Shown in pieces: positions 1-38,443 of a stretch of DNA of 38,443 bases. Every line of letters starts with the position of its first letter. Position 1 is the stretch's first letter. The notes under the pieces are model-generated. The model searched no databases, was not told where the DNA came from, and saw nothing but the letters and a program-made list of their open reading frames with translations. This stretch comes from a virus: positions 1-38,443 of IMG/VR virus record IMGVR_UViG_3300031576_000173; one strand, written 5' to 3'. The position numbers and the translations under genes were made by a program.

Positions 1-88
1 TCCGAGGGGAGATCTTCTGAACGAATTCCACATGAGGAGCCCCAAAAACCCGCTGCCACTGCTCCCGAATCCAGAGCTGGAGGTTCAT
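1..88 (-). CDS. Partial minus-strand gene running off the left edge
   Basis: An ATG at 88 opens a minus-strand frame that stays open for 29 codons to the window edge. The predicted N-terminus reads MNLQLWIREQWQRVFGAP, and most codons end in G or C as in the real genes here. There is no Shine-Dalgarno site. A good promoter (TTGACT, 17 bases, TATGTT) ends 11 bases before the ATG, so the message would have a leader of about 5 bases. Function is not recognised. If the window ends are joined in a circular genome, the frame continues open into the right end of the window. Confidence 0.4.
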   Translation of the reverse strand, partial: MNLQLWIREQWQRVFGAPHVEFVQKISPR

Positions 89-99
89 GTTAAGAGCAA

Positions 100-128
100 A
101 ACATACAAAGATTCACCTGGAGAGTCAA
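100..128 (-). promoter_or_regulatory. sigma70-like promoter, minus strand
   Basis: On the minus strand TTGACT (128-123) and TATGTT (105-100) are separated by exactly 17 bases. It points at the partial gene whose ATG is at 88. The expected start point near 93 leaves almost no 5' leader, which fits the missing ribosome binding site. Confidence 0.5.
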
Positions 129-418
129 TCACCGGATTCGAATTCGAGCTGGCTTTCCCTTGAGCCTCCTCTTCCCGCGCAATCGACCGAGCAGGATCGT
201 CTTGCGGATTCGGTACTCAGTCTTCACGGCTCACCTCTGCTCCTGACCAACGCCCCCCCTACCCCCCGAAGGAGGAAGAGAGGGCGCAACGCCCGACAGG
301 TCCATTTTTGTTCTCCCGGTCGGTCCCGCCCTACCCCTCGACCGGGGAGGGCGCTTACGCGAGGCCTCGAAACCTCAGTTTTACCCGAACGAGGTGTGGA
401 TGAAGGGTGAGAGGAGGG
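129..418. other. Gene-poor stretch with a hairpin
   Basis: I find no convincing gene here. The + strand open frame over 87-410 has poor codon use and no ribosome binding site. A hairpin with an 8-bp stem (CCCGGTCG at 315-322, CGACCGGG at 339-346, 16-base loop) and a C-rich run near 252-270 are visible. A smaller hairpin, GGGCG-CAA-CGCCC, lies near 284-296. No function can be assigned. Confidence 0.4.
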
Positions 419-447
419 TTGACCGCGTTGGCTTTGTGCTTTACGGT
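419..447 (+). promoter_or_regulatory. sigma70-like promoter upstream of the late operon
   Basis: TTGACC (419-424) and TACGGT (442-447) lie 17 bases apart on the + strand. Transcription would start near 454, run about 50 bases, meet the terminator hairpin at 501-526 and then enter the GroES-like gene at 548. This is the only promoter-like sequence seen just ahead of the morphogenesis operon. The -10 box is a weak match. Confidence 0.4.
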
Positions 448-500
448 ATGTTCCGACCTGTTCACAAGGGGGATCCTACTCTTGGCCGAGATGGATCCAC

Positions 501-534
501 AAGGGCCAGTTGCAAAACTGGCCCTTGTTCTTTT
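501..534 (+). terminator. Intrinsic terminator or attenuator before the GroES-like gene
   Basis: A perfect 11-bp stem (AAGGGCCAGTT at 501-511, AACTGGCCCTT at 516-526) closes a GCAA tetraloop and is followed by GTTCTTTT. The T-rich tail lies only on the + strand side, so it works rightward. It sits between a promoter and the first late gene, so it may control read-through into the operon. The stem core is shared with the terminator at 31767-31795. Confidence 0.8.
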
Positions 535-547
535 ATAAAGCACTCCC

Positions 548-868
548 ATGGAAGCCGTAGTGTCCGAAAAAAATCTTCTCCGCAGTCTCCCGGGTCAACT
601 GATCGTCGAGCCAGATCTCGAGGACATGGGCGAAGTCGAAGGCAAGAGCGATGGCGGCATCGTGATCCCAGCCCAAGGAAAGAAACCGGTCCAGTACGAG
701 GCGATTCCCGTTTTCGCCGTCGTCATCACTTCCGCCATCCAGGGTGGCCCAGCGCCCGGGGACACGGTCGTCTTCGACCGCAGCAGCGGAATGCGCTTCG
801 AGCTCGAGGGGATCGTGTACGTCAGCCTCTACGAGGAAAACGTCCGGGCGTGGCTGAGCCGCTCCTAG
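548..868 (+). CDS. GroES-like (Cpn10) co-chaperonin
   Basis: The 106-residue product has the length and layout of a GroES subunit. An N-terminal strand (LPGQLIVEPD, residues 14-23) is followed by a flexible stretch ending in GGIVIP (36-41), which matches the GroES mobile loop whose hydrophobic tripeptide docks on GroEL. The turn PGDTVVFDRSSG (70-81) and a C-terminal strand follow. Phage GroES proteins such as T4 gp31 replace host GroES when GroEL folds large virion proteins. Its place at the head of the morphogenesis operon fits a role in capsid or terminase folding. There is no GroEL in the window, so it would work with the host GroEL. The SD site is weak. The 3' end overlaps the likely terminase start by 19 bases. 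Confidence 0.8.
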   Translation: MEAVVSEKNLLRSLPGQLIVEPDLEDMGEVEGKSDGGIVIPAQGKKPVQYEAIPVFAVVITSAIQGGPAPGDTVVFDRSSGMRFELEGIVYVSLYEENVRAWLSRS

Positions 869-1962
869 ATCTGCCGGAGGATTTCTTCCGAGGCCTCTCG
901 AGACTGCCGGAAGAGAAAAAAGCTTACCACGCGATCGGAGCCCTCCTGGAGCTGATCCCAGACGACGGAGACTTCATCCAGAAGCTCTTCAAGATCGTCG
1001 ACAAGCGAAGCCGGCTCGTCCCCTTCAAGTTCAACCAGGCCCAGCTCGAGCTCCTGCGAGTGATCCAGAGGCTCGAGTCGGAAGGACGCCGGATCATGCT
1101 CTGCGTCTTGAAGGGCCGGCAGATGGGCTGCTCGATCTTCCTGCAGGCCTTTTTGCTCATGAAGGCCCTGCGGCAGGAAAACTCCAACTGCCTCGTGATC
1201 GCGGACCAGGACAAAAACAGCCGCTACATCTTCGGGCTCGCGAAAAGGATGTTCCTCTCGCTCATCTTCCAGCCGAAGACGAAGTATTCGACAAAAGAGG
1301 AGCTGATCTTCGAGGACCCGCTGGGGTCGCGCTACTGGGTGGAAACCGCCCGCAACTTCGCCGCCGGCCGCTCTCGAACGATCCAGCATGTGCACCTCTC
1401 GGAAGTCGCTTACTTTCCCAATGCGTCCGCCACGATGACTTCGCTCGCCCCGGCACTCGTCGACACGCCCGGGAACTGGATGGTCTTCGAGTCGACCGCC
1501 AACGGATACGGCGATTACTTCTACGAGAAGTGGAAACAGGCCGAATCGGGCGAAACCGACCTCGTCCCGGTCTTCCTGCCATGGTACTGGTCGGAGGAGT
1601 ACCAGGAGCCGGAGGGCTCGACCTACCTGCGCGACATCCGGGAAGGGCCCCTGGATGAAGAGGAAACGGTCCTGCGGGAGAAGTACCGGGTCGACGACCC
1701 CCACATCGCCTGGCGCCGCTGGTACATCGCCAACAAGGCCGACGGTGTGACGGAAGTGTTCCACCAGGAATTCCCCACGACCCCGGAAGAAGCGTTCCTC
1801 GTGTCCGGCAGGTGCGTATTCCCCACTGGCGCGATCGAGAGTATGTTGGCGCGAAAGCCCGAACCTCTGTGGAAGGGCGAGCTCGAGGTAAACCTGCAGG
1901 AGGTGCTTCATGCCACTCAAAGCCGGCAAGAGCCAGGAGACGGTGAGCTCGAACATCCGTGA
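850..1962 (+). CDS. Terminase large subunit, ATPase domain only
   Basis: This 370-residue protein is the packaging motor ATPase. The Walker A-like motif is KGRQMGCS (residues 88-95), which lacks the classical GKS lysine as many phage terminases do. The Walker B-like strand is VHLSEVAYF with E185 as catalytic glutamate, and the coupling motif ESTANG is at 214-219. The region EFPTTPEEAFLVSGRCVF near the end is the typical terminus of a terminase ATPase domain. The frame is open far upstream, but the GTG at 850 is the best start: it overlaps the GroES-like gene and has GAGG about 13 bases upstream. The RNase H-like nuclease domain is missing and is encoded separately at 2831-3679. The last 53 bases overlap the next gene. 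Confidence 0.85.
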   Translation: MAEPLLDLPEDFFRGLSRLPEEKKAYHAIGALLELIPDDGDFIQKLFKIVDKRSRLVPFKFNQAQLELLRVIQRLESEGRRIMLCVLKGRQMGCSIFLQAFLLMKALRQENSNCLVIADQDKNSRYIFGLAKRMFLSLIFQPKTKYSTKEELIFEDPLGSRYWVETARNFAAGRSRTIQHVHLSEVAYFPNASATMTSLAPALVDTPGNWMVFESTANGYGDYFYEKWKQAESGETDLVPVFLPWYWSEEYQEPEGSTYLRDIREGPLDEEETVLREKYRVDDPHIAWRRWYIANKADGVTEVFHQEFPTTPEEAFLVSGRCVFPTGAIESMLARKPEPLWKGELEVNLQEVLHATQSRQEPGDGELEHP

Positions 1963-2212
1963 GATGAAGGAATCCGGCCATCCGCAGAAGCAAGCGGTCG
2001 CCGCCTCGCTCAACAAAGCCCGCGAGGCGGGGGCCAGTATCCCCCGCGCCCCCGTCAAGGGCCACCACAGCAACCCAGGCGACGAGCCAAGCGAGCACTC
2101 GCTGCCCGTCGACCATGTGAGCGATTCTGGAGCCGGGCCCTCGGCCAACCCGAGCTTCCCCTGGATCGGGGGAGCGATGAATCAGAAATGGTGCGGTGGT
2201 GGCAAGTCCTAA
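1910..2212 (+). CDS. Small phage protein of the KGKS...PQKQAVA type (DUF6496-like)
   Basis: The 100-residue product opens with MPLKAGKSQETVSSNIREMK and contains SGHPQKQAVAASLNKA. This resembles a small family common in phage morphogenesis regions (pattern KGKS, S-NI, PQKQAVA-AL-KA). The family number is recalled from memory. Its function is unknown to me. It has one of the best SD sites in the window (AGGAGGT at 1898-1904, 5 bases before the ATG), placed inside the end of the terminase ATPase frame. The C-terminal half is polar and rich in Ser, Pro and Gly. It is the first of three genes lying between the two terminase domains. Confidence 0.75.
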   Translation: MPLKAGKSQETVSSNIREMKESGHPQKQAVAASLNKAREAGASIPRAPVKGHHSNPGDEPSEHSLPVDHVSDSGAGPSANPSFPWIGGAMNQKWCGGGKS

Positions 2213-2405
2213 TTTAGCGAAAGAGATCGAAGAGGCGGCTGCCGAACAGCGTCAATTCGAGCTCGCCAAAAGCCTCCTGATCGAGCACCTCGAGCCGGCG
2301 CTCCAACCGCTCATCGAAACGGGCCAGATCAAGTGGGCGGACGTCATCATGCTCAACCTCGTCGTCGAGCTGCGCTGGCTTCGAGAGGGCTTGCTGGATG
2401 CGTGA
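2196..2405 (+). CDS. Small helical hypothetical protein
   Basis: The 69-residue product is mostly alpha-helical by eye, acidic at its start (KEIEEAAAEQRQFELAKSLL) and amphipathic after that. It starts at GTG 2196 (or the next codon, also GTG) inside the end of the previous gene and overlaps the next gene by 8 bases, so translation is probably coupled. The SD site is weak. I do not recognise the family. It lies in the cassette that separates the terminase ATPase and nuclease genes. Confidence 0.6.
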   Translation: MVASPNLAKEIEEAAAEQRQFELAKSLLIEHLEPALQPLIETGQIKWADVIMLNLVVELRWLREGLLDA

Positions 2406-2904
2406 AGAGAATCCGCAAGTCCCTCCGACGGTCCCCCAGGCTCTTGTCGACGACATCGTCCACGGCCGCATCGCGCTCGGGGCGTCCTATCGGGCGCTTG
2501 GGATCAATCCGGAGGATCTCTTCACCTACGTCCACTTCGCCCCCTTCGAGCCGAAGGACCGCTATTACGAAGCGGAAGTTTCTCTCGCCTTTCGGGCGGC
2601 TCCAGACCGCAAGATCCTGGTGGCGGAGCCTGTGGGCGCGAATGACCCGGACGCCGAAGACCTGAAGCTCTCCTCCTACGCCCGTATCTCGACGGAGTAT
2701 TACGAGAGCAAACTGGCGGGAGGAGCGAAAGACAAAGCGAAGCTCGAGAACAAGAAATACAGCGTTCGGCTCGATGCCCTGATCGAACTCCTGCAGACCT
2801 TTCCCTCGGAAGTCGATAAGCTCAAGCGCGATGGAAAACAGCTCGTCGCCATCCTCGTCCCTATCGTGGCTCCCCAAGGGGGCGGGAGCCCGCCAAAACC
2901 CTAG
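2398..2904 (+). CDS. Hypothetical protein between the terminase halves
   Basis: The 168-residue product begins with a helical part containing VDDIVHGRIALGASYRALGI, which could be a helix-turn-helix. A mixed central part and a basic helical C-terminal part (KLENKKYSVRLDALIELLQTF) follow, then a Gly-Pro tail. I do not recognise the family. Position next to the terminase and the possible DNA-binding start make a packaging accessory or small-terminase role conceivable, but nothing proves it. The 3' end overlaps the nuclease-domain gene by 74 bases. A CCC-C run at 2872-2875 lies in the overlap, where a +1 slip would join the two frames. Confidence 0.6.
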   Translation: MREENPQVPPTVPQALVDDIVHGRIALGASYRALGINPEDLFTYVHFAPFEPKDRYYEAEVSLAFRAAPDRKILVAEPVGANDPDAEDLKLSSYARISTEYYESKLAGGAKDKAKLENKKYSVRLDALIELLQTFPSEVDKLKRDGKQLVAILVPIVAPQGGGSPPKP

Positions 2905-3679
2905 GGGCCGGCTCGAGATCTACGAGTTCCCCTCCCCTGGGGAGTCCTACGCCATGGGAGTGGACGTCGCCGAAGGCAAGATCCGGGACGCCGGCCACGA
3001 TCTCGCCTCAATCCTCGTCAAGCAACTGCCGGACTTCTCGGCGATCTCGATCCTGAACTGCCGCAGCCTGAATCAGGCGGGGGCGTATGCGAGCCTCGAG
3101 CCGCCCGCCGTCTTCGCCCGCAAGGTCCTGGTGCTGGCGATCGCTTACAAGGCGCTCGCGGTCATCGAGGCCAACGGCCCCGGGCTCGCCGTGATCCAGG
3201 CCATGGAAAACTACCGCTACCGCCACCTCTACACGCGCTCGGTCTTCGATCGGACCAACAAGACCTGGACGAATCACAAGGGCTTCAAAACCACTTCCCT
3301 TTCCCGCGACATCCTGATCCGGCTCTTCCAGGACGCGATGGGAGACGAGGGGGGGATGTGGATCAAGGACGGGCGCACCTTGGAGGAGATGCGAGCCTTC
3401 CGCTACAACAAGTTCGGCAAGGCCGAAGCGCCCAGCGGCTGCAAGGACGACCTCGTCTTCGCTTCCATGCTCGCGCTCGAGGGCCGCCGGAAGCACTTTC
3501 GGCCCGAGCAAATTCCAGCCGCGGTGCGCTACCAGGGTCATCCCGACCGAGAACACTGGGAGTGGCATCAGGCCTTCATTGACGACAAAACCAAGGAACG
3601 ACAGAATTCCGCCGGCGGGCTGGATCTCAACGACGAAGATTTTGACGAGAAGGATCCCGATTTCGCCGAGGAGTTCTAA
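2831..3679 (+). CDS. Terminase large subunit, nuclease domain only
   Basis: This 282-residue protein is the RNase H-like nuclease half of a large terminase, which cuts packaged DNA. The three acidic motifs are present: GVDVAEG with D45, the AVIEANGPG strand with E113, and CKDDLVFA with D206 and D207. The stretch just before them, GRLEIYEFPSPGESYAMGVD, is the usual junction that follows the ATPase domain in one-piece terminases. Here the ATPase lies about 0.9 kb upstream in a separate gene. ATG 2831 is the only good in-frame start before the domain, but it has no clear SD site and overlaps the previous gene by 74 bases. A +1 frameshift from that gene is an alternative. The C-terminal tail is very acidic. 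Confidence 0.8.
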   Translation: MENSSSPSSSLSWLPKGAGARQNPRGRLEIYEFPSPGESYAMGVDVAEGKIRDAGHDLASILVKQLPDFSAISILNCRSLNQAGAYASLEPPAVFARKVLVLAIAYKALAVIEANGPGLAVIQAMENYRYRHLYTRSVFDRTNKTWTNHKGFKTTSLSRDILIRLFQDAMGDEGGMWIKDGRTLEEMRAFRYNKFGKAEAPSGCKDDLVFASMLALEGRRKHFRPEQIPAAVRYQGHPDREHWEWHQAFIDDKTKERQNSAGGLDLNDEDFDEKDPDFAEEF

Positions 3680-4090
3680 GTGGAAACTGGAGTCCTTGTC
3701 GGGCTGGCCGTGCTGGTTGCTCTCACGGTCGTTGCTCTCCTTTACGCTCTGGCTTTTGTGCGCTCTTGCATGGGAGAGATGCGTCGAATTTATGAGAGGC
3801 AGACCGACGCCGCCTTCCTGAAATCCGTCTCCCGCACCGCCGGAGAATACTCCTCCAACCGAATCGCGCTCGACAAGATGGCCAGCCTGGAAAGAGGAAA
3901 CGGGAACGTTGTTCCCGTTTCGAGGCTCCAGGATGAGGAGCTCGACGAAGCGGCCGCCGCCGTCATGAAGCTGCACCAGGAGCAGGGCCTGCCGTTGCAC
4001 AGCGCAATCGACATCGTCCAAGAGAAGATGCGTAAGATAGATGTAGGGCCCGCTCCCCCGATCGGCGCCCAGGACATCGAGGTCGGCTGA
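3680..4090 (+). CDS. Single-pass membrane protein
   Basis: The 136-residue product has a hydrophobic segment at residues 5-28 (GVLVGLAVLVALTVVALLYA), then a basic stretch and a soluble helical C-terminal part. It starts at a GTG placed directly after the stop of the nuclease gene, and its stop overlaps the portal start (TGATG). The topology suggests an N-terminal anchor with most of the protein on one side of the membrane. The function is not recognised. In this position it could be a structural accessory or a lysis-related protein. Confidence 0.65.
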   Translation: METGVLVGLAVLVALTVVALLYALAFVRSCMGEMRRIYERQTDAAFLKSVSRTAGEYSSNRIALDKMASLERGNGNVVPVSRLQDEELDEAAAAVMKLHQEQGLPLHSAIDIVQEKMRKIDVGPAPPIGAQDIEVG

Positions 4091-6228
4091 TGCCTCTGGA
4101 CGTCACCAAGCTCTCGATCATGCCCCAGTACGATCGGGGCCCCGAGATCCTGACAAACCGCTTCAAAGACGATCGCGAGGCGCTCGCGATGTCGGACGAG
4201 TATTTCAGCCAGGATGCCAGGGAGATCCTGAAGTACAGCTTCGAGAAGCAGTGGTTCATCAACATCGCCTTCCTCATGGGGTATCAGAACCTCACCTGGA
4301 CCGATTGGGCCGGGTCGCTTCGGGAGCCTCGCACTCCTTCCTACCGCATGAGGATCATCACGAACAAGATCCTCCCGCTCGTGCTGCGGCACATCGCCAT
4401 CATGACCCAGACGAAGCTCAACTGGCGGGTCGCTCCGAACTCTTCGGACAAGGATGACATCTCCGCAGCTCGGGTGGGAGATACGATCCTCGAGCACGAC
4501 GAGCACGAGCTCGACCTCGATGAGATTCGTCTCGAGGCCGAATACTGGGCCGCTTGCGCCGGCACGACCTTCCTGAAGCTCACTTTCGACCCCGAAGCCG
4601 GACCCGCCGAGCGGATCTGGATCCATCCCCAGACGAAGCTCCCGATACCGGAAGACGACGCCAAAGCGATCCCAGGCCTCAAGGCGCAGATGGAGGAGCT
4701 CGAATCCTACGTCGAGGTGAGGCAGGGCTCGCCTGTGCTCGAGATGGTGAACCCCTTCCGGATGTACGTCGACCCCTGGGCGGCAAACTGGCGCGAGATG
4801 CGCTGGTGCATGGAAGTGACGGACAAGCCGATGTCCTACTTCTACCAACGCTACGGCAAAGAGAAGGCCGACCAGATCCGGCCCGGACAGCGAGAGGCGC
4901 ATCTCAATTATTTCGAGCGCCGCCTGCTCAACATGAACGGCGTCTTCGGGATCGCGGGCTCCATCCAGTTGCGCGAACCGGAGGACGCGGTCGAGGAGCG
5001 GGTCCTCTTCCGAGCTCCCTACGAAGACGGAAAGGCGAAATTCAAGAACGGCCGCATGATCGTCGTCGCCGGCAATAAAGTCGTGCTGAACGAGGAGAAC
5101 CCCTATTTCAAGATCGGATACGGAAAGCTCAACCGCCACGGATTCCCCTACGAGCCTTTCTTCCACTCTCGCGTCCCGGGGAGGTTCTGGGGAACCTCGC
5201 TCGTCGAGCACCTGATCAGCAACCAGCGGCTCTACAACTACGTCCGCTCGAAGATCGCGGAGGGGTTCCGGATGATGGGGTCGAAGAAATGGATCGCCCC
5301 CCGCGACCTGAATCTGGGCAACCGAAACCTCACCTCCGGGATCGAGGTGCTCGAATTCGACGCGATGAATGCCAACGGCATCCTCCCTCAGCAAGTGCAG
5401 CCCGTGGGGCCGGCGCCCGAATACATGGAGCTCCTGCAGCGCACGGATAACGACATGCAGATGCTGACGGCGCAGCCCGAAGCCGTGCAGGGTGAAGCGC
5501 CCGGTTCCGTTCGCTCGGGTGTGGGAGTGCAGGCGCTGCAGGAGCGGGCGATGCTCATGAATCATCCCCTCATCCGCCAGCGCGAGCTCTCCTGGGGCCG
5601 GATCGGATCGATGGATCTCATGCTGCGCGGCCGGTACACGACCGAACCCATGCTCGTCAAGATCTTCGGCGCCGATCGGGCGATCCAGGTGCGGAAGTTC
5701 ATCGGCGCTGACTTGCGCGACAACTACGACGTGCGTGTCCCAAAAGGCTCACAGGTTCCCGTGGGCAAGGCCGAGCTCAACGAGCTCGCGATCCGCTGGA
5801 CAGAATCGGGGATCTTGAATCCTCAGAATCCCGCCCACCAGCAGGCGATCATCCGCATGACCCGCTTCTCGGAAGGAGAGGAGTGGTTCCGGGAGATGGA
5901 GGCGGATCGATACGTCGCCCGGCGCGAGAACGATCAGATGACGGATCGGGTGCAGCCAGCTTTTCCGCCGGTGAACGTCTTCGACAACGACGAGATCCAC
6001 ATCTACGAGCACAACCTGATCCGAAAATCGGACATCTATGTCAACCTCCACCCGCTCGTTCGCATGGGATTCGACGCCCACTGCGCCAAGCACGAAGAGC
6101 GCCAGGCGCAGCGCCAGCAAGCGATGATGGAGCAGCAAGAAGCAGCGAAGGGAGGCCCCGGTCCCAAAGGAGCTCCAGCCTCACCCTCCCGAGGTTCGCT
6201 CCAGAACGTGAAAGGAATGGCGACATGA
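4090..6228 (+). CDS. Portal protein
   Basis: The 712-residue product fits a podovirus portal, the dodecameric ring at the head vertex through which DNA enters and leaves. Length, position right after terminase and sequence style agree: a helical start, RMRIITNKILPLVLRHIAIM near 90, PFRMYVDPWA in the middle, HGFPYEPFFHSRVPGRFWGTSLVEHL in the wing and stem region, and a Gln-rich tail (QAQRQQAMMEQQEA) near the end. Portals of this group commonly show the VDP and GTSLVE-like elements. The ATG overlaps the stop of the previous gene. The C-terminus is low in complexity, rich in Gly and Pro. Confidence 0.85.
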   Translation: MPLDVTKLSIMPQYDRGPEILTNRFKDDREALAMSDEYFSQDAREILKYSFEKQWFINIAFLMGYQNLTWTDWAGSLREPRTPSYRMRIITNKILPLVLRHIAIMTQTKLNWRVAPNSSDKDDISAARVGDTILEHDEHELDLDEIRLEAEYWAACAGTTFLKLTFDPEAGPAERIWIHPQTKLPIPEDDAKAIPGLKAQMEELESYVEVRQGSPVLEMVNPFRMYVDPWAANWREMRWCMEVTDKPMSYFYQRYGKEKADQIRPGQREAHLNYFERRLLNMNGVFGIAGSIQLREPEDAVEERVLFRAPYEDGKAKFKNGRMIVVAGNKVVLNEENPYFKIGYGKLNRHGFPYEPFFHSRVPGRFWGTSLVEHLISNQRLYNYVRSKIAEGFRMMGSKKWIAPRDLNLGNRNLTSGIEVLEFDAMNANGILPQQVQPVGPAPEYMELLQRTDNDMQMLTAQPEAVQGEAPGSVRSGVGVQALQERAMLMNHPLIRQRELSWGRIGSMDLMLRGRYTTEPMLVKIFGADRAIQVRKFIGADLRDNYDVRVPKGSQVPVGKAELNELAIRWTESGILNPQNPAHQQAIIRMTRFSEGEEWFREMEADRYVARRENDQMTDRVQPAFPPVNVFDNDEIHIYEHNLIRKSDIYVNLHPLVRMGFDAHCAKHEERQAQRQQAMMEQQEAAKGGPGPKGAPASPSRGSLQNVKGMAT

Positions 6229-6737
6229 CCCAGGAAGCCAAGGAACCCAAGAACGAAAGAATCAAGCCCGAGACCACCCCCAAGGATCCCGAGGAGACGG
6301 GCAACTGGATGTGGCTTTGCCCCTACTGCACGATGCCCGCTCTCATCTTCCCGGGCGAGCAGCCCCCCAAGTGCGGGATCCCGATCGAGGAGCTCGAGTG
6401 CGACATCAAGAAGGATGGGTACCGCTCCAAACACCGCCACATGCCCATCTGCTCCCAGTGCGGGATGCGCTTGGGGCTCGCCCACGACGGGGGGATCGAA
6501 GGCGACCATGTGTACGAAGTGGACCGATGGTGCCGCGGGATGGGGAAACCCATCTCCGCTTACGGGTACAAGATCCGAGGAACCCAGAAGAGCCCGGAGT
6601 TTTGGGAGAAGGACAAGTACGGCGCCGTGATCCCATCGAAGGAGAAACAGCGCCGGCTCTCGGTGCTCGGCTCCCCCAACGACCCCGAATGGGTGGAGCG
6701 GCAGAAGATCTATGCCGAGAAAATTGCTCAAGGTTGA
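6225..6737 (+). CDS. Cys-rich, probable zinc-binding protein
   Basis: The 170-residue product carries CPYC (C32, C35), C50, C59, CSQC (C76, C79) and C103, a spacing that fits one or two zinc ribbons. It has a charged disordered N-terminus and a polar C-terminus. The start is ATG 6225, overlapping the portal stop (ATGA), with AAAGGAA 8 bases upstream. The frame is open earlier inside the portal gene, but that part reads as an Arg-rich shadow. The function is unknown. It lies in the virion region and could bind nucleic acid or act as a structural clip. Confidence 0.7.
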   Translation: MTQEAKEPKNERIKPETTPKDPEETGNWMWLCPYCTMPALIFPGEQPPKCGIPIEELECDIKKDGYRSKHRHMPICSQCGMRLGLAHDGGIEGDHVYEVDRWCRGMGKPISAYGYKIRGTQKSPEFWEKDKYGAVIPSKEKQRRLSVLGSPNDPEWVERQKIYAEKIAQG

Positions 6738-6981
6738 GGTCGTTCACGGAAATCTTCACAGTGAGGCCGCTCGACAGATCAGCTCGATGCGGCCTCACTC
6801 CAAATCGGAATCGAACTACCACCGGCCCAACGCCAACACTTTCCAGTCCCAGGACCGGATCTGCCTGACCTGCTCCCACTTCCGGGCCGAGGAATTCTCT
6901 AAGCGCGAATCCGGCTGCGAGCTCGTCCGCGGGATCATCGAGAAAGAATACGTCTGCGACATGTGGAGGCTTCGGCCCTAG
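6712..6981 (+). CDS. Small four-cysteine protein
   Basis: The 89-residue product ends in a compact Cys motif: CLTC (C51, C54), C69 and CDMW (C82). The pattern CxxC-SxFR...CELVRG-I...CDMW is seen in small phage proteins thought to bind zinc or an Fe-S cluster. The annotated start at 6712 overlaps the previous gene by 26 bases. An in-frame ATG at 6787 would give a 64-residue protein that keeps all four cysteines, so the start is uncertain. The exact role is unknown. Confidence 0.65.
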   Translation: MPRKLLKVEVVHGNLHSEAARQISSMRPHSKSESNYHRPNANTFQSQDRICLTCSHFRAEEFSKRESGCELVRGIIEKEYVCDMWRLRP

Positions 6982-8487
6982 ATGGCAGTCGAATCCTTCA
7001 TCATCAAGGCGAGTGAATACGGGTTCACCCAGGAAGGACACTATCCCCTTCTCCTCGCCCTGAACAAAACAGTCTCGGCTGCGGCTGACGGCACCTCCAA
7101 ATCGGTCCTCCTGGCGGCGGACCCTACGAACCGACGCCTCCTGGTGGACGCCCTCCTGGCAGCGGGGTCGGCGACGATCGGGAAGGTGGACCAGGGGGCT
7201 CCCACGACGTCGACCTCGGCTGCCGCTTGGCCCGTCAAGCTTCTGTCGGCTTCCGGCGACATCGTGCTCCCTTTCGGCCAGCAGGCGATGGCGAGCTCGC
7301 TGCCGGTCGCCATCGCCTCGAATCAGACTGCCATCCCCATCGCCGAGCCGGTGACTGTGGACGCCGTTGATCTCGACATCCGAAACCTCCTCTTCGCTCT
7401 CGACAAGGTGGATGCTTCCGGGTCGGGCGCTCTTGCCGTCACGGCTCTTTCCGGAGTGACCCAGCTACCCGCGGCACTCGTCGGCGGGCGGCTCGACGTC
7501 AATATCGGCGCCTCGATTGGACTCACGATCTCCACCTTCCCCGACAACGAGCCTTTCAACCTGGCGCAGGTGGGAGGCTCGGCCGTTATCACAGCCGGGA
7601 TCGCGGGACTGCTCGCGGTTGGCGGTAACGTGGCGCACGGAGTCGCGGATGCCGGCAATCCAGTCAAAATCGGAGGCCGCGCACAAGCGGAAGCTGGGTC
7701 TCTCGCCGTCGCGGCCCAGCGCGTGGATACGTTCCATGACTTGAGGGGCCACATCGGAATGGTGCTCTATTCCCCAGACGGCACCCAAGGAGTGGACGTT
7801 CTTAATGTCGCCGGGTTTGGCGGCGTCTTTAACATCCCCGCCGATCTAGCTGGCGATTCCGTCGATATCGAGACTGTCGGTGCCGATGCCAAATCCAACG
7901 ATCTGAACGAACTGATCGTCGGGGGGATGACCTACGGCTTCAACGGCGCGACGTGGGACCGTCTTCGCACCGTCGGGGCCGGAGACAGCCTCTCGACCGG
8001 CCTCCTCGCCACAGGCGGATATGCCTGGGACGGAACCGATTGGGGCCGGCTCGAAGGCAACCCAGACGGCGACCTCAAGACCGGCCCCGAAAAATCGGCC
8101 AACACCGCCTCGCTGACGACGCTCAATGCCACCTTCATCTCCGGCGGCACGACGACCGTGACCGTTTCCGATCTCGATGTGACCGGTAAGACATGGTTCT
8201 CGCTCGGGTTCACCTGCGACGCAGACGCGCTCGCTGGCGACCATACCTTCGACATCTTCCTCGATTTCAGACAATCGGGTGGCGTTTACCACCGCTACGA
8301 GGGCGGGATCTGGGGCTTCGCTCGATTCACGGACAATTACTTCAACCCGCCGAGATCATGGATGGACAGCGGGCGCATCCCGCCCGGCACGACGCAGATG
8401 CAGATTACGGTCACGGCCAACAACCTTACGACAACCGAATCGTTCATCTTTACCGACTGGACCCTGGGACTGGACAGTTCAAGCTGA
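6982..8487 (+). CDS. Beta-rich structural or appendage protein
   Basis: The 501-residue product is Ala, Gly, Thr and Ser-rich with many short beta-like strands and almost no Cys. It contains SSLPVAIASNQTAIPI near 107-122 and GNVAHGVADAGNPVKIGG near 215-232. Both phrases recur in phage structural proteins and metagenomic virion proteins. The C-terminal 130 residues look like a separate beta-sandwich (TTVTVSDLDVTGKTWFSLGF onward). It probably forms a head fibre, decoration or tail appendage, judged from composition and position only. The ATG follows the previous stop with no gap. Confidence 0.6.
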   Translation: MAVESFIIKASEYGFTQEGHYPLLLALNKTVSAAADGTSKSVLLAADPTNRRLLVDALLAAGSATIGKVDQGAPTTSTSAAAWPVKLLSASGDIVLPFGQQAMASSLPVAIASNQTAIPIAEPVTVDAVDLDIRNLLFALDKVDASGSGALAVTALSGVTQLPAALVGGRLDVNIGASIGLTISTFPDNEPFNLAQVGGSAVITAGIAGLLAVGGNVAHGVADAGNPVKIGGRAQAEAGSLAVAAQRVDTFHDLRGHIGMVLYSPDGTQGVDVLNVAGFGGVFNIPADLAGDSVDIETVGADAKSNDLNELIVGGMTYGFNGATWDRLRTVGAGDSLSTGLLATGGYAWDGTDWGRLEGNPDGDLKTGPEKSANTASLTTLNATFISGGTTTVTVSDLDVTGKTWFSLGFTCDADALAGDHTFDIFLDFRQSGGVYHRYEGGIWGFARFTDNYFNPPRSWMDSGRIPPGTTQMQITVTANNLTTTESFIFTDWTLGLDSSS

Positions 8488-9242
8488 TGGCGAACAAGAT
8501 CGTGCTGATTCCGGACGGCTCTGACACGGGAGAAGAATTCCCGCTCGACGTCGATACCGGGACGGACGGGAAGGGAATCCTATGGTCTGGGGGGAATCTC
8601 TTCTGGGTCACCATCGGGCTCAACGTGAAGCTCTACAGCATTGACCGGGCGAAGTCGCAGGCGATCTTCCAAGACATCTCCTTCGCGTGGGGCGGGGCGG
8701 TGGCCGCCGAAGGGATCACCTGGGACAACCAGCAGTTTCTTTACCCGTTTGGGCAGATCGCCCAAGGACCCACGCGCAATACCTGGGGATGGCGAATTCG
8801 CACTACCAGCAATCGAGTCGCCCTCACCATCGACGACATTCTCGTCAACAGCTTCGGAGGGGTGCTCCCCGCCGGTTTCAAGATCCGCGACACGACCTTC
8901 GACGGGCAGAAATTGTGGTTCCAACGGAGTAGCGGGGGGATCAGCACGACCTTTGATCTTCACGACGCCCAGCGGCGCGATCCTGGAAATACGGTTGTTC
9001 CGGCGTTTGGTGGCGATTCCGGCAACGACGTAGCTCGTGGCCTCTCGGTGATTCGCTCCAACCACGATCCCATTCGTGTCGAGCAGGAGGCGTTCTGGTG
9101 GAGCGACGCGGACGGGGGAAAGCGGCTCTACAAGGTGATGCCACCGTTCACGATGATTACCGATCCCATCATCATCACCAACGCCGGGACGATGCGGTGC
9201 ATGGACGATTGCGGCCCCTACGTCGCGATGATGTTCAACTGA
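8487..9242 (+). CDS. Beta-rich hypothetical virion protein
   Basis: The 251-residue product starts at ATG 8487, overlapping the stop of the previous gene. Upstream extension of the frame is a shadow. It consists of short strands and turns with many Trp and Gly (ILWSGGNLFWVTIGLN, GITWDNQQFLYPFGQ, FDGQKLWFQRSSGG), which suggests a beta-propeller or a related repeat fold. It may be made and assembled with the preceding beta-rich protein. I do not recognise the family. Confidence 0.55.
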   Translation: MANKIVLIPDGSDTGEEFPLDVDTGTDGKGILWSGGNLFWVTIGLNVKLYSIDRAKSQAIFQDISFAWGGAVAAEGITWDNQQFLYPFGQIAQGPTRNTWGWRIRTTSNRVALTIDDILVNSFGGVLPAGFKIRDTTFDGQKLWFQRSSGGISTTFDLHDAQRRDPGNTVVPAFGGDSGNDVARGLSVIRSNHDPIRVEQEAFWWSDADGGKRLYKVMPPFTMITDPIIITNAGTMRCMDDCGPYVAMMFN

Positions 9243-9243
9243 C

Positions 9244-9558
9244 ATGGCGAACCAGCAAAAAACCTACGTCGTGCAACTCGCCGGGGCGCTCGCGGCTCTC
9301 GGTGCTCCATACTCCTCCATCGTCGCGGCGAACGTGACCGAGCTTACCGCAGACGCCAATGCTCTCAGGCTCGTCGAGCAGAAGACCGTGACGAACCCCT
9401 TCCCCTGGGTGAGCGTGACGACGAGCCAGAAGCACTTTATTCCGTGGTCGGTGATCCAGGTGAAGATCGCGGCGTTCACGGGGATTCCGCTTTCGGCGCT
9501 GACGGTTGCGTTTGATGATACGACGAAGGTGGTGACTTTGTTTCAGGGGAACGCATGA
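9244..9558 (+). CDS. Small hypothetical protein
   Basis: The 104-residue product is a small mixed alpha/beta protein without Cys, signal peptide or clear membrane segment. The ATG lies one base after the previous stop, and its own stop overlaps the next start (ATGA). The family is not recognised. Its place among virion genes suggests a structural accessory. Confidence 0.55.
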   Translation: MANQQKTYVVQLAGALAALGAPYSSIVAANVTELTADANALRLVEQKTVTNPFPWVSVTTSQKHFIPWSVIQVKIAAFTGIPLSALTVAFDDTTKVVTLFQGNA

Positions 9559-9833
9559 TGGACGAGCGGCGCAACCACAGCTACTTCTCGAAGCTCGCGT
9601 GGTGGATCATGGGCGGACTCTCAACCATCGTGACGCTCGGAGGGACGGCGTGGGTCTCGGCGACGAACGAGAGACTCGCCAACATGGAGTCAGCGCAGAT
9701 GGCGATTGGCCGAGAGGTCTCGGAGCTGAAAGCGGGCCAGCGGGCGCAAGAAGAGTTCATCAGGCAGATCATCGTGTCGCTGCGCGAGGTGCGCGACGAC
9801 GTCAAAATTCTTCTCAGGGAGAAACCAAAATGA
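9555..9833 (+). CDS. Membrane-anchored coiled-coil protein
   Basis: The 92-residue product has a hydrophobic segment at about residues 16-35 (WWIMGGLSTIVTLGGTAWVS) followed by a helical, heptad-like region to the end (NMESAQMAIGREVSELKAGQ and on). The start can be ATG 9555 or the next codon, also ATG. A membrane anchor plus coiled coil is seen in XhlA-like and some holin-associated proteins, though XhlA has the reverse order. A lysis or membrane-adaptor role is only a guess. Confidence 0.55.
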   Translation: MMDERRNHSYFSKLAWWIMGGLSTIVTLGGTAWVSATNERLANMESAQMAIGREVSELKAGQRAQEEFIRQIIVSLREVRDDVKILLREKPK

Positions 9834-10060
9834 CCGAAGCAGAACAGTTGCAGCGCAACATCGAAATTGTCGAGCTCCAGATCGAGAACAAGCAGCGCGA
9901 ACTCGGATCGATCAAGGCTTCGATCGAGCTGTACCAGCAAAAGATCGAGACCATGACCCGCTGGATCGGCCAGCGGAACGAAACGGTCAAGACCCTCGAG
10001 CTGCAGCGGGATCTTCTCAAGGCCGATCTTGAGAAAGAACTCACCAAGGAGACCACATGA
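9830..10060 (+). CDS. Small coiled-coil protein
   Basis: The 76-residue product is almost wholly a predicted coiled coil, with Glu, Gln, Lys and Leu heptads from residue 3 to 72. ATG 9830 overlaps the previous stop, and AGGGAGA lies a few bases upstream. The stop overlaps the next ATG (ATGA). It may pair with the coiled-coil part of the preceding membrane protein. No family is recognised. Confidence 0.6.
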   Translation: MTEAEQLQRNIEIVELQIENKQRELGSIKASIELYQQKIETMTRWIGQRNETVKTLELQRDLLKADLEKELTKETT

Positions 10061-10233
10061 GCGGCAAAAAAGAGACCGAAACAGTGATCACTATTACGCT
10101 TACGACAAAGGACATCCTCGACGCTTTCCCGACGATCGACCAGGCAAAAGTGGCTTCGGTCTTCTGGGATTCGACGAAGGCAGAGCTGAGTATCCAGCTC
10201 TCTCCAGCCAAGACCGAAGAGGTGCTGCCGTGA
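10057..10233 (+). CDS. Very small hypothetical protein
   Basis: A 58-residue frame begins at ATG 10057, which overlaps the stop of the coiled-coil gene, and ends at 10233, overlapping the GTG of the next gene. AAGGAG lies just upstream (10045-10050). The product starts MSGKKETETVITITLTTKDI and has two possible strands and a short helix. The perfect stop-start overlaps on both sides and normal codon use support it as a real gene. The function is unknown. Confidence 0.6.
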   Translation: MSGKKETETVITITLTTKDILDAFPTIDQAKVASVFWDSTKAELSIQLSPAKTEEVLP

Positions 10234-10607
10234 CGCAGATCGTGATGGATCCAAAGACCATTCTCGCCGACCTCAAGATCCGCGCTTACGAGCTGCTGCG
10301 GGCGCGAGGCCGGGCCATGGTTCAGGCGGAGGAGCTCGCCAAGCAAATTGTCGACCTGGACAAGCAGATCGACCTGATCGAGAGGGTTCTGCAACGGCCG
10401 GTTGACGATAAGAAAATTCCACCTCAGGATTCCCCCGATGGCCGAGAACCTGGTGACCCACGAGCACGACCCGTTCCTGTGCACCTACAGCATGGAGCTG
10501 GAGACCCGGGATCTCGGAAAGAAGCTGACGGAGCTGGCGGGCCGGGAGCAAGCGTCGAAAGTCCAGGCCCTGCCCAAGCCCAAACCGTATTGGATTCAGC
10601 CGATTGA
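10230..10607 (+). CDS. Small helical protein with doubtful C-terminus
   Basis: The frame starts at GTG 10230. The first 60 or so residues (MTQIVMDPKTILADLKIRAY through IDLIERVLQRPV) form good helices with normal codon use. After about 10440 the frame overlaps the next gene, and the last 55 residues are Gly, Pro and Arg-rich and look like a shadow. Either the protein truly ends with this tail, or a frameshift or sequence error near 10410-10440 hides an earlier end. No family is recognised. Confidence 0.5.
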   Translation: MTQIVMDPKTILADLKIRAYELLRARGRAMVQAEELAKQIVDLDKQIDLIERVLQRPVDDKKIPPQDSPDGREPGDPRARPVPVHLQHGAGDPGSRKEADGAGGPGASVESPGPAQAQTVLDSAD

Positions 10608-10692
10608 GGCGATCGAGGAACAAGAGCAGCGAGATTCCGAGGCGAAAGCGTTTCTCGCCAAGAATCCCGGAAAGCTCTTGGTGAGCCGATGA
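10438..10692 (+). CDS. Small hypothetical protein
   Basis: The 84-residue product starts at ATG 10438 (MAENLVTHEHDPFLCTYSME). The frame is open to a TTG at 10402, but the ATG with normal codon use is preferred. The protein is helical and charged, with one Cys. It overlaps the previous frame by 170 bases, and its stop overlaps the next ATG. No family is recognised. Confidence 0.55.
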   Translation: MAENLVTHEHDPFLCTYSMELETRDLGKKLTELAGREQASKVQALPKPKPYWIQPIEAIEEQEQRDSEAKAFLAKNPGKLLVSR

Positions 10693-10994
10693 AGCACGAA
10701 GCAAAGAAACCTCCCTACTTCCCCGGCAGCAACCAGGGAATGCACTGGGAGAAGGAAGGAAAGCACATGGAAGAGAAGAAGATGGGAGGGAGTCACAAAG
10801 GAACGGCAGGCGGCAGCTCGGATTCCAATCCGCACGACAGCTCCCGCATGGACAAGGGCTCGACCTACCCGATCGGGTCCGCGAACCCAGCCCGCTCCAC
10901 TCCCCAAGGCCTCGACAACCGTGGGGAATCCTCGGCGTACGGAGGCAAGCAGGGCAGCGGCAAAGCCGACGGCTTCGACTCGGGCGAGGATTAA
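10689..10994 (+). CDS. Disordered Gly/Ser-rich protein
   Basis: The 101-residue product is strongly polar, rich in Gly, Ser, Lys, Asp and Glu, with no hydrophobic core and no Cys, so it is likely disordered. It lies directly upstream of the scaffold-like gene and overlaps the previous stop. Such proteins in this spot may be scaffold accessories or internal head proteins. The function is not recognised. Confidence 0.55.
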   Translation: MKHEAKKPPYFPGSNQGMHWEKEGKHMEEKKMGGSHKGTAGGSSDSNPHDSSRMDKGSTYPIGSANPARSTPQGLDNRGESSAYGGKQGSGKADGFDSGED

Positions 10995-12086
10995 GTGCCC
11001 GATTTCAAGCAGAACACCGACATCAGCCTCCCCTCCGCACTCCAGGCGGATGCCGAGAAGGCTTTCTCCAAAGTGATCACGGAGGCGACCCCTCCGTTGG
11101 CGGCGGTTCCTCCTTCTCCCCCGGCGCCGGCAGCTCCCGAGACCACACCCGGAGCTCCCCCGGCGCCGGTTCCTTCAGCGGAAGGTGAAGCCCCGCCAGC
11201 ACCAGCTCCCGCGTGGGCGTATCCCTGGAAGCCGGAAGAGACCTACCGAATCCCCCTCTCGGAGGATGAAGATCTCGAGGTGAGCGGCGTAGAGCTCGCC
11301 GAGTACGTCCAGAGAGCCGCCGATCTCGACGAGAAGGCCGAAGAGATCGAGGAGGACGCCCAGCTCCAGCAGGTGGCGAAAGTCCTCGATTACCACGCCC
11401 GCACGAATCCCGAGGTGTTCTCGATCATCCAGAGTCTCGTGCAGCGAGGACGCCTGCCGGATAACTACGTTCAAGCGAGCCGCGGCCCCGACGGCCGATT
11501 CGCGGGAGCGCCCCCCGCACCCAATCCGATGGATGAGATCCTGAAGGATCCCAATCTCGATGAGGGGCAGAAGAAGCTGATCGAGGCGACTCTGAAAGCC
11601 GTCCAGGCTCAGGTCGAGCCGCTGCGGCGCGACCTCGAAGCACAGCGGGCTGCGGCCGCAGAAAACGCCCGCCGCGCCAACGCTTACCAGGCGCAGCTCA
11701 AAATCCACAACGAGATCGAAACGGCCATGGCAGCGCAGCCGATCTTCAAGGATCCACGCTTCTCCGAAGCCGGCAAGCGGCTCGTATGGGGCCGGCTCTC
11801 CGAGCAGCAGAACCTGCCGGCCTCGCAGCGCAGAACTCCCCAGCAGCTCGCCGCCGATACCGCGGCGCTGTTCGGTGGCACTCCGGTCGCCGCTTTGCAG
11901 CAGAAAATCCAGAACGCTGCCGCAAAGCAGGAGGCCAAGACAGGCGTTGGAACTGGGCTCTCCCCCACCACGGTCCCCCAGGGTCCGCAGTATTCGGGAA
12001 AGGATCTGGAAGACAGCGTGAAAGTGGGATCCAAGCTGCAGGATGCGGCGAAGCGGATCCTTCAGAAGTTCTCGTTGAACCAATGA
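10995..12086 (+). CDS. Capsid scaffolding-like protein
   Basis: The 363-residue product sits immediately before the major capsid gene, the usual place of the scaffold, which shapes the procapsid and then leaves. It has a Pro/Ala-rich disordered stretch at about 34-75, an acidic region (LSEDEDLEVSGVELAEYVQR near 87-106), long charged helices at 110-260 and a basic C-terminal helix (SKLQDAAKRILQKFSLNQ). Scaffolds of P22-like phages contact the coat protein through a basic C-terminal helix. It starts at GTG 10995 right after the previous stop, with GAGGA 4 bases upstream. Confidence 0.7.
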   Translation: MPDFKQNTDISLPSALQADAEKAFSKVITEATPPLAAVPPSPPAPAAPETTPGAPPAPVPSAEGEAPPAPAPAWAYPWKPEETYRIPLSEDEDLEVSGVELAEYVQRAADLDEKAEEIEEDAQLQQVAKVLDYHARTNPEVFSIIQSLVQRGRLPDNYVQASRGPDGRFAGAPPAPNPMDEILKDPNLDEGQKKLIEATLKAVQAQVEPLRRDLEAQRAAAAENARRANAYQAQLKIHNEIETAMAAQPIFKDPRFSEAGKRLVWGRLSEQQNLPASQRRTPQQLAADTAALFGGTPVAALQQKIQNAAAKQEAKTGVGTGLSPTTVPQGPQYSGKDLEDSVKVGSKLQDAAKRILQKFSLNQ

Positions 12087-12097
12087 GGAGATGACCC

Positions 12098-13438
12098 ATG
12101 GCTGGAGCAGACACTGCAAGTGGCGCCAACGTCGCCGCAATCACCCCGATCCTGAAGGAAGTGTATCTGGGCCCGATCCGCGACCAGATCAACAACAAGA
12201 CGATCCTTCTGCATCGGCTCGCCAAGAACGAGGAGAACATCAGCGGTAAGTACGCTGTGCTCCCCTTGAGGATCGGAGGCACCGCCGCGATCGGCGCCAC
12301 CTCCGACGGCGGTCTGCTTGTCGATCCTTCCGCCCAGGCGTACACGACTGCCCGCATCGAGATCGTTCGCAACTACGCGAGGATCTTGATCACGGGCCAG
12401 TCGATCGCCGCCTCTCGCAACGACATCGGCGCCTTCACACGGAACCTACACGCCGAGATCCAGAACACGGTCCTGGATTTCAAGCGCGACCTGAACCGTC
12501 AGCTCTTCGGGGACGGCTCGGGACGTTTGTGCATCGTCAACAGCGCGACCGCGCTCGTGACCGGCGCCGACGGCACCCTCGACGTCAAGCAACCCTTCGG
12601 GTTCGTCCCGAACTACAGCTTTGCCAAGGGAACGAAGTTCCTGACGGGTCGACCCCTGGGCATCGCGACCGCCAACCCTCGAGGCATGTTCGTCGCGATC
12701 CTGAACTCCGCCGGCGCTCTGCAAACGACCTGCGAAATCAAGCAGGTGAACGAATCGGCCGGCGCCAACGGCCAGATCGTCGTGCGGGTGGCATCCAACT
12801 ACACGACCGTGGTTGGGGATCTGCTCGTGCGCTGCAGCCAGAACACCGGCTCCACAGCGGTCGTGACCGACACCGGGTTCGCCCAGGAGATGATGGGCCT
12901 CGGAGGCATCATCGACAGCATCGACCCGGTCGGGAAGACGACCAACGGACTGCAGAACATCCTCGTGGCGAACGTGGCGCTGTGGAAGGCGAACGTCTTC
13001 GCCAACGGCGGTGTGGTCAGGAACCTCGACCTCGACCTCATGCAGAACGCGCAGTTCGAAGCCGACAAGAAGGGCGACGGCAGGATCACCCTGCTCATCA
13101 CGACCTACGAGATCTTCCGAAAGTACCTCGCTCTTCTCCAGGCCCAGAAGCGGTTCGTCAACACCTACGAGCTCGACGGAGGCTGGGAGGCTCTGGATTT
13201 CAACCGGCTTCCCGTCATCTACGACAAGGACGCCCCTCCAGGCCATATGTGGATGGTGGACGAGAACGCTCTCGCCATCTACCGGATGTCGGACATCGCC
13301 TGGATCGACGTCGACGGGTCCGTGCTTCGCCGGCTCACCGACAAGGATGCGTACCAGGCGACCTTGTTCCTGTACGCGGAGCTCGGCGTCTCGGCGAGAA
13401 ACCGGCATTCCGTCATTCGGGACCTCGACGAGAACTAG
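12098..13438 (+). CDS. Major capsid protein, HK97 fold
   Basis: The 446-residue product fits a major capsid protein in size, position and style. It has an N-terminal helix, then a P-domain-like part (ARIEIVRNYARILITGQSI), followed by RNDIGAFTRNLHAEIQNTVLDFKRDLNRQLFGDGSG, a spine-helix pattern common to this capsid group. A large central insertion of beta strands (about 170-290) and a final A-domain-like part ending in the ELGVSARNRHSVIRDL region follow. GAGGAG is 7 bases before the ATG. It should be the most abundant virion protein and a likely client of the GroES-like protein. Confidence 0.85.
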   Translation: MAGADTASGANVAAITPILKEVYLGPIRDQINNKTILLHRLAKNEENISGKYAVLPLRIGGTAAIGATSDGGLLVDPSAQAYTTARIEIVRNYARILITGQSIAASRNDIGAFTRNLHAEIQNTVLDFKRDLNRQLFGDGSGRLCIVNSATALVTGADGTLDVKQPFGFVPNYSFAKGTKFLTGRPLGIATANPRGMFVAILNSAGALQTTCEIKQVNESAGANGQIVVRVASNYTTVVGDLLVRCSQNTGSTAVVTDTGFAQEMMGLGGIIDSIDPVGKTTNGLQNILVANVALWKANVFANGGVVRNLDLDLMQNAQFEADKKGDGRITLLITTYEIFRKYLALLQAQKRFVNTYELDGGWEALDFNRLPVIYDKDAPPGHMWMVDENALAIYRMSDIAWIDVDGSVLRRLTDKDAYQATLFLYAELGVSARNRHSVIRDLDEN

Positions 13439-13447
13439 GAGGCCAAC

Positions 13448-14137
13448 ATGCCTGGACCAGGGTATAACGCGGGCCAGCAGTCGATCGGGGCTCTCATCGA
13501 CCAGATCAACGGGGCCTCGGGGCTTCGCTCCTCGAGGCACCAGATTTTCGTCGAAGCCGCGGACGAGCAGCGCATCATCGCCAACATCAACGGAAGCACT
13601 CTTCCGGCGGCAGGGGCAAACTTCACACTCGTGACAAACCGGGATCTCATTTACCCGCGCAATCTGAATTTCAACGTGACGACCGGAGTGGGCGGAAATC
13701 CGAGGACGGCCGAGATCGACGTCTTTGGCGTCGACCATCTCGGTGGATCAAGGAAGGCCAGGATCTCGATCAGCCAAGCGGCGTCTGTGGCGGACGGCGA
13801 GTTTTACTGTGTTCCAGACATCGCCTGGGCGAAGATCGACCAAGTGACTCTCGTCTCGAAAAACGCCGAGTGGCTCGTCGGCGATACCCCCATCAACATG
13901 GGCTTCGACATCGACGCCACCTTGAGTGCCTTCGGAGTTCCGCTCGAGCTCGACGACATCAACGACTTCTTCTCTGTGGCAAGGGAGACGGCCTTTGGGG
14001 CGTTGACCCGTCTCACTGCAGCTCAGGTGGCGGCGATCATTTACAACTCTTCCGAGCATACGATCCGCACCATCAACACGCTCACCGGCGGGCAGTTCCT
14101 CCACATCTTCTCTCGGTCCTCAAGGGGCCTTGGATAA
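13448..14137 (+). CDS. Capsid-adjacent structural protein
   Basis: The 229-residue product follows the capsid gene with a strong SD site (AGGAGG at 13437-13442). It has a short helical start, then strands (VTTGVGGNPRTAEIDVFGVD), and a helical end. Its position and strong translation signal suggest a virion protein made in quantity, such as a decoration or head-completion protein. No family is recognised. Confidence 0.55.
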   Translation: MPGPGYNAGQQSIGALIDQINGASGLRSSRHQIFVEAADEQRIIANINGSTLPAAGANFTLVTNRDLIYPRNLNFNVTTGVGGNPRTAEIDVFGVDHLGGSRKARISISQAASVADGEFYCVPDIAWAKIDQVTLVSKNAEWLVGDTPINMGFDIDATLSAFGVPLELDDINDFFSVARETAFGALTRLTAAQVAAIIYNSSEHTIRTINTLTGGQFLHIFSRSSRGLG

Positions 14138-14140
14138 TGA

Positions 14141-14524
14141 ATGTGGGCGGCAGCGAAGCGATTTCGGAAGGAGCTTAAGCGGGTCTCGCCCGAGCTCCGA
14201 CTGCGGTTCGACGACGTCATCCATCGCTTCCGGATCGAGCAGCGCACCTACCAGGGCGCCTGGGAGCAAGTCTTCGTGATCCAGTTCCATGGCGGAGGAT
14301 TCCGCTTCCCCGACCAGAGCGACATCGTTCATCTCAAGATCAACGACACTCACAATCTCCAGATCGCCGGGCGCACCTCCATGCCGGCGACGGAGGCTTT
14401 CATGGACCGAATGGGCGAAGGACGCCGAAGACGAGAGAAGGACGGGCAGGGTAAATCCTGGCAGCTCGCAACCGAACTCGCTGACCGGATTCGCTTCGCG
14501 GATAGGAATGGGGCTCTCCCGTGA
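14141..14524 (+). CDS. Small basic protein of the connector region
   Basis: The 127-residue product is rich in Arg and Lys at both ends, with a central strand-turn region (EQVFVIQFHGGGFRFPDQSD). The ATG at 14141 has AAGGGG about 15 bases upstream. The stop overlaps the next GTG. Its site between capsid and connector suggests a head-completion role, but I do not recognise the family. Confidence 0.5.
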   Translation: MWAAAKRFRKELKRVSPELRLRFDDVIHRFRIEQRTYQGAWEQVFVIQFHGGGFRFPDQSDIVHLKINDTHNLQIAGRTSMPATEAFMDRMGEGRRRREKDGQGKSWQLATELADRIRFADRNGALP

Positions 14525-15420
14525 TCCTCACCGACATCTTTTCCCTCTTCGGCCAGATCATGGCGGATCCAGATGCCGACCAATTCGACAACGCGACACG
14601 CTACATCATGTTCCGCACTTCCTATTGGAGAGCCTTCAATAAGGTGAAAGTCATGAACCGCGACTTCGCGGTTCGGTTCTTCCAGGTCGCCGTCCCCGGG
14701 GATTTCATCGACCAAACCTTGGGTTTGCTCACCTACGAGCTGCCTCCCGAGCTCGAGACGGTGATCCGGGTCGAAAAGCAGGGAGGCACGGTCGGTGGCA
14801 CCGACGGCAACCCGATGATCCCGATCGTGACGGTGAACGAGAAGGATTATTATTACAACGTCCCTTCCGGCCTGCCGAGCTCGAGAGAGGTGGTCTTCTT
14901 CCTCGGCCAAAAGCTCGGAATCAAGAATGGGATCCCCGGCGGAACTTGGCGGGTCTTCTATGTCCGCCGCTGGCCCGAGCTGCACACGGGGACTGCTACT
15001 GCCGGAGGCGCGAGCACGATCACCTTTCCGGTGACTCCCACGATCGGGACGCTGATCGCCCAGGACGATTATTACAAAGACGCGATCATCCGGATCACGG
15101 GAGGCACTGGCTCGGGCCAGGAACGGCGAATCACGACGTATGTGGCTTCCACACGGATCGCCACAGTCTCGGTCGCCTGGACAACTCCGCCAGATGTGAC
15201 GAGCACCTACTCGCTCGTGCCGGAGTTTCCCGAAAACCACCACGACATTCTCGCTTACGAGATGGCGAAAATCGGGTACCAGCGCCGGGGCAACCAGGCG
15301 ATGCTCCAAGTGATCGCCGGCGAGCTGGCGGAACAGTACAAGGATCTCGCCTCCGCGATGAAGGTCCGACAGGACCAAGAGCCGAGGCCAGTGATCGACA
15401 TTGAGGAGGATTACTTCTGA
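14521..15420 (+). CDS. Head-tail connector (adaptor) candidate
   Basis: The 299-residue product starts at GTG 14521, overlapping the previous stop. It has a helical N-terminus, a large beta region with Gly/Thr-rich turns (TGTATAGGASTITFPVTP), and a helical C-terminal part (HHDILAYEMAKIGYQRRGNQ to IEEDYF). The last part resembles podovirus adaptor proteins that sit under the portal. Order after capsid and before the nozzle fits a gp4 (P22) or gp11 (T7) equivalent. The identity is by context and pattern only. Confidence 0.55.
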   Translation: MILTDIFSLFGQIMADPDADQFDNATRYIMFRTSYWRAFNKVKVMNRDFAVRFFQVAVPGDFIDQTLGLLTYELPPELETVIRVEKQGGTVGGTDGNPMIPIVTVNEKDYYYNVPSGLPSSREVVFFLGQKLGIKNGIPGGTWRVFYVRRWPELHTGTATAGGASTITFPVTPTIGTLIAQDDYYKDAIIRITGGTGSGQERRITTYVASTRIATVSVAWTTPPDVTSTYSLVPEFPENHHDILAYEMAKIGYQRRGNQAMLQVIAGELAEQYKDLASAMKVRQDQEPRPVIDIEEDYF

Positions 15421-15734
15421 TGCATCCTAACGATAGCAGATTCGGGTACAAAACATTCCGAACGGCCGACGCCTTCACTCCGGTGGACGGAGTTGTGGTC
15501 ACGACGAAGAAGGCAAAGTTGACCGGCATTTTTATTGCGACTGCGGTTGGGCCAGTTGACATCTACGATCAAGGTTCCGGCGCTTTGGTGGCTGGGAATC
15601 TCAAACTCACGATTCCGGTCAATACAATCCCGAGCCTGATAGATAATCTCGCGGCGTATTTCCCCAACGGGATTACTGTCAAGGCCCTCACTGCCGCCGG
15701 TGCGGTTTCTGGGACGCTCGAAGAATTCAACTGA
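15420..15734 (+). CDS. Small beta-rich virion protein
   Basis: The 104-residue product is made of short strands (VVVTTKKAKLTGIFIATAVGPVDIYD and on) and ends with SGTLEEFN. The pattern of a Lys-rich turn, a strand pair, IYDQGSG and a late NGITVKAL turn recurs in small phage structural proteins. It overlaps its neighbours on both sides by a stop-start overlap. The likely role is a small tail or decoration component. Confidence 0.5.
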   Translation: MHPNDSRFGYKTFRTADAFTPVDGVVVTTKKAKLTGIFIATAVGPVDIYDQGSGALVAGNLKLTIPVNTIPSLIDNLAAYFPNGITVKALTAAGAVSGTLEEFN

Positions 15735-18700
15735 TGCCGGCCGCAGTCACAGCAGCCCAGCTCACTCCGATCCCCCGTCTTGGCGGGGGTCTCTCCGATA
15801 AGGCAAAACCCGCCCTCGTTCGTCTTCCCTTCTGGACGGAGATGCAGAATTTCGGATTCCAAGGGGAATCCCTCAAGAAACGATCCGGACATCGATACAT
15901 CACGCGCAAGAAGGCTCGCGCCCCTATGTTCCAGTTCCGCCGGGAAGAGAGGCCGCTTGGGGAGAACCAAGGTCTTACCCTCATGCGGAATGGCCTCACC
16001 ATCACTCCCACCAACGGCTTCTTGAACGCTATGTTCTCAAACACCTGGACCATCGAGATCCTCTTGCACCTCGATAAGCACCCGACCGGGACCAATGTTT
16101 CGGATCTTTTCACCAGCAAAAACGGCAACCCCTCCGCTGGGGTGCTGAATTGGCAGATTCAGGGAATAGGAACGGGAAGCCCCAGAAAGCTCGTGGTTGC
16201 GCATCGCAACGTCTCTGGTACCGTGACAACCCTCACTTCTGCCAGCGATGTCCCGCTAGGCGTCCCGGTAATGATTTCCCTCGTCCACACGATGACGACG
16301 ACTGCCGGAGATACCTTGATTCTCTATTTCGATGGAGTGCTGGAAGCGAGCGACACGGCGATAGCTGGGGCGGACAAGAGGACGTTGAGTATCACGGGGC
16401 AGCCCGGATTTGGGCACGATGACCAGTCGTCCGCTTATAGCTATGGCCTCTTCGGACGGCTGGGCGAGATTCGCTGCTGGTCATTGGCTCGCAGCGCCGC
16501 TCTGATTCTCGCCAATATCCGCCGTCAGCTTTTGCTGACAGATCGGACAGGACTTTTCGCGTACTACCCGATGAACAAGGCCGGAAAGTACGAGATCGAG
16601 GATGAGAGTGGGCACCAGAACAAAATGTTCACAGTTCCCTTCGTGCCGCGATTCACGAACTACGGCCTTGAGCGGTCAGGATATTATTTTGATGGCAGTT
16701 GGTCCAATATTCTGATTCCGGTCACCGGCGGCTTCTGGTCGGAGTTCCTCAAAAACATCCAGGGTGGTACCAACCAGAAGTGGACCATCGAACTCGGGTG
16801 GACGCCGACTCGTTACGCCAATGGCGTCGGGGCCCTGGAAACAATTCTCGACTTCCGCTACACGGCCCTCGTCGCCATCAAGGAAACCGGGGTGCTGGAA
16901 ATCCGATGGTACACGGCAGCGGCGGATGGTTCCTACACGGCAACCAACACGACGATCCCGCTCAATCCCGGCCAGCGGTACATGATCTCTCTCGTCCGCA
17001 CGAACACTCTGGGGACCTGCTACATCGACGGGGCTTCGGATCACACGGTCGTCCTTGCCAGCACCGCGACAGGGCTCGCGTCAGATTCATGGTGCATCGG
17101 GGGCGGCTTCGATCAGACCAATAAGACAACAAGCAACATGGCAGCCGGGTATCTTGACGAGCTGCGTTTCTGGGGGCGTGACATTAGTTCGGCCTCTGTG
17201 GGAGCCAATTTTTCCCACAAGCTCCCCACGCTCTCCTACCGTGAAGAGCCCAGCGGCCAGCACATCGACGGGAAGTTCACCGGGTACAAGAACACTCGCA
17301 TCGTGCGTGGCGGGCCTGGAGCCGATACCACTTTCGACACGACGACGTTCTTGGGCCAGTTCAACAACGACGGCGACGGCAACGCCTTCTCCTTCATGGT
17401 CTTCCTGAAGGACGGGACAGTGCGCCACATCGCCTCGACCACCTCCACGGTGACGACTCTCAGCACCTCTTACAATCCCGGTCTCAACGCGAACAACGGC
17501 TTGGAGGCCGCGTTTACAAAACTGCTTCTTCTGATCGACGGATCCGTGAACACGCTCGATTTCGACGCTTTTCCGCTGGTTCCACGCCTGGCTCGTGTCG
17601 CCGCCAGCTCGGAGGTACCACAAATTCAATATGGCGCCGCAGTCCAATTCGACTCTCGCTCGATTGCCCCGGCTCTTAATCCCAACGGGCGCTTCAATCT
17701 CGCCGTCACCAATGCTGGCATGGCGGCTCCGCTCGATCTCCTGCCGCGCTTTGAGGAGGGCTTCGCCACTGCGACGGAGCAGCCGGTTCTGGGAGAGTTT
17801 TTCTGGAAGCGATCAAACGGGGACCGCTTCCACATCGCAGGAGCTGGGCACTCTCTCTACTGGAACTCGGATCGCTGGAGTCGCTTCCGGCCCTTCTCGG
17901 CGGCGAAAGATCCAAACGGCGCTTCGCTGCTACTGCTCAATAAGTTCGAGAAGCCGGAAGACCAGCGGCCATACCTAACTGATGCCGTTAAAATTCCCCA
18001 TGCCTCCAACAAAGGAATCGACTTTCCGACCGGGGCGACGAGGACGTTCGAGTTCTGGCTGTACCCGTTCGATGTCGGTCCAGGATTTCGCACGGTCCTC
18101 TCCAAGATCAGCGATGCTGGATTTATGGAATACGTCATGGGGGTCATCAATGGTGACCTCGTAATGCAATGGAATAGTGACGGCGGAACCAAGTCGCGGA
18201 TCGTTCGCACTTCCGGTGCGCCCGTCAAGACCCGCCAATGGCAGCACGTTGCCTTCACCGTGACCCAGGATGGAGTCACAGCGGCAATCTATTGGAACGG
18301 AGCGAGCCAACCCCAAACGGTTACGGGAACGGTCGGGACTGCGGATACGACGACGAACGCCCTTTACATCGGCCACGACCCTAATCGCTTCAACCCGGTC
18401 GTCGGGGCTGTGGGTCCCGCGTACTTCGGGCACATCGACGAGCTGCGAATCAGTAAGTCGATTCGCTACTCGGGCGTGACCTTCGACGTTCCAGATGGTC
18501 CCTTCTCGGACGATGCCAACACAGTTGTCCTAATCCATTTCGACGACGCTCAGGATGTGATCGTGACGGATTCCAAGGGGCTCGCCTCACCGGAGACGGT
18601 GAAGGCGCACGGCGAGCTGACCGCAGAGCCATGGATCCCGATCGCCAAGAATCTCGACTCCAACGGCATCACGACTCCCTGGCGGTTCTCGGCGAGCCGT

Positions 18701-20485
18701 GACCGTCTCTTCGCGACAAACGGCGTCAACTTTCCGGTTCGAATCGACCATGGAGGACAGCTCGCCGCGGCAAATCTTGGGTTCACCGTGACGCGCATGG
18801 GGATCAAGGCGCCGGCGGTCGCGTCGACAAAGGTGAGCGAGGCGGCAGGCGGCTTGCTTGCGGCGAGCTCCACCTTCATCACTCGATACACCTATTTCAA
18901 TTCCAGGAAGGGCATCGAGTCGGGTCCGAGCCCGCAGTTGAGCTTTGTGACCGGCGGGTCCGCGGCCGCTGTGAAAATCAGCCTCGTGCCGAGCGATGAC
19001 TCCCAGGTGGACACGATCCGGATTTACCTCTCGCAACCTTTTTTATCTTTCACCTTCCGGATCGCCTCAATTTCGCCAGAGACTCGGGAATTCGAGATCA
19101 ACGTCGATCCGGCGACTGTTGGAGCCGGGGCCGCGCTCGACATCACGAACGGAGAGGCGCCGAAGGCGAAGTTTCTGCTGATCTCTGGTGACCGCTCTTT
19201 CATGGCGAATACTCCTGGGTTTCCCAATTCCTTCGCAGCAAGCCACCCGGACTTCGAGGAGGTCTTCGATCCGCTGGATACCAAGAATCTGAACTCCAGA
19301 TATGGAGAGCCTCTCTCCGGTCTCTCGGCTTCTTACGGCCGGATCTACGCCCATCAACCCCAAACAGTTTTTGCCGCCTCTCCGTCGGCAAAATTTCTCG
19401 ACTTCTCGATCCAGGAAGTCCAGGTCGACCAGGGCGCTCTGGACGGAGGCGCAATGGTGAACGTGGACGGGACGGATTACTTTCGAACCTACCGCTCGAT
19501 CGTCGCCTTCTCTGGATCCCAGAATTCCGACATAGCTCAACCGATCGAATCGAGCTACCGCGGTCGATCCGAGGATCTCACCAATTTCCCGGGATTCGAA
19601 TCTTCCGACACCAATCTCATCGCGTCGATCTTTTGGCCCGGTGCGAACGAGATCTGGTTCACCGGCCGGCGCAGGGGAACCGTGCGGAACGACCTCATCC
19701 TGATCCAGAATCTCACGGCGGAGGCGAAGCCGTGGACGATCTACAAGGGCCCCCAGCTCTCGACCCTCATCGTGGGTGAGGACATCGACGGCAAGAAGGT
19801 GATCTTCGCCGGCACCTATCAAGGATACATCGTCCAGCTCGAGACGGGCCAGATCGATGGCTCGGTGAAACCCAAGCAGACGAATGACGTCAGCCCGGTT
19901 GTCACGGGAGCCGTCCAGGCTGGCAGCACGACGACCTCGATCGTGACCTTGGGCACTCTCGACACGCTGGCGGAAGGACACTCCGGAGTCTTCCTGACCG
20001 TCATCCGCAGAAACGCGGCCGGAGAGATCACCCAGAGCGACCGCAAGCTCATTCTCTCGAACACTTCGACGACGATCACGCTGGAAGACGCGCTCTCTTT
20101 CACTCCGGCCGCTGGCGACACCTGGACGATTGGCGCGATCGAAGCCTTTGCGACGTCAGGTTGGCTCGACATGGATGACCCCGCGCTCTCGAAGAAGTGG
20201 GAATATCTCGATCTTGTGTTCCGCCCGATTACCGGCAGTCTCGAGATCTACTGGAAGGCGAGTGCTGGCTCCGGGCAAACGATCGAGGATGTCTTCACCC
20301 GTTCGACGGCAGCTCGCAAGTCGGCTTCCCTCACCAAGGGATTCACCGAGCAGGTCGTGCTCGACAAGAAGAACCGCGGCAAGCTTCTGCGATTCCAGCT
20401 CTACGAGATCGACAGCGAAGTGAGCCCCGAAATTTACAGCGCCGCGCTGCGATGGGAGCCAGAAACCGTGGGGCACGGAGCCTGA
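15734..20485 (+). CDS. Tail nozzle-like protein with three LamG-like domains
   Basis: The 1583-residue product begins like a podovirus nozzle (T7 gp12 or P22 gp10 type): GGLSDKAKPALVRLPFWTEMQNFGFQGESLKKRSGHRYI. Three concanavalin A/LamG-like jelly-roll domains are inserted at about residues 104-280, 349-497 and 769-938. They are seen from TxTxEILLHLD-like starts and the endings LGEIRCWSLARS, LDELRFWGRDIS and IDELRISKSIRYS. The rest is beta-propeller-like, with GDRSFMANTPGFPNSFAAS near 1153-1171 and SSDTNLIASIFWPGANEIWF near 1290. LamG domains bind glycans, so the protein may both plug the tail and touch the cell surface. Confidence 0.7.
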   Translation: MPAAVTAAQLTPIPRLGGGLSDKAKPALVRLPFWTEMQNFGFQGESLKKRSGHRYITRKKARAPMFQFRREERPLGENQGLTLMRNGLTITPTNGFLNAMFSNTWTIEILLHLDKHPTGTNVSDLFTSKNGNPSAGVLNWQIQGIGTGSPRKLVVAHRNVSGTVTTLTSASDVPLGVPVMISLVHTMTTTAGDTLILYFDGVLEASDTAIAGADKRTLSITGQPGFGHDDQSSAYSYGLFGRLGEIRCWSLARSAALILANIRRQLLLTDRTGLFAYYPMNKAGKYEIEDESGHQNKMFTVPFVPRFTNYGLERSGYYFDGSWSNILIPVTGGFWSEFLKNIQGGTNQKWTIELGWTPTRYANGVGALETILDFRYTALVAIKETGVLEIRWYTAAADGSYTATNTTIPLNPGQRYMISLVRTNTLGTCYIDGASDHTVVLASTATGLASDSWCIGGGFDQTNKTTSNMAAGYLDELRFWGRDISSASVGANFSHKLPTLSYREEPSGQHIDGKFTGYKNTRIVRGGPGADTTFDTTTFLGQFNNDGDGNAFSFMVFLKDGTVRHIASTTSTVTTLSTSYNPGLNANNGLEAAFTKLLLLIDGSVNTLDFDAFPLVPRLARVAASSEVPQIQYGAAVQFDSRSIAPALNPNGRFNLAVTNAGMAAPLDLLPRFEEGFATATEQPVLGEFFWKRSNGDRFHIAGAGHSLYWNSDRWSRFRPFSAAKDPNGASLLLLNKFEKPEDQRPYLTDAVKIPHASNKGIDFPTGATRTFEFWLYPFDVGPGFRTVLSKISDAGFMEYVMGVINGDLVMQWNSDGGTKSRIVRTSGAPVKTRQWQHVAFTVTQDGVTAAIYWNGASQPQTVTGTVGTADTTTNALYIGHDPNRFNPVVGAVGPAYFGHIDELRISKSIRYSGVTFDVPDGPFSDDANTVVLIHFDDAQDVIVTDSKGLASPETVKAHGELTAEPWIPIAKNLDSNGITTPWRFSASRDRLFATNGVNFPVRIDHGGQLAAANLGFTVTRMGIKAPAVASTKVSEAAGGLLAASSTFITRYTYFNSRKGIESGPSPQLSFVTGGSAAAVKISLVPSDDSQVDTIRIYLSQPFLSFTFRIASISPETREFEINVDPATVGAGAALDITNGEAPKAKFLLISGDRSFMANTPGFPNSFAASHPDFEEVFDPLDTKNLNSRYGEPLSGLSASYGRIYAHQPQTVFAASPSAKFLDFSIQEVQVDQGALDGGAMVNVDGTDYFRTYRSIVAFSGSQNSDIAQPIESSYRGRSEDLTNFPGFESSDTNLIASIFWPGANEIWFTGRRRGTVRNDLILIQNLTAEAKPWTIYKGPQLSTLIVGEDIDGKKVIFAGTYQGYIVQLETGQIDGSVKPKQTNDVSPVVTGAVQAGSTTTSIVTLGTLDTLAEGHSGVFLTVIRRNAAGEITQSDRKLILSNTSTTITLEDALSFTPAAGDTWTIGAIEAFATSGWLDMDDPALSKKWEYLDLVFRPITGSLEIYWKASAGSGQTIEDVFTRSTAARKSASLTKGFTEQVVLDKKNRGKLLRFQLYEIDSEVSPEIYSAALRWEPETVGHGA

Positions 20486-20486
20486 C

Positions 20487-21377
20487 ATGCCGCACAGTCG
20501 GGGGCCTTTTTTCACCGGCGGGCCGTTGAGCTCGGGTGGCGCGGTCGCTGCGGGCACGGCTCCGCCGGCAGACCCGCTTGCCGAATTCGTAAAGATCAAG
20601 GATTACCAGGCGGCGCTGGCGGGAATCAACACGCGCCTCACCGCCCACGACAACCAGATCAACACCATTCAGATCGATCTCCAGAATCTCAACGCCCGAG
20701 TGAAGAAGCTCGAGGACAAGGTGGGGATCGGTCTTCCTACCTACTCGACAGCCAGAACCGTCCTGCGACTGCGCCAGCTCCAAGATGCCGGAGTCCGCAC
20801 GAACTTCCTCGAAGTGCTTCAAAAAGACGAGATCCCCGACGCACAGGGAAACGCGATCCTTCGGGAGATGGACACGCAGTACATCGAGTTCCGACTCTCT
20901 CCCGGCGAGACGTTGATCTTCAAAAACCGGGAGGCGCTGGCGGAAGTCGTCATCCAGCAGGTTCCTCATCTGCTGAAGCGAGTGCCATTCGGCTTCATCC
21001 CTATCATGTGCCGAGTGCAAATTCAGGGCGACTCGAGCGGGGGAAGCGGGAATGGAACCGAGTTCGGATCGGACACTTGGATCGGAATCCCGCTGTGGCA
21101 TTATCCCCACTTCTTTTCGGCGACAGGGGCGGCGGATGAACCCTCGCCAGTCATCACCGGCTTCAATGCCGAGACCGAAGAGAGGAGCGCCGTCTCCTCG
21201 CCTCAGACCTTTGCGTGGGATGCCGGCGTCGTGCACATCGCGATGTCGTTCTGGCCCAACCGGACGATTATGACCAAAACCAACTACGATCTGCAGACGA
21301 CTCCATACCTCTGGGATCTGGGCGGATGGGAGAACGTGACCATAAAACAACTCTACGGTAGGATCCTGTTGTTCTAG
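20487..21377 (+). CDS. Fibre-like protein with N-terminal coiled coil
   Basis: The 296-residue product has a Gly-rich start, a heptad coiled coil at about 42-76 (INTRLTAHDNQINTIQIDLQ), and then a beta-rich globular part ending at LYGRILLF. A trimeric coiled coil feeding a beta head is a common short-fibre plan. It follows the nozzle gene with one intervening base. The receptor role is inferred. No sequence family is recognised. Confidence 0.5.
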   Translation: MPHSRGPFFTGGPLSSGGAVAAGTAPPADPLAEFVKIKDYQAALAGINTRLTAHDNQINTIQIDLQNLNARVKKLEDKVGIGLPTYSTARTVLRLRQLQDAGVRTNFLEVLQKDEIPDAQGNAILREMDTQYIEFRLSPGETLIFKNREALAEVVIQQVPHLLKRVPFGFIPIMCRVQIQGDSSGGSGNGTEFGSDTWIGIPLWHYPHFFSATGAADEPSPVITGFNAETEERSAVSSPQTFAWDAGVVHIAMSFWPNRTIMTKTNYDLQTTPYLWDLGGWENVTIKQLYGRILLF

Positions 21378-21387
21378 GGAGGTGACC

Positions 21388-21843
21388 ATGCCTGACGGTG
21401 AGATGGAAGGTGGACCGGCGGACGCTGCGCCTCAGCCTGGAAGAGGGCGAAGATCTGGCGGCAGGCGTCGTGCCGGACGGCGAATCATCAAGAGAGCCAG
21501 AGGCGCCATGGAGGGGGCGTCTCCTGAGCGCAAGCGGGCGATTGGAGGGTTCGCTAGGAACCTCCTCAAGAGAGGGCGCGGTCGCGGTGGCGCCGGGATG
21601 CTTGGCGGGCTGATGGGGATGATGAGAGGAGCTGGACAGTTCGGCCAGCAAGCGCCGGGAGCTGAGGAGGGAGCACCCGGGATGATGGGAGGACCGCCGA
21701 CCCTGGTGCCCCAACCCCCTCAGGCCCCCAATCCCTACAGCCAAGGGCCCCAAATGGGCAACGTCGCGATGCAGCCCGGGATGTTCAACCCTTTCAGCAA
21801 CCAACCGCTCGGCCAACAGCCGCCTCAGCAGTACGGAGGGTGA
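21388..21843 (+). CDS. Basic Gly/Arg-rich internal virion candidate
   Basis: The 151-residue product begins at ATG 21388, with AGGGAGG at 21376-21382. A GTG two codons earlier overlaps the SD site and is rejected. Residues 16-40 are dense in Arg and Gly (RGRRSGGRRRAGRRIIKRAR), residues 60-82 are Gly and Met-rich and hydrophobic, and the end is Pro and Gln-rich. The layout fits a DNA- or membrane-binding protein packed in the head. It is the first of five genes of similar style that lead to the giant protein. Confidence 0.5.
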   Translation: MPDGEMEGGPADAAPQPGRGRRSGGRRRAGRRIIKRARGAMEGASPERKRAIGGFARNLLKRGRGRGGAGMLGGLMGMMRGAGQFGQQAPGAEEGAPGMMGGPPTLVPQPPQAPNPYSQGPQMGNVAMQPGMFNPFSNQPLGQQPPQQYGG

Positions 21844-21846
21844 GCC

Positions 21847-22257
21847 ATGGGCAAGTGGAAAAAGCGTCTCAAGAGGATCGGGAAAAGCGTCAAAAAGGTC
21901 GCGAAGTTTGCCGCCAAGGCGAGCCCGACGGGCGCTCTTGTTGGAGCGGCGAAGGTCTTCAAGCGCAAGAAGCGTGGCGCTGCCGGTCCCGCCGAAGCTG
22001 CGGCACCGGGCCCGGCCGAGCCGGAAGTCCCCGGATTTCAGGCTCCCGATTGGGGTTCGATGTACGGATACCCTTCTCCAGGCGCCTTCGGGCAGCCTCC
22101 GGGAGGTGGAATGAACCAGCAGGGACAGATGGCAGGAGTCCTGGGGTTCGGCGGTCAGCTCTATCCGAGCACTCCACAGCAACCGGCCCAGCAACAGCAA
22201 CCGAGTCCGTTCGAGCCGCCCCCGACGTACCAAACAGGCTTCAATCCCTATGCTTAG
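21847..22257 (+). CDS. Virion protein candidate with cecropin-like N-terminus
   Basis: The 136-residue product opens with a cationic amphipathic helix (MGKWKKRLKRIGKSVKKVAK), a short S-P-T-G hinge, a hydrophobic stretch (GALVGAAKVF) and a KRKKR end. This plan of Lys-rich helix, hinge and apolar helix is that of cecropin-type membrane-active peptides. The remainder is Pro, Gln and Gly-rich and probably disordered. GGAGG precedes the ATG. Membrane insertion during DNA ejection is a reasonable guess. Binding to packaged DNA is the main alternative. Confidence 0.55.
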   Translation: MGKWKKRLKRIGKSVKKVAKFAAKASPTGALVGAAKVFKRKKRGAAGPAEAAAPGPAEPEVPGFQAPDWGSMYGYPSPGAFGQPPGGGMNQQGQMAGVLGFGGQLYPSTPQQPAQQQQPSPFEPPPTYQTGFNPYA

Positions 22258-22271
22258 GGAGTGAATAAATC

Positions 22272-23003
22272 ATGGTCGCCGCTGTTCCCGACCTCGGTCC
22301 TTACGGTTGGATGCTTCAGCAGGGCCTCGCGGATCCTTCTCTCGCGGCCGCTGCCGGTGGAAGCTACGCTCCGCTTGCCGCGGGCCCCGAGATGTATCAG
22401 ATGTCAGCCGCCGCCAATCCCTACCTTCACCTCGCAAGTATGGCTCCGGCGGTTTTCCGCGGCGCTCAAACCTCTAGAGAGAATCTCAGGGCCTCTCTCG
22501 CTCGAGGCGGGATGAGCGGCAGTCCCGCCGCAGCTCGGGCGGAGCGGGAAATTCAGGAAGGGCAAACTGGCGGCTTGATCGACGCCATGCGCCAGGCGCA
22601 GCTCGGCGCTTCCGAGCAGGCGGGCAGAACCTTCGAGGCTCGCAAAGGACTGATCAGCTCGGAGCTCGACCGCCTCATGAATCTCGCCGGGTATCGACAG
22701 GGTGTTCGTGAGCGCGTTGGAATGACGTCGATCCAGGCGCAGGAGGCAGCTCGTCAGGCTCATCGAGAGCGCAAGAGAAAGAGCCGCGGCGCCGCGATGG
22801 GAGCACTCGGGACACTTGGAGGGATGGGACTGGCTGCCCTCTTCCCGCCGGCCGGACTCGCCATGGCGGCGGGCGGCGCCATGTCTGGAGCCAAAGGTCC
22901 GACAAGTCCCTACGGATATTCCACTCCTACAGTCAGCACCTCCATGCCTGGTGGCGGGTACGGCGGCAGGTATTACGGGTACCAAGGACCTCCTCCGGGG
23001 TGA
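22272..23003 (+). CDS. Internal virion protein candidate with Gly-rich membrane segment
   Basis: The 243-residue product has Ala-rich helices at 75-170 (REIQEGQTGGLIDAMRQAQL), a basic patch (HRERKRKSRG), then a Gly/Ala hydrophobic segment at about 174-205 (MGALGTLGGMGLAALFPPAG) and a Gly-Tyr-rich tail. Size and layout recall T7 gp14, which inserts into the outer membrane during ejection, but there is no clear sequence match. AGGGAG lies about 10 bases before the ATG. Confidence 0.55.
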   Translation: MVAAVPDLGPYGWMLQQGLADPSLAAAAGGSYAPLAAGPEMYQMSAAANPYLHLASMAPAVFRGAQTSRENLRASLARGGMSGSPAAARAEREIQEGQTGGLIDAMRQAQLGASEQAGRTFEARKGLISSELDRLMNLAGYRQGVRERVGMTSIQAQEAARQAHRERKRKSRGAAMGALGTLGGMGLAALFPPAGLAMAAGGAMSGAKGPTSPYGYSTPTVSTSMPGGGYGGRYYGYQGPPPG

Positions 23004-23006
23004 TTG

Positions 23007-24239
23007 ATGCCGAGCGGCGCTTTTTATGAGGGTCTTGCGGGCCTTGTGGGGGGCGGCATTGGGGGCTTCCAAGGCATGCGCGGCATGCAAATGGAGAGCG
23101 AGAAGATCGCCCAGTCCGCCAGGGAAGCCGAGAACCTCAACCAGTACAGGCTCTCGACACTCGCGATCAACCGCGAGCAGCTCCAGCAGACCGCCGATTA
23201 CCACCGAGGACTTCTCGAGCACAACAAGGATATCCGCCAGATGACCCGCGACGACCAGAAGGAGAGAGCTGGTCGCGAGGCTCGCGAGCTCGATCTGCGC
23301 TTTGGGCGCGGGAAGATGAACGAGAAAATGGATAGCGGCATGCTTGGGCAGTATGTCCCCCAAGGCATCGCTGATCTCATGACTCCCACTTACGGCGAAG
23401 CCGCCGAGCAGGGAATCATCGGCACGGATGAAATCCCAGGTATCGGATTGGAATGGGCCCAGCACTTGGAATCTGTGCGGCACAACCGTGAGGCCGAGGA
23501 AACCGCGAAGATCTCCAAAGGACTCGCCACGCCGGCGGAGATCGAGAGGATCCGCCGCAGGATGGTGGCGCTCGAGGGGATTCGCGGTCTTTTGCCGGAG
23601 ATTGGAGCTCAGTATCCTGGATCGATCGCGCCTGCTGGCCCAGGCCTGATCGGAGTCGGCGGAGTGTCGAGACCTCCATTCGAGCCGGGCACCGAGATGG
23701 GTCTGCCGCCGATGGATCTCACCGGGATCCTGGAGACGCTGCAGGAAACGCGAGACATCGAATCTCTCAGCCCAGAGCAGCAGCAGCTCGCTTACAAAGT
23801 CCGCGGGCTCGGCATTCCCAAGGGCGGTTTTTACGACGTCGTTCGCATGATCCAAGGCAGAACGCAGAGTCCAACCCACACGAATGCTCCTGGCAGCTCC
23901 TCGATGAGGGCCGGAGGTCCGGAAGCTCAAGGGCCTGGAATCTACGGCGAGGGGATGCAGGAAGGGCAGGCGATCGACCTCTTCGGACAGGCGACCGAGA
24001 AGTTCGGCGCAGGTCAGCTCGAAGAGTTTACTCCCGATGAGATGAACGCGATCGAGCACATCCTGACCTACTTCCCTCCCGATTCTCGTGAAGCGAAACT
24101 TGCGAGGAAGCTGATCGGGCAGATGGAATCCTACTTCAACAGCCCGGCCTTCCAGGAAGGCTGGATGTATCGCAATCCCCAGGGCCAGAAGGTCGAAAGC
24201 CCCTACGGTCCCATGATGAAAATCGGCGGGGGGATATGA
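23007..24239 (+). CDS. Internal virion protein candidate
   Basis: The 410-residue product starts at ATG 23007. An in-frame TTG one codon earlier is less likely. It has a Gly-rich hydrophobic start (LAGLVGGGIGGFQGMRGMQM), a long charged coiled-coil-like helix at about 30-105, and a loosely structured remainder with a helical C-terminal region (DEMNAIEHILTYFPPDSREA). The stop overlaps the start of the giant gene. It likely belongs to the ejected set with its neighbours. No family is recognised. Confidence 0.55.
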   Translation: MPSGAFYEGLAGLVGGGIGGFQGMRGMQMESEKIAQSAREAENLNQYRLSTLAINREQLQQTADYHRGLLEHNKDIRQMTRDDQKERAGREARELDLRFGRGKMNEKMDSGMLGQYVPQGIADLMTPTYGEAAEQGIIGTDEIPGIGLEWAQHLESVRHNREAEETAKISKGLATPAEIERIRRRMVALEGIRGLLPEIGAQYPGSIAPAGPGLIGVGGVSRPPFEPGTEMGLPPMDLTGILETLQETRDIESLSPEQQQLAYKVRGLGIPKGGFYDVVRMIQGRTQSPTHTNAPGSSSMRAGGPEAQGPGIYGEGMQEGQAIDLFGQATEKFGAGQLEEFTPDEMNAIEHILTYFPPDSREAKLARKLIGQMESYFNSPAFQEGWMYRNPQGQKVESPYGPMMKIGGGI

Positions 24240-27200
24240 ATGGGCAGGAAGTCCTTTCGCCTGAAGACCGGCTGAAGCAGACCTTCGCCAAGCTCGAAGA
24301 GATCGACCGCAACAACCAGTACCAGGCGGCTTTCACCAAGATCCGCGACACCTACATCGGCCAACCTTCTCCGGGGATCACGGCTGAGATGGAGCAGGCA
24401 ACGGACGCCGCGATCCAATCGGTCGATTACGATGACATCAAGGAGAAGCTCTTCGAGGACGCCGCTCGCGTTCGATCTGGAAAGTCGATTTACGACAAGA
24501 GCTTCCAGTTCGTCGTTCAGAACCAGCTCCCGTGGTGGGAAGGATTTCTGCCGGAGTCTTTCCAGAGCGAAGTCGTTGCTCCACAGGCGCCATCTAATGC
24601 GATGGGCCGCATCGTGCACAAGACCGGCGAAGCCCTCGTCGGCGGCTTGACCGGAGGCCTTCTCGGTGGAATGGATCCGCAATACGTCAAGCGGATTGGC
24701 AAAGACGCGATGGCCGGCGCGGAGCTGCCCGAGGGGATGACACCGGAGGAGGCTGAAGAATGGGCATCCGTTGGAGTCGCTGCCGGGTATCAGAGCCTGC
24801 TCAATCCGCAGTCGAAGCCGGAGGCGTGGCTCACGACGCCGCTGGAAACGGCCGGGGGAATTTACGGATTCATCCTCGGTCCCGGCAAGCTGATCAAGGG
24901 CGTAGGTCTCGGCTTCAAGGCGCTCGCAGGCGCGGCAGCAATGACGGAAAAAGGAGTGAAGGGAGCCGAGGCTGCCGGCCGAATTCTCGGTGGTGGCGTT
25001 ACGGGTGCCGTCCCTGAGCTGGCAAAACTTCTCGAACCGAGCCCAGCCGAACAAAAGATCAACGAGCGCGGCGGGCCAGGAGCTCAAGAGGTTCAAGTCG
25101 GCACAAAGTTTCTCGGTGGTGCTCTAAACTGGGCGATCTTCGAAGCATTAACTCATGGCGCTTATCGCCACTTGCCTCCCAAAATGAAGCTCGCCTTGAA
25201 CGATCAAGGCCAGCTCGTGCCAAGGCTCGCCCATCCCTTCCGGGAATCACTCCTGAAGGGACCGCTCGTGACTTTCGGCGCCGTGAAGGCTGGCGCGTAT
25301 GGGGCAGAAGCTCTCGAGCAGGCGCTTTCTCCCAAAGACGTCAGCCAGATGGTCGGGATGCTCAAGGATCTCGCCAATGATCGTGTGGACCCCGGGAAGA
25401 TCGTGAGTTCCTCTTGGACGGATACCTTTGGCGAGCTCGGCGGCTTCATCCTTGTGAGCGGTCTCAGTGGACCTTTCCACAAGCTCTTTCCTGGCGGCGA
25501 GAAGGTCGGCGAGCTGTATGCCGCGGCCGTTGAGAAAGCCCGCGGACAGATGGGCAAAGAGCTCGAGCCCATGGTCGCGGCGCGATCTTCCGAGCTCGAG
25601 GCGGAGCCTTTCCCTTGGCTCGACCCCACGCCACTACCTCGCATCCCGCCGCGTCTGGCCGGGATGATCGACATCGCTTCGAGGCAGATCACGCCAGAGG
25701 AATCGATGAAGCTCGCCGAGCGGATCGGTGATCTTCCTCTCGTCGAGAAGCTTCGCTCGGCGATCGAGCGGCGCAATGAGCCCGAAGAGAAGGAGCTGCG
25801 AGAGATCCAAAGCGAGCTCGAGTGGGAGCAGGGAGAAGCGGCCAAGGATTACGCGGAGCAGATGGGTCGGGACATTTTCGAGCGCACCGGTATTCACCCG
25901 ACCTACGACGACATGGAGGGGCTCTTCTTCGAAGCGGTCGGACGCAATCCGATCACGGATGCTCAGATCGAAGCGCGGTTCGCGCAACGCCGAGCCGCCG
26001 AGGAGCTCGAGCTGCAGCGCCAGGCGGTAGAAGAGGAAGCCATCACGCCTGAGAAGCTGCCGCGGCCAGAGCCTCCTACCGAGGTCGTGCCGCAGGTGCC
26101 GGAGCCCGAGCCGCCGCCGCCCCCTGCTGCGCCAGAGAAGCCCGTTCCTCCGGGTCCTCCCGAGAAGAGAGTGCAACCCTACGCTCCGGAGGGCCCCACA
26201 CCGGCGGCGCCGGTCGAGGAGGTGAAGCCCGTCACCGAAGCTGCGGCGAAGGAGATCGGCGTCACACCGGCCGAGAAGCCGACGAGTGCGGCCGAAGCTG
26301 TGAGGCGAAAGACCGTGAAGGTCTCCGGGCTCGATGCGGCCGCAGCCGAAGCGACTCAGCGCCGAGCCGAGCGGCGCAAGCGTCTTGGTCCAGCCCTCGA
26401 GCGGGGCGCCCTCTTCCCCAAGGATAAGCCGATCCCTACCGAGGAAGTGATCGAGGACTTCAAGGACCAGGCGATTCTCGCCGCCAAAGCCATGAAGGAT
26501 ACGGGCCAGTCCGTCTCGAAATGGCTGCGCCGATTGCGGGTGGATGACCCTCGATCCTACGAATTCATCGCTCCGTTCCGGGACAAGTTCGAGAACGAAG
26601 TGACCGGGCTCCTGCAGCAAGGCCGCGATCCCATCCCTCCGAGTGCCCAAGAGATCGAGGAGATGAAGAAGGCTTCCGAGGAGTTCCGCACGAACCCCTT
26701 CATCCCCCCGAGCGAAGCCAAGGCCTGGTTGAAGACTCTGAAGAAAAGAGCCGGCACTCCTCTCACGAGTCCCGAGGTCGAAGATCGTCCGGCGAACCGC
26801 AAGCGTCTGGATCTCGAGAAGGAGGGGAAGACCTTCGAGACCCTTCCCAAGGTCGAAGATTACGTTGAGCGGGTCCGGCGGCTCTTCGAGGAGAATCGGG
26901 ACCGGGCGGAAGATGACGCCTTCTGGTACGAGGATGCGCTGGAGCCCTTCGTGCGTCGATGGGGTCCGGTCGAAGGCAAGAAGAGGTTTCTTGCCGCGCT
27001 CTTCGCCAACCAGAACATCGATCCCGTGGGCGCTGTCGACAATTCCGTGCTGGCTTGGGAGATCCTGAACGAGGCGCCGCTGTACAAGAAGCCCGGCCTC
27101 GCCGAGGAGAAGCTCTACGAGATCCTGAAGGGGAAGCCGGTCGAGCACAAGGGCCGCAAGATCTGGGACTTTGCGGACGCAGGGCTTGGGATCGAGAGCC

Positions 27201-30200
27201 GTTCTCTTTTCGGCAATGCGCCGGAAGCCGGCCAGCCCTCGCCTGGGGACGTATGGTGGGCCCGGGTCTCTGGCCTGATCGACGCGAAGTATATCCGCAA
27301 GCTCGCCAAGGCTTTCCCCGAGCGGGCGAAGGAGCTGCGCCGGCTTCGGATCGATGTCGCCGAGAAGCCGGATGGCACCCTGAATCGGCTCTCGGACGGC
27401 CAGTACGAGTACACATCCCGCTTCGCCAACGAGGCGGCGAAGCTGCTGAACGAGCGCCGGGTTGGTGGGCTCGAATGGAATGCAGCTCGCGCCATGGCGG
27501 TGGGATGGAGCGACGTCCAGAGGGTGGTGGGCGAGGAACCGGTTCACCCCAAGCAGTTCCTGCCCGAATACCGGATCGCTTTCGAGGTGGCGCCGGCGAA
27601 GGACAGCGAGGCTCACAAGCTCTACGGAGATCGGATCAAGAGACTCTCCCCGGAGGGCCAGCTTCGCGTCATGGACCGCGTGGGGCAGACGATCGTAGAT
27701 GCCGCGGTCGATGGCGCTCGGGTCGAACCGGGGGACCTCACCCGGGGGTATGGCGGGTACGAGGGAGACCTCAACGCGGCCGGCTTCTTTCGCGGGATCA
27801 TGTCTCGGATCGGCGTCCAGAACTCCGCGGACCTCCTGCAGTATTACGGCGAGCAGAACGAGGTGTACGGAGGCAGGCGCCTCTCGGAGGGGAAGACGCC
27901 CTCGCTCATCGTGTACCAGCCGCAGGGCAACCAGCTCGCCAAACCCGAGGTGTACCGGCGAATCTGGGAAAAGCTCAAAAGGTTTGACCCCGCTTTTGCC
28001 GAAGGATTTCAGCCGGGCGACTTCACGATCGAGGGCAAGCGGGTCCCGGGCATGGAGTTCTTCCTCTTCGGCAAGCTCGGGGAGCTCGCCGGAGACCGTG
28101 GCCGCGTTGAGAAAGCGTTTGCGGATGCTTTACAGGGTGAGGGTTTTGGAGTAGAATTCGACTTTGGAAGGAACAAGACCTATGGAACCCCAAGACAAAA
28201 CTGGGAAGCCGACCCCCGTGGAGAGGGCATCCTATCGCGCCTTCGTGAACGCGGATTTCTACAAGAACAACTCGACGCCTTTCGTTCTCATAAGGAGCGG
28301 ATCCGGGAGGCTCTCCTCGACGCCATTGCTGCCGAGGAATCTGGAAAGCCAGTTGAGGGAGCAGTCCGCACAGAAGCAGAGCCCATCCCCCCAACCCCCG
28401 AGCGAGCCCGCACCATCTCCGAGTGGATCGACGCCGAAGCCCTCGAAGCAAAGAGGCGCAAAGAAGCCCGTTCCAGAGGGAGGCTCGCCGAAGCCGGGTT
28501 CCTTGGGTTCGGAGGCCGGCCCCCAAGAGAGCTTGCCCGGCGCCTGAAAGAATCGGGCATCACCGAAGAGGATCTCGAGGCCGGCCGCATCATTCGGGAC
28601 GAGTCCATTCTCGCGGCCAAGTGGATTCTCGAGAAGGGCCGCTCCGTCAAGCGGTACTGGGAGGACCTCGAGACACAGGATCCCAAGTGGTCGAAGTTCA
28701 TCTCTCCCTACCGCCAAGAGATCGAGCGTCAGATCGCAATCCAGCTCCCCGTGTACAAGCTCGCGGGCCGCTTCTCGGGAGTACAAGACGAGATCGAAAA
28801 GATGGCGGGCACCGTGGAATCCCTCTCCGCGCAGATCGAGCGCACTGGCACCTTGCCGAAAGAGGAGCGGGAGAAGTTCGCCGCGCTCGAACGGGCGACA
28901 ACGACCGAGGGCGAGGTTCGAAAGCTGCGGTTTTCGATCGAGGACGTCGAGGCGGTCCAGTCGGGTCTCGTGACTCTCGCCGATCGGATCAAGGGGTTTC
29001 GCGACGAGCTCTCGAGCTTCACCGGATCTCCCGACCAGAAAGACATCCTCGAGAAGACGCTCGGCATTTACGACAAAGCTCTGCGGGCGAAGGCGCTGGA
29101 GTGGGGTGCGCTTCGTCTTGCGGCCGGGCGCACTCTGCACGTCTGGAATCGGCCGACTTCGATCTTGAACGACACGGCGGCGATCCTGAAAGAAGCCGGC
29201 GTCAAGATGCGAGACCTTCCCGAGCTCGCCGCCAACCTGCCGATCCTGACGCAGATCGCCCAAGACATCGCTACCCTTTCGCGGCGCGGTTTGAGCGGCG
29301 AAGAGGTCGCCACGATTTCCAAGCGCCTCGTCAAGAACTTCGGCCGCTTCAACCGCTACCAGTACATCCGCCTCACTTCCTTCATGCTCGACATCGGCTC
29401 GGATCTCACCCATGGATTGGTCGCGGGTCCCGGCTCGGTGGGCCGCATCGCCGGCCACGATCTCGTCCATCTCTTCAAGCAAGCTCGAGCTGGAGAAGCG
29501 CCGAGCTTCCCGATGACCCGGGCCGCGTTCCGGGTGATGTGGGAACGCTACTATCCTGGCAACGGCTGGAAGCCGAAGCCTCTGCATCCCGACATCGAGG
29601 AAGGCCTCGAGAAGACGGCTTTGGGTGGAGAGGTCAGCAAGGAGATGGGCTGGGGGATCATGACGACGAGGGAAGACCTCGCGGACAAGATCCTCGACAC
29701 GGTGACGGGCGCCTCGATCGAGGTGAAAAGCCTGGCGGATACCTTCTTCGGCCGGCTTGCAGCTCACGCCGTGCTCTACCGGGAGGCCTACAAGGCCGCG
29801 GAAGCGAAGAAGCTCACCGGCACCGAGTACAAGGAGTTCGTCGAGGACTTCGTGAATGACCCTCCCGGTCCCGCGAAAACGATGGCAATCGAAGAGGGGC
29901 GCAAGGCGAAGTTCAACCGCGAGCTCTCCCGATTCGAGAAGATGATGGCAGGCTCCGAAGTGACTGCCTGGACGCTCGAGCCTTTCATCCGGTTCGGGTT
30001 CCAGGCGACCCGAGCCTTCGGGGAGATGCTGGGAATCGATCCAGGGATGGCGAAGAAGATCGCCACGAAGGGTGGCCGCTCCCAGCTCACCGCGGAAGAG
30101 ATCGGGGAGTGGATCGGCAAAGCGGCGACGGGTTGGGGGGCGCTCGCTCTTCTCTCGTCCTGGAAGGATGACGAGGGCCGAAGCTGGTACGACCGCTGGG

Positions 30201-31093
30201 ACCCCAAGCGTCAGGCGATTGTTTGGGATGACGGATCCGTCCAGCCGATCTACGGTTGGTACCCCTTGACGCTCGCGCTACCTCTTGTTGCCTTGCTCAG
30301 GGGCGATGGCGACAAGTTCGTGGAGGGCCTCGCCGGCGTGGAAATCCCCGGCATGAGAACGATCTCCTGGGGTCTTGGCAACACCGACGCGCCAGGGGGA
30401 ATCATCACCCCGCTGCTGACGGATTGGCTCCGGGCGAAGGAGAAGAACGACTTCCGGACCTTCGATCGGCGGCTCGACGACATGATGACCGGGCTCATCC
30501 CTGGCAACCAGTTCCTCGCCATGTTCAAGATCTTGCTGGACAGCAAGATGCGCCGTGGCCCCATGCGGAATCTCCCTGGCCTGTCTTTCCTCGCCCCCGA
30601 AGCCGTTGAAGAGACGACTGGAGAGGCTCCAGAAACGCGGCAAACGGTATTTGGCGCCCTTCCTGAGATCCCCAAGGCCGGCGTGACCTTTCCCTTCCGG
30701 ATCGAGGTTCCTGGGCCCATCCGGCGCGTTTTGAACCGAATTGACCTGAACCTCCCGCTCAAGGAGCGGTTCCAGCCCGTGCGAGGCCCGCGGACTCCGG
30801 TGATGGACGTCCCTTTCGCGCAGATTCCCCAGGACTTGAGGGACGAATGGCTGCGCTACTACGGGGCGGAGTTCAAGAAGAGGATGACGCCACGCCTCGA
30901 TCGCCTTAACTCATTGGCCGAGCATGGGAAAGCCGGTTCGATGCAGGCGGCCAAGATCATTCGAAAGCTCCAATCTGGCAGCCGCCGGGTGGCGTCTGGT
31001 CAGCTTCTTCAGAAGCATCGGGATCGGCTCGCCGAGCTCAAGGCAGAGCAAGTGGAGATGCGCGAGAAGGAAGAGGCCGAAGAGGAGGAGTAG
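24236..31093 (+). CDS. Giant internal virion / polyvalent ejection protein (2285 residues)
   Basis: This gene fills about 18 percent of the window. Residues 1-420 contain several Gly-rich apolar stretches (near 131-146, 206-236, 289-310, 342-364, 399-418) that could enter membranes. A Pro-rich linker spans about 609-667. Residues 896-1100 (FWYEDALEPFVRRW to MAVGWSDVQRVVGE) look like a helical domain found in phage polyvalent proteins (DUF7178-like, from memory). A sequence near 746-787 is repeated near 1457-1500. The end, with WKDDEGRSWYDRWDP and YPLTLALPLVALL near 1973-2020, resembles C-terminal LPD regions of polyvalent proteins. Such proteins are packed in the head and injected with the DNA. 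I see no lytic transglycosylase, zinc peptidase HExxH or RNA polymerase motif. A second gene appears nested in another frame at 28182-28547. Confidence 0.7.
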   Translation: MNGQEVLSPEDRLKQTFAKLEEIDRNNQYQAAFTKIRDTYIGQPSPGITAEMEQATDAAIQSVDYDDIKEKLFEDAARVRSGKSIYDKSFQFVVQNQLPWWEGFLPESFQSEVVAPQAPSNAMGRIVHKTGEALVGGLTGGLLGGMDPQYVKRIGKDAMAGAELPEGMTPEEAEEWASVGVAAGYQSLLNPQSKPEAWLTTPLETAGGIYGFILGPGKLIKGVGLGFKALAGAAAMTEKGVKGAEAAGRILGGGVTGAVPELAKLLEPSPAEQKINERGGPGAQEVQVGTKFLGGALNWAIFEALTHGAYRHLPPKMKLALNDQGQLVPRLAHPFRESLLKGPLVTFGAVKAGAYGAEALEQALSPKDVSQMVGMLKDLANDRVDPGKIVSSSWTDTFGELGGFILVSGLSGPFHKLFPGGEKVGELYAAAVEKARGQMGKELEPMVAARSSELEAEPFPWLDPTPLPRIPPRLAGMIDIASRQITPEESMKLAERIGDLPLVEKLRSAIERRNEPEEKELREIQSELEWEQGEAAKDYAEQMGRDIFERTGIHPTYDDMEGLFFEAVGRNPITDAQIEARFAQRRAAEELELQRQAVEEEAITPEKLPRPEPPTEVVPQVPEPEPPPPPAAPEKPVPPGPPEKRVQPYAPEGPTPAAPVEEVKPVTEAAAKEIGVTPAEKPTSAAEAVRRKTVKVSGLDAAAAEATQRRAERRKRLGPALERGALFPKDKPIPTEEVIEDFKDQAILAAKAMKDTGQSVSKWLRRLRVDDPRSYEFIAPFRDKFENEVTGLLQQGRDPIPPSAQEIEEMKKASEEFRTNPFIPPSEAKAWLKTLKKRAGTPLTSPEVEDRPANRKRLDLEKEGKTFETLPKVEDYVERVRRLFEENRDRAEDDAFWYEDALEPFVRRWGPVEGKKRFLAALFANQNIDPVGAVDNSVLAWEILNEAPLYKKPGLAEEKLYEILKGKPVEHKGRKIWDFADAGLGIESRSLFGNAPEAGQPSPGDVWWARVSGLIDAKYIRKLAKAFPERAKELRRLRIDVAEKPDGTLNRLSDGQYEYTSRFANEAAKLLNERRVGGLEWNAARAMAVGWSDVQRVVGEEPVHPKQFLPEYRIAFEVAPAKDSEAHKLYGDRIKRLSPEGQLRVMDRVGQTIVDAAVDGARVEPGDLTRGYGGYEGDLNAAGFFRGIMSRIGVQNSADLLQYYGEQNEVYGGRRLSEGKTPSLIVYQPQGNQLAKPEVYRRIWEKLKRFDPAFAEGFQPGDFTIEGKRVPGMEFFLFGKLGELAGDRGRVEKAFADALQGEGFGVEFDFGRNKTYGTPRQNWEADPRGEGILSRLRERGFLQEQLDAFRSHKERIREALLDAIAAEESGKPVEGAVRTEAEPIPPTPERARTISEWIDAEALEAKRRKEARSRGRLAEAGFLGFGGRPPRELARRLKESGITEEDLEAGRIIRDESILAAKWILEKGRSVKRYWEDLETQDPKWSKFISPYRQEIERQIAIQLPVYKLAGRFSGVQDEIEKMAGTVESLSAQIERTGTLPKEEREKFAALERATTTEGEVRKLRFSIEDVEAVQSGLVTLADRIKGFRDELSSFTGSPDQKDILEKTLGIYDKALRAKALEWGALRLAAGRTLHVWNRPTSILNDTAAILKEAGVKMRDLPELAANLPILTQIAQDIATLSRRGLSGEEVATISKRLVKNFGRFNRYQYIRLTSFMLDIGSDLTHGLVAGPGSVGRIAGHDLVHLFKQARAGEAPSFPMTRAAFRVMWERYYPGNGWKPKPLHPDIEEGLEKTALGGEVSKEMGWGIMTTREDLADKILDTVTGASIEVKSLADTFFGRLAAHAVLYREAYKAAEAKKLTGTEYKEFVEDFVNDPPGPAKTMAIEEGRKAKFNRELSRFEKMMAGSEVTAWTLEPFIRFGFQATRAFGEMLGIDPGMAKKIATKGGRSQLTAEEIGEWIGKAATGWGALALLSSWKDDEGRSWYDRWDPKRQAIVWDDGSVQPIYGWYPLTLALPLVALLRGDGDKFVEGLAGVEIPGMRTISWGLGNTDAPGGIITPLLTDWLRAKEKNDFRTFDRRLDDMMTGLIPGNQFLAMFKILLDSKMRRGPMRNLPGLSFLAPEAVEETTGEAPETRQTVFGALPEIPKAGVTFPFRIEVPGPIRRVLNRIDLNLPLKERFQPVRGPRTPVMDVPFAQIPQDLRDEWLRYYGAEFKKRMTPRLDRLNSLAEHGKAGSMQAAKIIRKLQSGSRRVASGQLLQKHRDRLAELKAEQVEMREKEEAEEEE
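26471..26600 (+). repeat. Protein-level repeat copy A in the giant gene
   Basis: Residues 746-787 of the giant protein (AILAAKAMKDTGQSVSKWLR and on, through EFIAPFRDKFENEV) match residues 1457-1500 at about 40 percent by eye. The pairs are ILAAK, a Gly followed by SVxxxxxxL, a QDP or DDP turn, FIxPxR and a Glu-rich end. It marks an internal duplication of a helical unit. Confidence 0.65.
28129..28157 (+). promoter_or_regulatory. Promoter inside the giant gene
   Basis: TTTACA (28129-28134) and TAGAAT (28152-28157) are 17 bases apart, each one base from the sigma70 consensus. Transcription would start near 28164, just before an SD site (GGAAGGAA, 28166-28173) and the ATG at 28182 of a frame that differs from the giant gene. 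Local third-position GC content in the giant frame drops here, as in an intergenic region. Confidence 0.55.
28182..28547 (+). CDS. Putative nested gene in another frame of the giant gene
   Basis: A 121-residue frame begins at ATG 28182, 8 bases after GGAAGGAA and downstream of a promoter-like sequence. It is read +1 relative to the giant gene. Its first 45 codons use G or C in the third position much more often than the giant frame does there (for example gtg gag agg gca tcc tat cgc). The product starts MEPQDKTGKPTPVERASYRA, continues FVNADFYKNN, and ends in a Pro/Ser/Lys-rich tail that is likely disordered. No family is recognised. The giant frame is also open, so this would be true overprinting. 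The alternative is a chance open frame in GC-rich DNA, but promoter, SD site and codon bias coincide. Confidence 0.5.
   Translation: MEPQDKTGKPTPVERASYRAFVNADFYKNNSTPFVLIRSGSGRLSSTPLLPRNLESQLREQSAQKQSPSPQPPSEPAPSPSGSTPKPSKQRGAKKPVPEGGSPKPGSLGSEAGPQESLPGA
28604..28735 (+). repeat. Protein-level repeat copy B in the giant gene
   Basis: Residues 1457-1500 (SILAAKWILEKGRSVKRYWE and on, through KFISPYRQEIERQI) are the second copy of the unit at residues 746-787, about 711 residues later. The two copies differ enough that the duplication is old. Confidence 0.65.
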
Positions 31094-31138
31094 GCCATAA
31101 GGCCTTGGCGTCCTACAATCTGCGGATGGAGGTTTCCC

Positions 31139-31477
31139 ATGATCTATGAAGTTGCAGGGATTGGACTGAGGCCCGAGCTGATCGCCAACGCCGGCTTGAC
31201 GACGCTGATCGGGATCGAGGTCCTCAAGAAGGTCATTCCGAGTCAAGTGTCGGGCAAGGAGCAGGGCCTCGCCTTCTGGGGGCCGTTGCTTCTCGGGATC
31301 GCCGGCTCTTTCTTGGGCGTTCCCGGCCTTGCCGGCGTTCCGCTCACGGATCTTGCACCCAATCTGCTCGGAGCCACGGTGGCAGCCAAGGTGAGCCACG
31401 ACGCGCTTTCGCCGGGCGTTGACAAGATCGGCTCGATCCTCTCGGGTCTCGCTTCGATGGGGAAAAAGCCCCAATGA
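31139..31477 (+). CDS. Holin-like small membrane protein
   Basis: The 112-residue product has two hydrophobic stretches at about residues 12-34 (PELIANAGLTTLIGIEVLKK) and 43-69 (GLAFWGPLLLGIAGSFLGVP and on), and a Lys-rich C-terminus. Small size, two membrane segments, a strong SD site (GGAGG about 7 bases before the ATG) and a location at the end of the late operon beside a lipoprotein suggest a holin. No endolysin is seen next to it, so a structural membrane protein remains possible. A small AGGCC-ATAA-GGCCT hairpin lies in the 45-base gap upstream. Confidence 0.5.
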   Translation: MIYEVAGIGLRPELIANAGLTTLIGIEVLKKVIPSQVSGKEQGLAFWGPLLLGIAGSFLGVPGLAGVPLTDLAPNLLGATVAAKVSHDALSPGVDKIGSILSGLASMGKKPQ

Positions 31478-31707
31478 GGAAGTCGAGGGTCTGGGTGATC
31501 CTGTTGGCAGCTTCGCTGCTGAGCTCCTGTGTCACCTACCAGGTGGTCAAGCAAGAAGTCCTGCCGCCGCTGAAGCAGGTCGTGATCGGCGCCGGACCCC
31601 ATCTCGTCGAGGCGCTGATCCAGGACCTCTTCGCCTTGGTTGGCGCTCCCTTCGAATTTGGGGAGAAGCTTCTTGCGCCCGAGCCTGTTGCGCCTCCGGC
31701 GCCTTGA
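31474..31707 (+). CDS. Small lipoprotein, possible outer-membrane spanin
   Basis: The 77-residue product has a basic start (MRKSR), a hydrophobic core and a lipobox LSSC with C19 as the lipidated residue, so the mature protein has 59 residues. It ends Pro-rich. The ATG overlaps the stop of the holin-like gene. Small lipoproteins next to a holin are often o-spanins, which link to an inner-membrane partner to disrupt the outer membrane of Gram-negative hosts. No i-spanin is obvious here. If correct, the host has an outer membrane. Confidence 0.6.
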   Translation: MRKSRVWVILLAASLLSSCVTYQVVKQEVLPPLKQVVIGAGPHLVEALIQDLFALVGAPFEFGEKLLAPEPVAPPAP

Positions 31708-31766
31708 CCATATGATTCACGCACTCCTTCCCTGATCGGGGAGGCGCCACTTCTCCTTTCTTTCGG

Positions 31767-31800
31767 AAAGGGCCAGGGATATGTCCTGGCCCTTTTCTTT
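31767..31800 (+). terminator. Intrinsic terminator of the late operon
   Basis: A perfect 11-bp stem (AAAGGGCCAGG at 31767-31777, CCTGGCCCTTT at 31785-31795) with a 7-base loop is followed by TCTTT. It acts rightward and closes the morphogenesis operon. The stem core AAGGGCCAG is the same as in the terminator at 501-526 just before this operon. Confidence 0.85.
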
Positions 31801-31827
31801 TGACACCGTATTGCCGATAGATATACT
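31800..31827 (+). promoter_or_regulatory. Strong sigma70-like promoter of the recombination module
   Basis: TTGACA (31800-31805), a perfect -35 box, and TATACT (31822-31827) are 16 bases apart. It directly follows the late terminator. Transcription would start near 31834, with GAGG at 31839-31842 ahead of the ATG at 31849. It is the best promoter in the window and uses the host RNA polymerase. Confidence 0.75.
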
Positions 31828-31848
31828 GGGATCAACACGAGGTAAAGC

Positions 31849-32052
31849 ATGGCAAAATACGAAGTGACGGAAGGGGACCGGTCGAAGAAGGAGAACTTCA
31901 TCATGATCCGCATGAGCCCCGAGCTGCGCTTGGCGCTGCGCTCGAGGGCCTCGACCGAGGAGTGCTCGGCGGCGAGCCTCATTCGGCGCTACTGCCGCGA
32001 GGGGCTGCGTCGAGACCGCAAGAAGGAAGCTGCCGCGGCGAATCAGCCATGA
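31849..32052 (+). CDS. Ribbon-helix-helix DNA-binding protein
   Basis: The 67-residue product has the Arc/CopG plan. A strand (ENFIMIRMS, residues 15-23) is followed by helix 1 (PELRLALRSRASTE) and helix 2 (SAASLIRRYCREGLRR), with a basic tail. Such proteins form dimers that bind operators through the paired strand. As the first gene behind a strong promoter it may autoregulate the module. Its stop overlaps the ATG of the nuclease gene. Confidence 0.7.
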   Translation: MAKYEVTEGDRSKKENFIMIRMSPELRLALRSRASTEECSAASLIRRYCREGLRRDRKKEAAAANQP

Positions 32053-32846
32053 GCGAGATCAAGCACGTTTCTTTCACTCAGCTCTCGATGTATGAAAAGT
32101 GCGGCATCCAGTACGAGTACGCCTACGACAGGGGAATCCGGATCCCGCCAAAAGCCGCGATGGTCCGCGGCACCGCGGTTCACAAACAGCACGAGCGGGC
32201 CCTCAAGGAAAAGATCGGGGTGGGCAAGCTCCCCCCTCTCGCCATGCTCCAGCAAATCGCCTCGGATTCGATCGACAGCTCCTTCCAGGGTGCCGTGCTC
32301 GTCGAGCATGGGGAAAGTCTTCAACGGGTGCGCGATGGAACGAAAGACGAAGCCGTCCGACTCACTGCGCTCGATCATCGAGAGCTTCTGCCCACTCTGC
32401 AGCCAAAAGCTGTGGAGCAAGTTGCTGTGATCTCGATCCCCGGTATTTCGCGGCCGCTCAAGGTCATCATCGATTGCATTGAGGACCGCGGGGTTCGAGA
32501 TCTCAAAACGAGCGGCAAGTCGCCCGGTCAAAACGACGCGGAAGATTCCCTCCAGCTCTCTGCCTATTCTGTGGCTCACAAGGCGATCTATGGCCGGAGG
32601 CCCGCTAGTGTATTTTTGGACAATCTGGTCGCGACCCAAGAGCCGAAGCTCGTCACCCAGGAAGCCTCGCGCTCGGACGGCGATCTCCAAGTCTTCTTGA
32701 ACCGCCTCTACCGGGCGGTCGAAGGAATCGAGAAGGGCGAGCGCAGACCGGCTCCGCATGGGAGCTGGTGGTGCTCGCGAAACTGGTGTGGATACTGGAA
32801 CCAATGCCCGTATGGGGGGCTCGGGCGAGAAAAGCCTTCCAACTGA
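32049..32846 (+). CDS. Cas4/RecB-like PD-(D/E)XK exonuclease with Fe-S cysteines
   Basis: The 265-residue product has the features of the AddB/Cas4 nuclease group. C18 in the motif SMYEKCGIQYEY and C242, C247 and C253 near the C-terminus (WCSRNWCGYWNQC) can hold a 4Fe-4S cluster. The GTAVHK motif (H45), D142 (VIIDCI), D151-L-K153 (RDLKT) and a LQLSAY motif at 168-173 form the active site. The start is ATG 32049, overlapping the previous stop. Upstream extension of the frame is a shadow. It likely resects DNA ends for recombination or genome processing, and it is paired with the next gene. Confidence 0.8.
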   Translation: MSEIKHVSFTQLSMYEKCGIQYEYAYDRGIRIPPKAAMVRGTAVHKQHERALKEKIGVGKLPPLAMLQQIASDSIDSSFQGAVLVEHGESLQRVRDGTKDEAVRLTALDHRELLPTLQPKAVEQVAVISIPGISRPLKVIIDCIEDRGVRDLKTSGKSPGQNDAEDSLQLSAYSVAHKAIYGRRPASVFLDNLVATQEPKLVTQEASRSDGDLQVFLNRLYRAVEGIEKGERRPAPHGSWWCSRNWCGYWNQCPYGGLGREKPSN

Positions 32847-32858
32847 AAGAGAGGAATC

Positions 32859-33692
32859 ATGAAACAGATCCAGAAACGTGAGCCCGAATCCCAGAGTCTC
32901 GAGCTCGGCGGCATCACGAAGGTGATGGCGACGATGGCTCAGGTCGCTCAGTACCGGCCTCGAGATGAGGAGGCGGCGTTCCAGAAGGCGATGGCGTTGC
33001 TCGACCGTTCGCCAGAATTCGCGGAAAGGGCTTGGTACTCGATTCCCTACGCCGGCCGCGAGGGCAAGGTCAACGTCGAGGGCCCTTCGATCAAAGCCGC
33101 TCTTGCCTTGGTGCAGGAGTGGGGCAACTCGATCGCGCTCTCGACGATCCACGAGGAGCGGGAGGAATCCGCCAAGGTGGGCGGGATCTTCTACGACGCG
33201 GAGCGAAACCTCTTCATTGGCAAGGACCTGATCGTCAGCCGATGGAGGAAGATCAAGGACAGCGATCAGCGGGTGCTGATGCCCATCGAGCAGTGGCAGA
33301 ACGCGATGAACGCCGCGTCTTCCAAGGCGCTGCGAAACGCAATTTGTAATGGAATATCGGAGGATCGGATCGAGCGGTTTGTCGGTCGAGCGAAGGAAGT
33401 GGTGAAGCGCAAGAGCAAGGTCTCGGCGAAGCCGATGGAGGATCGGGTGAGGAGCTGCCTTGCGGCGTTTTTGAAGCTCGGGGTCTCCCGCAAAGACCTC
33501 GACCGGGTGCTCGACCTCGAAGGGAAGGCTTGGACCGAGGACGATGTGCTGCGGGCGGGCGGGATCTTCAACGCGATCCAAGCAGGGGAAGCGAGTGTGA
33601 AGGAGATCTTCGGGCTCGACGCTCCCTTGTCCTCTCAGGTGGCAGGCGCCCCGTCGGTCGGTCAGGCGATGGAGGGCGCGAAGGTCTCGTGA
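32859..33692 (+). CDS. Possible single-strand annealing or recombination protein
   Basis: The 277-residue product contains YSIPYAGREGKVNVEGPSIK (60-79), then LVQEWGN, GGIFYDAERNLFIGKD (108-123) and SKALRNAICNGISEDRIERF (155-174). This ordering recalls phage proteins found beside RecB-like exonucleases and thought to be recombinases. I cannot place it firmly in RecT, Erf or Sak groups. The C-terminal part is helical (RVRSCLAAFLKLGVSRKDLD). An exonuclease next to an annealing protein is a standard phage recombination pair. AGAGAGGA is about 9 bases before the ATG. Confidence 0.55.
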   Translation: MKQIQKREPESQSLELGGITKVMATMAQVAQYRPRDEEAAFQKAMALLDRSPEFAERAWYSIPYAGREGKVNVEGPSIKAALALVQEWGNSIALSTIHEEREESAKVGGIFYDAERNLFIGKDLIVSRWRKIKDSDQRVLMPIEQWQNAMNAASSKALRNAICNGISEDRIERFVGRAKEVVKRKSKVSAKPMEDRVRSCLAAFLKLGVSRKDLDRVLDLEGKAWTEDDVLRAGGIFNAIQAGEASVKEIFGLDAPLSSQVAGAPSVGQAMEGAKVS

Positions 33693-34066
33693 TCCGCGCT
33701 TCGGCCCGGTCGAAAAAGCACCTCGAATCGCTCGGCTGGCGAGTTGGGTCGGTCGAGCGATTCATTCCCTACCGCAACATCCGCATCGACCTCTTCGGCA
33801 TCCTTGACCTCGTCTGCCTGCTGCCCGGCCGCATCCTGGGAGTCCAGGCCTGTGCCGCGTCGACCGCGGCCGCGCACTTGAAAACCTTGCTGACCGAGGG
33901 AGGGACCGGCGCCTGGCTGTCGGCGGGCGGGGAGATAGAGATTCACTCCTGGGCCTTGCGAGGGGGGCGGGGACAGCGTAAGAAATGGACCGTGAAGGTG
34001 ATACCGATTAAGGCGGCGGACCTTTCACGGTGGCAAAGCGAGCAGCAACCGAGCACTTCCCAGTAG
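33689..34066 (+). CDS. PD-(D/E)XK-type nuclease-like protein
   Basis: The 125-residue product starts at GTG 33689, overlapping the previous stop. It has an N-terminal helix (RSKKHLESLGWRV), then RNIRIDLFGILDLVCLLPGR with D34 and D40, and ILGVQACAAS with Q53 in the place of the usual E-x-K. The pattern DLFG-xxD...GVQ followed by a WLxxGGEIEIHSW end belongs to a small phage endonuclease-like family. The unusual active site leaves true catalysis uncertain. It closes a run of DNA-processing genes. Confidence 0.65.
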   Translation: MIRASARSKKHLESLGWRVGSVERFIPYRNIRIDLFGILDLVCLLPGRILGVQACAASTAAAHLKTLLTEGGTGAWLSAGGEIEIHSWALRGGRGQRKKWTVKVIPIKAADLSRWQSEQQPSTSQ

Positions 34067-34395
34067 AGTCGGCTTTCGAATTCCTTTTCCGTGACGCACT
34101 AGCGGAACTCGACCGGCTGCAGAGGACCATTCTTTCCCTAGAGAATCGCATCACCCTGTCCGAAAAGGTTGTCGAGTTCTATCAGCGGGATTGGGACGGG
34201 GGGCAGGTGGCGCAACGGTGGACGGAGTCGAGGTACATAAGAAAAGAGGCCCTGGAACCCGATGGATCCAGGGCCTCTCTGATCAGACGAACGCTTGCGC
34301 GATTAGAAACCCGGCGAGGGGAAGAGCAAGCAACGCGGCGATATAAAACAGCAGGGAGAGATCCTCAGCCTTGCGAAAATCCTCCTGCGTCTTGA
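34030..34395 (+). CDS. Coiled-coil protein with antisense-overlapped tail
   Basis: The frame starts at GTG 34030 inside the end of the previous gene. Residues 15-55 form a good coiled coil (ALAELDRLQRTILSLENRIT). After about codon 70 the frame runs through a minus-strand terminator (34245-34278) and across the minus-strand gene 34283-34423, and the tail is Arg-rich with poor codon use. The N-terminal part is probably real. The annotated end is uncertain because no earlier stop exists. Confidence 0.45.
   Translation: MAKRAATEHFPVESAFEFLFRDALAELDRLQRTILSLENRITLSEKVVEFYQRDWDGGQVAQRWTESRYIRKEALEPDGSRASLIRRTLARLETRRGEEQATRRYKTAGRDPQPCENPPAS
34236..34278 (-). terminator. Minus-strand terminator
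   Basis: A perfect 12-bp stem (AGAGGCCCTGGA at 34245-34256, TCCAGGGCCTCT at 34267-34278) is followed on the minus strand by TTTCTTATG. It lies 4 bases after the stop of the minus gene 34283-34423 and closes the minus operon. It also lies inside the convergent + strand frame 34030-34395. Confidence 0.75.
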
Positions 34396-34423
34396 ATCCC
34401 GCGTTGCGGTGGGGCTGTTTCAA
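34283..34423 (-). CDS. Small single-pass membrane protein (46 residues)
   Basis: A minus-strand frame starts at TTG 34423, overlapping the stop of the upstream gene by two bases, with GGGAGG a few bases upstream. It encodes a polar N-terminus (MKQPHRNAGFKTQEDFRKAE) and one C-terminal membrane segment (LLFYIAALLALPLAGFLIAQ). It is followed at once by a good terminator. Coupled start, SD site, hydrophobic segment and terminator together argue that it is real despite its size. The function is unknown. Small membrane proteins of this kind can act in lysis control or host takeover. Confidence 0.65.
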   Translation of the reverse strand: MKQPHRNAGFKTQEDFRKAEDLSLLFYIAALLALPLAGFLIAQAFV

Positions 34424-34638
34424 GGGGACACCTCCCGGAAGTCCTCGTCGTCCTCCAATTCCTTGACGGCGGAGTCGAGGTTTCGGACAGCTTCCGCAAG
34501 ATCGCCTTTTTCCCGCCTCTTGACGACCTCTTTCGCTGCCTGAATCAGCTCCTTGGTGCAGGAAAAAGAGACCGGCGAGTAATCCTCGCAGGTGGGACAG
34601 ATCAAGACCTCATCGTGTTCGTCGCAATGGCTCGTCAC
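34420..34638 (-). CDS. Small Cys/His-rich protein
   Basis: The 72-residue product starts at GTG 34638, which overlaps the upstream stop (GTGA) and has AGGAGG 7 bases before it. A longer frame from 34686 has no such signal. It has CDEH (5-8), CPTC (15-18) and one more Cys, a likely small zinc site, then a charged helix (KELIQAAKEVVKRREKGDLA) and an acidic tail. The function is unknown. Confidence 0.65.
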   Translation of the reverse strand: MTSHCDEHDEVLICPTCEDYSPVSFSCTKELIQAAKEVVKRREKGDLAEAVRNLDSAVKELEDDEDFREVSP

Positions 34639-34862
34639 GTTGTCACCTCCTCTGTTCCTTGCGGAACTCTTTCGATCTGCAGCCAACCGGATCCGTTTCC
34701 TTCAGGGTCGGCCCATGGAGAGACGAGCACAACGTCGCCTTTCACGGTGCGCACCTGCAGGAAAACGTCCGGCGTTTGGTATCCGTTTTCGATCCAACGT
34801 ACGTCTTCAATGGTCCCGCCCTTGAGCGAGACCAAAGGTTTGAGGTAAATGGGCACTTTCAC
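34635..34862 (-). CDS. Small beta-rich hypothetical protein
   Basis: The 75-residue product starts at GTG 34862, with AAGGTG 6 bases upstream. It reads MKVPIYLKPLVSLKGGTIED and continues as a short beta barrel-like series of strands (VFLQVRTVKGDVVLVSP) with a Gly-rich turn. It follows a terminator on the minus strand and overlaps the next gene by four bases. No family is recognised. Confidence 0.6.
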   Translation of the reverse strand: MKVPIYLKPLVSLKGGTIEDVRWIENGYQTPDVFLQVRTVKGDVVLVSPWADPEGNGSGWLQIERVPQGTEEVTT

Positions 34863-34880
34863 TTTTCACCTTCTTTCGAT

Positions 34881-34922
34881 TGAAGAAACAAAAAGGGCGG
34901 GGGCCTTTCGGCCCCCGCCCTT
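34881..34922 (-). terminator. Minus-strand terminator inside the operon
   Basis: A 13-bp GC-rich stem (AAGGGCGGGGGCC at 34893-34905, GGCCCCCGCCCTT at 34910-34922) has, on the minus strand, a GAAA tetraloop and the tail TTTGTTTCTTC. It separates the DUF932 gene from the three smaller genes downstream. Those would be made from read-through or from an unseen promoter. Confidence 0.85.
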
Positions 34923-34931
34923 AGGTGGATG

Positions 34932-35924
34932 CTACTCGACTCCGGCCAGGTCGAGGGCCTGGCTGTAAGCTTGCCGTTTGAACCGCTGCCCTTCCCCGAC
35001 GAGCAGGAAGGAGGTCCGATCCTTGACGCCCGGGGACTTCTCGAAGTCCGCGAACTCTACGGCCGCGTTGTAGAGGCCCCAGACACTTCCCTGGACTCCC
35101 GGGAGCGAAGTACCGCGGCCTTCCTGGGCAAGGCGGTGAATCTCGCCGCGCTCTTTCACGACTCGCGCCCTTTCCCTGTCTCCGGGCTCCAGGGAGAGAG
35201 GCACCAACCGATTGACGTACTCCCTCGCCTTCGGCGCATCGACCGGGGTGGCGAGGAGTTTCTGGAACACGGTCCCGAGGTCCTCGAACTGTTTTCTTGC
35301 GACTCCGAGCACGGCTTGTGCCGCTTCGATTTTCGCCTGGAGGTTTCCTCGGTGGGCGATCTTGAGGAGCTTTTCCTCGCCTTGCGCCAAGGCTTGCTGC
35401 AGCGTATTCCTGCAGACAACCCGGATCGGCGTTACCAAGTTGAGGATGCCCGTCTTTCCATCGTGCCCGTTGACAAGCAGGAGGTAGGACTGCACGGCGT
35501 CCCCCTTGCCGACTTCGAAGGTGCCATTGAACTTCGCGAGCACCCAGATCTTTTCCCCGCGGTACAGGGACCCTGCAGCCTCATAGGAAAGCTGTCCGTC
35601 CCGGATCAGCGGATCGAAGATCTCGAACGCCTCCAGATTCTGGAGCACCTTGTAATCGGTCGAGACGACTCCGAGCACCCGGTTGTCTTTCGCTCGCACC
35701 AATGCTTTGCGGTTCTCAATCGGGATCAGCGGATCCGGGCTGCCCTGAAGGCTGGCCGTGAGATCCTTCCAGGACGAGCAGAACACCTGCCTTTCTTCCA
35801 CGTTCCAGTCCAGCCCAGCAGAGACAATCGCGGTGCGAGAGTCGGGCGCGTCCTTCAGGACGTTGCCGACTCCATGCCACGCGGGAGTCCCGGTAAAAAA
35901 CCCAGTTTCAACTTCGTGAGACAT
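34932..35924 (-). CDS. DUF932 (phage/plasmid-like) protein
   Basis: The 330-residue product begins MSHEVETGFFTGTPAWHGVG, the hallmark N-terminus of the DUF932 / TIGR03299 family found on phages and plasmids. It continues with RVLGVVSTDYKVLQNLEAFE, YEAAGSLYRGEKIWVLAKFN and VTPIRVVCRNTLQQAL, all typical of the family. The start is ATG 35924, with AAGGAAG about 7 bases upstream. The frame is open further upstream to 36032, but that part precedes the family start. The molecular function of DUF932 is not firmly known. It is often carried next to DNA-metabolism genes. It is the largest gene of the minus operon. Confidence 0.8.
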   Translation of the reverse strand: MSHEVETGFFTGTPAWHGVGNVLKDAPDSRTAIVSAGLDWNVEERQVFCSSWKDLTASLQGSPDPLIPIENRKALVRAKDNRVLGVVSTDYKVLQNLEAFEIFDPLIRDGQLSYEAAGSLYRGEKIWVLAKFNGTFEVGKGDAVQSYLLLVNGHDGKTGILNLVTPIRVVCRNTLQQALAQGEEKLLKIAHRGNLQAKIEAAQAVLGVARKQFEDLGTVFQKLLATPVDAPKAREYVNRLVPLSLEPGDRERARVVKERGEIHRLAQEGRGTSLPGVQGSVWGLYNAAVEFADFEKSPGVKDRTSFLLVGEGQRFKRQAYSQALDLAGVE

Positions 35925-36012
35925 TGCACACTTCCTTTTCTTTCGAGGAACCTGCCTCTTCAGGATGCCGTGGTCAATCGGCATCGACTCCCCTTGCGGG
36001 GAGTTTCGGCTT

Positions 36013-36357
36013 TCAACTTTGAAGTTGTTCACAGGCCACGAACGCTAGAAAACTCCAGCACTTCGTCCCGATTCTCACCTGTCTTGTCACCAAGTCGACG
36101 ACAATGGGGTCGTGCTGCGCGTCTCCGCAAGGCTCCGGGCTGATCCCCCAATTCAGGGCCCCTTCCCATTGCTCGCCGATGATTTGCGAGATCAGGATGC
36201 GGCAGAGATAGCTCGGGTCCCCGTACCGGCTCCTTGCCGCGTTGGAATTCAACGCCTCCGCCAAGGTCTCCTGCAAGGTCGATCCCTGCCAGTGGCTGTA
36301 GAGCACCACTGTTTTTCCTTCGCCAAACTCGAACACAACGTCTCTTCTGTCTCCCAC
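36013..36357 (-). CDS. Small phage hypothetical protein
   Basis: The 114-residue product starts at GTG 36357, with AAAGGAAAGG just upstream. It contains KTVVLYSHWQGSTLQETLAE and DPSYLCRILISQIIG, then GALNWGISPEP and a final beta part. The order of a beta strand, SHWxG, DPSYLxR and a GIS turn recalls a family of small phage and plasmid proteins of unknown function. It lies between a small gene and the DUF932 gene in the minus operon. Confidence 0.65.
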   Translation of the reverse strand: MGDRRDVVFEFGEGKTVVLYSHWQGSTLQETLAEALNSNAARSRYGDPSYLCRILISQIIGEQWEGALNWGISPEPCGDAQHDPIVVDLVTRQVRIGTKCWSFLAFVACEQLQS

Positions 36358-36360
36358 GGT

Positions 36361-36591
36361 TCACCTTTCCTTTCTCTTTCCAAACGCCCAGCTAGAAAGC
36401 TTGTCATTCAGCGCTCTGATTCTTTCTTTCGCGGCAGCCGGGAGGACGATGGTTGCCTCCTGATCCTTCGGCGCCTCTTTCGAGATCCACCAAACCCCGT
36501 TGTACAGGTGAAGGAATCTCCTCTGCCCACTGGCATCCGCGTTGGCTTGCGCCTGACGCTTCGCCTTTTTGAAATCACTTCCCGCGTTCAT
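36361..36591 (-). CDS. Small basic protein, first gene of the minus operon
   Basis: The 76-residue product starts at ATG 36591, with AAAGGAAAG upstream. The frame is open to 36900, but the extension crosses the operon promoter and is rejected. It reads MNAGSDFKKAKRQAQANADA and is basic and helical at both ends, with a Trp-rich middle (YNGVWWISKEAP). The stop is 4 bases from the next start. The function is unknown. Confidence 0.6.
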   Translation of the reverse strand: MNAGSDFKKAKRQAQANADASGQRRFLHLYNGVWWISKEAPKDQEATIVLPAAAKERIRALNDKLSSWAFGKRKER

Positions 36592-36622
36592 GCTTCTTTC
36601 CTTTCTCTCTGGACTTGAGACC

Positions 36623-36662
36623 AGATCTCCCACAACGGGAGAGGCCTTCGGGAAGGAGATCT
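36623..36662 (-). promoter_or_regulatory. Alternative hairpins in the minus operon leader
   Basis: In the roughly 170-base leader between the candidate promoter and ATG 36591, AGATCTCC (36623-36630) can pair with GGAGATCT (36655-36662). An overlapping TCTCCC (36626-36631) can instead pair with GGGAGA (36637-36642). The two pairings exclude each other, so the leader could switch shape. No known riboswitch is recognised. Confidence 0.3.
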
Positions 36663-36770
36663 CTTTCTCCCTCCCCTCTCGGTATTTCCCTTTCAGCATC
36701 CTATGGGGTGGCGGGCATCCCGTTTTATCCACCGTCCTCGCTGAAACCTTGTTGTCAAAGAACTCAAGGA

Positions 36771-36799
36771 AGTATATCGGAAAGGCATACAAGGGAACA
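36771..36799 (-). promoter_or_regulatory. sigma70-like promoter of the minus operon
   Basis: On the minus strand TTGTTC (36799-36794) and TATACT (36776-36771) are 17 bases apart. The -10 box is the same hexamer as in the promoter at 31822-31827. It would start transcription near 36764 and drive the genes from 36591 leftward. Confidence 0.5.
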
Positions 36800-36808
36800 A
36801 GAGGGAAG

Positions 36809-36836
36809 TTTGAGAATCCCATGCCGCCCTGTACAG
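36809..36836 (+). promoter_or_regulatory. Promoter before the small-terminase-like gene
   Basis: TTGAGA (36809-36814) and TACAGT (36831-36836) are 16 bases apart. The -10 box ends 11 bases before the ATG at 36848, so the message would have only about 5 leader bases, which fits the lack of an SD site. The match is moderate. Confidence 0.35.
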
Positions 36837-36847
36837 TCCTTCCCACT

Positions 36848-37426
36848 ATGCCGCAATCCACGCAGATTCTGCCCGACGCTCTCTCCAACGCTGGCATCAA
36901 TCACAAGCGCCACCGACTCTCCGAAGATGAGCGACTCCGCCGCTGGGAACTCGCTCTCTCCATCCCTTCCCCTCGAAACACCCAGGCCTCCGCCCTCCTC
37001 TCTCCAGAAACACGCGCCTCCTTCGCCGTCGCTCTCGATGCCTACTTCGCGCTTCGCGTCCCACTCGTCCTTGAGGCATTGCAGAAACAAGCCCAACGCG
37101 GATCAGTTCCAGCCATCCGACTCTACCTCGAACTCTTCTACCAACCGTTCCGCGACTGGACGCTGGCCCTTTCCTCCCGCGGACACCAACCGCTGGGCGT
37201 CGACGGCGGAGATCAAGTCACTACCCGACTCCGAGATCTTCTGAAGGAACTCAAGGCCGGCTCCGCCCGCATCAAGGTCAAGGCCACCGAACGAACAGTC
37301 GAGATGACGGAACAACCGGACAGCACGGGAGAGAAGGAAGCGAATGGGGGAGACTTGACCAACACCACGGATACCCGCGGACCTCAGGGGCCAGAGCCCT
37401 CGGTTGAGCAAGGCAACGTCCAATAA
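36848..37426 (+). CDS. Small-terminase-like protein
   Basis: The 192-residue product has a helical core with VPLVLEALQKQAQRGSVPAI and LYLELFYQP (about 90-118). The phrase of an Ala/Gln-rich helix, R-G-S-V-P-A and then a leucine helix is common near the C-terminal part of TerS-type DNA recognition proteins. The end is acidic and disordered. The start at ATG 36848 lacks an SD site. Upstream extension of the frame is a shadow. Codons are C-rich and unlike the late operon. If the genome is circular, this gene lies upstream of the terminase. The assignment is tentative, but the gene itself is likely. Confidence 0.5.
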   Translation: MPQSTQILPDALSNAGINHKRHRLSEDERLRRWELALSIPSPRNTQASALLSPETRASFAVALDAYFALRVPLVLEALQKQAQRGSVPAIRLYLELFYQPFRDWTLALSSRGHQPLGVDGGDQVTTRLRDLLKELKAGSARIKVKATERTVEMTEQPDSTGEKEANGGDLTNTTDTRGPQGPEPSVEQGNVQ

Positions 37427-37739
37427 TAACTATTATGTTATGTTGCTATACCTTGTAGCGTAAGCACTTACCTCATTCCACCTGCTACACACGGCTCTAC
37501 CAGGCACCCCCCCCTAGGTATATACCCCCCAGGCCGCATGGCGCCGGACAGGACAGGGGCCTCCTTTATAAGTCTTTCTCTCTCAGATATTTATCCCCAT
37601 ATTCATACTCCGAATTGAGTTGGTAGTTTCAACTGGAATGTACGCTGATGGGCAGATTGTTCCACATGGAACATCTCTGGGTGGTTTCTATTGGCTTGGG
37701 GAGGCGGGGTGGTTGGGTTGTGGTGAGGCGATCGGGTGA
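37427..37739. other. Gene-poor region with palindromes, possible origin or control region
   Basis: There is no good gene here, between two convergent genes. It holds TGTAGC (37454-37459) and GCTACA (37484-37489) around GTAAG-CA-CTTAC (37460-37471), a C8 run (37507-37514), the palindrome GGTATATACC (37517-37526), an AT-rich patch near 37558-37615 with a DnaA-box-like TTATCCCCA, and a parS-like palindrome. Dense palindromes plus AT-rich DNA suggest an origin or partition region. Confidence 0.4.
37658..37673. promoter_or_regulatory. parS-like palindrome
   Basis: TGTTCCACATGGAACA is a 7-bp inverted repeat around CA. It differs by one base from the perfect palindrome TGTTCCACGTGGAACA of the bacterial parS type, to which ParB binds. 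In the minus frame it reads MFHVEQ, the peptide that parS sites typically produce. No parA or parB gene is in the window, so a host ParB would be the reader. Confidence 0.5.
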
Positions 37740-38036
37740 TCAGAAGGGGCAATCCTGTGGTTTTGCTTTTTCGATCACCTGGAGGCGTGTAGGTGGTTTT
37801 TGAGCCTCTGGCGCTTGAGCTTGGGGAGGTGGAGGTGGTGGTAAGGGTGGGGGTTGGTGGGTTGGGGGGAATGGGTTTTCGAGGTTTTGGTCTTGGAGCC
37901 AGGCTTGGTAGAGGGAGCGGGACTGAGGGGAGAGGCGTTGTTTTCGGTGGAGGGTTTTTTCGAGGTTGTGGATGAGGAGGAAGCGGGAGGTGGTCCAGTC
38001 CTCTGGGGTGCAATTCGGCTTACCTGATGCTTCCAT
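37740..38036 (-). CDS. Pro-rich minus-strand protein
   Basis: The 98-residue product from ATG 38036 has a helical first half (CTPEDWTTSRFLLIHNLEKT, then LSPQSRSLYQAWLQDQN) and a polyproline second half. GGAG lies 4 bases before the ATG. The coding strand is extremely C-rich, and the opposite strand holds a G-quadruplex motif. The frame is open much further upstream, but that part is antisense to the VRR-NUC gene. The function is unknown. Confidence 0.5.
   Translation of the reverse strand: MEASGKPNCTPEDWTTSRFLLIHNLEKTLHRKQRLSPQSRSLYQAWLQDQNLENPFPPTHQPPPLPPPPPPQAQAPEAQKPPTRLQVIEKAKPQDCPF
37845..37875 (+). other. G-quadruplex motif
   Basis: On the + strand the G runs at 37845-37847, 37849-37853, 37859-37861, 37864-37869 and 37873-37875 have loops of 1-5 bases, enough for a stable G-quadruplex. 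It lies on the template strand of the Pro-rich minus gene and encodes its polyproline tract, so it may hinder that gene's transcription. Confidence 0.55.
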
Positions 38037-38058
38037 CTGCTCCGGCGGCCGATCGTAT

Positions 38059-38088
38059 ATAGTACTACCTAACGGTGTGGTATGGCAA
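38059..38088 (-). promoter_or_regulatory. Possible promoter of the Pro-rich minus gene
   Basis: On the minus strand TTGCCA (38088-38083) and TACTAT (38064-38059) are 18 bases apart, giving a start near 38052 and a leader of about 16 bases. The region also contains TATATA (38056-38061), which could serve the divergent + strand nuclease gene. Both are weak. Confidence 0.3.
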
Positions 38089-38366
38089 GTGGTGATTGTA
38101 GGGTCCCGCGGAACCGAGCTGAGAGGGTTGCTTACGAGCGGCTTTTGAGGGCTGGCTGGAGTGTGACCCGGAGAGGTTGGCCGGACTTCTTCTGCTGGAA
38201 GGAGACTGGGGAGATGATGTGTGTGGAGGTCAAGCCCCGCGCCACTTCCGGGCTCCGAGCTGGGCAGAAGTTTTTGATGAGTCGTCTTGCCCGGCTCGGT
38301 CTTCCCTGCTACCGGTTCGACCCTAAGATGGGGCCGATTCGCGTCTTCGCTCCCGGTGCGAAGTAG
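38082..38366 (+). CDS. VRR-NUC nuclease
   Basis: The 94-residue product is a compact VRR-NUC (PD-(D/E)XK) nuclease. E14 and E19 lie in the first helix (ERVAYERLLRAGW), D35 is in RRGWPDFFCW, and E49-x-K51 is in MMCVEVKP, followed by Q62 and a C-terminal helix and strand. Small phage proteins of this type can act as Holliday-junction or structure-specific endonucleases. It lies about 0.5 kb after the small-terminase-like gene and ends 77 bases before the window edge. There is no clear SD site. Confidence 0.8.
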   Translation: MASGDCRVPRNRAERVAYERLLRAGWSVTRRGWPDFFCWKETGEMMCVEVKPRATSGLRAGQKFLMSRLARLGLPCYRFDPKMGPIRVFAPGAK

Positions 38367-38443
38367 GGTAATCAATTCTTTGGGTGGGAGGAGGTCGTTT
38401 TTGTGGACTTTGCGGGCGGGTCGGGTGAGGGATTCTCTTCTTC
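38367..38443 (-). other. Right edge with an open minus-strand frame
   Basis: No + strand gene is seen. On the minus strand one frame is open over the whole edge and reads RESLTRPARKVHKNDLLPPK. It continues leftward into the frame of the Pro-rich gene, antisense to the VRR-NUC gene. It would also join in frame to the partial gene at the left edge if the ends meet. It may be a gene fragment or an accident of base composition. Confidence 0.25.

Follow-up and report, generated by a model that had tools for sequence, protein, structure and literature searches.

A gp17-type large terminase encoded by separate ATPase and nuclease genes with three genes between them

Models of DNA packaging treat the large terminase (TerL) as one chain, in which a hinge passes force between the ATPase domain and the nuclease domain. 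The packaging ATPase of phi29 has no active nuclease domain. When the two domains of T4 gp17 are separated, each stays active and DNA translocation, which requires both domains in full-length gp17, is lost; the hinge has been called essential, and packaging of pre-cut DNA survives mutation of the nuclease site (PMC9958956). A two-gene TerL is nevertheless already known, as a real but rarely noted design: in most Arthrobacter cluster AY phages, the two domains are encoded in consecutive genes, and, because the phages with this arrangement form plaques, it is compatible with phage growth (PMC11920828). In ICP1, the Jug phages and Mic1, the terL coding sequence is interrupted by an intron or an intein (PMC10448857, PMC12363816, PMC7156551).

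Here we describe a TerL in two pieces in the virus record IMGVR_UViG_3300031576_000173, the whole of which (38,443 nucleotides) was analysed and is called the window below. The features on which the argument depends, all on the plus strand, are as follows.

850..1962, plus strand: TerL ATPase chain, 370 aa, GTG start (phrog_2; gp17 profile and fold)
1898..1904, plus strand: Shine-Dalgarno site AGGAGGT of M1, just past the end of the ATPase homology (sequence)
1910..2212, plus strand: M1, first intervening gene, 100 aa (frame score; N-terminal 40 residues match phrog_2423)
2196..2405, plus strand: M2, second intervening gene, 69 aa (coding-like frame score)
2398..2904, plus strand: M3, third intervening gene, 168 aa (coding-like frame score)
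2831..3679, plus strand: TerL RNase-H nuclease chain, 282 aa, catalytic D45, E113 and D206/D207 (phrog_24361; gp17 profile; fold)
3680..4090, plus strand: small gene separating nuclease and portal, hydrophobic at its N-terminus (ORF list; comparison with the relative L224)
4090..6228, plus strand: P22-like portal protein (PF16510, E 5e-21; phrog_156, E 7e-35)

An ORF check recovered both TerL reading frames as an earlier note on this DNA had described them. Residues 39-331 of the first protein match the PHROG family phrog_2, "terminase large subunit" (E 1e-22), and the second matches phrog_24361, "terminase" (E 8e-18); a Pfam search gave no significant match for either half. The Walker motifs and the coupling motif of an ASCE ATPase domain are present in the first protein, in which the family-conserved residues K88, R90, Q91, G93, S95, E185 and T216 are all kept in the alignment. 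The second has an RNase-H fold with three acidic metal ligands, and its D45, E113, D206 and D207, likewise D68 and G151, are invariant in 48 relatives. Profiles built with fused relatives led from the ATPase half to T4 gp17 and from the nuclease half to T4-type gp17. AlphaFold2 models, each from a 48-row alignment, had a pLDDT of 89 for the ATPase half and mostly above 90 for residues 30-222 of the nuclease; in Foldseek searches of the PDB, the T4 gp17 ATPase ranked first for the former (E 9e-14), and T4 gp17 ranked first for the latter, which also matched the nucleases of RB49 gp17 and G20c TerL. These results confirm that both domains of a TerL are present in full, the ATPase in 850-1962 and the RNase-H nuclease in 2831-3679, and that for each of them gp17, from T4 or a T4-like phage, is the nearest solved relative in profile as well as fold comparisons. 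The earlier note had read the two proteins in this way, an ATPase that stops after its domain and a nuclease with three acidic motifs, and membership of the second protein in a non-terminase family, which would have spoken against that reading, was not what the searches returned. That two TerL matches stand in the expected order shortly upstream of a P22-like portal gene is not a chance result. The portal is presumably the docking site of the terminase.

The two domains are in separate ORFs and not in one polypeptide with a hinge, as is the rule for gp17-type TerL. In an alignment with one-piece TerL proteins, the similarity of the ATPase ends with GELEV (nt 1890) and that of the nuclease sets in with GRLEIY (nt 2906), so that the gap between the TerL-homologous parts is 1,015 nt and lies at the position of the hinge, the natural linker in which the earlier note had placed the break. 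One-piece relatives have a short linker there, with a median of 25 residues between domain envelopes. The gap starts just before the Shine-Dalgarno site of M1, the strong site to which that note had drawn attention, and ends one base past the stop of M3; the three overlapping ORFs cover 995 of its 1,015 nt. M1, M2 and M3 share the codon use of the other genes of the phage, the signal being weakest for M1, and the favoured coding frame switches at the ORF borders across the gap. The family that M1 matches, phrog_2423, is a small phage family whose motif opens M1 and occurs in many phages. M2 has no family in Pfam or PHROG searches, and M3 has no recognised relatives in Pfam, PHROGs, PDB sequences or further searches. 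By eye, M3 had been suggested to be the small terminase, a suggestion that PHROGs, Pfam and PDB sequences do not support; the searches recognised no small terminase in any of the ORFs that they covered.

Outside the homologous parts, ~20 residues at the end of the ATPase ORF, past GELEV, and ~24 at the start of the nuclease ORF are not TerL-like and are modelled with low confidence. Most of the ATPase tail shares its DNA with M1, and the nuclease head shares its DNA with M3, in each case in a different frame. Such a tail and head are expected if genes came into the hinge, and we infer that genes came to lie there, after which both frames met a new stop or a new start. The first 25 codons of the nuclease ORF score as non-coding, and the exact start of the nuclease is unproven, because no Shine-Dalgarno site is evident upstream of ATG 2831. 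The same two observations are what would be expected if the nuclease were made not from this ATG but as a fusion to M3, through a +1 slip at CCC_TAG_G (2899-2905) or through a one-base assembly error at that place; moreover, a single base separates the stop of M3 from the nuclease homology, and the +1 frame of M3 runs into GRLEIY. Conversely, a CCC_TAG_G arises by chance, M3 has no relatives in which conservation of the site could be compared, and the nuclease has its own start in three other split loci (L224, L221 and L070, described below). We regard this fusion as unlikely; it would still keep the ATPase and the nuclease on separate chains.

Phages with spliced terL genes have been described (PMC10448857, PMC12363816), and removal of the 1.0-kb interval from the RNA would give a normal one-piece TerL, as in ICP1 and the Jug phages. 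However, a search of 1700-3200 with Rfam gave no group I or group II intron match at the gathering threshold or even at E<=5, the sole match of any kind being one sub-threshold match with E 4.1; thus, a self-splicing intron of the kind that splits terL elsewhere was not detected here, and no Rfam intron family was found in eight other split loci. Three overlapping coding frames fill the interval and leave no room for an intron core, none of M1, M2 and M3 matches a homing endonuclease, and in two relatives (L070 and L221) the TerL is split with no interval at all. Splicing is therefore extremely improbable.

Scans with the single ATPase, nuclease and portal proteins gave no close relatives, only none or one distant match each, and alignment-based scans of IMG/VR were needed; for each TerL half, the best 80 loci of several hundred were considered. 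Among the matches listed, 138 records have both TerL domains in one ORF, and 23 further records have the ATPase in an ORF that is nearly always full-length, the nuclease part being missed by the profile. Thus, among the ~160 TerL relatives listed, nearly all are one-piece, which is the rule in the TerL family of the window, as the earlier note had assumed for known phages. One other split TerL was found among these matches: in L070, the ATPase (4902-5936) and the nuclease (5929-6633, with its own start) overlap by 8 nt and are broken at the same hinge as in the window.

Portal and major-capsid alignment scans gave a different picture. The counts refer to the matches listed and are not survey frequencies: among loci with an identifiable TerL, 80 were one-piece or full-length, 6 truncated and 10 split, the window included. 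Split relatives are L224, L200, L209, L213, L221, L255, L273 and L276 (with identical TerL sequences) and the GenBank genome ctLwi270. In all split loci examined, the nuclease gene adjoins the ATPase gene and the portal. Among the matches listed, L224 (IMG/VR contig 3300009610_000382) has the capsid closest to that of the window (35%). It is syntenic with the window: its ATPase is followed by a 69-aa gene and the nuclease, and then by a small gene that starts with a hydrophobic stretch, the portal and the capsid. It has the same TerL family, with identities of 34% for the ATPase, 30% for the nuclease (including the C-terminal tail) and 31% for the portal. Its ATPase, the 5' end of which is off the contig, ends ...GILSYDGE (939), at the same strand as the conserved part of the ATPase of the window. 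Its gap contains one 69-aa gene (1035-1244) that is unrelated to the three of the window, and the nuclease starts at GTG 1241, overlapping the stop of that gene. The small gene has no detectable sequence similarity to 3680-4090, in whose place it lies.

In four further loci (L200, L209, L213 and L221), an ATPase of another subfamily is accompanied by a stand-alone nuclease that matches the nuclease profile of the window; in L221, the two genes meet in a TAATG stop-start overlap and the nuclease has its own start. The split TerL of L255, L273/L276 and ctLwi270 belongs to a third family. The nuclease thus appears, from profile hits rather than resolved trees, to be paired with different ATPase subfamilies, one in the window, L224 and L070 and another in L200, L209, L213 and L221. 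Domain trees left the deep branches unresolved: the best tree places the six stand-alone nucleases of the portal/capsid relatives together, with support 61/19, and for both domains the AU test does not reject a clade that unites L224 with the window (p 0.49 and 0.32). The suspicion, raised by gene sizes, that Jasmine gp12/gp13 are a split nuclease was not upheld, since the Jasmine TerL is one-piece.

These relatives, which the earlier note had proposed to look for, bear directly on the possibility that the split was produced in assembly or marks the decay of the terminase in a defective phage. The record is metagenomic and has no exact terminal repeat. On the other hand, both halves keep their catalytic residues and coding signal, the other structural genes are open, and the independent contig L224 has an ATPase, an extra gene, a nuclease, a small gene and a portal in the same order; we consider error or decay very improbable. 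The two-chain terminase recurs across lineages and is not an artefact. With less confidence than the two-chain reading itself, we suggest that the split is older than the separation of the window from L224 and that the gap genes have come and gone since.

Both halves are complete and separated at the hinge by a coding gap, and the layout recurs in independent contigs. The best explanation, which we consider likely, is a TerL of T4-gp17 type made as two separately translated chains, with three genes in the hinge, that assemble in trans. In it, the ATPase chain ends once the final strand of its domain (G-x-L) is complete, and the nuclease chain begins at the point where a normal hinge, in its second half, passes into the RNase-H fold. 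The two would assemble non-covalently at the portal through a gp17-like ATPase-nuclease interface, the ATPase chain driving translocation and the nuclease chain cutting at the start and at the end of packaging; the covalent hinge would then be dispensable in this lineage. Co-assembly and joint packaging of DNA by the two chains are inferred from the arrangement. Counted against this explanation are the loss of translocation when the T4 domains are separated (PMC9958956), the nuclease start without a clear Shine-Dalgarno site, and domain trees that leave a shared origin of the splits unresolved.

The strongest rival is a serial arrangement, in which the ATPase alone translocates, as in phi29, and a separate nuclease is recruited only at initiation and termination. 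That the chains are unlinked fits this arrangement, as do the packaging of pre-cut DNA by T4 nuclease-site mutants (PMC9958956) and the fact that stand-alone nucleases of the window family adjoin ATPases of two subfamilies, as if exchangeable. The need of T4 translocation for both domains in full-length gp17 (PMC9958956) points the other way, and the constant adjacency of nuclease gene, ATPase gene and portal suits a shared complex. We consider the serial arrangement rather doubtful, compared to assembly in trans. A natural gp17-type TerL cut at the hinge makes the one-chain model testable: either the two domains come together again via their interface, or translocation is the work of a machine to which the nuclease does not belong. 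Tentatively, and with somewhat less than even confidence, we suggest a podovirus-like lineage without the covalent hinge, with a non-covalent gp17-type motor, an exchangeable nuclease module and unrelated genes settling in the gap. Where phages are detected or placed in phylogenies by their terminase, such split genes can be missed or misnamed.

Compared to known systems, the window shares with T4 gp17-type TerL (phrog_2) the ATPase and RNase-H domains, their order, the catalytic residues and the adjacency to the portal; gp17 is one chain with a covalent hinge, whereas the window has two genes with three others between. The terL coding sequence is interrupted in ICP1, the Jug phages and Mic1, as in the window; however, splicing restores one chain in the former, and the window has a coding interval with no detectable intron or intein. 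Among portal and capsid relatives of the window, TerL is in two genes in L255, L273/L276 and the podovirus ctLwi270 (MW202554), the last being related by both portal and capsid, with a 62-aa gene between and an intein in the ATPase gene, and these TerL belong to phrog_38 and not to the window's family. As in cluster AY (BillyTP gp2/gp3), an ATPase-only and a nuclease-only gene are broken between the domains; however, the BillyTP genes are consecutive, overlap by 17 nt and encode a TerL of another family (phrog_19179/phrog_21277/phrog_9) with no BLAST similarity to that of the window. The earlier expectation that a two-piece terminase would be unusual is correct, though in a milder form, given cluster AY (PMC11920828) and the recurrence among portal/capsid relatives. 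Overlapping consecutive genes, as in cluster AY, leave a loophole for fusion of the two halves by frameshifting, which the intervening genes of the window and L224 exclude. What is new with respect to the open-access literature is the gp17-type lineage, the intervening genes and the recurrence across lineages.

The ATPase gene of the window's split large terminase (TerL) has an unexpected neighbour directly upstream, a co-chaperonin gene that matches PF00166 with 24.1 bits (Pfam cut-off, 21.1):

548-868, GroES/Cpn10-like co-chaperonin gene, overlapping the ATPase gene by 19 nt

At the other side of the split, M3, the third of the three genes between the TerL halves, ends in CCC_TAG_G (2899-2905), and a +1 slip at this site would lead directly to the residue at which nuclease homology starts. 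None of the window's ORFs that were searched could be recognised as a small terminase; two candidates, neither with a family match, were picked out by eye:

2398-2904, M3
36569-37426, open reading frame

Elsewhere in the record, a Type II hammerhead ribozyme was identified (Rfam RF02276, 38.5 bits vs. the gathering score of 37), overlapping a DUF932 gene at the 5' end of that gene, and two genes encode large proteins, the longer of which gave no match in a PHROGs search:

36011-35946, minus strand, Type II hammerhead ribozyme
36032-34932, minus strand, DUF932 gene
24236-31093, largest gene of the record, 2285-aa protein
15734-20485, virion-like protein of 1583 aa with three Laminin_G_3/concanavalin-like domains

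Among relatives with a split TerL, two that were found through the portal have stand-alone ATPase genes interrupted by an intein-like insertion, approximately 340 residues long, whose exact site is the P-loop of Walker A, with GANRIGK before it and S after it:

6525-8513, L209
6676-8733, L213

In the third split-TerL family, the ATPase half of ctLwi270 (MW202554; L169, 6344-7999) contains an intein-like stretch ahead of CQQMNNP and weakly matched an intein-bearing NCBIfam model; its homologues in L255 and L273 are intein-free, with the sequence continuous across the point before this motif.
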